DNA of 58,741 nucleotides. Source: Bacteroidia bacterium. GTDB lineage: Bacteria > Bacteroidota > Bacteroidia > SpSt-205. The translations under genes and the position numbers were made by a program. The notes under the pieces were generated by a model, which worked only from the letters and a program-made list of their open reading frames with translations, ran no database searches and had not been told where the DNA came from. Below, in pieces: positions 1 through 58,741 of this stretch. The DNA is taken from contig JANWXY010000027.1 in assembly GCA_025057135.1 (NCBI GenBank), positions 1-58,741 on the forward strand, given 5' to 3'. The number at the start of each line of letters is the position of its first letter. The first letter of the stretch is position 1.

Positions 1-3
1 TTC

Positions 4-2553
4 CTACTCAAAAATAACCTTCATCTCTACACGACGATTACGAGCGCGTCCTTCCGGAGTCGCATTAGACGCTATCGGACGCAGGGGACCGAAGTACTCA
101 ACCACGAATCGCCCAGCCGATACCCCCTGGGACACCAAGTAGTCTCGCACCGCCTCAGCCCGAGCTTTGGAGAGACGCATGTTGAACTCTTTGGTTCCTT
201 GATTATCCGTGTGACCTGAAATCTTCAACTTGTAGGAGGGATTCTCTATCAATAGCATAGCGAGGGTATCCAAGTAAGGGAGGGACCTTTCTCGTATAAT
301 CGCCTTGCCCGTTTCAAATTCTAAGTTGCGGAAAGCCATATCCAGGATTCGCTTTTGCTCTTTGGGGATTTCAGGACATCCACGATTAGCGCGTGTGCCA
401 GGCGTAAAGGGGCAATCATCATCTTTATCGACTACCCCATCGGCGTCCTGGTCCGCATACGGACAGCCTTTATTATCAGCAGGTCCGTATTGAGTAGGGC
501 ATCGGTCTTCGTGATCTGGCAGTCCATCTCTATCACTATCTGGACATCCTTTGAACTCAGCTTGACCCGCCGCAGTCGGGCAGGCATCTTCCTTATCAGA
601 AATTCCATCCCCGTCGGTATCTGGACATCCTTTGAAGGCTATGAGACCAGCCTGAGTAGGGCATTCATCTTGCCTATCCGGCAAACCATCACCATCGGTA
701 TCCGGACATCCCCGAAACTGTGCAAGACCACGCTCATTCGGGCAAGCGTCCTCTTTATCCGGTACATCATCGCCATCCTTATCAGGACAACCTTTGAACT
801 TGGCTAATCCTGCCTCCTCAGGACAATCATCGTCTTTATCAGGAATATCATCATTATCCCTGTCAGGACAGCCTTTGAACTTAGCCAGGCCGGCTTCGGT
901 CGGACAGGCATCTTCTTTGTTAGGAATATCGTCTCCATCTGTATCTGGACACCCTTGAAACTTAGGTACGCCTGGGTCTAATGGGCACGCATCTTCTTTA
1001 TCGGGAATATGGTCCCCGTCGCTATCTGGACAGCCCTGAAATGCCCAAACCCCAGAAGTAGTCGGACAAACATCCCGCTTATCAGAGACACCATCGTTGT
1101 CTTTATCCCTAGGCTTACGATAAGGTAAGCCCGCTTTGAACATGAAGTAGAAATCTATTGTACGCAGCGTAGGCCGTCCAAATGCCCATCCCAGACTGTT
1201 TGTGCCGAAAATAAACGGACCGAGCTTCAGAGCAAGTCCCCAGTTTTGATCTCCCCATTCATTCACACTAAAAGGTATTCCCAGCGTAAAATAGGGCGTC
1301 TCTATGCGCGGATATACCGAAAAGAATCGTAGCGTGCGCAGGTGTAGTCTATCTTTACCAAAAGGTATCATGGCTAAACCGCCCACATAGAATGGACCTA
1401 CGACATGCCAGTCTAAGTTTAGATTGAGAACAGGCTGATTGCGCAGGACGAAATCAGGATTACTATCCACTATGCCAAATCGTGCTTTCAAGGTATCATT
1501 GAAGTCCCTTATAGAGGAAAATCGTACGGGGCGCAGATTCCACTCATGTACAGCTTGGTCTATTCTGTTCTGGTTAATTTCAATCTGATTGCTAAGCGGT
1601 CCCTTGACAAAACGCATCCGAGAACGAATATCCTGTAAAGCCACACCCAATCGCAGCGCATACCGGTCCCTATCTCGACGTTCTAACCCTACTTCGCCAT
1701 CCATGTCATAGACATATCTATCATAGCGGGGCCTAAACTCATATATCAATCCAATATCCCCGCCCAGAGAAAACCTGGTCTGATTATCAAACGGACGCTC
1801 GACTATCTTATTGTATATGTCGTAATCCACATCCTTTGCATGCCCCCAGTAAAAGCGCGAGCCATCCTCGATCGCAAGCGAGTCATCGTTGTAAAACTGA
1901 TAGCGAAAACGCAAGTTATCTACATAAAAGTAGGCACTATAAACCCCATGTAAGTAGCGAAGAGTAAGACCTCCTTTGAGTAAATGTCGCCCACGATTGA
2001 GAAGCACATGGGCATAGGTCAAGGCTATATCATAGTAGGTCGCATATTGAAAGCTGATATCTTTTCCTTCTATCCATGTGCGCCAGTAGGGGGGATACTC
2101 CAAACTTTCATACACCAGCTTAGCGAGGCGATGATCTACGTTATTCAAACTGAACCGATTGCGAAAGCGTAAGTTCAGGGCTATGGCTGACCGCCTTCCT
2201 AAAGTGAGCAAAAAGCTCGGTAGAAGCACCTGATTCTCAAATCTTACATGCTTCAAAGAGGTATTTTCATAATCATCTACCAGATAGGTACGCTGAAAGT
2301 CTATAGTATCGCTAAAATCCCCCCCATTCCGAATAAAATCCGTCAGTAACTGTCGGCGCGCTCCGACGTAGTTATTAGATACATGGAGGCTCAATCCCAT
2401 GAACAGTAAGTCAAAACGGTACCGACTATCTGCTATGGATGCCGGATTGAACTGTGCTCCCAACACGCCAGCGGAGTGTCCCGTAGCAAAAGGATAATAC
2501 TGCTGAGCGACTAAGGTAGCCGTAGCTATCCAGAATAGGATAGTGCGCTTCAT
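4..2553 (-). CDS. OmpA-family outer-membrane protein with nine thrombospondin type 3 repeats
   Basis: Predicted 849-residue outer-membrane protein. Residues 1-16 form a signal peptide. Residues about 20-480 are rich in aromatic and alternating polar residues, as in a Bacteroidota beta-barrel of the DUF5723 kind. Residues 483-727 hold nine tandem modules of about 27 residues of the form DxDGDxxPDKEDACP...G...FKGCP, which are calcium-binding thrombospondin type 3 repeats with paired cysteines. Residues about 740-849 are an OmpA C-terminal domain that binds peptidoglycan, with a SGHTDNQG motif followed by an N..LS..RA..V helix. Likely role: anchoring the outer membrane to the wall, with a stiff calcium-loaded stalk between. 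It follows mutL on the same strand but has its own start-proximal promoter box (2559-2566), so it is probably transcribed alone. The ATG at 2553 agrees with both the signal peptide and the promoter. The domain calls are firm. The barrel family is less certain. Confidence 0.9.
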   Translation of the reverse strand: MKRTILFWIATATLVAQQYYPFATGHSAGVLGAQFNPASIADSRYRFDLLFMGLSLHVSNNYVGARRQLLTDFIRNGGDFSDTIDFQRTYLVDDYENTSLKHVRFENQVLLPSFLLTLGRRSAIALNLRFRNRFSLNNVDHRLAKLVYESLEYPPYWRTWIEGKDISFQYATYYDIALTYAHVLLNRGRHLLKGGLTLRYLHGVYSAYFYVDNLRFRYQFYNDDSLAIEDGSRFYWGHAKDVDYDIYNKIVERPFDNQTRFSLGGDIGLIYEFRPRYDRYVYDMDGEVGLERRDRDRYALRLGVALQDIRSRMRFVKGPLSNQIEINQNRIDQAVHEWNLRPVRFSSIRDFNDTLKARFGIVDSNPDFVLRNQPVLNLNLDWHVVGPFYVGGLAMIPFGKDRLHLRTLRFFSVYPRIETPYFTLGIPFSVNEWGDQNWGLALKLGPFIFGTNSLGWAFGRPTLRTIDFYFMFKAGLPYRKPRDKDNDGVSDKRDVCPTTSGVWAFQGCPDSDGDHIPDKEDACPLDPGVPKFQGCPDTDGDDIPNKEDACPTEAGLAKFKGCPDRDNDDIPDKDDDCPEEAGLAKFKGCPDKDGDDVPDKEDACPNERGLAQFRGCPDTDGDGLPDRQDECPTQAGLIAFKGCPDTDGDGISDKEDACPTAAGQAEFKGCPDSDRDGLPDHEDRCPTQYGPADNKGCPYADQDADGVVDKDDDCPFTPGTRANRGCPEIPKEQKRILDMAFRNLEFETGKAIIRERSLPYLDTLAMLLIENPSYKLKISGHTDNQGTKEFNMRLSKARAEAVRDYLVSQGVSAGRFVVEYFGPLRPIASNATPEGRARNRRVEMKVIFE
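373..1107 (-). repeat. Tandem array of nine ~81-bp units encoding TSP3 modules
   Basis: Nine consecutive units of about 81 bp inside the OmpA-like gene. Each encodes a 27-residue calcium-binding module ending in GCP; the ninth is 29 residues. Unit boundaries can be followed by the recurring 'ggacatcc' or 'ggacagcc' string, the complement of the GCP codons. The units have diverged in sequence, so the array is not a recent expansion, but it could vary in copy number between strains. Confidence 0.85.
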
Positions 2554-2558
2554 ATCCG

Positions 2559-2566
2559 CAAAGGTA
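2559..2566 (-). promoter_or_regulatory. Start-proximal -7 box TACCTTTG of the OmpA-like gene
   Basis: On the minus strand TACCTTTG lies 5 bases before the ATG at 2553. It matches the Bacteroidota -7 consensus TAnnTTTG. The spacing would place the transcript start at or next to the ATG. No clear -33 TTG was seen. Confidence 0.65.
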
Positions 2567-2669
2567 CTACACCGATAATAGCTGGAAATAGATAAACTTG
2601 TTTATGAAATCCACTAGCCCCAGGCTGAGCTTAGTCAAGCTGCATTTCGGAGAAAAAAGCAGGCTACTT

Positions 2670-4352
2670 CTAACCAAAAAGCCGCTCTAAAAGCCCTTCT
2701 GTCAAGAGAAACCTAATGGGCTTACCCGTAGGCGTGCGCATGGAATCCGTACAAGCCATGAGATCATTCCACAGTGCATCCACTGCCTCAGCGCTAAGCT
2801 TGTAGGGAGGACGCGGGGCGCCATATCTTGCCATGTTTAGAGCGATACGGGGGCGCCAATCTGCCGGCAAATCTTCCCCCGCTAACCGAATTACTTCTTC
2901 TAACAAAACGCCTCCTATCGCCGGAGCTAAACCTACCGGAATACTGTGTAGAACAGCTTCTTTCCCCTCTCTAATCTCCACACGAAGCCCAACCCGCTCT
3001 AAATCGGAAATAAGCTCTGCAAGTTTCGCTGCCTGTTCAGGCGAAACAGATGCATGTACTGGAAAAAGCAGCCCTTGCGAAGAGACAGGAATCTCCCTAA
3101 GGTACTGTTCATACAAAATGCGCTGGTAAGCCCTGGATATGTCTATGAGCCATACTTCCTCCTCTTTTCGCAAAACAGCGTACCGTCCGTAAAGAACCAT
3201 ACATTCATTCACGGTTGGGGAAAGCGGAGTCTCGACGATACGAGGCTCTTGAACAAGGGCATTAGCCGATGAAGCGATACTATTCTCAGTGGGAAGAGAG
3301 GATATGGACTCAGTGCTTTTTTCTATCCAATCAATAGAAGGAGTCAAGCGCCCGAGGGCCACAGCTTTTCGGACTATGCTGTACAGCATAGCTCTAATCT
3401 CCATCTCCTTCAATAGGCGAACCTCGGTTTTAGAAGGGGTGACATTCACATCCACTTGCGAGGGGTCTATGGTCAGAAATAGCCAGTACAAAGGCCGCTG
3501 TTCGCCTCGAAAGAACGGCTTATACACCTGCATAAGAGCTTGTTGAAGCCCAGCATGCCGAATGTACCGCTGATTGATAAACAAGAAGCCATCCTTGTTC
3601 TGAGTAGGTGTAGCCTCAGGTAAGACTAAGAAGCCCTGTACCTGAAAAAAAGGGGTAGTTTCATCTACTGGTACTAAATCTTCTGGCTGAACTTCTGGGT
3701 GTAGAGCGAGAATGCGCTCTCGAAGGCTGGTAGCTGGAAGGTCAAAAAGAAGAACGCCATTGTGATGATAGCGAAAGTGCCGATCGGGATGGGGATAAGC
3801 CAGCCGAAAAAACTCTTGGAGATTATGACGATGCTCCGTCACATCAGAACGCAGAGACTTTCTACGAACAGGAAGCCGATAAAAAAGCTTCTGTACGGTC
3901 AGCGTCGTCCCCGCAGCACACCGATAAGGCTCCACAAGGAGCTTTTTACCGAAAGCCATATGCACATGCGTTCCGAGCATGTCCTGGTGCCGACGAGTGA
4001 AAAGATGTACATCCGCCACCGCTGCGATACTGGCTAGCGCTTCTCCACGGAAGCCCTTGGTCAGAAGGTGATATAAGTCTTTGGCGGAGCTGATTTTAGA
4101 GGTCGCATGCCGCTCAAAGCACAACTCTGCATCTATGGGGGACATTCCCACACCATCATCGCTAACCTGAATAAGGTCTTTGCCTCCTCGTTCCGTCCAG
4201 AAACTAATATGAAAAGCCCCAGCGTCTATGGCATTTTCTCCCAGTTCCTTCACCACCGATGCTGGACGGAGGACCACTTCACCCGCAGCTATCTGGTTAA
4301 TCACCGACTCAGGCAGCACTCGTATTCGCTGCTCAAGGGCGTCGGTAGTCAT
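2670..4352 (-). CDS. mutL: DNA mismatch repair protein MutL, apparently without the endonuclease motifs
   Basis: MutL couples MutS mismatch recognition to strand removal. The N-terminal GHKL ATPase is intact: ENAIDAGA near residues 37-44 (N box), then DDGVGM, then TKGFRGEALASI. The transducer domain follows, then a short linker and a C-terminal dimerisation domain. Where nicking MutL proteins have DQHAxxExxxxE, this one has D404-I-S-R-A-Y-Q-R-I-L-Y-E. The ACR-type cysteine motif reads M507-ARYGAP, and the CPHGRP-type motif reads TPTGKP (540-545). All three metal-site motifs are therefore degenerate, although the fold can still be aligned. Length is about 560 residues. ATG 4352 is preferred over GTG 4364. 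It overlaps the preceding hydrolase gene by 20 bases and is probably the last gene of the cutA operon. Confidence 0.95.
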   Translation of the reverse strand: MTTDALEQRIRVLPESVINQIAAGEVVLRPASVVKELGENAIDAGAFHISFWTERGGKDLIQVSDDGVGMSPIDAELCFERHATSKISSAKDLYHLLTKGFRGEALASIAAVADVHLFTRRHQDMLGTHVHMAFGKKLLVEPYRCAAGTTLTVQKLFYRLPVRRKSLRSDVTEHRHNLQEFFRLAYPHPDRHFRYHHNGVLLFDLPATSLRERILALHPEVQPEDLVPVDETTPFFQVQGFLVLPEATPTQNKDGFLFINQRYIRHAGLQQALMQVYKPFFRGEQRPLYWLFLTIDPSQVDVNVTPSKTEVRLLKEMEIRAMLYSIVRKAVALGRLTPSIDWIEKSTESISSLPTENSIASSANALVQEPRIVETPLSPTVNECMVLYGRYAVLRKEEEVWLIDISRAYQRILYEQYLREIPVSSQGLLFPVHASVSPEQAAKLAELISDLERVGLRVEIREGKEAVLHSIPVGLAPAIGGVLLEEVIRLAGEDLPADWRPRIALNMARYGAPRPPYKLSAEAVDALWNDLMACTDSMRTPTGKPIRFLLTEGLLERLFG

Positions 4353-5565
4353 ACTTAAATCCACTCAAATCAGGCCTCTGGGGACGCTTCCGAGCCGTCT
4401 CGTACTTGTACAGCACCCATCCCAGCTCCTTGAGAAAGTATAGACCTCGCTTCCAAGGATATCCTGAAACGGGGGGACTATTGAGGTTGCCTTCACCCAC
4501 ATAAATCACAGAAGACAGAAAAAACTCTACCCCCAAGTCAAAATCCACTATGTAAGCCACGTCGGACAGATATCCGTAAGCTAACCCGACTTTATTGAAA
4601 ATGCGTATCCGAGAGGGTAAGCGTACAGTATCGCTTCCCCCCATCAGAAAATACTTACGCACGCCGTCGTGATATTCCTTGAGGTCGTAGTCGGGGTCGC
4701 GAGCTTCGGAAGGATACATAGACAGATAACGCCGCAATAAATGATAGGCATCCGCACTCAGTTGAAAGCGTTCTGAAGGGCGTACAGCCTTCGGAAAAAT
4801 CAGACTAATGAGCATAGTATGTGCATCTTTCAGACTGAGAGCATTTGCATTTGGCATGAGAAGGTAGGGATGCTTCTCATACGGGTGAGAGGGCATGTTT
4901 TCTGAACAAGTTTTAGGAAGGGAGAAAAGGGGGGTATTTTCCCGCAAAAAGACGACCTGCTCAGCACAAAGATTTTCCTGGGCGCTGCAGCTCCTCCCGA
5001 GCCGATGCCCTATGTAAGCTGAAGTATATCCCCGCTGCCGCAGCGTATAGGTAGCATGAACAGGCCCTACCAAAGCATAGAAGTAATCAAATGTAGGATT
5101 GTCACTAAACACCATCTGCCGCCGAATGCAGTCCGCCGCAGAGTAGGGTTCTCTTTGAATCTGGGCAAAACATCCCTTGGATTCTGCTTCTAAAACGAAT
5201 GGGGTCTTTACAGTGATGCCCTGAGCTTTTAGACGCTCTATGCGTTCCAGAGCGAGGGCGCAAAGGGGCAGCTTGACTAAACTCGCAGGATAGAAGTACT
5301 CGGTCGTATCCAACCGAAAAGCATAGTGGCGAAGAATGGGTCTGTTTTGGGCATCTCTATTCACCTGGGTGTAAATGATCTGGATGTGATAAGCCTTCGC
5401 AGCTCGGAGATAGCTTTGAAGATGAGGAGCTTTTTCAGCTAAAAAGCGACCAAGCCAGACTGTATCGGGTGCAGAGAGGCTATTTACCTGCGGACGATAG
5501 GGTTGCGGTGGGATAAACCCAATACTAAAAGTAAATCCAAGCCACACGAAAAGCGTGCCTCTCAT
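4333..5565 (-). CDS. Exported class A beta-lactamase-like serine hydrolase
   Basis: About 410 residues with an N-terminal hydrophobic export signal (residues about 4-20). It has the three signatures of the serine beta-lactamase/PBP fold in order: YPASLVKLP (SxxK with the nucleophilic serine), SDNPTFDYF (SDN loop) and NKVGLAYG (in place of KTG). This is the arrangement of the Beta-lactamase2 family, which includes many Bacteroidota hydrolases that do not cause resistance. Replacement of KTG by KVG, and long extra loops, argue against assuming drug hydrolysis. A periplasmic peptidoglycan or peptide hydrolase is as likely. ATG 5565 is chosen over an in-frame TTG at 5571. The gene overlaps the preceding DUF2279 gene by about 40 bases and mutL by 20. 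Confidence 0.75.
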   Translation of the reverse strand: MRGTLFVWLGFTFSIGFIPPQPYRPQVNSLSAPDTVWLGRFLAEKAPHLQSYLRAAKAYHIQIIYTQVNRDAQNRPILRHYAFRLDTTEYFYPASLVKLPLCALALERIERLKAQGITVKTPFVLEAESKGCFAQIQREPYSAADCIRRQMVFSDNPTFDYFYALVGPVHATYTLRQRGYTSAYIGHRLGRSCSAQENLCAEQVVFLRENTPLFSLPKTCSENMPSHPYEKHPYLLMPNANALSLKDAHTMLISLIFPKAVRPSERFQLSADAYHLLRRYLSMYPSEARDPDYDLKEYHDGVRKYFLMGGSDTVRLPSRIRIFNKVGLAYGYLSDVAYIVDFDLGVEFFLSSVIYVGEGNLNSPPVSGYPWKRGLYFLKELGWVLYKYETARKRPQRPDLSGFKYDYRRP

Positions 5566-6334
5566 ACACAAGGGCAGGGAATGGGGTCTTTATAGAGACA
5601 AATATACGCATCATCCAACGCCTTTTCTTGAAGAAAAGCTCCCAGTGTGGGTCTACGCTGAGAAGCCAACGGCGATGCTCACGAGCCCGGATTGTGGAAA
5701 TCGGCTCACGCCCATAGCCGCCTAAAAGCCCCCGTGCGCCATGCCCGATAGCTAAACCGAGAGGAAACTTTTCATGAAGTAAAACTAACCAGTAAGTTTG
5801 CCCGTTGTAATCCTTGAGTATTTGAGAAACCCCACGCCCAAGAGCCTCAGGGCGCTGCGCAGCATACGGAGAAGGAAAAAACGAAAACCGGACATCCACC
5901 CGCCAAGGAGACGAGAGCGTATTTATCCAGAAAATACCTGAGCCAACAGTATTGGACAAAGCATCCCAAAGCGAAGCCCCCCACTTAGGAAAAAAACCAT
6001 CCACCAGCTCTATACTCGTCTGAAAGCTCCAAGCTAATACCGCTCCCAACCGCCGTGCCGCCGCAGGTGAGTACCCACAAAACCTCGCCCAGTCATGATA
6101 CACCCAGCTCAGATGATAGGTAGTCCAGACGTGTCCGAGCTTATCCATTTGCTTCCATTCTCGCCCATCGTCAAAGAGCCGCCATCCTTGCGCCATTCGC
6201 CAGTCATACCAAGCCAGAAAGGGCGCACCATAAGTGCCCGCATAACTAGCAAATACCCCCCCAAAAAATAACTCGGGACGCTTAGTCGTATCGGCGAAAA
6301 ATATCGCCAGAATAATACCCAGCTCAGTAATCAA
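5525..6334 (-). CDS. DUF2279 family protein (YfiM-like), envelope-associated
   Basis: About 269 residues. The core KLGHVWTTYHLSWVYHDWARFCGYSP, followed by a helix ending in VDGFFPKWGASLWDALSNTVGS, matches the DUF2279 family, which is common in Bacteroidota and related to the lipoprotein YfiM of proteobacteria. The function is unknown. The hydrophobic N-terminus suggests a signal or membrane anchor. The probable start is a TTG that overlaps the end of cutA by 11 bases (no ATG exists until well into the domain), so translation is likely coupled. Downstream it overlaps the hydrolase gene. Confidence 0.75.
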   Translation of the reverse strand: MITELGIILAIFFADTTKRPELFFGGVFASYAGTYGAPFLAWYDWRMAQGWRLFDDGREWKQMDKLGHVWTTYHLSWVYHDWARFCGYSPAAARRLGAVLAWSFQTSIELVDGFFPKWGASLWDALSNTVGSGIFWINTLSSPWRVDVRFSFFPSPYAAQRPEALGRGVSQILKDYNGQTYWLVLLHEKFPLGLAIGHGARGLLGGYGREPISTIRAREHRRWLLSVDPHWELFFKKRRWMMRIFVSIKTPFPALVYERHAFRVAWIYF

Positions 6335-6656
6335 ATCCCGTCTCAGCAGCTAACCAGCGGAAATACTCAGGCAGCCCCTGCGTGATTGGCACTTGAAGGA
6401 TCGCAGGCACGCTATAACTGTGTTCTCTCCTGATAACCTTTTCTATCGCCTCATAGTAGGAGTATGGAGCTTTGAGTATTAGGAGAGTTTCCGCACCTTC
6501 TTGAATCTGCCCTTCCCACCAATACAGGGAGTGTATTGTAGGCAAGATATTTGCGCAAGCAGCTAACCTCTGCTCTATCACTGTCTTAGCCAAATGCTTC
6601 GCCTCTTCTAAATTCGCGCAGACGACATACACCAGCATAAACTCTGGCTGCTCCAT
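6324..6656 (-). CDS. cutA: CutA-like divalent-cation tolerance protein
   Basis: A 110-residue CutA1 protein, a ferredoxin-like trimer linked to copper and other divalent-ion tolerance in E. coli but of unclear biochemical role in most bacteria. Diagnostic stretches are VVCANLEEAKHLAK, RLAACANILPTIHSLYWWEG and the C-terminal VPAILQVPI...YFRWL. The open frame extends 17 codons further upstream, but CutA proteins begin at the strand starting here with MEQPEF. That ATG (6656) also sits 4 bases after a TACCTTCG box. First gene of the cutA-DUF2279-hydrolase-mutL run. Confidence 0.92.
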   Translation of the reverse strand: MEQPEFMLVYVVCANLEEAKHLAKTVIEQRLAACANILPTIHSLYWWEGQIQEGAETLLILKAPYSYYEAIEKVIRREHSYSVPAILQVPITQGLPEYFRWLAAETGFDY

Positions 6657-6660
6657 GCGA

Positions 6661-6668
6661 CGAAGGTA
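6661..6668 (-). promoter_or_regulatory. -7-like box TACCTTCG before cutA
   Basis: On the minus strand TACCTTCG lies 4 bases before the cutA ATG. It differs from TACCTTTG at one position. The same TTCG variant occurs before gltA and the 57-residue gene. Probable promoter for the four-gene cutA operon. Confidence 0.45.
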
Positions 6669-6744
6669 AAAGAAGTCCGCAAAGAAAAACCCATAAATAA
6701 AGTTCATCCCACCGATAGAGTAGGTGGTGCGGGGAACTTCCTGA

Positions 6745-6752
6745 TATTTTTG
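6745..6752 (+). promoter_or_regulatory. -7 box TATTTTTG upstream of the DUF2752 gene
   Basis: TATTTTTG matches TAnnTTTG and lies 4 bases before an ATG at 6757. That ATG opens a 24-codon frame, not the DUF2752 frame. See the entry at 6757-6831. Confidence 0.5.
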
Positions 6753-6782
6753 TCATATGCAGCAAAGAAATCTATCTTCCTC

Positions 6783-9204
<2,422 letters not shown>

Positions 9205-9206
9205 GA

Positions 9207-9815
9207 CTATTCAGACAGTACCGACGAAAGGGCTCTCGCCAGTCCGCTCTCCTCAAATGCCCGGGTAGGGGAGAAAGAATCCCCATACCACGGAAGCTCG
9301 CCCAACGGCTTGAATGTCCGTCGGAAATACGCTTCACTGGGATCGCCCGTAGTGCCATTTAGAACGACGCCGAGAAGGGGTATTCCTTTTGCGTGCAGCG
9401 CTTGGAGGGAAAGCCATGTATGATTCATAGCTCCAAGATAGGGGCGCACTACGAGCAGAACAGGATACCCCCAGTGGGCAAAAAGGTCTATCAAAAAATG
9501 CTCTTCCGTCACAGGCACGAATAATCCCCCTGCACCTTCTATCACTATCGGCTCCGATGGAGGCGGAGCGCATAGAGCTGCCCAATCTATTGATATACCC
9601 TCGGCTTGAGCAGCGACTAATGGAGCTGCCGGCAGCAGGAGCCGATACCGTTCCGGATAGGTGGAAATCCCCCATGCTTTTACAGTCTCTGTATCTGTGG
9701 GGCTACCGGTCTGTACTGGTTTCCAGTAAGCCCAACCAAGTCCTGCAGCCACAGCCGCAGCTACCCGAGTCTTGCCCACATCGGTATGTATCCCCGTTAC
9801 GATGATGCCTTTCAT
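9207..9815 (-). CDS. bioD: Dethiobiotin synthetase
   Basis: ATP-dependent carboxylation of 7,8-diaminopelargonic acid to dethiobiotin, the penultimate biotin step. The 202-residue protein starts with the P-loop GIHTDVGKT and continues with YWKPVQTGS and the EGAGGLFVPV loop, all standard for BioD. No other biotin gene is nearby. It is transcribed away from gltA, with only 32 bases between the two start codons, and is convergent with gyrB. Four bases upstream of its ATG there is TTTG, but the TA of the usual -7 box is missing (CTGCTTTG). Confidence 0.93.
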   Translation of the reverse strand: MKGIIVTGIHTDVGKTRVAAAVAAGLGWAYWKPVQTGSPTDTETVKAWGISTYPERYRLLLPAAPLVAAQAEGISIDWAALCAPPPSEPIVIEGAGGLFVPVTEEHFLIDLFAHWGYPVLLVVRPYLGAMNHTWLSLQALHAKGIPLLGVVLNGTTGDPSEAYFRRTFKPLGELPWYGDSFSPTRAFEESGLARALSSVLSE

Positions 9816-9835
9816 AGCGCAAAGCAGTTTATATG

Positions 9836-9843
9836 TATTTTCG
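9836..9843 (+). promoter_or_regulatory. -7-like box TATTTTCG of gltA
   Basis: TATTTTCG ends 4 bases before the gltA ATG in the 32-base gap between the divergent bioD and gltA start codons. There is no room for a conventional leader on either side. Confidence 0.45.
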
Positions 9844-9847
9844 CCGC

Positions 9848-11134
9848 ATGGAAAAAGCTATCATCCATTTAGGTGAGCAAACATACGAGCTAGATGTAAT
9901 AACAGGGTCAGAAGGGGAGAAAGCTTTGGACATAGGCAAGCTCAGAGACAGAACAGGTTATATCACCTTAGACATCGGATACAAAAATACCGGCTCTACC
10001 ATCAGCCAGATAACCTTCATAGATGGCGAGCAGGGTATCCTACGATACAGAGGATATCCCATAGAGCAGCTGGCAGAGTTTTCCACTTACTTGGAAGTAG
10101 CCTACCTACTGATTTATGGCGAGCTTCCGACCCGGGCTCAATTAGAAGCCTTTGAAGAGCGAATCAAAGAGCGCACGCTTATCCATGAAGATATCAAGAA
10201 GTTCTTTGATGGATTTCCCTCCTCTGCGCATCCCATGGGGATATTGGCTTCCGTCGTGTGTTCGCTTTCTTCTTTTTATCCGGAATCTTTGGACCCTTAT
10301 GCCCCAGATGAGGTCATAGAACGCAATATCATCCGTCTGCTGGCTAAGATTCCCACGCTTATTGCATGGATTTACAAAAAGCGAAAGGGGCACCCTTATA
10401 TCTATCCACGAAATGAACGCAGCTATGTGAATAACTTCCTGTACATGATGTTTGGCATGCCCACTTATGATTATGAGCCTGATCCCCACGTAGTGGATGC
10501 ACTGGACAAGCTCCTTATTCTGCATGCCGACCATGAACAAAACTGCTCTACAAGTACCGTGCGCACAGTGGGTTCCTCTCTGGCAAATATCTATGCCTCG
10601 GTATCGGCGGGCATTTGTGCCTTATGGGGCCCGCTGCACGGCGGCGCTAATCAAGAGGTCATAGAAATGTTGGAGATGATTAAAGCGGACGGCGGGAATA
10701 TCTACAAGTGGATAGATAAAGCCAAAGACAAAAACGACTCTTTTCGTCTGATGGGATTTGGGCACCGAGTATATAAGAACTTTGACCCTCGGGCCAAAAT
10801 CATCAAACAGGCGGCAGATCAAGTCCTAAACGTTTTAGGTATTCATGACCCTGTGCTGGATATTGCAAAGAAGCTGGAAGAGGTAGCGCTCAGCGACCCT
10901 TACTTCATAGAGAGGCGCCTATATCCAAATGTGGATTTCTACTCTGGTATTATTTATCGGGCGATTGGCATACCTGTGGAAATGTTCACGGTGATGTTTG
11001 CATTTGGGCGGTTGGCGGGCTGGTTAGCCCAGTGGTGGGAAATGCGCAGGGCTGGGGAGCCTATCGTGCGTCCTCGCCAGATATACACAGGACCTGTCCT
11101 GCGAGAATACATCCCCATCGCTAAACGCGGCTAA
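9848..11134 (+). CDS. gltA: Citrate synthase
   Basis: Condenses acetyl-CoA and oxaloacetate to citrate, the entry step of the TCA cycle. 428 residues, the hexameric type II length. Visible signatures are ISQITFIDGEQGILRYRGYPIEQLAE, LHADHEQNCSTSTVR (catalytic His region), GPLHGGANQEV, FGHRVYKNFDPRA and NVDFYSGIIYRAIG. The start is taken at ATG 9848, five codons into the open frame, because of the promoter box just upstream and the family N-terminus. Its TAA overlaps the ATG of the permease gene (TAATG), so the two are translationally coupled. Confidence 0.96.
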   Translation: MEKAIIHLGEQTYELDVITGSEGEKALDIGKLRDRTGYITLDIGYKNTGSTISQITFIDGEQGILRYRGYPIEQLAEFSTYLEVAYLLIYGELPTRAQLEAFEERIKERTLIHEDIKKFFDGFPSSAHPMGILASVVCSLSSFYPESLDPYAPDEVIERNIIRLLAKIPTLIAWIYKKRKGHPYIYPRNERSYVNNFLYMMFGMPTYDYEPDPHVVDALDKLLILHADHEQNCSTSTVRTVGSSLANIYASVSAGICALWGPLHGGANQEVIEMLEMIKADGGNIYKWIDKAKDKNDSFRLMGFGHRVYKNFDPRAKIIKQAADQVLNVLGIHDPVLDIAKKLEEVALSDPYFIERRLYPNVDFYSGIIYRAIGIPVEMFTVMFAFGRLAGWLAQWWEMRRAGEPIVRPRQIYTGPVLREYIPIAKRG

Positions 11135-12822
11135 TGTCTGTTCTATTTCGTCGGAAACCGCTATCAGACCCAGATACCCCGAAGCTCAAGCGCATACTTT
11201 CAGTACTTGACCTGACCGCCATAGGCGTAGCCGCCATCATAGGCGCAGGAATTTTCAGTACGATAGGTGAAGCGTCAGCAAAAGCTGGACCTGCGGTTAC
11301 GCTAGTGTTTGTGATTGGAGCTATCGTAGCAGGGCTCTCTGCCCTCTCATATGCTGAGATGGCTTCCAGCGTTCCACTCTCTGGCAGTGCTTACACATAT
11401 ACTTATGTAGTTTTCGGCGAAATAGTCGCTTGGGCGGTAGGCTGGATGCTTGTGTTAGAGTATGCTGTGGGAAACATCGCCGTGGCTATTTCATGGTCGG
11501 GATACTTCCAAGCGCTATTGGGAAGCTGGGGTATACCTCTGCCGCAGTATTTAGTACAAGACCCACTCTCCCTCTGGCGAGAAGCCCAGCAGTTCTCGGC
11601 TACGGGTGATATTACCTTTCGCCCGGCTTACGAAGCATGGCAGGCAGCCCCGCGAATTTTAGGCATACCGATAGTTATGAACCTCCCCGCTCTGCTAATC
11701 ACAGCGGTGATCACCCTCATAGCCTACATCGGCATCAAAGAGAGCCGCACAGCCAACAATCTCATGGTGGCTATAAAAGTAGGCGCTGTGCTACTGGTAC
11801 TCGGAGTTGGGGCATTTTTTGTAGACCCTGAGCGGTGGCAAAACTTCATGCCGAACGGCTTTACACAAACGATGCGTAGTGTGGGGGCGGTTTTCTTTGC
11901 CTATATCGGCTTTGATGCTCTATCTACCACAGCAGAAGAAGCTCAAAACCCTAAACGGGACCTTCCGCTGGCGATGATCCTTTCATTAGCAATCTGCACG
12001 CTTCTGTATATTGGCATAGCCCTGGTACTCACCGGATTAGTACCTTACCAGGAGCTGTCTATTCCAGACCCGCTGGCTTATGTTTTTGGGAAACTTCCCT
12101 TATCACCCACGCTCCGACAAGTTCTGACAGGAGTGATTGCCATTAGTGCTGTGGTGGCTATGGCGAGTGTATTGCTGGTTTTTCAAATCGGGCAGCCTCG
12201 GATATGGTATGCCATGAGTCGGGATGGTCTGCTTCCCCCTGCACTTGGAAAGGTTCATCCGAGGTTCAAAACCCCCCATGTCTCCACGATTCTGACTGGA
12301 TTAGTGGTGGCGGTACCGCTTTTTTTCTCCTCCCTTCATGCCGTAGTGGATATGACCAGCATGGGGACTCTCATGGCTTTCGCCGTAGTAAGTGCAGGTG
12401 TAGCCTATCTTCACCATGCTCCACCGCCCGGATACGCTCCTCGCTTCCGCGTGCCTAAAATTCCTGGTCGCTGGCCTTTTCTCGTCATGCTCTCTATGAG
12501 CCTTATTTGGAGCTATCATGTCAATCCTGAAAGCTTAGCAGCCTTAATAGACCCTACACGAGGAGGGGAGATATGGCGCTACAGAATACTCCTTTTGCTA
12601 CTGATACCATTCGGATACTTCACCGTACGGTATAATCTCTCTCTGCTACCAATGCTCGGGATGTTTAGCGCCTTGTATCTGATTGTAGAGTTAGGTACTG
12701 AAAACTGGCTGCGACTGGGAGTGTGGCTTTTGGTTGGATTAGTTCTATATTTTGCTTATGGCTATTGGCACTCTTCCTTGCGATGGGGAAATAAGCAGAC
12801 TCCCCCCCCCCTCAATACTTAG
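11134..12822 (+). CDS. APC-family (cationic) amino-acid permease
   Basis: 562-residue inner-membrane transporter of the amino acid-polyamine-organocation superfamily, with about 14 hydrophobic segments. The first segment has GVAAIIGAGIFSTIGEASAKAGP, the unwound TM1 substrate motif, followed by YAEMASSVPLSGSAYTY. GFDALSTTAEEAQNP is the conserved region after TM6. The length and C-terminal extra helices resemble the CAT/YfnA group. Substrate cannot be told from sequence. Coupled to gltA through TAATG. Confidence 0.88.
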   Translation: MSVLFRRKPLSDPDTPKLKRILSVLDLTAIGVAAIIGAGIFSTIGEASAKAGPAVTLVFVIGAIVAGLSALSYAEMASSVPLSGSAYTYTYVVFGEIVAWAVGWMLVLEYAVGNIAVAISWSGYFQALLGSWGIPLPQYLVQDPLSLWREAQQFSATGDITFRPAYEAWQAAPRILGIPIVMNLPALLITAVITLIAYIGIKESRTANNLMVAIKVGAVLLVLGVGAFFVDPERWQNFMPNGFTQTMRSVGAVFFAYIGFDALSTTAEEAQNPKRDLPLAMILSLAICTLLYIGIALVLTGLVPYQELSIPDPLAYVFGKLPLSPTLRQVLTGVIAISAVVAMASVLLVFQIGQPRIWYAMSRDGLLPPALGKVHPRFKTPHVSTILTGLVVAVPLFFSSLHAVVDMTSMGTLMAFAVVSAGVAYLHHAPPPGYAPRFRVPKIPGRWPFLVMLSMSLIWSYHVNPESLAALIDPTRGGEIWRYRILLLLLIPFGYFTVRYNLSLLPMLGMFSALYLIVELGTENWLRLGVWLLVGLVLYFAYGYWHSSLRWGNKQTPPPLNT

Positions 12823-12831
12823 TAAGAATTC

Positions 12832-12839
12832 TACCTTTG
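12832..12839 (+). promoter_or_regulatory. -7 box TACCTTTG of mazG
   Basis: Exact TACCTTTG ending 4 bases before a GTG start, directly after the stop of the permease gene. It supports GTG 12844 as the mazG start. Confidence 0.6.
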
Positions 12840-12843
12840 TCTC

Positions 12844-13602
12844 GTGGCAAATCTGGAGCGCTTGCGGGAGGTGGTTGCAGAGCTGCGGGAAAAGTGCCCA
12901 TGGGACCGAGCCCAAACCTTTGAAAGTCTCATGCCTCTGACCTGGGAGGAGACAGCGGAGCTCATAGAAGCTCTTCAAAATGGCATACCCGAAGCCATTA
13001 CTGAAGAGCTCGGGGATGTTCTCCTTCATGTACTTTTTTATGCCCAGCTGGCAGAGGAAAAAGGCTGGACCACTATTGAGGAGGTCATAGAGCGCCTTAC
13101 CCAAAAGCTTATCGCTCGCCATCCTCATGTGTATGGGACGGCACAGGTTCAAGATGCCAGAGCAGTAATAGCCCGTTGGGAAGCCATCAAGCGTGCTCAG
13201 AGGGGCTCCTCCCCTCTGGCAGGCATACCAGAAAGACTACCGCCTCTCTTACAGTCATACCGCTTGCAGGAAAAAGCAGCAGCTCTGGGATTTGACTGGG
13301 CTAATCCCCAAGCATTATACCCCAAGCTGGAAGAAGAATTGTCAGAACTGCAAAATGCTTTACAAACCCAGGATTACGAGTCTGCTGCCAAGGAGCTAGG
13401 CGACGTCCTTTTTGTACTTGTGAATCTCGCTCGGCATCTCCGTATAGACCCCGAACGCGCCCTCTCCGCCACTAATCAAAAATTCAAGGCGCGATTTGCT
13501 TGGATGGAACGCCAAGCCCAACAGGACCATAAAGACCTCTCCGCATGCTCATCAGAAGAGTTAGAATCATACTGGCAAGCATCCAAGGCCTACTATCCCT
13601 AA
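12844..13602 (+). CDS. mazG: Nucleoside triphosphate pyrophosphohydrolase MazG
   Basis: House-cleaning NTP pyrophosphatase of 252 residues with two MazG repeats. Repeat 1 has CPWDRAQTFESL, EETAELIEAL and EELGDVLLHVLFYAQ, with the EExxE...EExxD metal site. RHPHVYG follows, and repeat 2 has KAAALGFDW, ELEEELSELQNAL and AKELGDVLFVLVNLARH. The start codon is GTG. The start of the next gene lies inside its 3' end (58-base overlap). Confidence 0.95.
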   Translation: MANLERLREVVAELREKCPWDRAQTFESLMPLTWEETAELIEALQNGIPEAITEELGDVLLHVLFYAQLAEEKGWTTIEEVIERLTQKLIARHPHVYGTAQVQDARAVIARWEAIKRAQRGSSPLAGIPERLPPLLQSYRLQEKAAALGFDWANPQALYPKLEEELSELQNALQTQDYESAAKELGDVLFVLVNLARHLRIDPERALSATNQKFKARFAWMERQAQQDHKDLSACSSEELESYWQASKAYYP

Positions 13603-14585
13603 AAGCTCAACGATGGGATACAAGCCTCACCCTACCAGGGTGTGAGAGCTTAGTGCGAGAAGGCTCTTATGTGTGGGCATTTTCGTATGACAGGCGGATT
13701 GCGACCGAAGACACAAACGTAGAGGGACATCTGTACCGCTTTTCAGGTGTAGATAGCTTTCCATTTCTGCGAGAAGTCACCCCGATGGGGAAAAAATGGC
13801 ACCCTTTTGGACTGGCGTATTTAGGGGGTTACTTGTGGTTCTCTCATGCCCCTAAGGGTCCGCCCACCGAAGTCTGGCGCTTTCATTGGACGGGAGAAAA
13901 GCTGGAAGCGCCGAAAGTCTGGCGTCATAGAGACTTTGTGTCTATTCAAGCGGTATGTCCCATAGATACCACCCGCTTTTATGTCGCTAATGACCGAAAA
14001 AATGCCGCACGCTGGCATTTAGTAGCGGGATTTTTTATTAGACGGGTGCGCAGTAGCCTCATACTCTGTGAAAGCGATACCTGCCGCAAGGTGGCAGACC
14101 GAATTCCTTACGCAGCCGATGTAGCCTACCTCCCCCAAATACAGTGGCTTTTTGTCAGCACAGCTTTTCGCAGAGCCTTGTGGGTGTATCAAGAAAATGG
14201 CATGCCCATTTCTCTACGCTACGTGCGGCGCATTCGACTCCCAGGCTACCCCGATAATATCTCCGTAGTAGGCGATAGCACACTTTGGGTAGTGTGCCAT
14301 AAAAAGCTCACAGCGTGGGCACGAAGTTTAGCTTTCGGCGGGACACGCAGTCGCTGGCTGATAGCAGAGGTCCGCATACTTCCAGAAGGACAATACCGAG
14401 TACGCACCTTATATAGAGCTCCCAAGGGATATGCCACGGCCAGCATAGCTATCCCCATGGGCGATTACATATATGTCGGTAGTGTATTTGAACCGACTCT
14501 TCTACGCCTCAAGGTATCGGAAACCATCCCCCCCGATGCCTACCTACCCAGTACAATCTCTGCTTTCGGATCCACAACGCCCTAA
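13545..14585 (+). CDS. Exported beta-propeller protein, distantly arylesterase/SMP-30-like
   Basis: 346 residues. Residues 1-22 look like a signal peptide (basic LIRRVR, hydrophobic stretch, ending SLKA). The rest is strand-rich with recurring 'hhhh...FYVAND', 'LFVSTAFRRALWVY', 'LWVVCHKK' and 'IYVGSVFEP' edges, as in six-bladed propellers of the paraoxonase/SMP-30 type. No catalytic assignment is possible. It overlaps mazG by 58 bases, so it is presumably co-transcribed. Its 3' end overlaps the convergent propeller gene by 77 bases. Confidence 0.6.
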   Translation: MLIRRVRIILASIQGLLSLKAQRWDTSLTLPGCESLVREGSYVWAFSYDRRIATEDTNVEGHLYRFSGVDSFPFLREVTPMGKKWHPFGLAYLGGYLWFSHAPKGPPTEVWRFHWTGEKLEAPKVWRHRDFVSIQAVCPIDTTRFYVANDRKNAARWHLVAGFFIRRVRSSLILCESDTCRKVADRIPYAADVAYLPQIQWLFVSTAFRRALWVYQENGMPISLRYVRRIRLPGYPDNISVVGDSTLWVVCHKKLTAWARSLAFGGTRSRWLIAEVRILPEGQYRVRTLYRAPKGYATASIAIPMGDYIYVGSVFEPTLLRLKVSETIPPDAYLPSTISAFGSTTP

Positions 14586-15372
14586 TAGGCTCAGAGGTCA
14601 AAAACTGCTTTTCTCCTCCATTCCGCCAGATGATTTGATTCCCACGCCAGAAGGCCTTTCCCGCTCGGGAAGCGATGGCACCATGTACCTCAGCGGGAAT
14701 GTGCTCTTCACCGATAAAGTTACCCCAAGTGTCATACTCTACAATGCGACGCTGTGCCGTATCTACGACATAGACTCTGTCAGATTCAGCATAGAGGGCT
14801 ACCACCCCTGCGAGGGAGCCTGGTCCATACACCTTTCCCCCAAAACGCAATAGGACTCGTCCAAACGCATCCACTTTGACTATCTCTTGACTCTCTCTCA
14901 AAAGAAGATAAAGCTCTCCACCACTACCCCCAGCGAGAAGTACTGGGTAGCCCTCAGACACCTCAGGGGGAAGCTGGGCATATGTAAGCCTCTGGAGGGG
15001 CTGCAAGTTTGTACCGAGGAGAAAGACCTTCTGACCATCAGCGTCTAAAACATACAGCTGCTGATTACCGAGGGGAGCGAGGGCAGTGATACCAAGAAAC
15101 CCCTCCTCCCCTGGCACGCCCCCAATCCGAGTAAGCGAATCGTATTTCGGTGCCCAAACTTTATACAACGCTCTCTCCTCCCCACTCCACCCGTATAGAT
15201 TATACACCTCATCTACGGCGAAAAGTGACCACTGAGCGGGTAAATCAAACTCCACCCCTTGTGCGTACAAGTAAATGCACCATACCCCCCACAATCCTCT
15301 TCTCAAAGTGCTCCCATCAATCAAAAAAACAAGTGGCAGAAGTTGGCATATACCATCGCTCAGAAATCCCAT
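14509..15372 (-). CDS. Exported NHL/propeller-like protein of unknown function
   Basis: Up to 287 residues. After a likely signal segment (RRGLWGVWCIYLYAQG), the protein repeats short blades such as YVLDADGQKVFLLG, IVKVDAFGRVLLRFGG and YVVDTAQRRIVEYDTWGNFIGE. These resemble NHL blades (V.D...RI..FD..G.F...). The start is uncertain: ATG 15372, or an in-frame TTG near 15306 just before the RRG of the signal. Probably the last gene of the minus-strand run from 16878. Its tail overlaps the tail of the convergent propeller gene. Confidence 0.6.
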   Translation of the reverse strand: MGFLSDGICQLLPLVFLIDGSTLRRGLWGVWCIYLYAQGVEFDLPAQWSLFAVDEVYNLYGWSGEERALYKVWAPKYDSLTRIGGVPGEEGFLGITALAPLGNQQLYVLDADGQKVFLLGTNLQPLQRLTYAQLPPEVSEGYPVLLAGGSGGELYLLLRESQEIVKVDAFGRVLLRFGGKVYGPGSLAGVVALYAESDRVYVVDTAQRRIVEYDTWGNFIGEEHIPAEVHGAIASRAGKAFWRGNQIIWRNGGEKQFLTSEPIRALWIRKQRLYWVGRHRGGWFPIP

Positions 15373-15434
15373 CAGTCAGAAAGGGTTCTTTGGCGATTGA
15401 CCGATAGAGGTCTTGCAGGCTTTTTCGCTTGTAC

Positions 15435-16109
15435 CTACACCGGAGGGACGACCTGAGCACCGACTATCCATGGTAGCGTCTGTATGTAGGAGAGACTTTC
15501 ACTTCGCAGCGGCTCATCCAGCTCATACACTTGGAGGGCGAGATCATCTTTAGCTCGGCGGCTTACAGTGAGTGTGGCGATATTCACATTGTCATAAGCC
15601 AGAATAGCTGAGAGAAAAGCCACAGCGCCTCGGACATCACGCGCCCTTACCACGAGGGTGTAAAGCTGCCCCGTGAAATTCGTATGCAGACCATCTATCC
15701 CAGAAATCAATATAAGCCCGCCCCCACGTGAGATGCCCTCTACTTCTACACGCCGCTCCCCGCGCTGGGCACGGATGAATAAGGTATTGGGATGACTTTT
15801 GGCAGAACTGATGACAGGATCAAAAGTGTAAGCAAGCCCTGCCTCGTCAGCCAAAGCCAGAGCATCCCGAATACGCTCATCATCTACCGCAAACCCCATG
15901 AGACCCGCTAAGGCCGCCCTATCGCTCCCATGCCCTTTATATGTCATAGCAAAGGAGTTGTAAAAGGTAATGTCTGCCCGCTCGGGAGCCCCCCCGAGGA
16001 GGAAGTGCGCTACCCGAGCGATCCGCACCACCCCTGCAGTATGCGAACTGCTTGGTCCTATCATAATCGGACCTAACATGTCAAATATGCCGCTCGGCTC
16101 CTGGCTCAT
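15435..16109 (-). CDS. sdaAB: L-serine ammonia-lyase, iron-sulfur-dependent, beta subunit
   Basis: Converts L-serine to pyruvate and ammonia together with an alpha subunit. 224 residues with MLGPIMIGPSSSHTAGVVRIARVA, the signature of the beta domain, then FYNSFAMTYKGHGSDRA. The C-terminal part is an ACT-like regulatory domain (TLVVRARDVRGAVAFLSAILAYDNVNIATLTVSR). The alpha subunit with the 4Fe-4S cysteines is not in this window, so it must be encoded elsewhere or be missing. Start and upstream stop overlap as TGATG. Confidence 0.9.
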   Translation of the reverse strand: MSQEPSGIFDMLGPIMIGPSSSHTAGVVRIARVAHFLLGGAPERADITFYNSFAMTYKGHGSDRAALAGLMGFAVDDERIRDALALADEAGLAYTFDPVISSAKSHPNTLFIRAQRGERRVEVEGISRGGGLILISGIDGLHTNFTGQLYTLVVRARDVRGAVAFLSAILAYDNVNIATLTVSRRAKDDLALQVYELDEPLRSESLSYIQTLPWIVGAQVVPPV

Positions 16110-16675
16110 CAGAATCGGGAACGATTGGAGGGCGCTGAAATGAAAAACAAAGATAGCTGCCCCACGATGCCTTCTATCCGATCTCGAGCAGGACCTGGTA
16201 CGCCTTCCAGTTGAGGGGTCTGAGGACGCCGACGCAAATACAGTAGGGCAATTTCACCGTGTGGACTCATCTGCCATGAAAATCCCACCCCCCAGCCAAT
16301 ACCATTTACAGACAACGAAGATGAAGCGCCGGGAATAGTTTTTCCATTGGCATCACGACACTGAGCGTTCATACGAAACACCAGTCCCTCCCCAAAAGGC
16401 GAAAATGCCCTTCGTAGAGGACGCACTCTCACGCCGATCCCGACAGAGTTCCAGCGAGTCTGAGAAAACAAGCCCCGCTGACGCTCCTGACTGATAAATC
16501 GTCCCAGTTCCACACACAAGGTGGGCTGTAAGCGCTTTTTCGCTGAAAAGCGTACCCCCATTACACCCATCCCGTAAAAGCGATGCCAAATTTCATTCGG
16601 CGCCACGAGGTCATTTTGGCTGGTATGCCCTCCCCAGCCGCCGAATAAAGCGATTTGGAGCCACACCCAACTCAC
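16109..16675 (-). CDS. Putative small outer-membrane beta-barrel protein
   Basis: 188 residues with a short signal-like N-terminus (MSWVWLQIALFGGWGG). Alternating hydrophobic strands rich in Gly, Arg and Phe follow (FYGMGVMGVRFSAKK, SVGIGVRVRPLRR, GWGVGFSWQMS, EIALLYLRRRPQTP), as in small outer-membrane barrels. I do not recognise the family. Starts with GTG overlapping the TGA of the 68-residue gene (GTGA) and ends overlapping sdaAB. Confidence 0.6.
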   Translation of the reverse strand: MSWVWLQIALFGGWGGHTSQNDLVAPNEIWHRFYGMGVMGVRFSAKKRLQPTLCVELGRFISQERQRGLFSQTRWNSVGIGVRVRPLRRAFSPFGEGLVFRMNAQCRDANGKTIPGASSSLSVNGIGWGVGFSWQMSPHGEIALLYLRRRPQTPQLEGVPGPARDRIEGIVGQLSLFFISAPSNRSRF

Positions 16676-16878
16676 TCTCCCAAATGTAGAATTTTCCCCG
16701 CACGAGCAAGGGTAGTACGAAACTTACGCAGATGCTTTTGCCGCTGAGTCAGGTCAGAAAGTCGCGTGATGTCCCGCTCCCGGGCTGCCTCGGCTACCTC
16801 CATTTGGAGCGCCTCTTCGTAAGCATTCAAAGCCTCCAAAAGCGAGAGCCAAGCCACCTGGACTTTTTCCCATGACAT
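16672..16878 (-). CDS. 68-residue helical protein, unknown
   Basis: Small, charged, probably helical protein. Residues about 10-60 have heptad-like spacing and many Glu/Arg/Lys (ALNAYEEALQMEVAEAARERD, LTQRQKHLRKFRTTLARAGK), suggesting a coiled coil. No family recognised. It leads a run with the barrel protein and sdaAB through 4-base overlaps and is divergent from mraZ. A TACCTTTC box lies 4 bases before the ATG, which supports it as a real gene. Confidence 0.6.
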   Translation of the reverse strand: MSWEKVQVAWLSLLEALNAYEEALQMEVAEAARERDITRLSDLTQRQKHLRKFRTTLARAGKILHLGE

Positions 16879-16882
16879 ATAC

Positions 16883-16890
16883 GAAAGGTA
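16883..16890 (-). promoter_or_regulatory. -7-like box TACCTTTC before the 68-residue gene
   Basis: On the minus strand TACCTTTC lies 4 bases before the ATG at 16878, one base from TACCTTTG. Probable promoter for the minus-strand run down to 14509, divergent from the mraZ promoter 40 bases away. Confidence 0.4.
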
Positions 16891-16930
16891 GAGACTTGTG
16901 GGGAAAAGTGGCAGAAAGTGTAGATGCGTG

Positions 16931-16938
16931 TACCTTTG
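16931..16938 (+). promoter_or_regulatory. -7 box TACCTTTG of mraZ and the division cluster
   Basis: Exact TACCTTTG, 5 bases before a TTG codon that would give the canonical MraZ N-terminus MFLFGEY. MraZ represses its own operon in other bacteria by binding direct repeats of a GTG core near the promoter. GTG triplets recur here (16900-16930), but I cannot call an operator. Confidence 0.6.
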
Positions 16939-16943
16939 TGTCG

Positions 16944-17393
16944 TTGTTTCTCTTCGGAGAATATACGGCTCGGCTGGATGCGAAACGGCGCTTTGGTATG
17001 CCGAGCGTGCTGCTTACCCTTCTACCTGAGGGGGCACGCAGTGATTTTGTGCTCCAGCGAGCTCCTGATTCTTGTCTGTGGCTCTATCCTCTACCCGTTT
17101 GGCGCCGTGAGTTAGAAACGCTTTACGAAAAAATCAACCTCTTCACTCCGGAGGGGCGGAACTTCCTTCGCCTATATCAAGCTGGTGCCCAACCAGTTAG
17201 CTTAGATAGCGAGGGGAGGCTCTTATTACCGAAGCCTTTCTGCGATTATGCTGGTTTGCAGGCAGAAATCATACTCCTCGGCATGCGAGACCGCATTGAA
17301 ATCTGGTCCGAATCGCGCTACACCGCGTGGAAGGCTGCCCATGAGTCTCATTTCTCGGAATGGACCCAAAAGTTCCTCGGAGAAGCCCCATGA
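16944..17393 (+). CDS. mraZ: Transcriptional regulator MraZ
   Basis: First gene of the division and cell-wall cluster. MraZ is an AbrB-like ring-forming DNA-binding protein that controls the dcw operon. The N-terminal half has FGEYTARLDAKRRFGMPS and the second copy of the motif is VSLDSEGRLLLPKPFCDYAGL. The open frame reaches back to 16872, but the family N-terminus MFLxGEY starts at the TTG at 16944, 5 bases after a TACCTTTG box. That gives 149 residues, normal for MraZ. Its stop overlaps rsmH as ATGA. Confidence 0.92.
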   Translation: MFLFGEYTARLDAKRRFGMPSVLLTLLPEGARSDFVLQRAPDSCLWLYPLPVWRRELETLYEKINLFTPEGRNFLRLYQAGAQPVSLDSEGRLLLPKPFCDYAGLQAEIILLGMRDRIEIWSESRYTAWKAAHESHFSEWTQKFLGEAP

Positions 17394-18268
17394 AGGTATC
17401 CTACCACTACCCTGTCCTTCTCTGGGACTCTGTGGAAGGGCTCCTCACTAATCCTGAAGGCATATATGTAGATGCGACTTTCGGAGGAGGAGGGCATGCT
17501 GAGGCCATCTTAGCCCACCTGAGCCCGTATGGCTCTTTATATGCCATAGACAAGGACCCCGAAGCCCCATTTCATCGCATACAGGATCAGCGATGTCGTA
17601 CCATCCGAGGGGATTTCCGAGATATAGAGGCTTTACTGGCCCGGCAAGGCGTTACCGCGGTGCATGGCATATTGGCAGATTTAGGCATTTCCTCGCACCA
17701 GGTGGATACGGGTGACCGAGGTTTCAGCTACCGCAAAGAGGCTCTTTTAGACCTTCGGATGGATCCGACCACTGGCGAGCCAGCGTATCGCTGGCTGCAG
17801 CGGCAGACCCCTACTCGGTTAGCCGCTATCCTTCGGACGTATGGAGACTTACCTAAGAGCCGTCGCTTGGCTGAAGTTATCCTACAGCGATGGCATACAG
17901 GCTTCACGACAAAAGCACTCGCTGAATGCGCTTATCTCGTTTATGGCCGAGCTGCAGATAGGTATCTCTCCCCGCTCTTTCAAGCTATACGCATAGCCAT
18001 CAACGATGAACTTGGCGCCTTGGATGCTCTCTTGAATGCAGCGGACAACCTCATAATGCCCGGTGGCAGACTTGTAGTCTTGACCTACCACAGCGGTGAA
18101 GCCCGTCTCCTCAAAGCTCACTTGCGTCGCCCCCACCAGATACATCCTATCACTGGGCAGCAGGCTTTTCTCTGGCGGCTTCTGCGAAAGGTGAGCCCTT
18201 CGCCCGCAGAAGTGCAAAGCAACCCTCGTAGTCGCTCCGCCACATTATGGATAGCGGAAAAGCTATGA
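17390..18268 (+). CDS. rsmH: 16S rRNA m4C1402 methyltransferase RsmH
   Basis: S-adenosylmethionine-dependent N4-methylation of C1402 in 16S rRNA (formerly MraW). 292 residues. Visible are YHYPVLL..SVEGL, the SAM-binding YVDATFGGGGHAEAIL, YAIDKDPEA, GILADLGISSHQVD.....FSYR and LVVLTYHSGEARL. The ATG at 17390 overlaps the mraZ stop, and the distal end overlaps ftsL, both as ATGA. Confidence 0.95.
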   Translation: MKVSYHYPVLLWDSVEGLLTNPEGIYVDATFGGGGHAEAILAHLSPYGSLYAIDKDPEAPFHRIQDQRCRTIRGDFRDIEALLARQGVTAVHGILADLGISSHQVDTGDRGFSYRKEALLDLRMDPTTGEPAYRWLQRQTPTRLAAILRTYGDLPKSRRLAEVILQRWHTGFTTKALAECAYLVYGRAADRYLSPLFQAIRIAINDELGALDALLNAADNLIMPGGRLVVLTYHSGEARLLKAHLRRPHQIHPITGQQAFLWRLLRKVSPSPAEVQSNPRSRSATLWIAEKL

Positions 18269-18561
18269 AGCCCATCCTACGAGTTTTGAATCCCTTCTAC
18301 TGGTTGCCTCGCCAAGTAGGGCTCTGGCTATACATAGCTTTCTGGCTACTTGTGTATGTAGCGACCCAATACAGAGCAGAAATCAAGGTCCGTCAGCTCT
18401 ACCAGCTCCGGCGTCAGCTCTCCGAAAAACGCGCTCAATATCTCCAACTCAACGCCAGCGTGAGCCAGAGACGAAGCTACTCTTCTCTCAAACCGGCTTT
18501 GGATAGTCTCGGATTAGAACTCCCAAAAGAAGCCCCGATTATCGTGCCGATCTATGAGTAA
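18265..18561 (+). CDS. ftsL: FtsL-like cell-division protein
   Basis: 98-residue bitopic membrane protein in the position of ftsL, between rsmH and ftsI. One transmembrane segment (LWLYIAFWLLVYVATQY) is followed by a heptad-rich periplasmic stretch (VRQLYQLRRQLSEKRAQYLQLNASV). Sequence conservation of FtsL is low, so the call rests on size, topology and position. Role: scaffold of the divisome with FtsB/FtsQ. Overlaps rsmH by ATGA and ftsI by 8 bases. Confidence 0.8.
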   Translation: MKPILRVLNPFYWLPRQVGLWLYIAFWLLVYVATQYRAEIKVRQLYQLRRQLSEKRAQYLQLNASVSQRRSYSSLKPALDSLGLELPKEAPIIVPIYE

Positions 18562-20605
18562 GACCTTGAAGCGGTTCTATATCTTCCTGATAGGAGCTGC
18601 ACTTTTGTGGATAGGGTTTCTGATTCGGCTGGGCTACCTTCAATGGAAGTATCGCAACATCTCGCCTTATGACCCTTATACACAACGCCCTTATCTGAAA
18701 CGAGTAGTTGGAGAACGCGGCAGCATATTTGGAAGAGATAATACCGTACTGGCTACAAGCATGCCCTTTTTCCGGGTAGCAGCGGACCCAGGGGCTTGGA
18801 GTGAAACAGAAGTGAAAGACTCCTTGAAACTCCTTGCAGAGGGATTGAGCCGCCTTTTCCCCGATGTGTATCCCAAACCCGAAAATGCCTATCGCTTTCT
18901 ACATGAACGATGGAAATCTGGGGATAGACATGTGTATCTCTTGCCCTATAAGTTATTACTTACCTATGCGCAGCAGAAAGCTGTGGCAGAACTTCCTCTT
19001 TTACGTCACAAACCGGGTCGGCGCGCCTTAGTCGTAGAAAAAATCACGCACAAGCGCTCTTACCCCTATGGCAGGTTAGCTCGGGCGACTCTGGGCTATT
19101 TAGTCAATGACTCGGTGGCATGGCGAGGATTAGAAAGCGCTTTCCACGAGGTGTTGAGCGGAGAGGAGCGGTGGATTCTCGTGCATCGCCTACCGAATGG
19201 GATTGAAATCCCTTTGGAGGACCTCACCGAGTTTGAGCCGCAGGCCGGAGCAGATGTTTTCACAACTATAGACCCTCATCTCCAAGACATCGTTACCCAA
19301 GCCTTAGAAAATGCCATCAAACGCCATCAAGCCAAAGACGGTGTGGCGATTCTGATGGAAGTGACCACTGGGGAAATTTTAGCCATAGCTAATGCAGGAG
19401 AGGAGTTCAATCATGCGGTGAGTACGCTCTGGGAGCCAGGTTCTACATTCAAGGTAGCTACTGCCGCCGCTCTGTTAGAAGCCCAGGCGATTCAGCCGGA
19501 TCAGCGTTTCCTCGTGCCCGCCAGCTTGAAGGTGGCTGACAGGACGCTCACTGATGGGCATGCGGGGGGCTCCATGACGTTTACCGAAGCTCTGGCGCGC
19601 TCAAGCAATGTTGCTTTCGCCAGCCTTTGTTACAAAACTTTTGGTCAAAACCCCGTTAGGTTTTACAGCTACTTGGAGCGCTTCCACCTTTTAGACAAGT
19701 CGGGGGTATCCCTTTACTCAGAGCCTAAACCGGCTTATATTCCCCCCAGGAGCAAATACTTCAATCCGACTACCCTCCCTTGGCTGGCTATCGGATATAA
19801 CATTCGGCTGACCCCCCTCCAAATTTTAGCTTTCTACAACGCCATCGCTAACGAAGGACGCTGGCTGCCCCCTAAACTCGTACGGGAAATCCGATACCCT
19901 GACGGCCAGATTCGGGTACCAGAGCTTCCTCTCCCTCAACGCATTATGAGCGTTCAGACAGCTACGACGCTGCGCCGGCTACTCCGAAAAGTAGTAGAGG
20001 AGGGTACAGCCCAGAGCATAGCCAATCCCCTCTACACTATTGCGGGCAAAACCGGCACAGCCAAGAAGGTGGAGCGCGGTACTTATGTCAATCGGTACCG
20101 AGCCTCATTTGTGGGTTTTTTTCCCGCAGAGCGCCCACGCTACTCTTGCATCGTCGTAATAGACGACCCTCAAGAAGGAGGGATTTATGGGGCAGAAGTT
20201 GCCGCCCCTGTTTTCAGAGAAATAGCTGATGCGATAGTTTTTCGGGATTTACAGGTAGCTCCTCGGATGTTGGACCCTTTACCTGACCGCCTCCAACCTA
20301 CCCTACCTGTCATGGTTCAGAAAAGGGTTGTCCCCTTGTACAATGTCCTCAGCATATCTACGCCCGATAGACCAGAAACACGATTCGTCCGCACACAGCC
20401 TAACACACATTATGTCCAGTTTTTACCACATAAAGCCCAACTTCCTGAGGCCGTCATAGGAATGAGTCTGCGCTCAGCCCTCGCTGAGTTAGAGAGTGCA
20501 GGTTATGCGGTTTATTGGCGAGGCAAAGGCCCGTTTGTTGTGCGCATAGAGCGCCGTTCTAATCGAGAAGTCCTATTAGAACTTGGAGATGAAGCGCCTT
20601 TCTGA
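18554..20605 (+). CDS. ftsI: Division-specific peptidoglycan transpeptidase FtsI (PBP3) with a PASTA domain
   Basis: 683 residues, cross-linking septal peptidoglycan. One N-terminal membrane segment (residues about 8-27), then the class B PBP dimerisation domain beginning VVGERGSIFGRDNTVLATS. The transpeptidase domain has S297-T-F-K300 (nucleophile), S350-S-N352 and K499-T-G501. The last about 65 residues (AVIGMSLRSALAELESAGYAVYWRGKG...) form a PASTA domain, common in Bacteroidota and Firmicutes FtsI/SpoVD-type enzymes. Overlaps ftsL and murE. Confidence 0.95.
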   Translation: MSKTLKRFYIFLIGAALLWIGFLIRLGYLQWKYRNISPYDPYTQRPYLKRVVGERGSIFGRDNTVLATSMPFFRVAADPGAWSETEVKDSLKLLAEGLSRLFPDVYPKPENAYRFLHERWKSGDRHVYLLPYKLLLTYAQQKAVAELPLLRHKPGRRALVVEKITHKRSYPYGRLARATLGYLVNDSVAWRGLESAFHEVLSGEERWILVHRLPNGIEIPLEDLTEFEPQAGADVFTTIDPHLQDIVTQALENAIKRHQAKDGVAILMEVTTGEILAIANAGEEFNHAVSTLWEPGSTFKVATAAALLEAQAIQPDQRFLVPASLKVADRTLTDGHAGGSMTFTEALARSSNVAFASLCYKTFGQNPVRFYSYLERFHLLDKSGVSLYSEPKPAYIPPRSKYFNPTTLPWLAIGYNIRLTPLQILAFYNAIANEGRWLPPKLVREIRYPDGQIRVPELPLPQRIMSVQTATTLRRLLRKVVEEGTAQSIANPLYTIAGKTGTAKKVERGTYVNRYRASFVGFFPAERPRYSCIVVIDDPQEGGIYGAEVAAPVFREIADAIVFRDLQVAPRMLDPLPDRLQPTLPVMVQKRVVPLYNVLSISTPDRPETRFVRTQPNTHYVQFLPHKAQLPEAVIGMSLRSALAELESAGYAVYWRGKGPFVVRIERRSNREVLLELGDEAPF

Positions 20606-22133
20606 ACTGTTACGCGCCCTGCCTAAGGTTCAGGTATGGCAGACGGGCACCGAAGATGTCTCTATCACCCAAATAACCGCCGACAGCAGAGCGGTACGAC
20701 CGGGCGCGCTTTTCGTAGCTTGGAGGGGCAAACAAACCGATGGGCATCAATACATTCCACAAGCTCTGGCAAAAGGGGCCGTCGCCCTACTCTTAGAAAA
20801 ATCCTCAGAAGCCCCCGCTGACATCCCTGTCCTTCTCGTAGAATCAGCAAGGGAAGCTTACGCCTATCTTTCAGCAGCATGGTTTGACTTCCCTGCGGAA
20901 AAGCTCAATATCGTCGGCATCACAGGCACGAACGGCAAAAGCTCCACGACTTACTATTTGTACCAGCTCCTGAGGGGCTTAGGCAAAAAGGTAGGACTCA
21001 TAGGCACAGTTTTCTGCTTAGCAGAGACGGAGACCCTGCCCGCTACGCTCACCACCCCCGACAGCTATGAACTGCACCGGCTTTTCCGGCACTTCGTAGA
21101 AAAGGGGATTACGCATGCAGTGATGGAAGTCAGTTCCATCGCCTTAGACCAATATCGTACAGCTGGGCTCAACTTCGCCGGAGCTATATTTACCAATCTC
21201 AGTCACGATCACTTAGACTATCACGGCACTTTCACCGCCTATCGGGATGCTAAAAAGAAACTCTTTGATGGGCTCTCTCCCCAAGCTTTTGCCCTTACGA
21301 ATGCTGACGACAAACATGGCACTTTCATGCTGCAAAATACCGCCGCTGAGAGATACGCCTACACACTGGAAGGGCGTGCAGATTTCAGCTTGCGTCTGCG
21401 CGAAGCCGGCCTATGGGGCATAGAATATGATTTGGCTCTAAGGTATGGTGAAGTCCAGACTAAAAAGCAGGGCATTCCCCTGATTATAGAAGAGCTTGGG
21501 CCGCTTAGTGCTTCTCTTTTAGGACGATTTCAGGCATACAACCTCATAGCCGCACTTGGGGCCGCTTTCCTCTTAGAGAGAGGCACGGAAGCAGCGAGCT
21601 TAAGAGACCTCTGGCGAGAACTGGGTCGGCTTTCCACCCTTCTCCATACCCTACCGGGGCGATTAGAACCTATATCCCTGCCTGAGGGGCGACTTGGACT
21701 GGTGGATTATGCCCATACACCTGATGCGGTAGAAAAGGTTCTGAAAGCCCTCAGGCCTCTGATTCCAGCTGAGGGGAAATTATTTGCCGTACTTGGAGCT
21801 GGGGGCGATCGCGATCGCGCCAAACGCGGGCCAATGGCTCAAATCGCTGCCCTTCATGCAGATACAGTCATTCTGACAAGCGACAATCCCCGTTCTGAGG
21901 ACCCTTTAGCCATCATAAGAGAAATGCTGGAAGGCGTACCATCCAGCCTACGCAGTAGAGTAGTCACTATCCCAGATCGCGCCGAAGCTATCCGTGTAGC
22001 TGTCCAACTCTCTCCACCTAAAAGCCTCGTGGCTGTGCTGGGAAAAGGACACGAGACTTATCAGGAGATTCAAGGAGTCCGTTATCCATTCAGCGACAGG
22101 GAAATCCTTCAATCGTTTTCGTATGCTCAATGA
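20589..22133 (+). CDS. murE: UDP-MurNAc-tripeptide synthetase MurE, meso-diaminopimelate type
   Basis: Adds the third stem residue to UDP-MurNAc-L-Ala-D-Glu in the cytoplasm. 514 residues. The ATP loop is GITGTNGKSSTTYYL, then VMEVSSIALDQYR and TNLSHDHLDYHGT. D432-N-P-R435 (in SDNPRSEDP) is the DNPR motif that selects meso-diaminopimelate over lysine, so the wall is expected to be DAP-type. ATG 20589, two codons into the open frame, is chosen. It overlaps the ftsI end by 17 bases. Confidence 0.95.
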   Translation: MKRLSELLRALPKVQVWQTGTEDVSITQITADSRAVRPGALFVAWRGKQTDGHQYIPQALAKGAVALLLEKSSEAPADIPVLLVESAREAYAYLSAAWFDFPAEKLNIVGITGTNGKSSTTYYLYQLLRGLGKKVGLIGTVFCLAETETLPATLTTPDSYELHRLFRHFVEKGITHAVMEVSSIALDQYRTAGLNFAGAIFTNLSHDHLDYHGTFTAYRDAKKKLFDGLSPQAFALTNADDKHGTFMLQNTAAERYAYTLEGRADFSLRLREAGLWGIEYDLALRYGEVQTKKQGIPLIIEELGPLSASLLGRFQAYNLIAALGAAFLLERGTEAASLRDLWRELGRLSTLLHTLPGRLEPISLPEGRLGLVDYAHTPDAVEKVLKALRPLIPAEGKLFAVLGAGGDRDRAKRGPMAQIAALHADTVILTSDNPRSEDPLAIIREMLEGVPSSLRSRVVTIPDRAEAIRVAVQLSPPKSLVAVLGKGHETYQEIQGVRYPFSDREILQSFSYAQ

Positions 22134-23532
22134 GCTGATGCGGTGGTTAGACGAGGCTCATGGTTTGCCGGGTATGCGCTTAGCCCAGTATATCAGTTTT
22201 CGCACCTTGATGGCTGCATTCACAGCAGGGGCAGTAGGTCTGCTTATAGGTCCCTTATTGATACGATGGCTGAAAAAAAATGCTTTCGGCGAGACCATAC
22301 GCTCAGAAGGACCGGCTACTCATATAGGAAAAAAAGGCACTCCAACAATGGGGGGGCTATTGATACTTATCAGCTTGGCTATGGGAGCTCTCCTATGGGG
22401 TGAGTGGAATAGCGCTTATTTATGGGCTCTGCTGGGGCTTGCGCTCTGGTTGGGTACAATAGGCTTTTTGGACGACTGGCTCAAACGCGCCCGTAGTAAG
22501 AAAGGGCTTCCGCCTCGTCTCAAGCTGCTTGGACAAGTCGGCGGGGCTCTGTGGCTGACGATGCTTATGTTCTTCGAGCCCAGTTTTCACAGCACACGAG
22601 AGAGAGTCCGAGCTGATGGGCACATTCGCCTATCGCCTCTCCTCGCAGAAGTGGGCTTCAAACGGGGAGACAAACTCATAGCAGTAGCAGGAGAACCTTT
22701 TTCATGGGAGAATTGGCGGTTCAGGCCGACCCGAGCGGATGGAAGCGCGCCGACCTCTTACACGGTACAAAGAGAAGGACAAACCCTACACCTCTATATC
22801 CCCGAAGGTCGAGCCTTTACCATCGCCGCTGAGCTCTTCGGGCAAGCTAAACCCGAAAGCCTCTTTCTGACCAACCTACCTTTTGTCAAAAACCAAGAAA
22901 TCGCCTACGGTACCTTTGGCGGTTGGGAAGCCCCTCTATGGCTTCGAGCCGTTATATATGGCCTCATCGTGCTCTTTATCCTGACTGCTACCAGTAATGC
23001 CTTCAATCTAACCGACGGACTGGATGGACTGGCTGTGGGAGTAGGCGCCATAGCATTCGTAAGTCTGGCAAGCTTTGCCTATTTCTCCAGCAATCGCATT
23101 TGGGCAGACTACTTCATGATACTATACCTTCCACATGCGGCGGAGGTAACGGTATTTGCTGGGGCGGTGGTGGGGGCATGTATTGCTTTCCTCTGGTATA
23201 ACGGATACCCTGCCCAGGTCTTCATGGGCGATACGGGCAGCCTGATGCTTGGGGGATTGATTGGAGCTATCGCCCTAATGGTGAAAAAAGAGCTTCTCCT
23301 GCCGCTAATAGCGGGCATTCCTCTGGCAGAGACGCTCTCTGTCATGCTTCAGGTAGCCTACTTCCGCTACACGAAACGCAAATACGGAGAAGGTCGCCGC
23401 ATCTTTCGGATGTCACCGCTGCATCATCATTTTGAGCTTAGCGGCTGGCATGAAGCGAAAGTAGTCATCCGATTTTGGATAGTAGCCGCGATTTTGAATG
23501 CCTTAGCCTTCATAACCCTCAAAATCAGATGA
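22123..23532 (+). CDS. mraY: Phospho-MurNAc-pentapeptide transferase MraY with a PDZ-like periplasmic insertion
   Basis: Transfers phospho-MurNAc-pentapeptide to undecaprenyl phosphate, forming lipid I. 469 residues, against about 360 in E. coli. Catalytic motifs are present: KKGTPTMGGL, GFLDDWLKRARSKKGLPPRLK, NAFNLTDGLDGLA, GDTGSLMLGG and the cytoplasmic SPLHHHFEL. The extra length lies at residues about 155-260, between the membrane segments before and after the catalytic Asp loop. In this periplasmic insertion, GFKRGDKLIAVAGEPF...TSYTVQREGQTLHLYIPEG reads like a PDZ core. Bacteroidota MraY often has a shorter insert here. Overlaps murE and murD. Confidence 0.95.
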   Translation: MLNELMRWLDEAHGLPGMRLAQYISFRTLMAAFTAGAVGLLIGPLLIRWLKKNAFGETIRSEGPATHIGKKGTPTMGGLLILISLAMGALLWGEWNSAYLWALLGLALWLGTIGFLDDWLKRARSKKGLPPRLKLLGQVGGALWLTMLMFFEPSFHSTRERVRADGHIRLSPLLAEVGFKRGDKLIAVAGEPFSWENWRFRPTRADGSAPTSYTVQREGQTLHLYIPEGRAFTIAAELFGQAKPESLFLTNLPFVKNQEIAYGTFGGWEAPLWLRAVIYGLIVLFILTATSNAFNLTDGLDGLAVGVGAIAFVSLASFAYFSSNRIWADYFMILYLPHAAEVTVFAGAVVGACIAFLWYNGYPAQVFMGDTGSLMLGGLIGAIALMVKKELLLPLIAGIPLAETLSVMLQVAYFRYTKRKYGEGRRIFRMSPLHHHFELSGWHEAKVVIRFWIVAAILNALAFITLKIR

Positions 23533-24896
23533 GCAGAATTGGCATTTGGGGGTTGGGAGAGAGCGGCGTCGGTGCAGCCCTCCTGGCGAAAAAACACGGA
23601 TATGAAACTATTTTACTCGCAGATAAACCGCCTGCCCCCTCCTACGCAGAGAAGCTCACCGCAGCAGGGCTATCATGGCACATTTCCTCGGAGCCCCTCT
23701 CTCTCCTCAGAGAAGTGGATATTGTGATTCGTAGCCCTGGCATTCGCCCAGATAACCCCCACCTTCAAGCCCTGAAGGCTACAACTTCTGTCATTTCCGA
23801 TTTGGAATGGGGCTGGCGGCACTTTCCTTCAACCGCACAGCTATGGCTAATCACCGGCTCAGCAGGAAAGAGTTCTACCACAGCCCTTTTAGCGCATACT
23901 TTGCGTACAAGCGGGCGACGCGCTATCGCCTGTGGAAATATCGGGTATAGCTTCTGCGCGGCGCTTGCCGAGGATTTACCCTATGACTACTATGTGGTAG
24001 AAGCCAGTTCTTTTCAGCTTTGGGATACTTTTTCGCTGATTCCCAACCTCATGGTGGTCACGGGCCTCGTACCTAATCATATTGACTGGCACGGCAGTTT
24101 GGAGGCTTATGTAGAAGCCAAGCTACACATTTTGCGCAGGCTATCCCCTGAAACGCACCTGATATTAGACGCAGACAGCTCGCTTCTGAAAGAGAAGCTC
24201 GAGACCTTTTCTACGAAAGCCAGAATCTGGCGATACGCTCAGAAAGCCGAGCCGGGCATACATGCATGGATGGATGGAAACCAACTCATATGTGATATGA
24301 AAAAGTCCGATGATACCGAAAGATGGGAAGTATCCTACGAGGGTACGCCTATTCAAGAGCTTCCCCAGCGGAAAAATGCCTTGGCAGCTGCCATTTCAGC
24401 CAGGCTGGCGGGGCTACGACGAGCGGATTTGCGCCGCTCCTTTGAGACAATAGAGAAAATGCCGCATCGCTTAGAGCAGGTAGCCCTAATCAATGGCGTC
24501 CTCTATGTGAATGACTCCAAAGCTACCACCACAGATGCGGTCTGGTACGCCCTGCAGAGTTTTGAGCGTCCAGTTATCTGGATAGCCGGAGGGGTAGATA
24601 AGGGGAATGACTGGGGTGAGATTTTAGATGTGGTGCGGGCTCGTGTCAAAGCTCTTATTTTGATTGGCATAGACCCTGAGCCCATTTACAGGGCATTCCA
24701 CGACACTGTTCCTGTGATTGAGCGAGCTGGGTCCATGCAAGAAGCCGTGAATAAAGCTCAAAGTCTCGCCCAGCCAGATGATGTGGTGATTTTATCTCCC
24801 GGATGTGCGAGCTTTGATTGGTATCGCAGCTATGAAGAACGGGGTAACGCTTTCCGTGAAGCTGTCGCAGCTCTCCAGCGTACCGAAGATGCCTAA
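23529..24896 (+). CDS. murD: UDP-MurNAc-L-alanine:D-glutamate ligase MurD
   Basis: Adds D-glutamate to UDP-MurNAc-L-alanine. 455 residues. N-terminal Rossmann domain with GIWGLGESGVGAALLAKK, ATP loop ITGSAGKSSTTALLAH, ASSFQLWDT, LVPNHIDWHGSLEAYVEAK and NDSKATTTDAVWYAL, then the C-terminal SPGCASFDWYRSYEERGNAFREAV. The start ATG overlaps the mraY stop (ATGA). It overlaps the CHAD-like gene by 8 bases. In most Bacteroidota ftsW follows here; it does not in this window. Confidence 0.95.
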   Translation: MSRIGIWGLGESGVGAALLAKKHGYETILLADKPPAPSYAEKLTAAGLSWHISSEPLSLLREVDIVIRSPGIRPDNPHLQALKATTSVISDLEWGWRHFPSTAQLWLITGSAGKSSTTALLAHTLRTSGRRAIACGNIGYSFCAALAEDLPYDYYVVEASSFQLWDTFSLIPNLMVVTGLVPNHIDWHGSLEAYVEAKLHILRRLSPETHLILDADSSLLKEKLETFSTKARIWRYAQKAEPGIHAWMDGNQLICDMKKSDDTERWEVSYEGTPIQELPQRKNALAAAISARLAGLRRADLRRSFETIEKMPHRLEQVALINGVLYVNDSKATTTDAVWYALQSFERPVIWIAGGVDKGNDWGEILDVVRARVKALILIGIDPEPIYRAFHDTVPVIERAGSMQEAVNKAQSLAQPDDVVILSPGCASFDWYRSYEERGNAFREAVAALQRTEDA

Positions 24897-25587
24897 GCCA
24901 TTTCGGATAGGTCTGCGCCGACTGCGCTCTTTATCCCCTAAAAGCATCTACCGCTTCCGAAGGAAAGTAAAGCGGCTACGAGTCTATTTAGCCCTGTATA
25001 ACTTTCCTGCGGACCCGCCCAGCAATCCGGCATTAGATAAGCTTTTTCGCCGAGCGGGCAAGCTGCGTCAGGCTTACCTACACATGGAATGGCTCCAAAC
25101 ACTCGCCCCTGAATGGAAAAAAGCTGCGAAGGCGGAGATTAAGTATCGCAAGCGCAGGCTCAGAAAAGTCCTCAAACCCTCGATAAAAGAGGTTCAAAAA
25201 GCTATCATGGAGTGGGAAAAGAGATTTCCCGAGCCATGGACCACCGCCGAGGGAATGCAGCTGTGGCAAGACCAAGGACGACACTGGACAGACTTTCACA
25301 AGGAGAAGCTGAGGGCTTTTCCTCCCCCTCCCTATACGTCAGAGCAGCTTCACGACTTACGAACCCTCCTCCGAAAGTGGGAGCTGGCAGGATACTGGGC
25401 TGACCTCCCAGAGTCCCCCCCAAAAGGATTGGCCACACTCTTGGGAGAAGCGCGAGACCTCTACCTCCTTCAAAAGTGGCTACGCAAGGTCGGGGCTGAA
25501 GACTCCTTATTGGAAACTGTGCAAAACCTACAAGAGCAAAAAACAACAGAAGCCCTTGTACAGTGGGAAACTTGGCGGTCATCATAG
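24889..25587 (+). CDS. CHAD-like basic helical protein in the ftsW position
   Basis: 232 residues, all helical and strongly basic (FRIGLRRLRSLSPKSIYRFRRKVKRLRVYLALYNF; KYRKRRLRKVLK). Two similar halves, each with an (I/L)xx(L/F)Rxxx(K/R)(R/K)xR helix, the second being QLHDLRTLLRKWELAGYW. This resembles CHAD domains, alpha-helical proteins that bind polyphosphate through basic faces. It is a tentative match and the histidine set is incomplete. The gene starts inside the end of murD and overlaps the TPR gene, so it is co-expressed with wall synthesis. The longer open frame (from 24805) would run back into murD and is not used. Confidence 0.55.
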   Translation: MPKPFRIGLRRLRSLSPKSIYRFRRKVKRLRVYLALYNFPADPPSNPALDKLFRRAGKLRQAYLHMEWLQTLAPEWKKAAKAEIKYRKRRLRKVLKPSIKEVQKAIMEWEKRFPEPWTTAEGMQLWQDQGRHWTDFHKEKLRAFPPPPYTSEQLHDLRTLLRKWELAGYWADLPESPPKGLATLLGEARDLYLLQKWLRKVGAEDSLLETVQNLQEQKTTEALVQWETWRSS

Positions 25588-28541
25588 GATATGCCTGGCT
25601 ACAGGCTCTTCCGCTTCTTTGGGGTCCTGAACGCTTCCGTTATGAAGGGGAGAGAGCTCACTTTCAAGGGGCGCAAAGTTGGGCGCGACAACAGGATATT
25701 TTATACATAGACAGGCTGCCTCTCCCCCTACCCGTGGCACCGCCTTCACCTCTGGTGCCCCTGTGGGAAAAATACGCCCTATTTGACCTTCTCCGAGAGA
25801 ATGCCCCTCATGAGTTAGAGAACTTCGCAGCAGAGGAAGCTCCCTCTTATCGAAGTGCTCTCGCCCGATTCTATGCCGCCAAATACGCCTTTCTCCGCAA
25901 GCAGTATGACAGGACGCTTGAATACTTGTCTGGTTTGAACCCCACGGAGTTTTCCCCCCTACTGCGTCAGGATATGCAGTTTATGGAGGGATACGCAGCA
26001 TATGCGATAGGAGATAAAGGCAAGGCTATCGCTCGGTTGCGTCCTCTGACTGAAAAGTTAGGTCCTTTTCATGACGCAGCGAACTATTATCTCGGTCTCA
26101 TCTACTATGAACGGGGGGACTGGCGCAGTGCCGCAGGGCATCTGGAAGCGGTACAAACGCGAGCCCCCTACGCACAGGAAGCACCGCTATGGCTGGCATA
26201 CTCTCTGGGCAAAATCCCTGACCTTCCACGCTTGAAAGAATGGGGGGAGCGATGGCGCCGCCAAAATCCACCGCCTGCGCACGCCGACACACTCTGGGCC
26301 TTTATAGCGATTACCCTCGCCCAGGCTCAGCAGTGCAAAGCCGCTGAGGAGTATGCCGCTCTCGTGGAGTCTGACCCTTTGGTACGGCTACATTTAGGGA
26401 TTTGTGCCTATAATCAGAATAGGGATACTCTGGCTCTACGCCTCTGGGAGCCACTCCTGAATAGAAGAGACTCACTAAGTACATGGGCCCGCTATGGATA
26501 CGCTTCGGCTCTGGCCCGCTTGAGACGAAAGGAAGAAGCTCTGAGTATTCTATCTGGACTTTCCCCCTCCCCTACGGCACCTATCCCACAATCGCTCTGG
26601 CTCTCTGCGCAGTTGGCTTGGGACTTGCGTCTGCCGGAGTCGGGCCGAAGTGCGCTTTTAGCTTATCTGCAGTATCCTCATCTGCCTAAACGTCAAGAAG
26701 CTCTCCGCTTCATAGCCGAGTTTTATGCCGCCGAAGGTAAATATAAAGAAGCGCTGCACACCTTAGACACGCTCTCTGGGAATGAGTTAGACGAACCCAG
26801 GCAGCGGTTTTGGCTTATGGCGGGATTAGATGCTTTTGCAGAAAAACGCTACGGAGACGCAGAAAGTCTATTTACCCGAGCAGTGCATGCACGCGGCCCA
26901 CACGCGGCCGTGGCTCTCTTTTGGCAGGCAGAAGCCCTCTATCGGCAAGGCGAACTGCGCTCTGCCATAGAAGCTTATGGTCGATTTCTTCGTCACCCCA
27001 ATCACAAGAGCACGCCCTATACCGAGGAGGCGCGTTTAGCTATCGCATGGGCGTTTTTACAGCTTGGACAGGGGGAGGAGGCTCTCCGCTATAGCGAAGC
27101 CCTTCGCCGAGAAGCAAAAAATCCCCTACATTCGTATGCCACCTTCATATCGGCCGGCGCCTACTATCTGAGGAAGCGATATACCGAAGCCCTCTCACTC
27201 TATCAAAGCCTCATAGGGTCTTCTCTGCCTCAGGCCCAGGTGCGATACTATCTTGCGCAGACTTACATACGATTAGAACGGTATAGCGAAGCCGAAGCCG
27301 TACTGGCAGAGCTAAATCCCACTCTGGCAGGGGCAGACCTGGGACTGTACTTAAGAGCGGAAATATGCGCCTTATGGCTCAATCGCCCCTCCTGCACCAA
27401 AGCAGCGGCTGAGCAGCTTCTGCATCATTTCCCGAACTCACCCAAAGCCCCCTTAGCCCTAGCCCGCCTCGGTTTAGCCCAAGCTGAACTCGGAGAAAGA
27501 GAGGCTGCAATCGCTTCTCTGCAGCGCACGTTATCTGACTATCCAGCTTCTCCAGAGGCGGCAAAGATGGCTTTGGACGGACTACGGAGCCTCCTACCTA
27601 CCGACGAGTATGATAAAATCTACCAAAGCTTCATGAGGCAGCTTCCCGCAGGTAGCGAGACTCGGCTGAGCTTTGAGCGGGAACGCTTACGGCAGCTTGC
27701 TGAAAATGAACGATGGAGCACCTTAGAAGCCGAAGCTGCTAAAGCAGCCGCACAGTACCCAGCTCTATCCGGAGAAGCTCTGGCTTGGCGTGCCCTCGCC
27801 GTTGAAAACCTCGGCGATACTTCCAGAGCACTTCAACTTTACCAGGAGCTTACCCTTTACCCAGAGCAGCGAGCGCGCGCTTGGGAACGGCTCGCTCGGC
27901 TACATGTGAGTAGAGGAGCACTCCAGCAAGCGCTCTCTGCTCAGGACTCTTTGATGCGCTATTTGCCTACGACAGGCTACCTTCGGGTACAAGGCCTGCT
28001 TATGTGGGCAGACCTGGCATCCGCTCTCGGAAAGTCAGACAGCGCCCGAATGGTACTATCTGAGCTCCTCAGCGATACCCTACTAAACGCCTTCTCACGT
28101 CAGCGCCTCCTCCTCAGCATAGCCAGCCTATGGGAAAAGTCTGAGAAGCCCGACTCGGCCATAAGTGCCCTTCATCGTGCCGTGGAAATAGACAAAAACC
28201 TCTTAGCTGCCGAAGCTTTATACCATCAAGCCCGGATATTTTATGCCCTCAAAAGACACGACCAAGCTCGGCAAGCCATCTACCGCTTGCGTGACGAAAT
28301 GCCCCAGTACGTAGAGCCCCGAGCCCAAGCTTATCTGATACTTGCTCGGATATTTATAGACGAAAACAAGAGGAAATCCGCCAACCAGCTCCTAGAGAGC
28401 CTCATAGAGAATGCACCTAACGAGTCTATTCGTAAGGAAGCTCGCATCCTAAAAGAGAGCATTCCCCCTGCTCCACCAGATTCGCCTCCCCCTAATCAAC
28501 CCAAACCTAAGCCCAAGAAGAAGTCCAAGAAGCCCGATTGA
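25563..28541 (+). CDS. Large exported TPR-repeat protein
   Basis: 992 residues. A short hydrophobic N-terminus (AVIIGYAWLQALPLLWG) suggests export. The remainder is built from tetratricopeptide-like helix pairs with conserved A, G and Y positions (e.g. AANYYLGLIYYERGDWRSAAGHL, VALFWQAEALYRQGELRSAIEAYGRFL, APLALARLGLAQAELGEREAAIASLQRTL). It ends in a low-complexity Pro/Lys tail (residues about 970-992). TPR proteins of this size usually scaffold envelope complexes. The start is uncertain: GTG 25563 overlapping the previous gene, or TTG 25572. Linked by overlap to the CHAD-like gene and, 10 bases on, to DUF2851. Confidence 0.75.
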   Translation: MGNLAVIIGYAWLQALPLLWGPERFRYEGERAHFQGAQSWARQQDILYIDRLPLPLPVAPPSPLVPLWEKYALFDLLRENAPHELENFAAEEAPSYRSALARFYAAKYAFLRKQYDRTLEYLSGLNPTEFSPLLRQDMQFMEGYAAYAIGDKGKAIARLRPLTEKLGPFHDAANYYLGLIYYERGDWRSAAGHLEAVQTRAPYAQEAPLWLAYSLGKIPDLPRLKEWGERWRRQNPPPAHADTLWAFIAITLAQAQQCKAAEEYAALVESDPLVRLHLGICAYNQNRDTLALRLWEPLLNRRDSLSTWARYGYASALARLRRKEEALSILSGLSPSPTAPIPQSLWLSAQLAWDLRLPESGRSALLAYLQYPHLPKRQEALRFIAEFYAAEGKYKEALHTLDTLSGNELDEPRQRFWLMAGLDAFAEKRYGDAESLFTRAVHARGPHAAVALFWQAEALYRQGELRSAIEAYGRFLRHPNHKSTPYTEEARLAIAWAFLQLGQGEEALRYSEALRREAKNPLHSYATFISAGAYYLRKRYTEALSLYQSLIGSSLPQAQVRYYLAQTYIRLERYSEAEAVLAELNPTLAGADLGLYLRAEICALWLNRPSCTKAAAEQLLHHFPNSPKAPLALARLGLAQAELGEREAAIASLQRTLSDYPASPEAAKMALDGLRSLLPTDEYDKIYQSFMRQLPAGSETRLSFERERLRQLAENERWSTLEAEAAKAAAQYPALSGEALAWRALAVENLGDTSRALQLYQELTLYPEQRARAWERLARLHVSRGALQQALSAQDSLMRYLPTTGYLRVQGLLMWADLASALGKSDSARMVLSELLSDTLLNAFSRQRLLLSIASLWEKSEKPDSAISALHRAVEIDKNLLAAEALYHQARIFYALKRHDQARQAIYRLRDEMPQYVEPRAQAYLILARIFIDENKRKSANQLLESLIENAPNESIRKEARILKESIPPAPPDSPPPNQPKPKPKKKSKKPD

Positions 28542-28551
28542 AACTTGACAG

Positions 28552-29826
28552 ATGGAGAGCAGCCCCAAACGTACTCGCAAACAGAAATCTTATCCGTCCC
28601 GAGTATCCGAACTGCTTCTCCACTGGATATGGAGAAACCGACTATTTGAGTCAGCGGCGCTGCGTACTCTAAATGGTCAGGCCGTAGAAATCATAGAAAC
28701 TGGCACCTTTCACCCCCAGGGACCTGATTTTCAAGGAGTTAAAGCCCGCATAGATGGAGTCCTGTGGATAGGTAGCGCTGAAGTAGATATAGCCCCGGAC
28801 TCTTGGTATGCACACAAACACCATGAAAATCCAGCCCATCGCAGCACCATCCTCCACATCGTCTGGGACACCTCTCCCCATGCCCTCACCATAGATATGG
28901 ATGGCCGGGAAATTCCTATCCTTCCGCTGGCTCCGGCGGTTCAAGCTGACATACTGCAGAGATTGCACACAGAACGGCCAAGCTTTCCCTGTGCAAGCTT
29001 GGCGCGCCTACTACCCGAGTCGGACTGGATCAGCTTATATGAGACGTGGGGAGAAAAGCGGCTGATAAGTCGCCATCGTACTTACCGCAGTGAAAGAGAG
29101 CTTTTTGAGGCATTCTGGCGAGCGCTCCTTTACAGCTTCGGAGCTCCTGACGGACAAGTTTTTCAACTTATCGCCGAAAGTCTCCCCTGGACAGTTTTTA
29201 CTCGGTCAGCGGAGACCCTCGTGCAAAAGGAAGCTACGCTTTTCGGCATCGCCGGTCTCATGGAAAACCTGCCAGCCCCTCAGCATCCATACGAGCGAGA
29301 ACTTTCAGACACCTGGCGCTACTTGAAACGAAAGCACAACTGGTGCAGTCTCAAGATTCGCTTTCGTCCAGCCCGTCCAGCGGCTTCGCCGTGGATACGA
29401 TTAGCTCAGGCAGCTGCCCTCATTCATACCCATCCTAAGCCTGTCGAATTGCTTCTCCATCCTCCCGCAGCTCTACCAGTGCCGAGCCCATACTGGCTCA
29501 AACACTGGGCATGGCAGAAACCCTTAGCCATTCCCTTGCGAGCCGCTTCTCCTTTTCTATACCAGAATATACTCATCAATGTCCTTTATCCGTTCGGGAT
29601 TTACTACCTGCGGTACCTCGGACGATTAGAGGAGGCCTTAGATATGGTAGATAAGTTTCGCCGCTGCGCTCCAGAGAATCATACTTATGCTCGCCTCTAT
29701 GCCAAATGGGCTTATCCTGCTCGCAGTGCATGGCAAACTCAGGGACAAATCCAGCTCTGGCGAGACGCCTGTCAGCTTCAGGCCTGCCTTTCCTGCCCAA
29801 TCGGAAAAGCCATTCTAACCAGGTAG
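28552..29826 (+). CDS. DUF2851 family protein
   Basis: 424 residues of the Bacteroidota family DUF2851. The N-terminal domain has LLHWIWRNRLFESAALRTLNGQAVEIIETGTFHPQGPDFQGVKARIDGVLWIGSAEVDIAPDSWYAHKHH.NPAH...ILHIVW, with acidic and His positions arranged like a nuclease-type fold, though function is unproven. The C-terminus ends in ACQLQACLSCPIGKAIL with the conserved cysteines. Starts 10 bases after the TPR gene and closes the operon begun at mraZ. Confidence 0.85.
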   Translation: MESSPKRTRKQKSYPSRVSELLLHWIWRNRLFESAALRTLNGQAVEIIETGTFHPQGPDFQGVKARIDGVLWIGSAEVDIAPDSWYAHKHHENPAHRSTILHIVWDTSPHALTIDMDGREIPILPLAPAVQADILQRLHTERPSFPCASLARLLPESDWISLYETWGEKRLISRHRTYRSERELFEAFWRALLYSFGAPDGQVFQLIAESLPWTVFTRSAETLVQKEATLFGIAGLMENLPAPQHPYERELSDTWRYLKRKHNWCSLKIRFRPARPAASPWIRLAQAAALIHTHPKPVELLLHPPAALPVPSPYWLKHWAWQKPLAIPLRAASPFLYQNILINVLYPFGIYYLRYLGRLEEALDMVDKFRRCAPENHTYARLYAKWAYPARSAWQTQGQIQLWRDACQLQACLSCPIGKAILTR

Positions 29827-30106
29827 TTTGCTAAAATAGCCTTACTCCCTTCCCTCCTCACCCACAAATAACCAGTGAGGAGAAATACCTCCGCAGCACT
29901 CGGAGCTTGATTGTGTTCATAACCTCTGAGGATTTTTTGAAAGTAAGAAAGTTTCGCAAAATAGGCGAGTTATCAGCTTGCATTCCTCTATGCACAGCGT
30001 CCGCCACTCCGAAGCCAACTGAAAACTACCGCTGTCTCCGAAGCTTTACGCATTTTGAAGCTGGTCAAGAAAAAGATAGGCTGACTATCCACGCATAATA
30101 CCCCTA
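29827..30106. other. 280-base convergent intergenic region with two inverted repeats
   Basis: The largest gene-free stretch, between the converging DUF2851 and glycerol-3-phosphate dehydrogenase genes. It holds CTCCTCAC/GTGAGGAG (29854-29861 with 29875-29882, 13-base loop) and CTCCG/CGGAG (29889-29893 with 29901-29905). These may act as a bidirectional termination region, but neither has a clear T run. A 63-codon open frame here has no convincing protein character. Confidence 0.4.
29854..29882. terminator. Possible hairpin terminator after DUF2851
   Basis: Perfect 8-base inverted repeat CTCCTCAC...GTGAGGAG with a 13-base loop, 28 bases after the DUF2851 stop. The following sequence is AAATACC rather than a T tract, so intrinsic termination is uncertain. 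Confidence 0.3.
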
Positions 30107-31525
30107 CTAATGAGACTTCTGTCCTAACTCTTGCCACTTTTCTGAAAGGGCTGCTTTTAGACGCTGAGCCCGTTTTTCATTTATTAGATGCAGCTGCCAC
30201 CTCCCTTTGACAATATCATCAGGCGTATGAGCCCATCCCATGCGCTTCCAAAAAATCACCTCACCCTCCAAATAAGGCTCCCCAGGGAGGATAGGCGAGG
30301 GATATTCCAGCTTGAGCCTCTCTAACTCTGATAAGTCAGGAACTATCTGAGACACCTCCATTCCCTCTGACATGGGGAGATTCAAAAAATGCCGATATAT
30401 TGCCCTCATTGTATCCTCGCCCATCGCTCTAAAAGTGGTCCATTTTCCACCCATAAGATGTATGACCTTATGCTCCCGCCAAACTTCAATAACATGATTC
30501 CTAGCCAAACGCGCCGTAGATACCTGTGCATCAGCTGCTACGAGAGGTCTGAAACCCGCAAAGCGAGCGACCACTTCGCCTTCCACATCAAAGTAGCGTC
30601 TCAAATGAGTAAGCAAGTATTCTTCTTCACGCGGTGGTACTTCGGCATCCCAGGTAGGAGCATCAGCCTCTTCATCTGTAGTACCGACTAACCAAGTGTG
30701 ATTTTCCCACGGTAGGATAAATAATACCCGTCCATCAGCTGTACGCGGGATAAGGAAGCCAGCTTTCAACTCTGGTAGATTGGCTAGGACTAAATGGCTT
30801 CCGCGGCTCACTCTTATGCGAGATGGAACCTCAGGACGGAGTTTTCGTCGCAGTACATCGCCCCACGGGCCCGTAGCATTTACAACGATATCCCCTGTCT
30901 CCTCATACACTTCTCCCTTGGCGGATTGGATGATCACCTGAACGCCCTTCAGACCGGCCTGTATATCTACGACTTGATGGTATGTGCGCACTTCTACTCC
31001 AAACCTTTGTACGAGATATAGTGCCAAATGCACAGCATATAACCTATCCTGAAACTGCCCATCCCAATACATCCAGCCGCCATTTATACCTGATTTGACT
31101 GATGGAAAGTATTCGTAAAAGGCTTCCCGACCAATCCACTGAGGTGCCCCCAAGCGATATGGATAACTGAGATAATCATACACTCTAAGCCCAACGCCGT
31201 AATAAAACCTCTCCCAACCGGAGACGACTGGAAGGACGATAGGCACAGGACGGCACAATAAAGGATGGCTATTTAGGACCCATTTTCGTTCGCGGAGGGC
31301 TTCACGCACAAGCTGCCAGTCACTCCATCTCAGAGAGCGTATGGCAGACTCTAAGTATCTAACCCCTCCATGTATGAGCTTGGTAGAAGTTGTAGATGTC
31401 CCCCCTCCAATGTCGCGAGCCTCTAAAATCAGTACCCGCCATCCCCGACGAGCAGCCGCCAGGGCGACTCCTAACCCACTACTGCCCGCCCCGATGATGA
31501 TTAGCCTTCGCTCTGAGCTCTGCAT
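30107..31525 (-). CDS. glpD: FAD-dependent glycerol-3-phosphate dehydrogenase
   Basis: Oxidises sn-glycerol-3-phosphate to dihydroxyacetone phosphate at the membrane, passing electrons to quinone. About 472 residues. Visible are the FAD-binding IIGAGSSGLGVALAAARRGWRVLILEA, GGGTSTTSTKLIHGGVRYLE (the DAO/GlpD hallmark), VVNATGPWGDVLRR, FILPWENHTWLVGTTDEE and HLMGGKWTTFRAMGEDTMR. ATG 31525 is used. It lies 47 bases inside the 3' end of the preceding membrane-protein gene, and CATCTTTG, one base from the usual -7 box, lies 6 bases before it. No glycerol kinase or facilitator is adjacent. Confidence 0.9.
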   Translation of the reverse strand: MQSSERRLIIIGAGSSGLGVALAAARRGWRVLILEARDIGGGTSTTSTKLIHGGVRYLESAIRSLRWSDWQLVREALRERKWVLNSHPLLCRPVPIVLPVVSGWERFYYGVGLRVYDYLSYPYRLGAPQWIGREAFYEYFPSVKSGINGGWMYWDGQFQDRLYAVHLALYLVQRFGVEVRTYHQVVDIQAGLKGVQVIIQSAKGEVYEETGDIVVNATGPWGDVLRRKLRPEVPSRIRVSRGSHLVLANLPELKAGFLIPRTADGRVLFILPWENHTWLVGTTDEEADAPTWDAEVPPREEEYLLTHLRRYFDVEGEVVARFAGFRPLVAADAQVSTARLARNHVIEVWREHKVIHLMGGKWTTFRAMGEDTMRAIYRHFLNLPMSEGMEVSQIVPDLSELERLKLEYPSPILPGEPYLEGEVIFWKRMGWAHTPDDIVKGRWQLHLINEKRAQRLKAALSEKWQELGQKSH

Positions 31526-32855
31526 AATTCGCAAAGATGACCAGATAAAAGAAGAATATGCCAGGTACTCTATAACGAACGAGATTTCCGAAATTACCTG
31601 AGGTCAGACCGACCATAAATAAGAAGAATATGGAAAAAATGATGAATGACCTGCTCATATGATGAGAAAAAATAGAACGGAGGACGTTTTGCGGACTGTA
31701 CTTAATTAGCCCGTATAAAGTGAAAAAAAGTAAGGAAGTTCCTTCTAATGCAGCCAAAAATACTATACCTTTTTTTGCTTCCCATAAAAATGGACGAAAC
31801 AGCCCCGTAAAAAACGCTATCGGAAACTTAGAAAGCATACCAGTCATAGTCGGCTCAAATTCTCCTATGTCATATACACTCCCGCCCGTCTCGGCATAGT
31901 ATGCTGTGTTTCGGACTAAATCCATCTGCACAAGATATGCCTGCTTGGGTATATTTTCCAGCGTATATTTTCCTGAGCTTTCAGCAGATACTTGTATAAG
32001 ATACAAAGTCAGACCTAATATGAGTACCACCAATATGAGATACAACGCATATAAAAAGATATCGCTTTTCATTTTTTTGCCAAAAACCTGAATAATCATA
32101 AACCCAAGTATGGGAATAAAACTCATGACGATATAAGGCTTAATCACATAAGCCAAGTATATCAAGATGAAGGATAGGATGTACCTAAATAAATGAGGCC
32201 GCTCTAAGAAAAGCCGCCGCAAAGCATAAAGGGTAAATAATAAAGCATATGCCTCCTTGAACGGTAGAGCTATCCATGATACTACAGACGGAAGAAATAA
32301 GATGGGAATAGCTGTACTCTGCCAGGAAGTGGGATAGACTTTCTCTAAACTCCTAAAAAAGCCAAACGATACCCAGAACGAATAGGTAGCAAATAGGACT
32401 ATCGTGCCATTTACAGAGCCTAAAGAAAGAAGTGTGATTGGAAAAGTGAGAGCCCCAACTGTCTGCGTCACCGGATCACGCAGGTATATCAGCTGAATCC
32501 CATTATCCGCCAGAAACCATGAAAAGTCTACATTTTCATTCAGATATTTGAAGTAATCTCGGTTTATTATGGAGGAGAAGATATATTCCAGGGTCTGTAT
32601 AGGCCGCCAGAAAAATAGCTTCACAAAATTGACGGAGTCTGAGATGTAGTTGATTATATCCCCCCCTCCATAATACAAGAGATATAGATAATATGTGGTA
32701 AATGCCCCAGCCACTTTGGCGAGCCAAGCCCAAAAGGCTATTTTGCGCAAATGGATGGGGAGGCTTGGCGAACTTCTCAAAGGATATACTATCAGAAAAT
32801 AGGCCGTCAAAAGAACAAACAAACCAATCACTAAATCCAGTATAAAATCAAGCAT
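31479..32855 (-). CDS. Polytopic inner-membrane protein of polymerase/mannosyltransferase-like type
   Basis: 458 residues with about 10-11 hydrophobic segments. The N-terminal stretch TTYYLYLLYYGGGDIINYISDS and the periplasmic loops resemble membrane proteins of Bacteroidota polysaccharide loci (O-antigen polymerase-like or GT-C-like), but no catalytic motif is certain. Codon use is visibly more A/T-rich (many ata, tat, aaa) than in the neighbours, as often seen for surface-glycan genes gained by transfer. It overlaps hemW by 8 bases and glpD by 47, so it is transcribed with them. Confidence 0.65.
   Translation of the reverse strand: MLDFILDLVIGLFVLLTAYFLIVYPLRSSPSLPIHLRKIAFWAWLAKVAGAFTTYYLYLLYYGGGDIINYISDSVNFVKLFFWRPIQTLEYIFSSIINRDYFKYLNENVDFSWFLADNGIQLIYLRDPVTQTVGALTFPITLLSLGSVNGTIVLFATYSFWVSFGFFRSLEKVYPTSWQSTAIPILFLPSVVSWIALPFKEAYALLFTLYALRRLFLERPHLFRYILSFILIYLAYVIKPYIVMSFIPILGFMIIQVFGKKMKSDIFLYALYLILVVLILGLTLYLIQVSAESSGKYTLENIPKQAYLVQMDLVRNTAYYAETGGSVYDIGEFEPTMTGMLSKFPIAFFTGLFRPFLWEAKKGIVFLAALEGTSLLFFTLYGLIKYSPQNVLRSIFSHHMSRSFIIFSIFFLFMVGLTSGNFGNLVRYRVPGIFFFYLVIFANYAELRAKANHHRGGQ
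31532..31539 (-). promoter_or_regulatory. Weak -7-like box CATCTTTG before glpD
   Basis: On the minus strand CATCTTTG is 6 bases before the ATG at 31525, inside the upstream gene. One mismatch to TAnnTTTG. It may give glpD its own transcript. Confidence 0.25.
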
Positions 32856-34011
32856 AAATACCAGCCGAATCTATTATTGTACTGAATTCTGCGGCCAGTT
32901 TATCTGAAAAAAGAGCCCCTTGGGGCGATAGACAAAACCCTTCTGCTGTCTGCTCTATCCAACCAGACTCCTCAGCCTGTCGCACAGCATTTTGCAGCCT
33001 GATGATGGTATTTTTATCCAGAGTCGTTAGGTCTGACCATGCGACTCCGGCACGCGTTCTGAACTGCGTAAGCCAGATCTCTGCAAGGATATCCCGAGTA
33101 GAGAGTTTCTCTACGAAATCTACTGGATAAACCGCACGAGTCAGGTCCGTCATATAAGCGCGTAGATTACGACGGTTCGCCCAACGCATCTCTGGGAGGT
33201 AGCTATGGGCGCTTGGCCCGAGACCGATATAAGGTTTGCGCTGCCAGTATCGCCAGTTATGGAGGCATTCATGGCCGGGGTAAGCCCAGTTGGAGATTTC
33301 ATACCAGATGAAACCTGCATTGCGCAAACTCTGATGAGCCGCCAAATAAGCGGTAGCGTAAATCTCCTCATTTACAGGTGAAATCCGACCTAAACGCAGC
33401 TTTTTGTAAAGAACCGTTCGCTCTTCTATGGTAAGGCCATAAAGAGAAATATGGGGAATCCCCCTATCCAAAAGACTATGTACATCTTGTACGAAGGATT
33501 CTATCGTCTGTCCTGGCACGGCAAAAATCAAGTCAGCGCTCCAAGAGGGCATATCTACTTCTGATAAACATTCCACCGCACGATAGGCTGCCTCAGGATC
33601 ATGGAAGCGTCCCAGGGATAGCAACACTTCTGATGAAAAGCTTTGAATGCCTACACTCACCCGAGTGACCCCCAAACTACGCCAGAAGCGTATATTGTCG
33701 GGGTGAATATCCTCAGGATTGGCTTCTATTGTAATCTCTACGGGAGAAAATGTGGGCAAAGCGGAGAGTCGAGTAAATATCCTTTCCCACAGCTTAGGGG
33801 GCAGCCAACTCGGCGTCCCTCCCCCGAAAAAGACTGTCTCTATACGATAGGCGCCCAAAATACTGGCGTATGCCTCTATCTCTTGTAGAAGAGCCCAGAC
33901 ATACTCCTCCATCAGACTCGCTCGAGGCGTAAAATAAAAATCACAGTAGTGACAGGCTCGCCGACAAAAGGGCACATGAATATACAGCCCGAGCGTCTCT
34001 ACTTGCGTCAA
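32848..34011 (-). CDS. hemW: HemW-like radical SAM protein (heme chaperone family)
   Basis: About 387 residues. Radical-SAM 4Fe-4S motif in YIHVPFCRRACHYCDFYF (CxxxCxxC), then ETVFFGGGTPSWL, EANPEDI, GVTRVSVGIQSF and SADLIFAVPGQT, all standard for HemW, a relative of HemN that binds heme and transfers it to partner proteins. The C-terminus has the winged-helix-like HemN_C region. Two starts are possible: GTG 34041, or TTG 34011 whose TTGA overlaps the rlmE stop. The latter gives the usual short leader before YIHVPFC and is used here. Confidence 0.88.
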   Translation of the reverse strand: MTQVETLGLYIHVPFCRRACHYCDFYFTPRASLMEEYVWALLQEIEAYASILGAYRIETVFFGGGTPSWLPPKLWERIFTRLSALPTFSPVEITIEANPEDIHPDNIRFWRSLGVTRVSVGIQSFSSEVLLSLGRFHDPEAAYRAVECLSEVDMPSWSADLIFAVPGQTIESFVQDVHSLLDRGIPHISLYGLTIEERTVLYKKLRLGRISPVNEEIYATAYLAAHQSLRNAGFIWYEISNWAYPGHECLHNWRYWQRKPYIGLGPSAHSYLPEMRWANRRNLRAYMTDLTRAVYPVDFVEKLSTRDILAEIWLTQFRTRAGVAWSDLTTLDKNTIIRLQNAVRQAEESGWIEQTAEGFCLSPQGALFSDKLAAEFSTIIDSAGIYA

Positions 34012-34589
34012 AGACGCTTCCTTAATCCAATCAGGAAACACTCCGTACTTCCCTTACGAGTAGCTGGCGGACGGAAGATATGGACACGCTCAAATATCTG
34101 CTGAGCGGCTCTGGTGAGAGGAGCGCGCTCGGGCCCCTCTAAAAGCTTGGCCACCCAGAATCCACCTCTCTGCAAAAACCGCTGAGCAAGATACAAACTG
34201 CGTTCTACCAGTGCAGCCGAACGCGCCTGATCCGTACAACGATTACCCGTCGTAGCAGGCGCCATATCTGATACGAGACCATGCCATATTTTACCCGCTA
34301 GAAAATTTTCTATCTCAGCGGCCAGTACATCCATTTGCTGAAACTCTAAGTTATCCGCTCTAAGGCGAACCTCCTGAATATCTACCGCAAGTACGCGCCC
34401 CTGCGGTCCTACCTTAGCCAAAAGATACTGCGACCACGACCCGGGCGCAGCGCCCAAATCCACCACATGCATCCCAGGAGCTACAAGATGGTATTTCGCA
34501 TCAATCGCCTCAAGCTTATAGACAGACCGGGCAAGATAGCCCTCTGCCTTTGCCCGATGAAAATAAGAGTCGTGAGGCTCGTACTTCAT
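34008..34589 (-). CDS. rlmE: 23S rRNA 2'-O-ribose methyltransferase RlmE (FtsJ)
   Basis: Methylates the 2'-OH of U2552 in 23S rRNA. 193 residues. The RrmJ K-D-K-E tetrad is visible: K in ARSVYKLEAID, D in LVSDMAPATTG, K in WVAKLLEG and E in GSTECFLIGL. The SAM site is VVDLGAAPGSWSQYL. It lies 49 bases after the aminopeptidase gene and overlaps hemW. Confidence 0.93.
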   Translation of the reverse strand: MKYEPHDSYFHRAKAEGYLARSVYKLEAIDAKYHLVAPGMHVVDLGAAPGSWSQYLLAKVGPQGRVLAVDIQEVRLRADNLEFQQMDVLAAEIENFLAGKIWHGLVSDMAPATTGNRCTDQARSAALVERSLYLAQRFLQRGGFWVAKLLEGPERAPLTRAAQQIFERVHIFRPPATRKGSTECFLIGLRKRL

Positions 34590-34638
34590 ATGGAAAAGAA
34601 GCTATTACCCTCTCCTCAAGTTAGAAACGGTCCTATTC

Positions 34639-37224
34639 TCATAACAAACGCTGATAGATCGGGCGCAGCTGTGGGTGGTTTTCTTCTTCCTTAAGCTGGC
34701 GAAGGAAGCGCGCTACTTCCGGTTCCCGTCCCAGGCGGAACTTGAGATATTGTACCATTTGAAGGCGGAGATACCACGGATTTTCTTCCCGAGCAATGCG
34801 CTGAATGAGGGGAAAAATCTTATCCCGGAGATTAGGTGCTCTTTGATAAGCCAATACCAAAAGACTGATAGCCTCTACTCGGCTACTTAGGCCAGCTAAA
34901 CAAGGATAACGATTGAGTAAGTTTTGGATAGCTTGGGTGTCTCCTGCCTGTGTAAGCAGTATGGTAGAGACGAGAAAGATATCCTCAGAAGCGGAGTTGA
35001 TACGGCTGCGCGCTTCCTTTACGGCAAGCATACTATCTACTTGGAAAAGTGCAACCAAGGCATAGTTTTGCACCTCACTGCTGCTGTCACGAAGGGCACT
35101 GATGAGGACATCTCGCCAAGGTGCAAGGGAGGTAAGCTCCTGCTGAGCTGCGCCTACTAAAAACGCCCATGCCGCCGCCCTTACACGAGCATCAGGATCG
35201 TTTATGCCTTCTCGTACCAGCGGCAAAATCTGCGCTACGGCTTCCGTATCTGCTATGAATTGAAAAGATTCCCAAATCTCTCTACGCCACATCACCCCAC
35301 CGCGCCGATAAGCTGTGAAAAGCAAGTTGAGTTTTTCACTATCGCCACTTAGATAAGGTTGGATTTGAGACAGCCCCTCCGTTCGCTGCCAAAAGTAGCG
35401 CCCATCAGTCACAATAGCCTCCCACCACCGAAGCGGATAGTCTCTGGTACTGCGTCCAATGAAGAGCCGCTTCGGGTCCACATCTGCGTACCTCAGCCCG
35501 CTCCTGTATAGACGCAAGATTGTATCTTTCTCAAACTCTATTGGAATCTCTTCATATCCCCCCGCGGCTAAAACGGCGACAGGAAATCTGTATCTATATG
35601 GCCCTTTGAGAGTATCGTAGTCCCGCTGCCGAATAGAGAGAATCAGCGTATCCCCCCGACTTTCCCCTTTGACCAATAGGCGTACCTCATCCGCTCTGTG
35701 AAAGTGCTGGTCAAAAAACCATGTCCAATCCTCTCCAGTAACCTTTTCAAAAGCATGACGGAGATGGTCTATGTCAGCGGCCTTGTAAGCATTTTCAGTG
35801 AGATACTGCCTAATTGAGAGGAAAAAGGCAGAATCCCCCACTAAGTTCCGAAGCAAGTGCAAAGTAAGCCCCCCCTTCTGATAACTGTGCGCATCAAACA
35901 TATTCATCGGGTCGCCATAATCAAAACGAATGAGCGGCACCTTTTTATCACGAGCCTCCGCAGTATAAGATAGAAATGCCTGACGCCGATGATTTTCAGC
36001 TGCCTCTACCCCTTCTATATGTTCTAACCAGAGGTATTCAGAATAGTCCGCAAAACTCTCATTCAAGGGAAGCTGCGCCCAGCTCTCACAAGTAACTAAA
36101 TCTCCAAACCAGTGATGAAAAAGTTCATGAGCGACTACCTCTTCGTGATTCTCGGTGAGGGCTTTCGCTTTGTCATAAAATAACATATCCCCGTGAATCA
36201 CAGCTGTGGTATTCTCCATCGCTCCTGAAACGAAGTCCCTGACAATCACCTGACCATACTTAGGCCAGGGAAAATCTACTCCAGTTTTATTGGAGAAAAA
36301 CTCGAGCATCTGCGGGGTTCTCCCAAAAATGGCTTTGGCATGAGGTACCCACGAAGGCTCCATGTAGTATAAGACCTCTTTCCCACGCCAGGCATCTTTG
36401 ATGACTTGGAAGTTGCCAACTACTAAGGCAAAAAGATAGGGGGCATGCGGCTGGCGCAGTTCCCAGCAGTCTTGCCGTAAGCCACCAGGAAGCTTTTTCT
36501 GAGAAACCAGAAGCCCATTTGAGAGGGACACCAAAGAGTCCTCAATCGTCACACAGAGCTGCTGCGTTGTTTTTTGATTAGGTGCATCTATGGTAGGAAA
36601 CCAGGCTGAGGCTGACTCCGGCTCGCCCTGTGTCCAAAACTGACGCGGAATGCAAGGACGCTTACCGTCGGCATTTATAAAGTAGCCACCCTTTCGCCCC
36701 CCAATCGCCATGGAGCCTCCCTCTCCGATTTTTTCTGGCTGGGCTACATACCGAATGTACAAAGTGATTGTGTCTCGGCTGGTATAAAATCTGTCCAGAG
36801 TGATGTACAGCTTCAAAGTATCGTATCTGTAGCTCAACACCCTACCATTCTGAGGCCTTAGGAGACGAACTTCCTCTATGCGAAAGGCTTTGGCATCTAA
36901 GACCAGCTCTTGCTGGGGAGCGAAATAGGGATGAAGGGTAAGTTGAGCTTCACCAGGTATCTCCTGGCGCTTCCAATCCAGTGATAAAGAAAGTGCTGTA
37001 TGAACGAGCTGCCACCGCTTGGGATAGCTGCCTTGATAAACCTTAGCTCTGTGAGGCAAAGCAAGCGAATCCGAACTCTGCTTTTTTTCCTCTTCCAAAA
37101 GATCAGTTATGAGCTTGTACAAGGAATCCTCCTGAGCCTCAGTAGCGATTTTCTGCTGGTGAGCTTTTTTCGTACAAGCGCCTAAGACGACCAAAATCGC
37201 CGCGCCCCATAATGCGACTCTCAT
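34639..37224 (-). CDS. M1-family metallo-aminopeptidase, lipoprotein
   Basis: 861-residue zinc aminopeptidase. The N-terminus MRVALWGAAILVVLGACTKK has a lipobox (LGAC), so it is predicted to be lipid-anchored in the envelope. The exopeptidase motif GAMENTTA and the zinc site HELFHHWFGDLVTCESWAQLPLNESF (HExxH-x18-E) are intact. The C-terminal third is helical and HEAT-like (PDARVRAAAWAFLVG, SSEVQNYALVALFQVDS). Likely role: trimming peptides in the periplasm for nutrition. It has its own TACCTTTG box and probably leads the run aminopeptidase-rlmE-hemW-membrane protein-glpD. Confidence 0.93.
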   Translation of the reverse strand: MRVALWGAAILVVLGACTKKAHQQKIATEAQEDSLYKLITDLLEEEKKQSSDSLALPHRAKVYQGSYPKRWQLVHTALSLSLDWKRQEIPGEAQLTLHPYFAPQQELVLDAKAFRIEEVRLLRPQNGRVLSYRYDTLKLYITLDRFYTSRDTITLYIRYVAQPEKIGEGGSMAIGGRKGGYFINADGKRPCIPRQFWTQGEPESASAWFPTIDAPNQKTTQQLCVTIEDSLVSLSNGLLVSQKKLPGGLRQDCWELRQPHAPYLFALVVGNFQVIKDAWRGKEVLYYMEPSWVPHAKAIFGRTPQMLEFFSNKTGVDFPWPKYGQVIVRDFVSGAMENTTAVIHGDMLFYDKAKALTENHEEVVAHELFHHWFGDLVTCESWAQLPLNESFADYSEYLWLEHIEGVEAAENHRRQAFLSYTAEARDKKVPLIRFDYGDPMNMFDAHSYQKGGLTLHLLRNLVGDSAFFLSIRQYLTENAYKAADIDHLRHAFEKVTGEDWTWFFDQHFHRADEVRLLVKGESRGDTLILSIRQRDYDTLKGPYRYRFPVAVLAAGGYEEIPIEFEKDTILRLYRSGLRYADVDPKRLFIGRSTRDYPLRWWEAIVTDGRYFWQRTEGLSQIQPYLSGDSEKLNLLFTAYRRGGVMWRREIWESFQFIADTEAVAQILPLVREGINDPDARVRAAAWAFLVGAAQQELTSLAPWRDVLISALRDSSSEVQNYALVALFQVDSMLAVKEARSRINSASEDIFLVSTILLTQAGDTQAIQNLLNRYPCLAGLSSRVEAISLLVLAYQRAPNLRDKIFPLIQRIAREENPWYLRLQMVQYLKFRLGREPEVARFLRQLKEEENHPQLRPIYQRLL

Positions 37225-37229
37225 GAGAG

Positions 37230-37237
37230 CAAAGGTA
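37230..37237 (-). promoter_or_regulatory. -7 box TACCTTTG of the M1 aminopeptidase gene
   Basis: Exact TACCTTTG on the minus strand, 5 bases before the ATG at 37224. Confidence 0.6.
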
Positions 37238-37265
37238 GTCAGTGTGCTTTTTTTGTACTTTCACT

Positions 37266-37442
37266 ATGATGAAGGAGTGGCTCATGGGAAGCGATAAACT
37301 AAATACTGTCGTAGCCGTACTGCTTACCATATGGCTGGGTTTGGCGGTGCATTTGTGGAGATTGACCCGCCGAGTAGAAGCGCTGGAAAAAAAGTCTGAG
37401 CCTCCCTCTGACAACCAAAACATTCTACAACAGTCAGCCTAA
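37266..37442 (+). CDS. CcmD-like small membrane protein
   Basis: 58 residues, one transmembrane segment (TVVAVLLTIWLGLAVHLWRL) followed by RRVEALEKK, the arrangement of CcmD-family proteins, which hold heme during cytochrome c maturation. In Bacteroidota such genes usually sit in the ccm cluster. This one stands alone between the divergent aminopeptidase and convergent murB genes. Start at ATG 37266 or 37269, with no ribosome-binding site or clear promoter box. Confidence 0.6.
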   Translation: MMKEWLMGSDKLNTVVAVLLTIWLGLAVHLWRLTRRVEALEKKSEPPSDNQNILQQSA

Positions 37443-37497
37443 AATCCGACTCCTTTACCAAATAAAAGCTACTCACCACACGAACCCAAACCTCTGC

Positions 37498-38478
37498 TCA
37501 GGTGGGCGGCAAAAGTCGTACTTCGGGTTCTAACTGTACCCCCCATCTCTCATATACGCTTTTTTGAATATGCTGAACTAAGGCGTAGAACTCCTCTGGC
37601 GTGGCGCCATCAGCATTTACGAGTACAAGGGGCTGACGAGGATATACCTGAGCACCACCTATGCGGTAACCTTTGAGGCCCGCTTTATCTATCAGCCATG
37701 CAGCCGCTACTTTGAAGCGGCCGTCAGACTGTGCATAAAAGGGTACCTCTGGTGCTCGGCTCTGTAAAGCCTTTAGCTCCTCAAGCGATAGGATGGGATT
37801 TTTGAAAAAACTACCAGCGCTGCCGTAGGCAGGTAACTTTTCCGCCCGAATCATCCGTACCGTCTCGTATAAATGCCAAGGGTCATGCTGGCGGGTAGGA
37901 TTAACTCTCTGCATCACATCAGGATAGGACAGAACCGGACTGAAACGGCGGTTGAGACGGAGGGTTACTCGGGTGATGATAAACTTATCCCGCCATTCGG
38001 GCTGCTGAAATATGCTATATCGGTAGTTCAGCTCACAAGCTTCTGCGGGAAGCTCCTGCCATGCTTCTAAGGCTTTATTCCATCCTCTGACGCTGACCAA
38101 AAAAGGAGCAAGTTCCGCCCCGTAAGCACCGATATTTTGTACGACAGCAGCGCCGACAGTACCTGGTATGGCGGCAAGGTTTTCTAAACCATGCCACCCC
38201 TGGGCTATACACAAGCGTACCCAACGATCCCAGTTCTCCCCAGCAGCTACTTCCACCTCCACGGAGTTTTCCGAGGCTCGTAAGACACGATAGCCTCTCA
38301 GATTACGAGTAGAGAGTATGGAGGGCAAATCTCCAAGGGGAAGAATGTTACTCCCCTCGCCGATTACATAAGATGATTGGGCAGCCGCATCGGGCACTTC
38401 ATCTTCGGAATGCGGCAAAAGGAGGCGCTGTGCCGAAACAGAAATCCCTAAGGTATGGTACTCACGAAATGGTATCAC
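37498..38478 (-). CDS. murB: UDP-N-acetylenolpyruvoylglucosamine reductase MurB
   Basis: NADPH/FAD-dependent reduction giving UDP-MurNAc. 326 residues, E. coli-type (type I). Visible are the FAD-domain VIGEGSNILP, LAAIPGTVGAAVVQNIGAYG, the YRYSIF loop, the catalytic serine region GSAGSFFKNP and AAWLIDKAGLKG, ending near the conserved Glu of LEPEVRL. It overlaps the anti-sigma gene by 17 bases, so it is transcribed with the sigma and anti-sigma genes rather than with the mur cluster 9 kb or more away. Confidence 0.94.
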   Translation of the reverse strand: MIPFREYHTLGISVSAQRLLLPHSEDEVPDAAAQSSYVIGEGSNILPLGDLPSILSTRNLRGYRVLRASENSVEVEVAAGENWDRWVRLCIAQGWHGLENLAAIPGTVGAAVVQNIGAYGAELAPFLVSVRGWNKALEAWQELPAEACELNYRYSIFQQPEWRDKFIITRVTLRLNRRFSPVLSYPDVMQRVNPTRQHDPWHLYETVRMIRAEKLPAYGSAGSFFKNPILSLEELKALQSRAPEVPFYAQSDGRFKVAAAWLIDKAGLKGYRIGGAQVYPRQPLVLVNADGATPEEFYALVQHIQKSVYERWGVQLEPEVRLLPPT

Positions 38479-38776
38479 CCCAAATACGACGACGGACTCG
38501 CGCTACAATCGCCTGAGCTTCATCACTAAATGCACGCCAGCTACGACTCAATACTTCGCGCAGGCGGCGCTCAAAATTATATTGCTCCGCACAATATTCA
38601 CACTGGCTGATGAGGGTCTCAACCTCTTCTCGAGCTTTACCCTGTAACTGACCGTCTAAGAAGAGCTCCAACTTCTGAATAATCTCCTCGCACTCCTGTT
38701 CAGAATACGGCGAATCGGGACGATATACCCCGATTCGTTTAGTCTTGCGGGAGTTCATATCCATGAGAAGCCGCAT
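38462..38776 (-). CDS. Anti-sigma factor-like zinc-finger protein
   Basis: Up to 104 residues. The core CEEIIQKLELFLDGQLQGKAREEVETLISQCEYCAEQYNFERRLREVL matches the ZAS zinc-binding anti-sigma domain of Bacteroidota (C...LDGEL...HxxxCxxC). The histidine of HxxxCxxC is replaced (LISQCEYC). It is soluble, with no membrane segment. It overlaps the ECF sigma gene upstream, the usual arrangement for a cognate pair, and murB downstream. Start uncertain among several ATGs (38776 or a few codons later). Confidence 0.75.
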   Translation of the reverse strand: MRLLMDMNSRKTKRIGVYRPDSPYSEQECEEIIQKLELFLDGQLQGKAREEVETLISQCEYCAEQYNFERRLREVLSRSWRAFSDEAQAIVARVRRRIWGDTIS

Positions 38777-39350
38777 AATCTGCCAAAAGTTCTCTTAGGA
38801 TTTTTCGGGCACGATGAAGGCGCGAGCGAATAGTTCCTACGGGAATACGAAGCACCTGGCTAATCTCCTGATAAGACAAACCCTCCACATCCGCTAAGAT
38901 AACTATCATACGGAAGTCCTCAGGCAGGTGCATCAGAGCGACTGTTACTTCATCTCCAAATAGTCCCTCCGTAGGGTCCTGATAGTTGTGATAAGCATGA
39001 ATGTCTTCCAGGTCATAGATATTCTGCTCGTTCTGAGCCTCTAAGGAATAGGGCTGTTTAGAAGATTTGCGGTAATGGTTGATGAAAGTATTCCGCAGAA
39101 TGCGGAATACCCACGCTTTGGCATTTGTGGAGGGCTTATATTGGTAGAGAAAGCGGTAAGCTCTGAAGAGGGTTTCTTGCGCAAGGTCTCGGGCAGTATC
39201 TCGGTCTCCGACCAGGCGCACAGCAAAGTGGTAAATGGATGAGGCATGCGGCATAATCTCCCGCTCAAAAAGCGCATCATACTTCGCTTTTTGCTCGGGG
39301 GTCATTTCGGGCATCTTTTTGGGTTTGCGCCCTCGGGTACGGATTTCCAT
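38739..39350 (-). CDS. ECF-family RNA polymerase sigma factor
   Basis: 203 residues. Region 2 is seen in ARDLAQETLFRAYRFLYQYKPSTNAKAWVFRILRNTFINHYRK and region 4 in LPEDFRMIVILADVEGLSYQEISQVLRIPVGTIRSRLHRARKILRELL. A basic N-terminal tail (RTRGRKPKKMPEM) precedes region 2. First gene of an operon with an overlapping anti-sigma gene and murB, suggesting a cell-wall-linked regulon. A TATCTTTG box is 4 bases before the ATG. Confidence 0.92.
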   Translation of the reverse strand: MEIRTRGRKPKKMPEMTPEQKAKYDALFEREIMPHASSIYHFAVRLVGDRDTARDLAQETLFRAYRFLYQYKPSTNAKAWVFRILRNTFINHYRKSSKQPYSLEAQNEQNIYDLEDIHAYHNYQDPTEGLFGDEVTVALMHLPEDFRMIVILADVEGLSYQEISQVLRIPVGTIRSRLHRARKILRELLADYAASHGYELPQD

Positions 39351-39354
39351 TTAG

Positions 39355-39362
39355 CAAAGATA
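39355..39362 (-). promoter_or_regulatory. -7 box TATCTTTG of the sigma factor operon
   Basis: TATCTTTG on the minus strand, matching TAnnTTTG, 4 bases before the ATG at 39350. Confidence 0.55.
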
Positions 39363-39384
39363 ACGATTTATCGGTAGAAAAAGT

Positions 39385-41253
39385 TCATCCCAATCCCCAC
39401 TGGCGAGCGAATCGCTTGAAGGTGTAGAGATTCCATAGGAGCTTTCGGTAGTTAGCCTTACGACTTTGATGTACATTCCACAGGTTCTGTAAAGCTTCCG
39501 GACGAAACCAAGGGTCTGGGCGCATAAGCTCAGCCTGTATGGGCGCCCGCAGCTCATATCGCAGCCACCGAGAGAGAGGAATGCCAAAGCCTTTCTTTGG
39601 ACGGAATAAAATTTCATCAGGAAGTCGCCCTTTCATGAGCTTTTTGAGTAAGAGCTTAGTTTGGTTACCCCTCCGCCGAAAGTCCATAGGCAATCCAGCC
39701 AAGAAGCCGACTACCTCTTTGTCTAAAAGAGGGGCTCGCACTTCTAAGGCATTATACATACTCGCTCGGTCCACTTTGACGAGAATGTCGTCTTGAAGAT
39801 AGGTCTTGTAATACAAGTACGCCGTCTGAGAATCTAGCGTCGCCTCCGCAGGTACACGACTTAGATACGGCGCTAAGCAGGTAGAAAGTATATCCTGCGC
39901 CCCAGTCGCATAGTCCGGATGCAGTAGAGAAGGGATTTCTTCGGGCAGAAATGAAGCTAACCACCGAGTGTGGCGTTCTACCGCTTTCCCTGTGAAGCCT
40001 CTCAGAAACTGACGGACCTTGAAGTCCAGCGCAATATTTTCGTCTCTGGCAGGGAGCAGTCGCTCTGCCAACTTACTTAGGGAAAGAACTACCCCTCTCG
40101 GCAAGGGGCTGAGCAGCCATGCGTACCGGTCAGCGATGAACGTAGGGTAGCCTGCTTGAAGTTCATCCCCGCCATCGCCACCCAGAGCAACGATGACACG
40201 CTGCCGCGCAAACTGCGACAAAAAATAGGTCGGCAAGATAGACGCATCGGCAAATGGCTCATCCATCAGGGGAAAAACCTCCTCTACGAGCTCGAGGGTT
40301 TTTTCAGGAGTGAGGGTGGCTGCATAGTGCTCCGTACCGAGCAGCTTCGCCACACGCAAAGCATAATCGCTTTCATCGTAACTCTCCTCCGTAAAACCGA
40401 TTGAAAACGTAAGAATGGGAGACCCACTCTGCTTCTGAGCATACCAGGCTACCGTAGAACTATCTATACCTCCGCTCAAAAATACCCCTACGGGTACATC
40501 GGCTATCATCCGCAGACGCACCGCCTCAGCTAAGAGCCCATCCAGCTTCTGCGTAGCTTCCTCCAAAGTAAAATCTACTGCAGAAGGAAAAGGCGGCTGC
40601 CAGTAAGATGCCCTTTCCACAAGCTCCCCCTCCTTCACCACCATGTAATGTCCCCCTTCTAACTTGGAAATCCCTTCTCCAATAGCATAGGGCGTAGGCA
40701 CATAGTCCAAAACCAGATACGCATGTAGAGCTGGTACAGAGAGCCTGCGAGGTATCCGAGGGTGGGCCCACAGGGCTTTTATTTCTGAAGCAAAGGCGAA
40801 AATCCCTCCCTGAAAAGTGTAATAGAGGGGCTTTTTGCCCATGGGGTCCCGAGCGAGAAAAAACACTTTTTCCATCCTGTCATAGATTGCAAAAGCAAAC
40901 ATGCCTCGAAGCAGTTTCAGACAGTCTTTGCCCCAGCGGACATACGCTTCTAATAAAACTTCGGTGTCCGAAGTGGTGCGAAAGGCAGCCCCCTCTTTTT
41001 GGAGCTTTTCCCGGAGAGCCTGAAAGTTGTATATCTCGCCGTTAAATACGATTGTATATCGCCCATCTGGTGAGAAAAAGGGCTGATGACTGCGCGGGTC
41101 TAAGTCCAATATACTGAGTCTCGCATGGGCTAAGGTCGCTTTACCTTCACTCCACACGCCCTGATAGTCTGGACCACGATGCCGCAGAGTATCTATCATT
41201 CCCCACCCTGCCTTTTCTCCACCTTCTCCCCAGAAACCTGCTATTCCACACAT
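39385..41253 (-). CDS. asnB: Asparagine synthetase B, glutamine-hydrolysing
   Basis: 622 residues. The N-terminal glutamine amidotransferase has the nucleophile Cys2 in MCGIAGFWGEGG and RHRGPDYQG. The synthetase domain has the pyrophosphatase loop GVFLSGGIDSSTVAW and LPTYFLSQFARQRVIVALGGDGGDELQAGYPTF. It lies 1 base after a glycosyltransferase gene. AsnB homologues in surface-polysaccharide loci often amidate sugar or lipid carboxylates rather than aspartate, so either function is possible. Confidence 0.88.
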   Translation of the reverse strand: MCGIAGFWGEGGEKAGWGMIDTLRHRGPDYQGVWSEGKATLAHARLSILDLDPRSHQPFFSPDGRYTIVFNGEIYNFQALREKLQKEGAAFRTTSDTEVLLEAYVRWGKDCLKLLRGMFAFAIYDRMEKVFFLARDPMGKKPLYYTFQGGIFAFASEIKALWAHPRIPRRLSVPALHAYLVLDYVPTPYAIGEGISKLEGGHYMVVKEGELVERASYWQPPFPSAVDFTLEEATQKLDGLLAEAVRLRMIADVPVGVFLSGGIDSSTVAWYAQKQSGSPILTFSIGFTEESYDESDYALRVAKLLGTEHYAATLTPEKTLELVEEVFPLMDEPFADASILPTYFLSQFARQRVIVALGGDGGDELQAGYPTFIADRYAWLLSPLPRGVVLSLSKLAERLLPARDENIALDFKVRQFLRGFTGKAVERHTRWLASFLPEEIPSLLHPDYATGAQDILSTCLAPYLSRVPAEATLDSQTAYLYYKTYLQDDILVKVDRASMYNALEVRAPLLDKEVVGFLAGLPMDFRRRGNQTKLLLKKLMKGRLPDEILFRPKKGFGIPLSRWLRYELRAPIQAELMRPDPWFRPEALQNLWNVHQSRKANYRKLLWNLYTFKRFARQWGLG

Positions 41254-41254
41254 A

Positions 41255-42217
41255 TCACGCAGGAGTTTCTTCTTGAAAGTTGATTTTGCGCTTTATCTGT
41301 GCAGGAGGCCTATTGGTGGACTCATAATACACCCGGACTAAAAGCTCTGCCAGCACCCCTATCAGCAATAAAACCACACCCACACTGATAAATAGAGCCG
41401 TAAAAATCGGAAGAGGCGTCGCTATAAAATCCTTTTGTCCAGTTAGCTTGTAGTACAGCGCCCAGCCAAATGTTCCCATCCCCATCAGCATAGAAATCAA
41501 TCCTACCCCCCCAAAAAACTGTATCGGACGCTGTAAGTATCTGTCAAGGAAAACAATCAAAACTAAATCCAGCAGAACCGACACAATTCGCATCATGCCA
41601 TAGTTACTCCGCCCGTACTTGCGAGGATGGTAGGAGACTGGTATCTCTGATATTCGTCCTCCCTCCCACTTAGCATATATTGGAATGAATCGATGCATGC
41701 GGCCGTATAGCCGCACAGGAGCAATCACTTCCCGCTTATATGCTTTGAGTGTACAGCCATAATCATGCAAGTGCACGCCCGACAAGCGACTAATCAGAGC
41801 GTTGGCTAAAACAGAAGGCAATTTGCGTGTGAAAAACTGACCTTTCCAGCGGTCTTTGCGCCAACCGCTTACCACATCATACCCCTCCTCTAACTTCGCC
41901 AAGATTCGTGGAATGTCCGCAGGGTCATTTTCTAAATCAGAGTCCATCAGCACAATCACATCTCCCTGGGCATGGTGTATTCCCATCTGGATAGCCAGGG
42001 TCTGACCATAGTTTCTGCGCAGCACAAGCACACGCATCCAAGGCCGAGTTTGGGCAAGCTCTGCTAAAACCTTACCCGAATCATCCCGAGAACCATCATC
42101 TACAAATATCACTTCGGCTTTGTATGGGAGGGTATTCAGCACACTTTCTAAACGCTCCACTAACTCTGGCAAACCCAGCGCTTCATTATACACAGGTATC
42201 ACTACCGACAAATGCAC
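41255..42217 (-). CDS. Family 2 polyprenyl-phosphate glycosyltransferase (GtrB/DPM1-like)
   Basis: 320 residues. The GT2 domain has LSVVIPVYNEALGLPELVERL, VIFVDDGSRDDSG, VLMDSDLENDPADI (DxD-type metal site) and DYGCTLKAYKREV. Two C-terminal transmembrane segments (FGGVGLISMLMGMGTFGWALYY, IFTALFISVGVVLLLIGVLAEL) are followed by VRVYYESTNRPP. Such enzymes load a sugar onto undecaprenyl or dolichyl phosphate for glycan modification. Starts with GTG 4 bases after a TACCTTTG box and leads the two-gene operon with asnB. Confidence 0.88.
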   Translation of the reverse strand: MHLSVVIPVYNEALGLPELVERLESVLNTLPYKAEVIFVDDGSRDDSGKVLAELAQTRPWMRVLVLRRNYGQTLAIQMGIHHAQGDVIVLMDSDLENDPADIPRILAKLEEGYDVVSGWRKDRWKGQFFTRKLPSVLANALISRLSGVHLHDYGCTLKAYKREVIAPVRLYGRMHRFIPIYAKWEGGRISEIPVSYHPRKYGRSNYGMMRIVSVLLDLVLIVFLDRYLQRPIQFFGGVGLISMLMGMGTFGWALYYKLTGQKDFIATPLPIFTALFISVGVVLLLIGVLAELLVRVYYESTNRPPAQIKRKINFQEETPA

Positions 42218-42221
42218 TTTG

Positions 42222-42229
42222 CAAAGGTA
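42222..42229 (-). promoter_or_regulatory. -7 box TACCTTTG of the glycosyltransferase-asnB operon
   Basis: Exact TACCTTTG on the minus strand, 4 bases before the GTG at 42217. It lies in the 68-base gap to the divergent yggS. Confidence 0.6.
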
Positions 42230-42285
42230 TCACGCCCACGTCACCCCGACCGCACATTTGAAAGGTATTATGCTTATTTGAAGGG

Positions 42286-42939
42286 GTGAGCTATCAACGG
42301 GTACTGGAAGAAATCGCTACGGCTGCTCATCGCGCAGGTAGGCGCGCAGAGGAGATTACTCTACTGGTCGTAAGTAAAGGTCAGCCAATGGATGCCATCC
42401 TAAAAGTATATGCCCAAGGGCAGCGGCTATTTGGAGAAAATCGGGTACAAGAGCTACTCAGCAAAAAGCCCAGCCTGCCCGACGACATCCACTGGCATCT
42501 AATAGGTCACCTTCAGACCAACAAAGTCAAGGCAGTATTACCGCATATTAGCCTGCTGCACTCATTGGATAGAGAAAGTCTTTTAGAGGAGATTGCCCGA
42601 AGAGCAAGTCAGCCAGTTCCTTGTTTGATAGAAGTGAAAGTGGCACAAGAGGCAACAAAACACGGCATTTTGCCTCAGGAGGTAGAACCCTTCATAGAAA
42701 AAGTCCTCAGACAGCCCAAAATAGTCCTCAAGGGATTCATGGGTATGGCGACTCTGACCAGAGATACCGCCCAGATACGTCGCGAGTTCAGACAACTGTA
42801 CCAGATTTTCCGGCGGATGCAGGAGCATTACCCAGAAGCGCCAATTGAGACCCTGAGTATGGGAATGTCTAATGATTTTGCCATAGCCATAGAAGAAGGA
42901 AGTACCCTTCTGCGATTGGGCACCGTGATATTTGAGTGA
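42286..42939 (+). CDS. yggS: Pyridoxal phosphate homeostasis protein YggS
   Basis: 217 residues, PLP-binding TIM barrel without known catalysis, needed for vitamin B6 balance. Visible are LLVVSKGQP (PLP lysine), LFGENRVQELLSK, DIHWHLIGHLQTNKVK, KGFMGMATLT and the phosphate-binding LSMGMSNDFAIAIEEGSTLLRLGT. Starts with GTG. TTTG lies 5 bases upstream, but the TA of the -7 box is out of register. Confidence 0.93.
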   Translation: MSYQRVLEEIATAAHRAGRRAEEITLLVVSKGQPMDAILKVYAQGQRLFGENRVQELLSKKPSLPDDIHWHLIGHLQTNKVKAVLPHISLLHSLDRESLLEEIARRASQPVPCLIEVKVAQEATKHGILPQEVEPFIEKVLRQPKIVLKGFMGMATLTRDTAQIRREFRQLYQIFRRMQEHYPEAPIETLSMGMSNDFAIAIEEGSTLLRLGTVIFE

Positions 42940-43168
42940 CCCTGAACCCATAGGCGCCATTTTCCGCAGCTTTTCCCCACGCCTTCTACATCCAGAAGGC
43001 TTAGCTACACACCTTGAACCTATTGCGTGGCAGCACAGTAATAACGATTGGGAGCTGGCACTTTCCGTATCAGCGCCCCGACTCTGCAGAGAGGTCAGTA
43101 TTCCAGAAATGCAACATCATGTATATTTGCAGAAATGTGGCTGCCCAGAGTTTCTCATTTTGGAATGA
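42932..43168 (+). CDS. Uncertain 78-codon open frame between yggS and coxB
   Basis: Opens with TTG overlapping the end of yggS and fills most of the 255-base gap before coxB. The translation (PRLLHPEGLATHLEPIAWQHSNNDWELALSVS...) is not low-complexity but matches nothing I know. The other two forward frames are also largely open here, so the open frame itself is weak evidence. Confidence 0.25.
   Translation: MSDPEPIGAIFRSFSPRLLHPEGLATHLEPIAWQHSNNDWELALSVSAPRLCREVSIPEMQHHVYLQKCGCPEFLILE
43122..43129 (+). promoter_or_regulatory. -7 box TATATTTG, first of two upstream of coxB
   Basis: TATATTTG lies 5 bases before an ATG (43135) that is in frame with coxB. It would add 20 residues before the signal peptide. 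Competes with the box at 43180-43187. Confidence 0.4.
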
Positions 43169-43179
43169 AACTACTCTCG

Positions 43180-43187
43180 TACATTTG
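43180..43187 (+). promoter_or_regulatory. -7 box TACATTTG, second of two upstream of coxB
   Basis: TACATTTG ends 7 bases before the ATG at 43195, the start that gives a standard signal peptide. Spacing is 1-3 bases longer than at most other genes in the window. Confidence 0.45.
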
Positions 43188-43194
43188 TGGTTAT

Positions 43195-44337
43195 ATGATG
43201 CGTATGCGATGGCTCCCCTTGATGGGACTACTCAGTAGCGCCTTATGGGCTCAAATAGGAGCAGCTGCCAGAGCACGTGCCGCTGAATTAGCTACTCAGA
43301 CATCGGTACAGGCGGTAGATTGGAATAGCATTCTGTGGAAGATACTCTGGATAGAAACGATAGTAATAGTCATTTTTTCTATAAGGCTCATCAATATAGT
43401 AGTTCGCAGCACGGGCTTTGATCCATTCGCTTCGTGGAACAGGAATAAAGTCAATATGCGCCTCTGGCTGGCAGTCGGCGGGCTCGGTATTGCTTTGGCG
43501 GTTTGGGGCGCCTCTAAGTACGCTCCGCTTACCCTTCCAGAGGCGGCATCTGCCCATGGCCCCTCAATAGATGCTCTAAGGAACTTTACACTTTCCTTCA
43601 CCTTCCCTGCATTTATTATAGTACATCTCATGCTCTTTTACATGATATGGCGGTATTACAACGGGAAGGTAACCTCTGCGGCTTACGAGGTGACAAACCA
43701 TGCTCTTGAACGGACATTTTTGGTAGCTATTTCTATACCTGTCATTGTCATTGCTGCATGGGGGATTTATGTGTGGAGCTTACCTGTCCATGGTCAGTCC
43801 CCAACTCAAGGGCAGCGAACATTAGACATAGAAGTCGTTGCAGAGCAGTTCCAATGGCGCGTACGTTATCCAGGCAATGACGGAAAACTGGGCCGCTACC
43901 ATTACACCCTTATCGGCGGCGAGAATGTCTTAGGGATAGATTTCACTGACCCTAAGTCTCAGGATGATCTTTTACCTGCTTTGAAGGAGATTCACCTCCC
44001 GGTAGGAGCCTTGGTCACAATCCACGTGCGGTCAAAGGATGTATTGCACTCTCTCTACCTACCGCACTTCCGCAGTCATGTGTATGCCGTCCCGGGACAG
44101 AAGAATCAAGTCATGTTTGTGCCGACCATCACTACGAAAGAGATGCGTCGTAAGTTAGGTAACCCTGAGTTTGACTATGAGCTGGCTTGTAATCAGCTCT
44201 GTGGAGGCGCTCACTACAATATGCGAATGAAAGTGGTAGTTGAGACGTGGGAGGAATATCAGCAGTGGCTCTCTCAGCAGAAGCCAGCCTATACTCCGAC
44301 AGTCATGACAGAACGAAAAAACTTACAAAACTCATAA
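43195..44337 (+). CDS. coxB: Cytochrome c oxidase subunit II
   Basis: Carries the CuA centre that accepts electrons from cytochrome c. 380 residues from ATG 43195. Signal peptide MMRMRWLPLMGLLSSALWAQ, then transmembrane segments including ILWIETIVIVIFSIRLI and FPAFIIVHLMLFYMIWRYY, then the cupredoxin domain. CuA ligands are visible as H285 (in LHSLYLPHF), C332, C336 and H340, with M343 (CNQLCGGAHYNM). No cytochrome c domain is fused. An in-frame ATG at 43135 with its own -7 box is an alternative start. Four bases separate it from coxA. Confidence 0.93.
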   Translation: MMRMRWLPLMGLLSSALWAQIGAAARARAAELATQTSVQAVDWNSILWKILWIETIVIVIFSIRLINIVVRSTGFDPFASWNRNKVNMRLWLAVGGLGIALAVWGASKYAPLTLPEAASAHGPSIDALRNFTLSFTFPAFIIVHLMLFYMIWRYYNGKVTSAAYEVTNHALERTFLVAISIPVIVIAAWGIYVWSLPVHGQSPTQGQRTLDIEVVAEQFQWRVRYPGNDGKLGRYHYTLIGGENVLGIDFTDPKSQDDLLPALKEIHLPVGALVTIHVRSKDVLHSLYLPHFRSHVYAVPGQKNQVMFVPTITTKEMRRKLGNPEFDYELACNQLCGGAHYNMRMKVVVETWEEYQQWLSQQKPAYTPTVMTERKNLQNS

Positions 44338-44341
44338 TACT

Positions 44342-46285
44342 ATGGCGACACAATCAGTAGCCGCCGCAGCAGTAACGACTGCTCATCATGAGCATGAGCA
44401 TCATCATCACCATGAGTCCTTCTGGACTAAGTACATTTTTAGCCAGGACCACAAGATGATAGCCAAGCAGTTCCTGATTACAGGATTTACTGTAGGCTTC
44501 ATCGGGATACTCCTATCGGCTATATTTAGGTTGCAGTTAGCCTATCCAGACACAAACTTCCCATTTTTACAAACCATCCTTGGCAAATGGGCTCCGGAAG
44601 GGCGTTTAGACCCGAACTTTTACATGGCATTAGTTACGATGCATGGGACGATACTGGTCTTCTGGTTACTGACTGGGGGGCTGAGTGGTACGTTTGCTAA
44701 CCTTCTCATTCCTCTACAGCTTGGAGCTCGAGACATGGCTTCACCCTTTATAAACATGCTCTCCTTCCATTTCTTTTTCTGGGGTACTGTGGTGCTGATG
44801 GCATCATTTTTCGTGGAAACCGGCCCTGCTGCTGCTGGATGGACAGTTTATCCCCCGCTTAGTGCTCTGCCTCAGGGTATGCCAGGCTCTGGGCTTGGAA
44901 TGATACTTTGGATAGTTGCTCTGGTGCTATTTGTCGTGGGTGTGCTGATGGGCGGACTCAACTATATTACTACTGTCCTCAACATGCGCACGCAGGGTAT
45001 GTCTCCGATGCGCATGCCCCTGGTAGTGTGGTCACTATTTACAGTGGCGGTATTGGGACTTCTGAGCTTTCCTCCCGCAGTGGCGGCATTCTTCTTGCTC
45101 CTTTTTGATCACAGTCTGGGAACCAGCTTCTATTTATCGGATATTTATATCGCTGGTCAGGCGCTCCCACAGCAAGGGGGAAATGTTTTACTCTATCTCC
45201 ACCTTTTCTGGTTTCTCGGGCATCCCGAGGTGTATATCGTTCTCCTTCCCGCTCTGGGTATCACATCCGAGCTGATTAGCACTCATGCTCGTAAGCCTAT
45301 TTTTGGATACAAAGTGATGGTGTATTCTATCTTGGGAATCGCTTTCGTCTCCTTTATCGTTTGGGCCCATCACATGTTCGTCTCGGGGATGAATCCCCTT
45401 TTAGGCTCCATATTTACGGCGACTACGCTACTCGTAGCGATACCTTCGGCGATGAAGATTTTCAACTACATCTTCACCCTTTGGAAAGGCAATATCCAGC
45501 TGAATACCCCCATGCTATTTGCGATAGGTACGGTTTCATTCTTCATCAGCGGAGGATTGACAGGCTTCTTCCTTGGCGTAGCGCCGATGGACATCCCTCT
45601 ACACAATACCTACTTTGTCGTAGGACACTTCCACCTTGTAATGGGTGTATCTGCGGTATTTGCGATGTTTGGGGGCACATACCACTGGTTTCCGCGCCTG
45701 TGGGGCCGGATGATGAATGAGAGGTTAGGGTATCTCCATTTCTGGCTGACGTACATCGGGGCTAATCTTGTGTTTTTCCCAATGTATTATATGGGTTTTG
45801 GTGGGGTTCCGCGCCGTTATTATGCATTTACAGAGTTTTCATTCACAAGCCAATGGCAGGACTTGAATGTCTTCATCACTATCGCAGCCCTAATCACGAT
45901 TGCTGCGCAGCTGATATTCGTGTATAACTTCTTCCACAGTATGTTCTATGGGAAACGCGCTCCTCGCAATCCATGGAAAGCCACTACCTTAGAATGGAGT
46001 GCTCCTGTGGAACACATCCACGGAAACTGGACAGGAAATCTACCTGTGGTACATCGCTGGGCTTACGAATACTCCAAGCCTGGGGCTCCTGTGGATTTTA
46101 TCCCACAGTATATTTCCGATGAAGATATAGCTCGGGGAGTACGCTGGTGGGAAGATGACTTTGATCCTTCCACGGTAATAGACCGCACGGAGCCAGGTGA
46201 AGGAGAAAAAGCTCCTTCTACCCCTGAAACCTCTCCTGTACCGGCACTTTCTCTGAATCAGAAACCTGACCTTCCGCAGGTCTAA
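44342..46285 (+). CDS. coxA: Cytochrome c oxidase subunit I
   Basis: Catalytic heme-copper subunit, aa3 type, 647 residues with about 12 membrane helices. Heme a ligands are H101 (TMHGT) and H431. The heme a3 ligand is H429 (VGHFHLV). CuB ligands are H294 (GHPEVY, with the cross-linked Tyr) and H343-H344 (WAHHMF). HPEVY marks a type A enzyme. The N-terminus has a histidine-rich stretch (AHHEHEHHHHHESF, residues about 14-27) before the first helix, which is unusual and could bind metal. Confidence 0.96.
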   Translation: MATQSVAAAAVTTAHHEHEHHHHHESFWTKYIFSQDHKMIAKQFLITGFTVGFIGILLSAIFRLQLAYPDTNFPFLQTILGKWAPEGRLDPNFYMALVTMHGTILVFWLLTGGLSGTFANLLIPLQLGARDMASPFINMLSFHFFFWGTVVLMASFFVETGPAAAGWTVYPPLSALPQGMPGSGLGMILWIVALVLFVVGVLMGGLNYITTVLNMRTQGMSPMRMPLVVWSLFTVAVLGLLSFPPAVAAFFLLLFDHSLGTSFYLSDIYIAGQALPQQGGNVLLYLHLFWFLGHPEVYIVLLPALGITSELISTHARKPIFGYKVMVYSILGIAFVSFIVWAHHMFVSGMNPLLGSIFTATTLLVAIPSAMKIFNYIFTLWKGNIQLNTPMLFAIGTVSFFISGGLTGFFLGVAPMDIPLHNTYFVVGHFHLVMGVSAVFAMFGGTYHWFPRLWGRMMNERLGYLHFWLTYIGANLVFFPMYYMGFGGVPRRYYAFTEFSFTSQWQDLNVFITIAALITIAAQLIFVYNFFHSMFYGKRAPRNPWKATTLEWSAPVEHIHGNWTGNLPVVHRWAYEYSKPGAPVDFIPQYISDEDIARGVRWWEDDFDPSTVIDRTEPGEGEKAPSTPETSPVPALSLNQKPDLPQV

Positions 46286-46291
46286 GTCTGG

Positions 46292-47251
46292 ATGAAAGAC
46301 CTGTATCGGTTTCGCCGGCTGGTATTTTTGGTCTTTGTACTCTTCTTACTGGTAATCTTGGCGGGGGTAAGCGTTAGAGTCTTGGAAGCAGGAATGGGCT
46401 GTCCAGATTGGCCTACATGCTATGGACAGCTCATTCCTCCTATCCGAGAATCTCAGCTCCCTCCCGACTATAGAGAGCGTTTCGCTGTGGGTGGCCGTCT
46501 GGCAGAACCCTTTGATCCTCTCAAGACATGGACTGAGTATGTCAATCGCCTCCTCAGCGTGGTCGCTGGAATTGCTGTTTTGGTAGCCACAGGATATGCC
46601 TGGCTCTATCTGCGCAGATATCCAAAAATCCTTACCTACACGACAGCTATACCTGTGCTGCTCATCATACAATCTCTCCTCGGATGGCGAGTCGTTGCTA
46701 CATATCTCGCTGAGCATATGATCACTATCCACATGATTTTCTCTGTGCTACTCACTCTATGCGCACTACTATCGTGGGCTCATACTTTTCAGTTAGGCTC
46801 TAAGACACCTACTGGTGAGCTGCAAGTATATTACATTCTGGGCTGGGTAGGCTTAGGGCTGCTGGTTATTCAAATCTTACTGGGAGCCAGTCTAAGAGCG
46901 ATTATTACTGAAAAAGGTATAGAAGCAGGCACAGAGACGCTAAACTTTTTTATACACCGAAGCTTCTCATGGATCGTCTTAGGCACTTGGGCTTATTATC
47001 ATTGGAGACTTTTTCGAGAGCCAACTCGTCAACCATTCGCTCGGCGATGGGCCATCCTTACGACTATATCCCTTGTGCTGCAGGTCCTGATTGGGGCCTT
47101 TATGAGCTATGTATCTTTCGCCGGACTTGCCAAAGTAGCTCATTTGTGGCTTGCTTTATTCTCTCTCAATACTGGCTTCATGTCCTTATTCTTTTTCCGA
47201 AATTCTGTTTATGGTGGCGCTCATCAGCCTATCCATCAGCTTTCTGCATAA
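46292..47251 (+). CDS. ctaA: Heme A synthase (COX15/CtaA family)
   Basis: Oxidises the heme O methyl group to the formyl group of heme A. 319 residues, eight predicted helices. Conserved points are GVSVRVLEAGMGCPDWPTCYGQ, H in FAGLAKVAHLWLAL near the C-terminus, MITIHMIFS and FIHRSFSW, the paired histidine helices. Lies 6 bases after coxA and overlaps ctaB by about 40 bases. Confidence 0.92.
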   Translation: MKDLYRFRRLVFLVFVLFLLVILAGVSVRVLEAGMGCPDWPTCYGQLIPPIRESQLPPDYRERFAVGGRLAEPFDPLKTWTEYVNRLLSVVAGIAVLVATGYAWLYLRRYPKILTYTTAIPVLLIIQSLLGWRVVATYLAEHMITIHMIFSVLLTLCALLSWAHTFQLGSKTPTGELQVYYILGWVGLGLLVIQILLGASLRAIITEKGIEAGTETLNFFIHRSFSWIVLGTWAYYHWRLFREPTRQPFARRWAILTTISLVLQVLIGAFMSYVSFAGLAKVAHLWLALFSLNTGFMSLFFFRNSVYGGAHQPIHQLSA

Positions 47252-48080
47252 ACTTCGGTTAGCCTTTCAGCTGACTAAACCGAGACTTAGTATTGTAGTA
47301 GTATTCTCCGCCGTCATGGGGGCGTTGATAGCAGGAACTAAGGATATATGGCATCTTATATGGCTTGCTGCGGGAGGATATTGTCTGACAGGCTCTGCCA
47401 ATGCAGCAAATCAAATCTGGGAACGAGACTCTGATGCACTCATGGAGAGAACGCGCCACCGACCTATTCCCGCTGGGCTACTATCCGTGACTGAAGCTCT
47501 CTTCATAACCCTCCTGCTTTTAGGTATATCTATCGTTATATTTCAGCGCCTCCACTGGGATGTAGCTCTTTTAGGATTAGTTGCGTGGGCTCTATATGTA
47601 TTTGCCTATACCCCTCTGAAACATAAAGGTCCAATAGCCGTTCTCGTCGGAGCGATACCGGGAGCGCTTCCTCCGGTTATTGGTTACTGGAGCGCGCACA
47701 GAGAAGTCACCCCTCTTCTGATAGCGCTATTCGTACTTCAATTTTCGTGGCAGTTTCCACATTTCTGGGTGATTGCATGGCTATCTCATGCAGACTATGA
47801 AAAGGCTCGCTTTAGAATGCTACCTTTCCCTGCCAATCAACTCAGAAAAAATGGCTGGGCAATCAGTATCAGCGTTATGCTGCTTCCTGCCTTGTCCTTA
47901 GTTTTTATTCCCGTACTGCCATGGAAAATGTGGTTGTGGCTGTTTTTACTTGGAGTTACTCTAACTGGCTTTTCGCTCCATCAGCTGAATTTGAGCTCTC
48001 CTAAAGCCCTGCGATACCTGCTGCTGAGCCTCACCGCCTATCTCTCTTTTCTGTATATTGGACTATGGCTTCTTCTGTGA
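47211..48080 (+). CDS. ctaB: Protoheme IX farnesyltransferase (heme O synthase)
   Basis: UbiA-family prenyltransferase making heme O from heme B. 289 residues from ATG 47211. The open frame reaches back to 47151, but the family start lies just before LRLAFQLTKPRLSIVVVFSAVMGALIAG. Diagnostic loop is ANAANQIWERDSDALMERTRHRPIPAG (NxxxDxxxD with the RP step), followed by YTPLKHKGPIAVLVGAIPGALPPVIGY and FSWQFPHFWVIAWL. Starts inside ctaA and ends inside the next gene. Confidence 0.94.
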   Translation: MVALISLSISFLHKLRLAFQLTKPRLSIVVVFSAVMGALIAGTKDIWHLIWLAAGGYCLTGSANAANQIWERDSDALMERTRHRPIPAGLLSVTEALFITLLLLGISIVIFQRLHWDVALLGLVAWALYVFAYTPLKHKGPIAVLVGAIPGALPPVIGYWSAHREVTPLLIALFVLQFSWQFPHFWVIAWLSHADYEKARFRMLPFPANQLRKNGWAISISVMLLPALSLVFIPVLPWKMWLWLFLLGVTLTGFSLHQLNLSSPKALRYLLLSLTAYLSFLYIGLWLLL

Positions 48081-48640
48081 CCCGAGATAAAATCAGGCTC
48101 CACCCCAAAGAGCTGATGTTATGGTTATACCTTGCGACAACGGCGATGCTCTTCGCAGGGTTTTCCAGTGCGTATTTGGTACAGCGCTTCAGTGAATACT
48201 GGAAGTCCTTCCCCGTACCCTTCATATTTTGGATAAACACGGTTGTTTTACTGCTCAGTAGTGTTTCTCTTTACTGGGCACAACAGGGCTTCCGAAATCA
48301 AAACCCATGGCAACTGCAAATCGGGCTCATGGCCACGCTATCCCTCGGGGTGATCTTTCTCGCCGGGCAGGTCGCCGGATGGCAAGTATTGGTTCGTCAG
48401 GGGCTTTTCCTGGCTGGCAATCACAAAGCCATAAGCTACTTTTACGTATTCACAGGACTACATGCGGCGCACCTCGTAGCTGGTTTGATCGTAATGGGAT
48501 ACTGGACATACAAGGCTCTGAGATATCAAGTTAGTTCTCAATCTTGGCTTGGCTTGCGCCTTGCCAGTATATTCTGGCATGGGTTGGATGTATTGTGGGT
48601 ATATCTCATCGTATTTTTGCAATTGAACCAAATCCTCTGA
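48065..48640 (+). CDS. Cytochrome c oxidase subunit III-like protein (first copy)
   Basis: 191 residues, about five helices. Family features are LATTAMLFAGFSSAYLVQR, a central GQVAGWQVLVRQGLF, YFYVFTGLHAAHLVAGLI and WHGLDVLWVYLIVF. Subunit III stabilises the enzyme and binds lipid near the oxygen channel. A second paralogue follows 1 base later, an arrangement known in Bacteroidota. Overlaps ctaB by 16 bases. Confidence 0.88.
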   Translation: MASSVTRDKIRLHPKELMLWLYLATTAMLFAGFSSAYLVQRFSEYWKSFPVPFIFWINTVVLLLSSVSLYWAQQGFRNQNPWQLQIGLMATLSLGVIFLAGQVAGWQVLVRQGLFLAGNHKAISYFYVFTGLHAAHLVAGLIVMGYWTYKALRYQVSSQSWLGLRLASIFWHGLDVLWVYLIVFLQLNQIL

Positions 48641-48641
48641 T

Positions 48642-49304
48642 ATGGCAGCAGTAACTACACAAGTACAGGACCTTAGCTCCCCGTGGAGCGGCGGCCGCTC
48701 CCCCTTCGGAAATGTAAGCTGGGGCAAGCTCATGATGTGGGTATTCCTCCTGTCGGATGCCTTCACTTTCGGCTCCTTCTTGGTGGCTTACGGATTTATT
48801 CGGTTCAAAGCCCCAAACTGGCCCGACCCTGAAGTGGTATTCAGTGAAGCGCCTATCCTCGGCCATGGATATCCCTTAGTCTTCGTGGGTCTCATGACAT
48901 TTATTCTAATCGTCAGTAGTGTGACTATGGTCCTATCCGTAGAAGCTGGACACAATAAGGACCGAAAACGAGCGGCCCTCTATCTTTTCTACACTATACT
49001 GGGGGGATTAGCCTTCTTAGGATGTCAAGCATGGGAGTGGACCCATCTCATCATGGGCGGCACTACCCTCACCGCCAATCCTTTCGGTGCGCCGCAGTTT
49101 GGGCAGTTCTTCTTTTTGATTACTGGATTCCATGGCTCTCATGTAGCAAGTGGCGTAATACTGAACCTGATTGTGCTCATTCAAATCCTGCGTGGCGATT
49201 TTGACCGCATCAATAATTACAACCGTGTGGAAAATATCGGTCTGTACTGGCACTTCGTTGATTTGGTGTGGGTTTTCGTCTTCACCTTCTTCTATTTAGT
49301 CTAA
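48642..49304 (+). CDS. coxC: Cytochrome c oxidase subunit III (second copy)
   Basis: 220 residues. Typical positions are MMWVFLLSDAFTFGSFLVAYGFIRF, GCQAWEWTHLI, FGQFFFLITGFHGSHVASGVI and YWHFVDLVWVFVFTFFYLV. It is longer and closer to the usual subunit III than the preceding gene. Co-transcribed in the oxidase operon, with 14 bases before coxD. Confidence 0.92.
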   Translation: MAAVTTQVQDLSSPWSGGRSPFGNVSWGKLMMWVFLLSDAFTFGSFLVAYGFIRFKAPNWPDPEVVFSEAPILGHGYPLVFVGLMTFILIVSSVTMVLSVEAGHNKDRKRAALYLFYTILGGLAFLGCQAWEWTHLIMGGTTLTANPFGAPQFGQFFFLITGFHGSHVASGVILNLIVLIQILRGDFDRINNYNRVENIGLYWHFVDLVWVFVFTFFYLV

Positions 49305-49318
49305 ACTGATAAGACACT

Positions 49319-49669
49319 ATGGGAACTACCGCAGAACATAAGCAGTCGCAAGGCATTTTACGCCTCGTCCTTCCATCGGGACATAGCATTTGGGATAAAG
49401 TCTGGATACCTTTTGCCATCCTCTTCATCATAACGATACTCGAGTTTGTGGTCGCTTTTACTTTCCCCAAAAGCGGGACGAGAGTACTAATCTTCGTACT
49501 CATGACCTTAGCCAAGGCCTTCTACATAACTGCGTACTTCATGCACATGAAGTACGAAAGGGTGAGCATGGCTCTGGTGATTATATCTCCTATACTGCTC
49601 CTGATGGCGCTCTTTGTCGCCTTGTGGTACGAAGGCACAAAACTATTCTACCTGCTTTTTGGCGGATGA
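49319..49669 (+). CDS. coxD: Cytochrome c oxidase subunit IV (prokaryotic type)
   Basis: 116 residues with three membrane helices (VWIPFAILFIITILEFVVAF, VLIFVLMTLAKAFYITAYFMHM, SMALVIISPILLLMALFVALW) and the conserved KAFYITAYFMHMKYE of the COX4_pro family, a small assembly or stability subunit. Its stop overlaps the sco start (ATGA). Confidence 0.9.
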   Translation: MGTTAEHKQSQGILRLVLPSGHSIWDKVWIPFAILFIITILEFVVAFTFPKSGTRVLIFVLMTLAKAFYITAYFMHMKYERVSMALVIISPILLLMALFVALWYEGTKLFYLLFGG

Positions 49670-50331
49670 AAGGATGGCAGAGGGCTCTGATAGCGTCATT
49701 GGTCTTTGTGCTGCCGTTCGTGATATGGTTAGTTCTCAGCACAGGTAAAAATCACTACAAGCAGCTACCTAAATACGGCCCACACCAAATAACTCCCACA
49801 GGGGATACAATCTGGCATACACTGCCTAAGTTTTCGCTACTCACTCAGGACAGTGTCGTATTTACGAGTGACTCTTTGCGAGGACGGATCCACGTGGCGG
49901 ATTACTTTTTTACAAGATGCCCTGGTATTTGTCCTCGCTTAAGTCACTCTATGGCGAAGCTCCAAGATTTTCTGCGCGACAAAGCCTTTTCGGTGAAGCT
50001 GGTTTCTTACACGGTGGACCCTGAGCACGATACTCCTGCGACACTGCGAGAATATGCTGAACGGTATCAGGCGGACCCACGGCTCTGGACATTCGTTACG
50101 GGACCAGAAACGACGCTCTACCGCCTCGCTACTCAGGGGTATCTCATCCCTGTGGATAAGGGCCCAGATACCTCAAAGGGCGAGCTGGGGTATATCCATA
50201 GCGATATGTTGGTCCTTGTAGACCCGCAATTGCGCATTCGCGGTTTTTACAGCGGGTTAGACTCGGCACAGGTACGCAAACTTATGGATGACATCAATAT
50301 ACTTCTATTAGAAAATAGGCCACGGTCGTAA
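49666..50331 (+). CDS. SCO1/SenC-type copper chaperone for CuA assembly
   Basis: 221 residues, membrane-anchored (MKGWQRALIASLVFVLPFVIWLVL) thioredoxin-fold protein that delivers copper to CoxB. The copper site is in FFTRCPGICPRLSHSM (CxxxC), with the distal histidine in YIHSDMLVLVDPQ. Start is the ATG overlapping the coxD stop, 14 codons into the longer open frame. Last gene of the oxidase operon. Confidence 0.92.
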   Translation: MKGWQRALIASLVFVLPFVIWLVLSTGKNHYKQLPKYGPHQITPTGDTIWHTLPKFSLLTQDSVVFTSDSLRGRIHVADYFFTRCPGICPRLSHSMAKLQDFLRDKAFSVKLVSYTVDPEHDTPATLREYAERYQADPRLWTFVTGPETTLYRLATQGYLIPVDKGPDTSKGELGYIHSDMLVLVDPQLRIRGFYSGLDSAQVRKLMDDINILLLENRPRS

Positions 50332-50425
50332 AAAGGACTTCATGAGGGATAGCTGCTTTTTCGCCAGATGATAGAAGCATTACGCAGTCCAAGTGCTTGC
50401 GCCCTGAGCTGGATTCAGAGGGGTA

Positions 50426-50761
50426 TCAGTTAGCGGCCTGACATTTACCTTTATTTCCGCAGTAGCGTCTATCCGCCACATAGTCATAGAGTCTATCTCG
50501 CCAGGGTCTTGGGCATAGTCCCAGCAGCCAAGCCAGTGTGCGATAACCATTTCGCCAAAGCAGCTGCCGAATAGCTTCGGATTTCGTCCAGTACTGCTCA
50601 TCTTCCTGATAGATGACAGCCTCGACAGGAATAGGAAGTGCAGCTTGGTCAGTATAATCAACAGGAATCCACTCTATCGCCGCCTTAGAAAATAAGCGCC
50701 TCCCCATCTGCGCCAGACGGCAGCAGAACGGGCACTGCCCATCATAATATAGGCGCTTCAT
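50426..50761 (-). CDS. DCC-family thiol-disulfide oxidoreductase (DUF393)
   Basis: 111 residues with the family hallmark at the N-terminus, YYDGQCPFCCRLAQ (the DxxCxxC motif), then IEWIPVDYTD and KSEAIRQLLWRNGY. A second cysteine pair occurs in the C-terminal RRYCGNKGKCQ. Family function is poorly defined. A 28-base gap separates its start codon from that of the divergent purE. Confidence 0.85.
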   Translation of the reverse strand: MKRLYYDGQCPFCCRLAQMGRRLFSKAAIEWIPVDYTDQAALPIPVEAVIYQEDEQYWTKSEAIRQLLWRNGYRTLAWLLGLCPRPWRDRLYDYVADRRYCGNKGKCQAAN

Positions 50762-50777
50762 AGCTTGCTAAACGAAT

Positions 50778-50785
50778 TTACTTTG
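50778..50785 (+). promoter_or_regulatory. -7-like box TTACTTTG of purE
   Basis: TTACTTTG ends 4 bases before the purE ATG, one mismatch to TAnnTTTG. Lies in the 28-base gap between divergent start codons. Confidence 0.4.
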
Positions 50786-50789
50786 CGAT

Positions 50790-51299
50790 ATGCAACCATT
50801 AGTCGGGATAATCATGGGAAGCGCCAGTGATGCGGCTATTATGGATGCCGCAAAGGCTATCATGGAGGAGTTCAATGTACCGTATGAATACACCATAGTC
50901 TCTGCTCATCGCACTCCCGATAGGCTCTGGGCATATGGCCGTACCGCGGTAGAACGCGGCCTCAAGGTAATTATAGCTGCGGCGGGTGGTGCTGCCCATC
51001 TGCCGGGAATGATAGCGAGCTTGACCCCTCTGCCAGTGATAGGCGTGCCGATTCGCTCCTCTCAGTCGCTCATGGGAATAGACTCTTTATTCTCCATTGT
51101 ACAAATGCCTAAAGGCATCCCCGTAGCTACCGTAGCTGTGGATAATGCCGTAAATGCAGCTCTTCTGTCTATACGAATTTTATCCGTGGCCGACGATACT
51201 CTGCTAAAAAAACTGATTAGTTATCAGGAAAAGCTCCGTACCGAGGCCCTCCAGCCTCTTTTCTCAGAGTCTCAACGCTTCCATTCGGTATCTTTGTGA
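50790..51299 (+). CDS. purE: 5-(carboxyamino)imidazole ribonucleotide mutase, class I PurE
   Basis: Purine biosynthesis: converts N5-CAIR to CAIR. 169 residues. Visible are GIIMGSASDAAIMDAA, TIVSAHRTPDRLWAYG, IIAAAGGAAHLPGMIASLTPLPVIGVP and QMPKGIPVATVAVDNA, all class I PurE. The partner purK is not adjacent. The following gene starts 30 bases on. Confidence 0.95.
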   Translation: MQPLVGIIMGSASDAAIMDAAKAIMEEFNVPYEYTIVSAHRTPDRLWAYGRTAVERGLKVIIAAAGGAAHLPGMIASLTPLPVIGVPIRSSQSLMGIDSLFSIVQMPKGIPVATVAVDNAVNAALLSIRILSVADDTLLKKLISYQEKLRTEALQPLFSESQRFHSVSL

Positions 51300-51329
51300 T
51301 GGTATAGATTTTGCAAAATTACCTCTATT

Positions 51330-51971
51330 ATGACTACACGCACGGTAAGTTTAGCCCTTCTTGGGCTGACCCTTCTGGGTTTTTCCCAGACGACGGAAAA
51401 GGACGCCAAAAAAGAAATCCAACGGCGAGCTATCAAGGAGGCTCGTAAAGAAGCCAAAAAGTTCAAACGAGCGGGCTATGATGTAACTCCGGGCTCCCTA
51501 CCGATGGAAAAACAGCTGGAATATACATGGATACGGCTCTATCAGCGCGACAATGCCGGACAATCCGTATTTCTGAGCGCTGATGGAAATGCCGTCGCCG
51601 AGACGCGCACCGCCGCTGAAATGCAAGCAATTGAAGCGGCTAAGCTCAACTTAGCTGGTCAGCTTGAGACCTTCATCCGCGCTATCATCGAAGCAAATAT
51701 CGCTAATGCTCAGCTCAATGCCCAAGAAGCTTCATCGGTTACGGAGTTTCTCACAGCTGCGAAAAATGTAATCGCAACCTCTATCGGGCAGGTAGAACCT
51801 GCATTCAAAATTTACCGAAATCTACCAAATAAAAATGTAGAGGTGAACGTCAAGCTCCTTGTTAGCCGAGAACAGGTGCTCCAACAGGCTAAAAAGCAAG
51901 TTCGCGAAGAGCTACGCGAGCGCCTCAAAGGCCTTCAAGATAAGGTAGATAAGCTCTTGCCACTCCAATAA
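51330..51971 (+). CDS. Exported Bacteroidota protein of the LPP20-like type, first of the caspase locus
   Basis: 213 residues. Signal peptide MTTRTVSLALLGLTLLGFSQ, then a Lys/Glu-rich stretch (KKEIQRRAIKEARKEAKKFKRAGYDVTPGSLPMEKQLE). A conserved region follows (AVAETRTAAEMQAIEAAKLNLAGQLET....ANAQLNAQEASSVTEFLTAAKNVIATSIGQV...YRNLPNKNVEVNVKLLVSREQVLQQA). I recognise this as a family widespread in Bacteroidota, resembling LPP20-type proteins. Function unknown. Its stop overlaps the next start (TAATG). Confidence 0.75.
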   Translation: MTTRTVSLALLGLTLLGFSQTTEKDAKKEIQRRAIKEARKEAKKFKRAGYDVTPGSLPMEKQLEYTWIRLYQRDNAGQSVFLSADGNAVAETRTAAEMQAIEAAKLNLAGQLETFIRAIIEANIANAQLNAQEASSVTEFLTAAKNVIATSIGQVEPAFKIYRNLPNKNVEVNVKLLVSREQVLQQAKKQVREELRERLKGLQDKVDKLLPLQ

Positions 51972-52825
51972 TGAGACTGCTCTGGATAACTGTGGGGGGA
52001 GCTCTACTGTTTGCCCAGGAGAAGAGCATTTCAGGACAGGCAGAGGTAGAGCTCCTCCCCGGTTGGTCCGTGGAGCGTGCTCAGCGACAAGCGCTCCAAC
52101 TCGCTATCCTAAATGCCATAGAGAGCGCTTTCCCCACTCATGTCGCTCGTACCAGCAAGTATATATTGGACAATCGCGTAAGAGGTCAAACAGCTCAGAC
52201 TCACAGCTACTTTTACCTGACCGCTGACCAATATCTAAGCGGTGAATGGCTACAGACCACCGAAGTTCGGTACTCCACCGAAGTGCGCAAAGGACAAATC
52301 TGGATAACCTGTAAAGTGAAAGGGAAAGCGCGCCCTCGCACTCAGCCTGCGCTTCCCTTGGAATTGAAAACCCTACGCTGTCGCGATACCGCCCGCTGCA
52401 CCAGTTTGGATTTCATAGCAGGTGACCCGCTTTACTTGTACTTTCGTTCGCCTGTACCTGGTTATTTACAGGTTTTTTGGGAAGATTCGGGCTTTGTATT
52501 TCGGCTACTGCCCTACCAGAATCGGCGTCAAAATGCTGAATATATTCGTGCCGATAGCAGCTATATGTTTTTCGCCCCTGATAAACGCTCTGAGGCATTC
52601 TGGACAGATGAGCTCATTCTGACCGCAGAAAAGCCAGAAGTCCTCCATCGGCTGTATGTGGTATTCTCACCTCATCCTTTGAGTGCTCCACCTGAGCAGT
52701 ATGACGCGTCGACCGGCTTTCATCGCATAAGTATAGACGCCTTCCAAGAATGGCTTTTATCAGAGAGGCTTCGTATGCCAGAACTGAATCTACGACTTTT
52801 GGACCTAAGCGTGCGTCAAAAATAG
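51971..52825 (+). CDS. Exported DUF4384-domain protein
   Basis: 284 residues. Signal peptide MRLLWITVGGALLFAQ. The N-terminal domain (residues about 20-115) has the 'A....A...A...AIESAFPTHV' helix seen in LPP20-like domains. Residues about 150-250 are a DUF4384 domain (DFIAGDPLYLYFRSPVPGYLQVFWEDSGFVFRLLPY..., later ELILTAEKP). DUF4384 often occurs together with bacterial caspase-like peptidases. Lies between the LPP20-like and WD40-caspase genes, 5 bases before the latter. Confidence 0.8.
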   Translation: MRLLWITVGGALLFAQEKSISGQAEVELLPGWSVERAQRQALQLAILNAIESAFPTHVARTSKYILDNRVRGQTAQTHSYFYLTADQYLSGEWLQTTEVRYSTEVRKGQIWITCKVKGKARPRTQPALPLELKTLRCRDTARCTSLDFIAGDPLYLYFRSPVPGYLQVFWEDSGFVFRLLPYQNRRQNAEYIRADSSYMFFAPDKRSEAFWTDELILTAEKPEVLHRLYVVFSPHPLSAPPEQYDASTGFHRISIDAFQEWLLSERLRMPELNLRLLDLSVRQK

Positions 52826-52830
52826 GCGAT

Positions 52831-54729
52831 ATGTTTCAGCATATGATACAAAAGCGGTCGGGAAGGTTTTCCTTCCTCCGTACCTTGAGATCACTTGGTC
52901 AGCTATATGCCATCATAGGAGGAATATCTGGCCCCGCGCTGGCTCAGCCTTACAAGGATTTAGAAGGGCATACTGGCGCAGTGTATGCTTTGACTTTTTC
53001 TCCGGACTCGCGATATCTACTTTCTGCGGGAAGCGATCGTACCGTGCGGCTGTGGCATATGCCACACGGGACACTCTTAGCCCGCTTTGGCGGGACATCT
53101 GCAAGCATAAATGCCATAACGCCTCTCTCCGATAGTCTCGGAACCTTCTGGGGAGCTTCCAGTGATGGTAAGGTTTATCAGTGGAGGCTAAAAGATTACA
53201 AAGAGAAGGCCAGCATGGCGCCTATCCGACCGCTCAGAACGGAAAATTTAGCTAAAAGGGTGCTCAAGTCTTCCCCCATAGAGCCCTGGGAGGGCATCGT
53301 TCATCATCCGACCCGCCCCATCATATATGTAGTTGGACGTGGGGGGTTGGTCGTGGAATGGGACACAGAGGAAGGTTGGCTTCAAACCTATCGGGATACA
53401 GCTGGTGTGGCTTATACTCTCCTCATACCGTCGCATGCGAAGAGCCTTTATGTCGGAAGCGGTTCAGGTTCTCTCATAGCATTAGACCCACAGACTTTAT
53501 CTGTCCAGAAAACCCTGCGCGGACACATCCGAGGCATCCGAGGATTAGCGCTAAGCCCTGACCAACGAACACTCGCCAGCGCTGGCTTAGATGGCAAGAT
53601 TATGCTCTGGACGATACCAGAGGGCCTACGCACCAAGACTCTGGAGAAGCATACAGAAGGTGCCCGAGCCGTGGCTTTCAGCCCAGATGGACGCTATCTT
53701 GCAAGTGTAGGGAAAGATGGGCTGCTGTGTCTATGGGCACTCCCCACGGGAAGATTAGAAAAAACATTAGATTTAGGCGTACCTCTCTGGACTGTCACCT
53801 TTAGCCCAAACGGTCAATATCTCATCGTCGGGGGAGAAGCTGGACTCCTGCGTCTATGGCGTATAGACCAACTGGGTATCCGACCGATTCAAGTGATCGC
53901 CGAGACAGACTCTCTATATGCTCCTCCTACGGATCTTCAAGACAATATCCCTCAATGCCGCACTCAGCAAACCCATCGCTACGCTTTTATAGTAGGGAAT
54001 GAAGATTACCGCAGCTTTCAACCGACCTTCACCCCAGCGATGAATGTACCCTATGCCATACGAGATGCCTACGCTTTCCGAGTATATGCAGAGCAGGTAT
54101 TGGGTGTGCCTAATCTAAACATTGTCTTTCTCCAGAATGCCACTGCCGCTCAGATAGAAAGAGAGCTTGAAAAGCTCCTTTTGTTGATTGGACCAAGTCG
54201 GGGGAAAGCTGAGATATTCTTCTACTACGCTGGACATGGCGTTCCTCATCCGCAGACGCAGGAGAGTTATATCTTACCTGTGGATGCTGCGCCCACAGCC
54301 CCTGATCGCGGCGGCATACGCCTTACCGATTTAGTACAGAAACTCGGTGGGAGCGGCGCTGGAAAGGTCTGGCTTATCTTAGATGCCTGTTTCAGTGGCG
54401 GCGCCAGAGAAGAAAGTCCCTTGGCCGCTCGAGGAATTCGTCTGCGTCCTAAGCCAGTAGTCCTCTCAGGCCCTGTAATACTTATTTCAGCTACCTCCGC
54501 AGATGAGGAAGCCCTACCCTACCATCAAGCACGACATGGACTTTTCACCTACTTTCTACTCAAGGCCCTCAAGCTTAAGGGCTGCACCAACACACCTATA
54601 GAGGCTATCTTGGAAGAAGCGGCGGCTGAAACCGCTAGGTATAGCCTGCTTCTTCATAATAAACTCCAACGCCCCACTTGGATTATTAGTCCCGCTCTTT
54701 CAGAACAAATACTCACCAATCCCTGGTAA
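52831..54729 (+). CDS. Exported WD40-repeat caspase-family (C14) peptidase
   Basis: 632 residues from ATG 52831. An N-terminal signal-like segment (RTLRSLGQLYAIIGGISGPALAQ) is followed by about seven WD40 blades (e.g. GHTGAVYALTFSPDSRYLLSAGSDRTVRLW, ARAVAFSPDGRYLASVGKDGLLCLW) over residues about 42-350. The C-terminal peptidase domain begins near RYAFIVGNEDY. The catalytic dyad is visible: H469 in FYYAGHG and C520 in LILDACFSGG. This is the orthocaspase/metacaspase type (basic-residue specificity in characterised members). A signal peptide places it in the periplasm or outside. The open frame reaches back to 52750 inside the previous gene. Confidence 0.88.
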   Translation: MFQHMIQKRSGRFSFLRTLRSLGQLYAIIGGISGPALAQPYKDLEGHTGAVYALTFSPDSRYLLSAGSDRTVRLWHMPHGTLLARFGGTSASINAITPLSDSLGTFWGASSDGKVYQWRLKDYKEKASMAPIRPLRTENLAKRVLKSSPIEPWEGIVHHPTRPIIYVVGRGGLVVEWDTEEGWLQTYRDTAGVAYTLLIPSHAKSLYVGSGSGSLIALDPQTLSVQKTLRGHIRGIRGLALSPDQRTLASAGLDGKIMLWTIPEGLRTKTLEKHTEGARAVAFSPDGRYLASVGKDGLLCLWALPTGRLEKTLDLGVPLWTVTFSPNGQYLIVGGEAGLLRLWRIDQLGIRPIQVIAETDSLYAPPTDLQDNIPQCRTQQTHRYAFIVGNEDYRSFQPTFTPAMNVPYAIRDAYAFRVYAEQVLGVPNLNIVFLQNATAAQIERELEKLLLLIGPSRGKAEIFFYYAGHGVPHPQTQESYILPVDAAPTAPDRGGIRLTDLVQKLGGSGAGKVWLILDACFSGGAREESPLAARGIRLRPKPVVLSGPVILISATSADEEALPYHQARHGLFTYFLLKALKLKGCTNTPIEAILEEAAAETARYSLLLHNKLQRPTWIISPALSEQILTNPW

Positions 54730-54752
54730 AGCCAGGAGTCACTTTGTGGGTC

Positions 54753-56912
54753 TTATGGAGCGGCAAACTTGATTTTGCACCAAGTCTCCTTTCTACGCCC
54801 ACCGACCTGCGCCCAGAGCCGTAAAAGTGTATCCGAGCTTTTGACAAGGTACCAGAGAGGCTCGCCCGGCATTTGCCAACCGAGAGTATCCCTACCTCTG
54901 CCCCATAGAATAGGTGATGTGGGAGCACTTACAGCCTCTAAAGGTACCTTAGCCCGACGAAGCCAAAGTTGGCTACCCTCCAAAGGCGAAATAATCTCTA
55001 CCTCGGTAGCGACACACTTGGGGTAATGCGGGGGAATCTGTGTCTTCTCTCTGAGAAGCGCTACTGGCGCAGGTGACATTTCGTACGGCTTGACCGATGA
55101 AGAAGCCGCAGGTAGGCAGTATATGCAGTATGAATACCTTTCGTCTATCCAGAGGTAGCGTTTATGGCTACATGTGGGGAGGGTAGGTAAATCAGACTTT
55201 CGCCAAGCTGATACTGAGGTAGGACAATCGGCACCGAACAGTAACCCAGTTTCTTTACAAACTTTGATTACCTTCACCGAAGAGGGCATCGGAGCTACTG
55301 TGGATTTGTCTAATAGAGCTGTGATCTTCTGAGCCAGAGGAAGGGCAGCACTGCGCCCTTTCAGACAACCGCTGGAAGTACCATCAGGATTACCTAACCA
55401 TACCCCGACTATATACCGCTCGTTGTAAGCGATACACCATGCGTCCCGTAAATACGCTGAGGTGCCAGTTTTGTAGCTCCAGCCATTCTGGTTCAAAATT
55501 GCGCGCACTATCCATGCGCTGGCTGAGTCCCACATAGGACGCTGCCAAGAAGTATCAGAAGTGCTACGACGCACTTTTTTGTAAATGCCAAATGTGGCTA
55601 AGGGCACATAGGCCTGTACTATCTGAAAAAGTGAAGCCTCTATGGTCCCCACAATGCCTGAATAGCCAGCATGCTCCGCCCCTTCTATACCCAAAGTCCG
55701 TAAAGTACTACCAAAAGCAGATAAACCGACTTCATGCAACAAGGCGACGGCGGGAGCATTTAGAGAGCTCCTGAGTGCCTCCGAGGCAGAAACTATACCC
55801 TGATACCTACCATGCTCAAAATTTATAGGCACATATCCATAGTAAGAGCGAGGAGCATCTAATAAGGGAGACTCAGAATGTATCTTACCACGATAGAGCG
55901 CTTCCGCCCAAAGGAAAGGCTTGAGAGTGCTCCCCACAGAACGGCGAGTTTGTATGAGGTCTATGGCACAGCTTTGGTAGCTCGTACTGGGCACATAAGC
56001 CCGAATATAGCCCGTAGCAGCCTCTACCACGAGAATAGCCCCCTCCGAAATGCCACAAGTACGCCATGCGCGAATCTCCGTCCGTAGAGTCTGCTGTACA
56101 TCTCTCTGAAGAGAGAGGCTCAAAAATAGCGTATCCGCACCCCCTCGCCAAGGAGGCAAGATGTGGGGCTCTAATCTTGGTAGCTTTCCTCTCTGAGGAA
56201 CTAATAGGGTAAGAATCGCCTGATCATAGTCACTCTGAGGAAGCAAACCTGCCTCGTACCATCGTCTGACCCAAGAGAGCGCAGCTAACCGAAATTCTTT
56301 CTCTCGTCGTAGAAAGGCTCCAATCAATCTCGGACGCTGAGAAATCAGCAGGAGGGCTGCCACCTCCAAAGGAGAAAGCTGTGCCGCTGGCTTGCCAAAG
56401 TATATTCGCGCTGCGGTTTCTATACCTTCTATATTTCCACCGAATGGCGCATAGGTAAGATAATACTCAAGTATTTGGGCTTTTGAATAGCGCAGCTCTA
56501 TGCCTATGGCCCAGAAAATCTCAGATATTTTCCTAAATATAGTTCGTTCGCCAGGTCGCCATAGACGAGCCAACTGCATCGTAAGGGTAGAGGCCCCCTG
56601 ACGATATCCAAACAGGGTATTCCATGTCGCTCTAAAAAGAGCGATTACATCCACACCGGGGTGCCACCAGAAGTTTTTATCCTCTTTATGCAAAAGCAGG
56701 GGAGCTATTCTTTCTATAGCCGCTGCCGTCGGAGGAATCCGCCATTTGCCATCTGGGGACAAACTCACATGAATAAGCTGACCTGTCTGATCTAAGAACT
56801 GTGGGGACGGAGGGGGGGGATGAGGCGCCCGCTGATACGCCTCGCCTAAGAAGATGAGCAAGCCTACTATCCCTAAGACAAAGTATCCAGCGGAAATGCG
56901 TATTATGCTCAC
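54753..56912 (-). CDS. pbpC: Penicillin-binding protein 1C
   Basis: Bifunctional class A PBP, about 719 residues. One membrane segment (GYFVLGIVGLLIFLGEAY). The glycosyltransferase (GT51) domain has LHKEDKNFWWHPGVD, RQGASTLTMQLARL and YLTYAPFGGNIEGIETAARIYFGK. The transpeptidase has GSTLKPFLW (SxxK), SSLNAPAV (SxN) and KTGTS. The last about 100 residues form the BiPBP_C domain that defines PbpC (ISPLEGSQLWL...). The alpha-2-macroglobulin partner usually encoded next to pbpC is absent here. Start GTG 56912 is preferred over TTG 56927; neither has a clear promoter box. Confidence 0.92.
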   Translation of the reverse strand: MSIIRISAGYFVLGIVGLLIFLGEAYQRAPHPPPPSPQFLDQTGQLIHVSLSPDGKWRIPPTAAAIERIAPLLLHKEDKNFWWHPGVDVIALFRATWNTLFGYRQGASTLTMQLARLWRPGERTIFRKISEIFWAIGIELRYSKAQILEYYLTYAPFGGNIEGIETAARIYFGKPAAQLSPLEVAALLLISQRPRLIGAFLRREKEFRLAALSWVRRWYEAGLLPQSDYDQAILTLLVPQRGKLPRLEPHILPPWRGGADTLFLSLSLQRDVQQTLRTEIRAWRTCGISEGAILVVEAATGYIRAYVPSTSYQSCAIDLIQTRRSVGSTLKPFLWAEALYRGKIHSESPLLDAPRSYYGYVPINFEHGRYQGIVSASEALRSSLNAPAVALLHEVGLSAFGSTLRTLGIEGAEHAGYSGIVGTIEASLFQIVQAYVPLATFGIYKKVRRSTSDTSWQRPMWDSASAWIVRAILNQNGWSYKTGTSAYLRDAWCIAYNERYIVGVWLGNPDGTSSGCLKGRSAALPLAQKITALLDKSTVAPMPSSVKVIKVCKETGLLFGADCPTSVSAWRKSDLPTLPTCSHKRYLWIDERYSYCIYCLPAASSSVKPYEMSPAPVALLREKTQIPPHYPKCVATEVEIISPLEGSQLWLRRAKVPLEAVSAPTSPILWGRGRDTLGWQMPGEPLWYLVKSSDTLLRLWAQVGGRRKETWCKIKFAAP

Positions 56913-56986
56913 ATGCAGATTAGACAAGTACAGCCGAGAGGGTAGCTGTCGTATAGCTTACAAGTTAGGCGATTTTCTAAAAGAAT

Positions 56987-57160
56987 TTAGGCGTTTTCCT
57001 TGGCAATTTTCTCAGCTTGCTCAATCAACTTCTGGCGTTCGTCCTCTGGAAGGGAAGGGTTGGATAACTGTTCAAGAGCCTGCTCTAAAATACCCTTGAG
57101 AGACTTTCGGAGATCAGGTTTTTGGAGGGCGGTTTTGATAAGCTCTTCCAGATTAGCCAT
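56987..57160 (-). CDS. 57-residue helical protein, unknown
   Basis: Small acidic/basic helical protein (MANLEELIKTALQKPDLRKSLKGILEQALEQLSNPSLPEDERQKLIEQAEKIAKENA in parts). Two helices are separated by a NPSLPEDE turn. I recognise no family. It lies 22 bases after fabD, and TACCTTCG is found 6 bases before its ATG. The start is taken at ATG 57160 rather than further up because of that box and because the upstream frame would overlap fabD. Confidence 0.55.
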   Translation of the reverse strand: MANLEELIKTALQKPDLRKSLKGILEQALEQLSNPSLPEDERQKLIEQAEKIAKENA

Positions 57161-57166
57161 ACGTAG

Positions 57167-57174
57167 CGAAGGTA
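57167..57174 (-). promoter_or_regulatory. -7-like box TACCTTCG before the 57-residue gene
   Basis: On the minus strand TACCTTCG lies 6 bases before the ATG at 57160, in the short gap after fabD. Confidence 0.4.
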
Positions 57175-57182
57175 GTAGATTT

Positions 57183-58067
57183 TCAAGAGTCGTAAGAAAA
57201 GGAGGTGGCTTCTGGGAGTGTGCGGCGCACGAGACCGGAGAGGACATTTCCAGGTCCGAGCTCGTAGAAGGTTCGGATACCATCCGCCCACATTTGACGC
57301 AGAGTTTGGGTCCATCGTACGGGAGCGGTGAGCTGCTGAATAAGCAGTTCTTTCAGCTTGAGCGGGTCTGTTTCTGGCGAAGCAGTGACATTTGGATACA
57401 CCGGGAAGCGCGGACGGCAGAAAGTAGTGGCTTGTATAGCTTCTGCTAAGCGATGACGGGCTGATTCCATGAGAGGCGAATGAAAAGCTCCATTTACAGG
57501 CAACTTTTTAGCCAGTTTAGCCCCTGCCTTTTTGGCTCGCTCCATAAGGGCTTCAACCGCGGCAATTTCACCCGAAACTACCAGCTGGCCGGGGGAGTTG
57601 TAGTTTGCAGGAACGACCATTCCGAAAGAAGACACCTCCTCACACAGAGACTCCACTACTTCATCTTCCAATCCGATAATCGCCGCCATGGTGCTCGGAC
57701 GCTCATCACAAGCTGCCTGCATGCCTGAGGCGCGAACTTTCACCAACTCTAACCCTTCCTCAAAAGAAAAAACACCTGCTACCGCTAAGGCTGTAAATTC
57801 CCCCAACGAATGACCCGCTACTGCTTGAGCTTCTATCTGACGAACCTTGGCCACAGCGTAGCCATGCAGATAAAGAGCGGGTTGAGTTACAGAAGTTTTT
57901 TGAAGGGCCTCTGAGGGCCCCTCAAACATATACTGGCGAAGGGGTAGCCCCGTGATATTTTCTGCACGCTCAAAAAGTTCGGCAACTTGCGGATGAGACT
58001 CATAAAGACGAAGCCCCATTCCGACTACCTGGGAGCCCTGTCCAGGAAAGAGAACTGCTACACTCAT
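57183..58067 (-). CDS. fabD: Malonyl-CoA:acyl-carrier-protein transacylase
   Basis: Loads malonyl groups onto ACP for fatty-acid synthesis. 294 residues. Visible are LFPGQGSQVVGMG, TQPALYLHGYA, the nucleophile elbow AGHSLGEFTAL, ANYNSPGQLVVSG and the histidine region VNGAFHSPLME. Its ATG overlaps the rplT stop (TAATG), an uncommon coupling of a ribosomal-protein gene to lipid synthesis. Confidence 0.95.
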   Translation of the reverse strand: MSVAVLFPGQGSQVVGMGLRLYESHPQVAELFERAENITGLPLRQYMFEGPSEALQKTSVTQPALYLHGYAVAKVRQIEAQAVAGHSLGEFTALAVAGVFSFEEGLELVKVRASGMQAACDERPSTMAAIIGLEDEVVESLCEEVSSFGMVVPANYNSPGQLVVSGEIAAVEALMERAKKAGAKLAKKLPVNGAFHSPLMESARHRLAEAIQATTFCRPRFPVYPNVTASPETDPLKLKELLIQQLTAPVRWTQTLRQMWADGIRTFYELGPGNVLSGLVRRTLPEATSFSYDS

Positions 58068-58414
58068 TAGGCGGCTTTCACCTGCTGAACCAGCGCCTCA
58101 AATGCTTGGGGCTGGGTAACAGCTAAATCTGCTAACATCTTACGATTTAGCGTGATGCCTGCAGCCTTGAGCCTGTGGATAAATGTGCTATATGACAAAC
58201 CATAAGGACGCACTGCTGCATTTATGCGGATAATCCAGAGCCGACGAAAGTCCCGCTTCTTCCTGCGGCGGTGAATATAGGCATAAACGAGGCCTTTTTG
58301 GAGCTGATTGTTTGCATGGCGAAATACATTTTTCTTACGGCCCCAATACCCTTTGACTTGTCGCAAAATACGGCGACGGCGTTCCCGAGAAGCTACTCTG
58401 TTTTTCGCTCGCAT
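58067..58414 (-). CDS. rplT: 50S ribosomal protein L20
   Basis: 115 residues. Typical are [82 protein letters not shown]20 is an early 23S-binding protein required for 50S assembly and represses its own operon in E. coli and Bacillus. Lies 4 bases after rpmI. infC, usually ahead of rpmI, is not seen. Confidence 0.97.
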
Positions 58415-58418
58415 AGGC

Positions 58419-58607
58419 TCAGAGATGTACGGTTAGTAAAGATAAACGGAAAAAGTCAGATTTTTTTACTATCCTATCTTTTCGCAAGGCGCGCTTGCGA
58501 CGATGAGATTTCGCTGAGAAGTTATGACGGCGACCCGTGGCTTTATGCTTGAGTTTTCCGGTCGCCGTTAGTTTGAAGCGCTTTTGACAGCCTGAATGCC
58601 CCTTCAT
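58419..58607 (-). CDS. rpmI: 50S ribosomal protein L35
   Basis: 62 residues from ATG 58607. Recognisable by [43 protein letters not shown]. The frame can be opened 3 codons earlier at a TTG, but that TTG is part of the TACCTTTG box, so the ATG is chosen. First gene of rpmI-rplT-fabD. Confidence 0.95.
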
Positions 58608-58613
58608 GGCGGG

Positions 58614-58621
58614 CAAAGGTA
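58614..58621 (-). promoter_or_regulatory. -7 box TACCTTTG of rpmI-rplT-fabD
   Basis: Exact TACCTTTG on the minus strand, 6 bases before the rpmI ATG. The closeness leaves no room for the L20-binding leader known from proteobacteria and Firmicutes. Confidence 0.6.
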
Positions 58622-58741
58622 ATGCAAAAAAGTAAATCTCTTTTTTTGAGTAAAGGCTTTTAGTCCTCGCTTATCTGCTTGAGGACGGGTGAGCGTTTTG
58701 AGTAGGAGATATTAAGCACAAGTGTGGGTGACGTGGTGGGG
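58622..58741. other. Non-coding end of the window, with a short inverted repeat
   Basis: No gene seen in the last 120 bases. GTCCTC (58663-58668) and GAGGAC (58681-58686) could form a 6-bp hairpin. It might end a minus-strand transcript that begins beyond the window, but no T tract follows on either strand. Confidence 0.25.

Follow-up and report, generated by a model that had tools for sequence, protein, structure and literature searches.

A dcw cluster cut after murD carries genes for a predicted CHAD-fold protein and a large TPR protein in a genus of Bacteroidia

What stands behind murD when the dcw cluster has been cut at that point, and why would it stay there? The dcw cluster is counted among the most conserved bacterial gene orders (PMC8871954). 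We analyzed a stretch of 58,741 nt from a Bacteroidia bacterium of the order SpSt-205 (contig JANWXY010000027.1, hereafter the window). According to the Pfam and NCBIfam models that matched the window genes, the order from mraZ to murD is the standard dcw order, with every gene on the + strand: mraZ (16872..17393; PF02381 (MraZ), 71.2 bits), rsmH, also called mraW (17360..18268; PF01795 (Methyltransf_5), 235.5 bits, and TIGR00006 above cut-off), an ftsL-like gene (18247..18561; PF19579 (FtsL_2), 41.7 bits), ftsI for the PBP transpeptidase (18554..20605; PF00905, 180.9 bits), murE (20583..22133; NF001126, 495 bits, above cut-off), mraY with an extra PDZ-like domain (22123..23532; TIGR00445, 327 bits, above cut-off, and Pfam Glycos_transf_4), and murD (23532..24896; TIGR01087, 345.6 bits against a cut-off of 212). 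In Pfam, the products of murE and murD both register as Mur ligases.

The sequence-only reading had claimed that the cluster stops at murD and that overlapping genes lead on to a basic CHAD-like protein and a TPR protein, and this description holds. The next gene on the + strand encodes a predicted CHAD-fold protein of 232 aa with a pI of 10.2 (24889..25587; PF05235, 28.3 bits, gathering 25.6). It is followed by a gene for a TPR protein of 992 aa with an N-terminal hydrophobic segment (25563..28541, +; TPR families in Pfam). The murD/CHAD junction is an 8-nt overlap (CHAD ATG at 24889, murD end at 24896), and the CHAD/TPR junction is a 25-nt overlap (TPR start GTG at 25563, CHAD end at 25587). 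The list of open reading frames starts the CHAD gene at GTG 24805. Judged by the conserved N-terminus of its relatives, which sets in at about 24889, the ATG at this position is the likely start and gives the 232 aa. A scan for promoter-like and terminator-like sites (5 against 9.8 expected and 15 against 14.2 expected, respectively) was uninformative either way.

For the genes that usually follow murD, the same reading had proposed a search elsewhere in the genome. An intact ftsW-murG-murC-ftsQ-ftsA-ftsZ run was found on contig C59 of this genome (G000:C59:4214-10981), in the order nitrilase-like gene, ftsW (4214), murG, murC, a 225-aa ftsQ-like gene, ftsA and ftsZ (9680-10981); ftsZ and ftsW were assigned by family models, and murG, murC, the ftsQ-like gene and ftsA were named from sequence and order. 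The murF gene lies at G000:C81:13559-14824. The front order mraZ-rsmH-ftsL-ftsI-murE-mraY-murD and the rear order ftsW-murG-murC-ftsQ-ftsA-ftsZ are the same as in the dcw cluster of Bacteroidia, but here the cluster is cut between murD and ftsW, and the CHAD and TPR genes are joined at the cut.

In a sample of 60 genomes, 47 belong to the class but not to the SpSt-205 order, and 42 of these have murD beside ftsW, as had been expected of Bacteroidota; in the family of the window, none of the 11 genomes with murD does. Within this family, the murD and ftsW halves share a contig at a distance of about 208 kb in G005 and about 159 kb in G007; the other genomes have murD and ftsW on separate contigs. 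Five class genomes are exceptions: murD is near a contig end in G015 and G051, G019 lacks a clear murD (best E 5.6e-26), and genes other than ftsW follow murD in G054 and G059. The cluster is split too in G011, from the sister genus, where the rear part reads nitrilase-ftsW-murG-murC-ftsQ-ftsA. In G012, from another family of the same order, a 290-aa ORF overlaps the murD stop and ftsW is on another contig; since murD lacks ftsW beside it there as well, the cut may predate the family or have arisen more than once. An inherited cut whose free end has gained two genes amounts to a natural experiment on the purpose of this gene order.

All nine relatives fetched through MurD have the murD-CHAD-TPR order, L002-L009 as full loci and L012 with a locus cut inside murD. 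The assembly of the window genome is in 94 contigs, which would suit a misassembly or a chimera near 24.9 kb, but the identical junction recurs in nine MAG records, one of them a single contig of 2.27 Mb. We therefore rule out this explanation, whose probability is negligible, and with it the possibility that the order is unique to one assembly. The CHAD gene adjoins murD on the same strand in 10/10 genus genomes with murD; a CHAD profile was positive in 10 of the 11 genus genomes, and the eleventh, G001, also has no murD over the cut-off. Two loci show variations. L009 has a second, partial murD that separates murD from CHAD, and the TPR gene of L008 (L008:11948-15009) is in two overlapping frames, reflecting a frameshift that is either genuine or introduced by the assembly.

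The surroundings of the block differ among relatives. Downstream in the window, after a 10-nt gap without overlap, follows a DUF2851 gene (28552..29826, +; PF11013, 199.8 bits against gathering 25), which had been taken as a continuation of the cluster; it occurs in 0/9 of the relatives' loci, so we rejected it as part of the unit and regard it as a neighbour outside the conserved block. Upstream, a gene pair is common to only three of the eight full loci (L002-L004). Both flanks of the cluster are thus reshuffled, and the junctions from murD to TPR overlap or abut in the relatives. Because the overlaps survived while both flanks changed, shared expression of CHAD and TPR with the murein genes is well supported by the gene arrangement. 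This part of the earlier claim, that the overlaps imply co-expression, stands.

The sister genus bears on the order of arrival. Locus L010 reads murE-mraY-murD-TPR, with about 137 nt at the place of CHAD; from matching contig places, we took L010 and G011, the one genome of this genus, to be the same genome. Since the sister genus has murD-TPR without CHAD, CHAD would have come later than TPR, and the operon seemingly can do without CHAD (G011 is only 66% complete). The distances of CHAD correlate with those of MurD (r 0.82), and the distances of MurD with those of MraY (r 0.83), the pairs not being independent; L003 and L004 were entered with starts later than their conserved N-terminus suggests, 11349 and 11319 looking better. 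These distances fit vertical descent.

We then consider what the CHAD gene may encode. The predicted structure, built from a 10-row alignment, has eight helices, a mean pLDDT of 94.6 and a pTM of 0.90. Against solved CHAD entries, VIA gave Z scores of 17.8 (6qv5), 16.3, 15.4, 15.2 and 15.1 over 220-223 residues, and the next row scored 7.8. Foldseek also ranked three CHAD entries first, with modest E values of 0.02-0.08. When solved structures were searched by sequence with the CHAD alignment profile, no CHAD was found; fold comparison settled the identity. On this model, we are confident in assigning the predicted protein to the CHAD fold, as its sequence had suggested. Across 395 Bacteroidota genomes, the CHAD profile matched the window and a 33-aa frame in G033, and in G151 it weakly matched a canonical CHAD. 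Within the class, canonical CHADs have a sporadic distribution (29/247 at E 1e-3, five of them from the genus of the window).

The protein resembles known CHAD proteins (PF05235; CtCHAD 6qva, RcCHAD 6qv5, PptA 6rn5) in its CHAD fold, basic character, G-x-x-R motifs and, in a register read from sequence, second-half His-x2-Arg-x3-Arg, and differs from them in having Tyr for the first-half His, in being short and in having its gene in a murein operon. The pI is 10.2-11.5 in nine CHAD sequences including that of the window. In the 10-row alignment, whose register comes from sequence only, H155/R158/R162 and R189 of the second half are invariant, as are Y21/R24/K28 and R60 of the first half (10/10 rows) and the G-x-x-R motifs in the two halves. 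Going by this sequence register, other residues occupy the place of the second-half Arg-Tyr pair (Arg418/Tyr419 of CtCHAD). Lorenzo-Orts and others (PMC6537752) report that His253, Arg256, Arg260 and Arg296 of CtCHAD matter for polyphosphate binding, that the tested CHADs bind polyphosphate and not nucleic acids, and that stand-alone CHAD genes often sit with polyphosphate enzymes. In the sequence register used here, the 0, +3, +7 spacing of His253, Arg256 and Arg260 recurs as H155/R158/R162 in the second half and as Y21/R24/K28 in the first. A ppk1 gene scored above cut-off in 9/9 genus genomes searched (G000 to G008). We predict that the CHAD protein likely binds polyphosphate; with Tyr21 in place of the first-half His and the Arg-Tyr pair replaced, this binding could be weaker or altered.

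The CHAD fold might instead have been repurposed, its basic surface having taken on a different ligand close to the wall enzymes, such as nucleic acid, an anionic lipid or nucleotide-sugar intermediates. Divergence speaks for such a change: genus members share 44-58% identity with the window protein, PF05235 misses three of eight members in one sample, and the first-half His is Tyr. We nevertheless consider it unlikely, given that the second-half His/Arg/Arg triplet and both G-x-x-R motifs are invariant and that the ligand reported for the tested CHADs is polyphosphate. A literature search on CHAD together with peptidoglycan or cell division found nothing on point.

TPR homologues occur in 56/60 genomes, mostly as frames of about 1000-1100 aa. 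Among 20 regions hand-picked from the homologue matches (L028-L047), 17 have a gene of about 560 aa directly beside the TPR homologue on the same strand; in G013 and G012 the contig stops close to the gene, and in G059 the neighbours are different. No Pfam family matched the ~560-aa gene, and the profile of its protein weakly matched the end regions of TonB-type barrels, from which we infer an outer-membrane barrel. The window genome has one diverged barrel-like homologue at C80 (E 3.5e-18), unlinked to TPR. From its N-terminal hydrophobic segment, the TPR protein of the window is presumably exported. It shares this segment and a long TPR solenoid with PorW/SprE, large exported TPR proteins of Bacteroidota, and differs in that its homologues are about 1000-1100 aa long and paired with a barrel-like gene. 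Assignment to PorW/SprE (NF052312, 44.6 bits against a cut-off of 250) was rejected, as was assignment to YbgF/CpoB (TIGR02795, 83.6 against 90.1 bits, matching short TPR stretches only). A literature search on large TPR proteins found nothing on point.

These observations touch the second half of the earlier claim, that the two proteins may work in wall synthesis or division. Elsewhere in the class the TPR gene lies apart from murD beside the barrel-like gene, and the CHAD fold points to polyphosphate, so expression may be shared without a shared function; a role of CHAD or TPR in wall synthesis is possible. Passive hitch-hiking would take this furthest: CHAD and TPR would need the steady promoter of the murein operon, and neither would act on murein. 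The location of TPR in the class and the late arrival of CHAD, absent from the sister genus, are what this would lead one to expect. We lean against it, since it also predicts some loss, and the junctions are kept in 10/10 genus genomes while the flanks change.

Taken together, we favor a reading to which we assign a probability of roughly 0.55, in which the front half of the dcw cluster broke off after murD and TPR and then CHAD joined it. The break would have occurred in an ancestor of this hot-spring Bacteroidia family, or earlier, the rear half being kept elsewhere. The class-wide TPR gene may have joined the broken end first, and a diverged CHAD gene may later have been placed between murD and TPR, a step so far observed in this genus alone. 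The start-stop overlaps could let ribosomes move on from murD into CHAD and then TPR, so that both proteins would be made in step with the PBP and the enzymes for wall precursors. The CHAD protein would most likely be cytosolic and bind polyphosphate made by PPK1; the exported TPR protein would probably act in the envelope as a scaffold for the barrel partner, to which its gene is no longer linked. The split cluster and the two genes at its cut end also hint at a link between stored phosphate and wall building. A stronger version, in which CHAD, made in step with MurD, is a part of the wall-precursor machinery that responds to polyphosphate, by tethering or sensing it, and adjusts wall synthesis to the phosphate and energy state, with TPR carrying the coupling to the outer membrane, seems to us improbable. 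The genus offers a place to test the polyphosphate-murein link.

A separate observation concerns stand-alone MurD C-terminal domain proteins, which many Bacteroidia carry, mostly between murD and ftsW. A second, partial MurD match, confined to the C-terminal domain and lying in frames of about 160-240 aa, occurs in 16/60 genomes, directly 3' of murD in all carriers except G054. The loci are L009:11394-11996 and, for G023, G036, G057, G043, G015, G054, G021, G039, G032, G053, G049, G024, G020, G055 and G041, respectively, L048-L053 and L055-L063. The murD-ftsW gap is two-peaked, with 28 gaps of 23-139 nt and 14 of 425-872 nt; the half-MurD lies in 13 of the 14 long gaps, and in the fourteenth, that of G045, there is a 123-aa ORF, possibly a diverged copy. 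At least 23 of 109 genomes carried the half-MurD in another class sample, which overlaps with the first. Pfam Mur_ligase_C was met by two of three copies tested. Since L054 duplicates L009, it was left out of the blast and tree work; from G054 came only a half copy. In the tree, which does not resolve the backbone of the other halves, the L009 copy falls inside the MurD of the genus (support 92 with L007). This placement argues against a remnant of the class-wide half-MurD, which we rejected; a duplication of its own is the more likely origin of the L009 copy. A literature search on partial MurD duplicates found nothing on point, nor did one on dcw in Bacteroidetes.

MraY of the window carries an insertion of about 105 residues (152-256; 22576..22890, +) between two membrane helices. 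Its model has a pLDDT of 81; the top Foldseek rows are mostly PDZ (best E 2.4e-3), VIA gave a middling Z of about 6.5, and Pfam PDZ_6 reached only E 0.17. By predicted fold, we describe the insertion as PDZ-like. Similar stretches align in MraY of G012 (L068) and G059 (L066) and not in MraY of L011, L014 or L070. A literature search on MraY with PDZ found nothing on point.

Other genes of the window were noted in passing. Besides the front half, the window contains murB (37498-38478) and a gene for a bifunctional penicillin-binding protein (54753-56927). At 52750-54729, WD40 repeats are fused to a caspase-like peptidase domain. A DUF2752 gene and then gyrB (6750-9204) stand about 8-10 kb before mraZ; a homologue of this DUF2752 gene directly follows TPR in one relative (L005:15074-15451), and gyrB follows TPR and the barrel-like gene in three class regions.

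Follow-up and report, generated by a model that had tools for sequence, protein, structure and literature searches.

Three plus-strand open reading frames (ORFs), recognised by ORF calling and by reading the sequence, lie tightly packed between positions 51330 and 54729 of the window (the whole 58,741-nucleotide stretch of DNA that was analysed), in the order gene 1, gene 2, gene 3 (Table 1). The gene 1 stop and the gene 2 start have one base in common (TAATG at 51969–51973) and 5 bases separate the gene 2 stop from the gene 3 start, an arrangement that had been given in a preliminary description of the locus and is borne out by the ORFs. For gene 3 a start at 52831 was adopted, rather than the 52750 of the ORF list; this yields the His469/Cys520 numbering used here, and orthologues of gene 3 begin near the same ‘AQPYK’ junction. 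The cluster is flanked on its 5′ side by a purE-like gene (50790–51299) and on its 3′ side by a convergent, minus-strand penicillin-binding-protein-like gene (54753–56927), both named from their translations; no sigma or anti-sigma gene adjoins it in the window. The genome from which the window derives amounts to 2.08 Mb in 94 contigs and is 98% complete; going by isolate names, it and its relatives presumably come from hot springs.

Table 1. Features of the three-gene cluster, in window coordinates.
Feature	Position	Strand	Basis
Gene 1 (P1), putatively exported, 213 aa	51330..51971	+	ORF; no Pfam family at threshold
Gene 1 signal-peptide-like segment, ~19–20 aa	51330..51389	+	Sequence and hydrophobicity scan across orthologues
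Gene 2 (P2), putatively exported, 284 aa, N-terminal domain plus DUF4384	51971..52825	+	
DUF4384 domain of gene 2	52412..52678	+	Pfam profile search of genome
Gene 3 (P3), putatively exported WD40-caspase, 632 aa	52831..54729	+	Pfam, orthologue alignment
Gene 3 N-terminal signal-peptide-like extension, ending ...ALA|QPYK	52831..52944	+	
Gene 3 WD40 region, ~seven blades, residues 40–345	52948..53865	+	Pfam, blade Trp
Gene 3 Peptidase_C14 (caspase) domain	53977..54681	+	Pfam
Gene 3 catalytic His469 codon (AGHG)	54235..54237	+	Invariant in alignments
Gene 3 catalytic Cys520 codon (DACFSG)	54388..54390	+	Invariant in alignments

To judge from their sequences, all three products and their relatives look exported. 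Inspection and a hydrophobicity scan found a hydrophobic N-terminus here and in every complete orthologue of all three proteins, which upholds the signal peptides originally proposed. On inspection of gene 3, the hydrophobic N-terminus ran up to A/SQPY[KR] in 12/12 orthologues, with short versions (13–22 aa) ending at the same A/SQPYK, and lipoboxes were present in the gene-1 relatives of genomes G012 and G400.

The gene 3 product matched Pfam WD40 at 130.6 bits and Peptidase_C14 at 61.6 bits, against a cut-off of 21.4 for the latter. A seven-bladed propeller had been claimed, and this stands, with the WD40 assignment coming from Pfam and the blade number from counting by eye: blade tryptophans lie at 75, 118, 177, 260, 302 and 343, and one further blade is without Trp. 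The His469/Cys520 dyad, also part of the earlier reading, was confirmed as intact and invariant among aligned orthologues, indicating that this is not a pseudo-orthocaspase. Residues D412 and D518 align with acidic positions of metacaspases and MALT1, positions that have a role in the S1 pocket. Taken with the cleavage at basic residues reported for orthocaspases (PMC6426788), the alignment leads to the prediction that the gene 3 caspase would cleave after Arg or Lys. Two cysteines, C376 and C585, are shared by all 11 caspases of the genus but missing from every distant caspase aligned, a pattern that would fit a disulfide made outside the cytoplasm. At the C585 position, after the p20 core, several distant exported caspases (L092, L101, L133 and L138) carry an EF-hand-like Asp/Asn loop; the loop is absent from the caspases of the window genus, which have C585 in its place.

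Assignment of gene 2 to DUF4384 (PF14326), as first described, proved borderline, with 25.8 bits in a Pfam scan and 28.4 bits in the genome search lying to either side of the cut-off of 27; a distant gene 2 homologue scores above that cut-off. An N-terminal FlgT_N-like match was found in the G058 homologue only. Two cysteines, C137 and C143, are invariant in the orthologue alignment, and the structural model (pLDDT 83) gave as its best, weak, match a Campylobacter flagellar periplasmic scaffold (9hmf, E 4e-3).

The LPP20-like label initially attached to gene 1 fell below every family threshold tried. Nothing in Pfam reached its gathering cut-off, with LPP20 (PF02169) absent even at E≤1; a profile made from the LPP20 matches of the phylum gave 6.8 bits; and profile–profile comparison (hhalign) gave E values of 0.012–0.075, short of significance. 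Membership of LPP20 is thus unsupported by these three results. The gene 1 model (pLDDT 65) has a b-b-a-a-b-b-a order of strands and helices that is compatible with an LPP20-like fold; a fold search with this low-confidence model returned no significant match, nor did a PDB sequence search with gene 1 and gene 2. Like LPP20, FlgP and FlgT_N proteins (PF02169, PF16548), the gene 1 product would be a small exported or lipoprotein component of the envelope, and the proteins in the equivalent position in G058 and G095 give weak LPP20 scores, whereas gene 1 itself misses the LPP20 threshold. Gene 1 is therefore best described as LPP20-like in topology and position only.

Within the genus, each of the three genes is single-copy in 11/11 congeners (the window genome and 10 others), and gene 3 is the sole C14 gene detected in each. 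Identity to the window copies is 77–85% for gene 1, 60–77% for gene 2 and 66–78% for gene 3. The tight linkage seen in the window holds for 8/11 congeners, in which the three genes are adjacent; in the remainder (G002, G004 and G010) the gene 1–gene 2 pair is kept but the caspase is found at another site in the genome, among neighbours that differ from one genome to the next, so that co-transcription is not required. In gene trees these three and the window genome form a single clade; the main splits are common to the tree of genes 1 and 2 and that of gene 3. An exported protein of ~1,300 aa is encoded near gene 1 in three congeners (L070:1738–5616, L069:3933–7826, L066:1363–5265); its gene lies directly upstream of gene 1 in G008 and in G009, while in G005, where the protein was recognised as an S8 subtilase, a single gene separates the two.

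The trio is not confined to the window or to the genus, so that the condition set for refuting the preliminary description, a lack of co-occurrence beyond the window, does not apply. Co-occurrence was complete: gene 1 was found in 15 genomes (the 11 congeners, G012, G013, the genome of L088 (JAHBTG010000011.1) and G400), every one of which has a DUF4384 protein and a C14 caspase as well. In 12/15 these cluster with gene 1, and since the arrangement is conserved across the 15 genomes it is more than chance. The gene order of G012 (gene 1 identity 62%) is that of the window, its caspase running off the contig end, and L088 keeps the trio together. In G013, a member of the same class with 40% gene 1 identity, the caspase comes first, ahead of gene 1 and then gene 2, from which it follows that the cluster survives reshuffling; here TPR and CARDB-like domains take the place of WD40 in the caspase. 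Searched against a 395-genome sample of the phylum, a gene-1 profile matched only the window genome and G400. In the latter one lipoprotein holds both a gene-1-type domain (E 1.7e-22, the profile having been built without the G400 sequence) and DUF4384 (36 bits). It lies in a tightly packed run (L092:4982–10715) comprising, in order, an exported 281-aa protein, a product that weakly matches sigma region 4, a zf-HC2 protein, the gene-1-type/DUF4384 lipoprotein, an exported 447-aa protein and a caspase.

At the level of the phylum, association of DUF4384 with caspases was pronounced. DUF4384 was present in 21 genomes of a 148-genome sample, and when the window genome was set aside, a Pfam C14 match lay no more than 6.5 kb from DUF4384 in 12/20, where C14 density predicts 0.23 (P about 1e-20, random placement assumed). 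Most of the caspases near DUF4384 have a signal-peptide-like start. In G120 the domain is joined to a caspase in one protein, and fusions to papain-like C1 proteases occur within the same phylum, the latter suggesting that DUF4384 may play an accessory part in exported cysteine proteases; in G179 and G187 it shares one reading frame with LPP20. Further exported caspase–DUF4384 clusters were found in G058, G040, G296 and G095; those of G058 and G095 also include weakly LPP20-like proteins. A related exported domain sits beside caspase/DUF4384 clusters in four genomes (L092:9870–10715, L076:6750–7655, L101:9926–10489, L138:6584–7156), with E values of 1e-14 for G400/G040 and 1e-22 for G095/G296.

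Five genomes from two families encode an exported caspase, an exported DUF4384 protein and a CHASE2-guanylate cyclase in a row (L130–L134; for example L133:4293–9307, minus strand), WD40 being Pfam-confirmed in L133 only. These rows suggest caspase-linked cyclic nucleotide signalling. The window genus has a CHASE2 protein of its own, without a cyclase domain (L178:6757–7875, C76, in the window genome), which is single-copy in 11/11 congeners and followed by a gene for a ~306-aa exported protein in the loci read. Within the genus this CHASE2 gene is unlinked to the caspase cluster, and it was dropped as a candidate partner for that reason.

On balance, the trio probably constitutes one functional envelope module, in which genes 1 and 2 act in scaffolding or regulation and the exported WD40-caspase cuts, in the service of homeostasis or sensing. 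The products of genes 1 and 2, perhaps as sensors or adaptors, would jointly provide scaffolding and regulation, most likely in the periplasm or on the inward side of the outer membrane; the propeller would recruit a client or other partner, which the caspase domain would cleave after Arg or Lys. Complex formation, outer-membrane association, proteolytic activity with Arg/Lys specificity and the sensing role are what we infer from the conservation, domain content and neighbourhoods described above. Envelope homeostasis or sensing is favoured over defence or cell killing because inheritance of the genes is vertical, universal and single-copy. Cleavage may be signalled to the cytoplasm, as the CHASE2-cyclase and zf-HC2 anti-sigma-like neighbours of relatives would allow. 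Extended to the Bacteroidota, this would be a caspase-based periplasmic signalling system, with an exported WD40-caspase under a DUF4384/LPP20-like outer-membrane scaffold and output through a CHASE2-cyclase or an anti-sigma factor, a generalisation that we regard as tentative and rather doubtful.

Prokaryotic caspases are often assigned to cell-death or conflict systems, surface or fratricidal roles have been proposed for secreted ones (PMC3501461), and the gene 3 caspase gave a 58-bit match to a PADLOC caspase model, all of which might be taken to favour an effector of programmed death, fratricide or anti-phage defence that, once triggered, would harm the cell's own envelope or that of a neighbour. 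Such a role is nevertheless quite improbable: the genes are single-copy in 11/11 congeners and apparently vertically inherited in small genomes, whereas defence genes are patchy; the EACC1 caspase model (NF047832) scored 58.9 bits against a curated cut-off of 140; and profile searches detected no NTPase, TIR or other conflict domain in the three genes. With the EACC1 cut-off missed and the PADLOC matches unspecific, membership of a defence or conflict system was rejected.

General maturation or turnover of the envelope, with the protease processing secreted cargo and genes 1 and 2 acting in a chaperone-like manner without signalling, seems unlikely, as the CHASE2-cyclase and zf-HC2 neighbours in relatives indicate signalling, although the ~1,300-aa exported protein near gene 1 in G008, G009 and G005 (the S8 subtilase in G005) would suit it, as would the DUF4384–C1 protease fusions with their implication of an accessory domain. 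Genes 1 and 2 could also be a separate outer-envelope scaffold unit, with the caspase a neighbour by history and no function shared, given that they are adjacent wherever both were read (fused in G400) and that G002, G004 and G010 have the caspase at an unlinked site. That possibility is made very slight by the presence of a C14 caspase in all 15 gene-1 genomes, mostly in the cluster, by retention of the trio in distant relatives despite other flanks and order, and by the recurrence of DUF4384–caspase linkage and fusion across the phylum.

The preliminary description called an extracytoplasmic caspase with dedicated exported partners functionally undefined, but an extracytoplasmic caspase as such is no novelty. 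Caspases that are secreted or surface-located were put forward for prokaryotes in 2012 (PMC3501461), and DUF4384–orthocaspase fusions are on record (PMC8283722, PMC6426788), DUF4384 occurring in the same protein in 23/473 cyanobacterial orthocaspases (PMC6426788, PMC8283722). Exported orthocaspases and DUF4384–caspase fusions are thus already known, and the three-gene association appears to be a variation on them; no description of it was found in the open-access papers searched. WD40 is the commonest partner domain of prokaryotic caspases (PMC3501461), and bacterial orthocaspases with WD40 (PMC3501461, PMC8283722) resemble gene 3 in the C14 domain, the HC dyad, the WD40 partner and the acidic positions of basic P1 preference. 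Gene 3 differs from them in its apparent export, in a propeller N-terminal to the caspase, in the two putatively exported partners encoded alongside and in the C376/C585 pair of the congeners. Likeness to the DUF4384 orthocaspases and kinases (PMC6426788, PMC8283722) lies in the DUF4384–caspase association. Here, in contrast, DUF4384 is on a separate, seemingly exported protein with an N-terminal domain of its own, beside a third such protein. Gingipains (C25) and clostripain-like proteases (C11) are exported Bacteroidota proteases of clan CD that have the caspase fold and cut after Arg or Lys. They belong to peptidase families different from that of gene 3, in which the C14 domain stops at residue 617/632 and so leaves no room for a T9SS C-terminal domain.

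With this cluster, the function of secreted prokaryotic caspases becomes a question testable in one compact, single-copy operon with exported partners, and DUF4384, a domain of unknown function, gains a consistent context as an accessory of exported cysteine proteases (C14, C1). The module recurs across the phylum, with signalling neighbours in some relatives.

A fourth gene, whose product of ~155–167 aa has several hydrophobic stretches and matches nothing in Pfam (L066:9966–10433; L181:6972–7436), is single-copy but unlinked in the window genome (L181:6972–7436, C81), G002, G004 and G010, and is positioned after the caspase in G003 and G005–G009, and partly so in G001.
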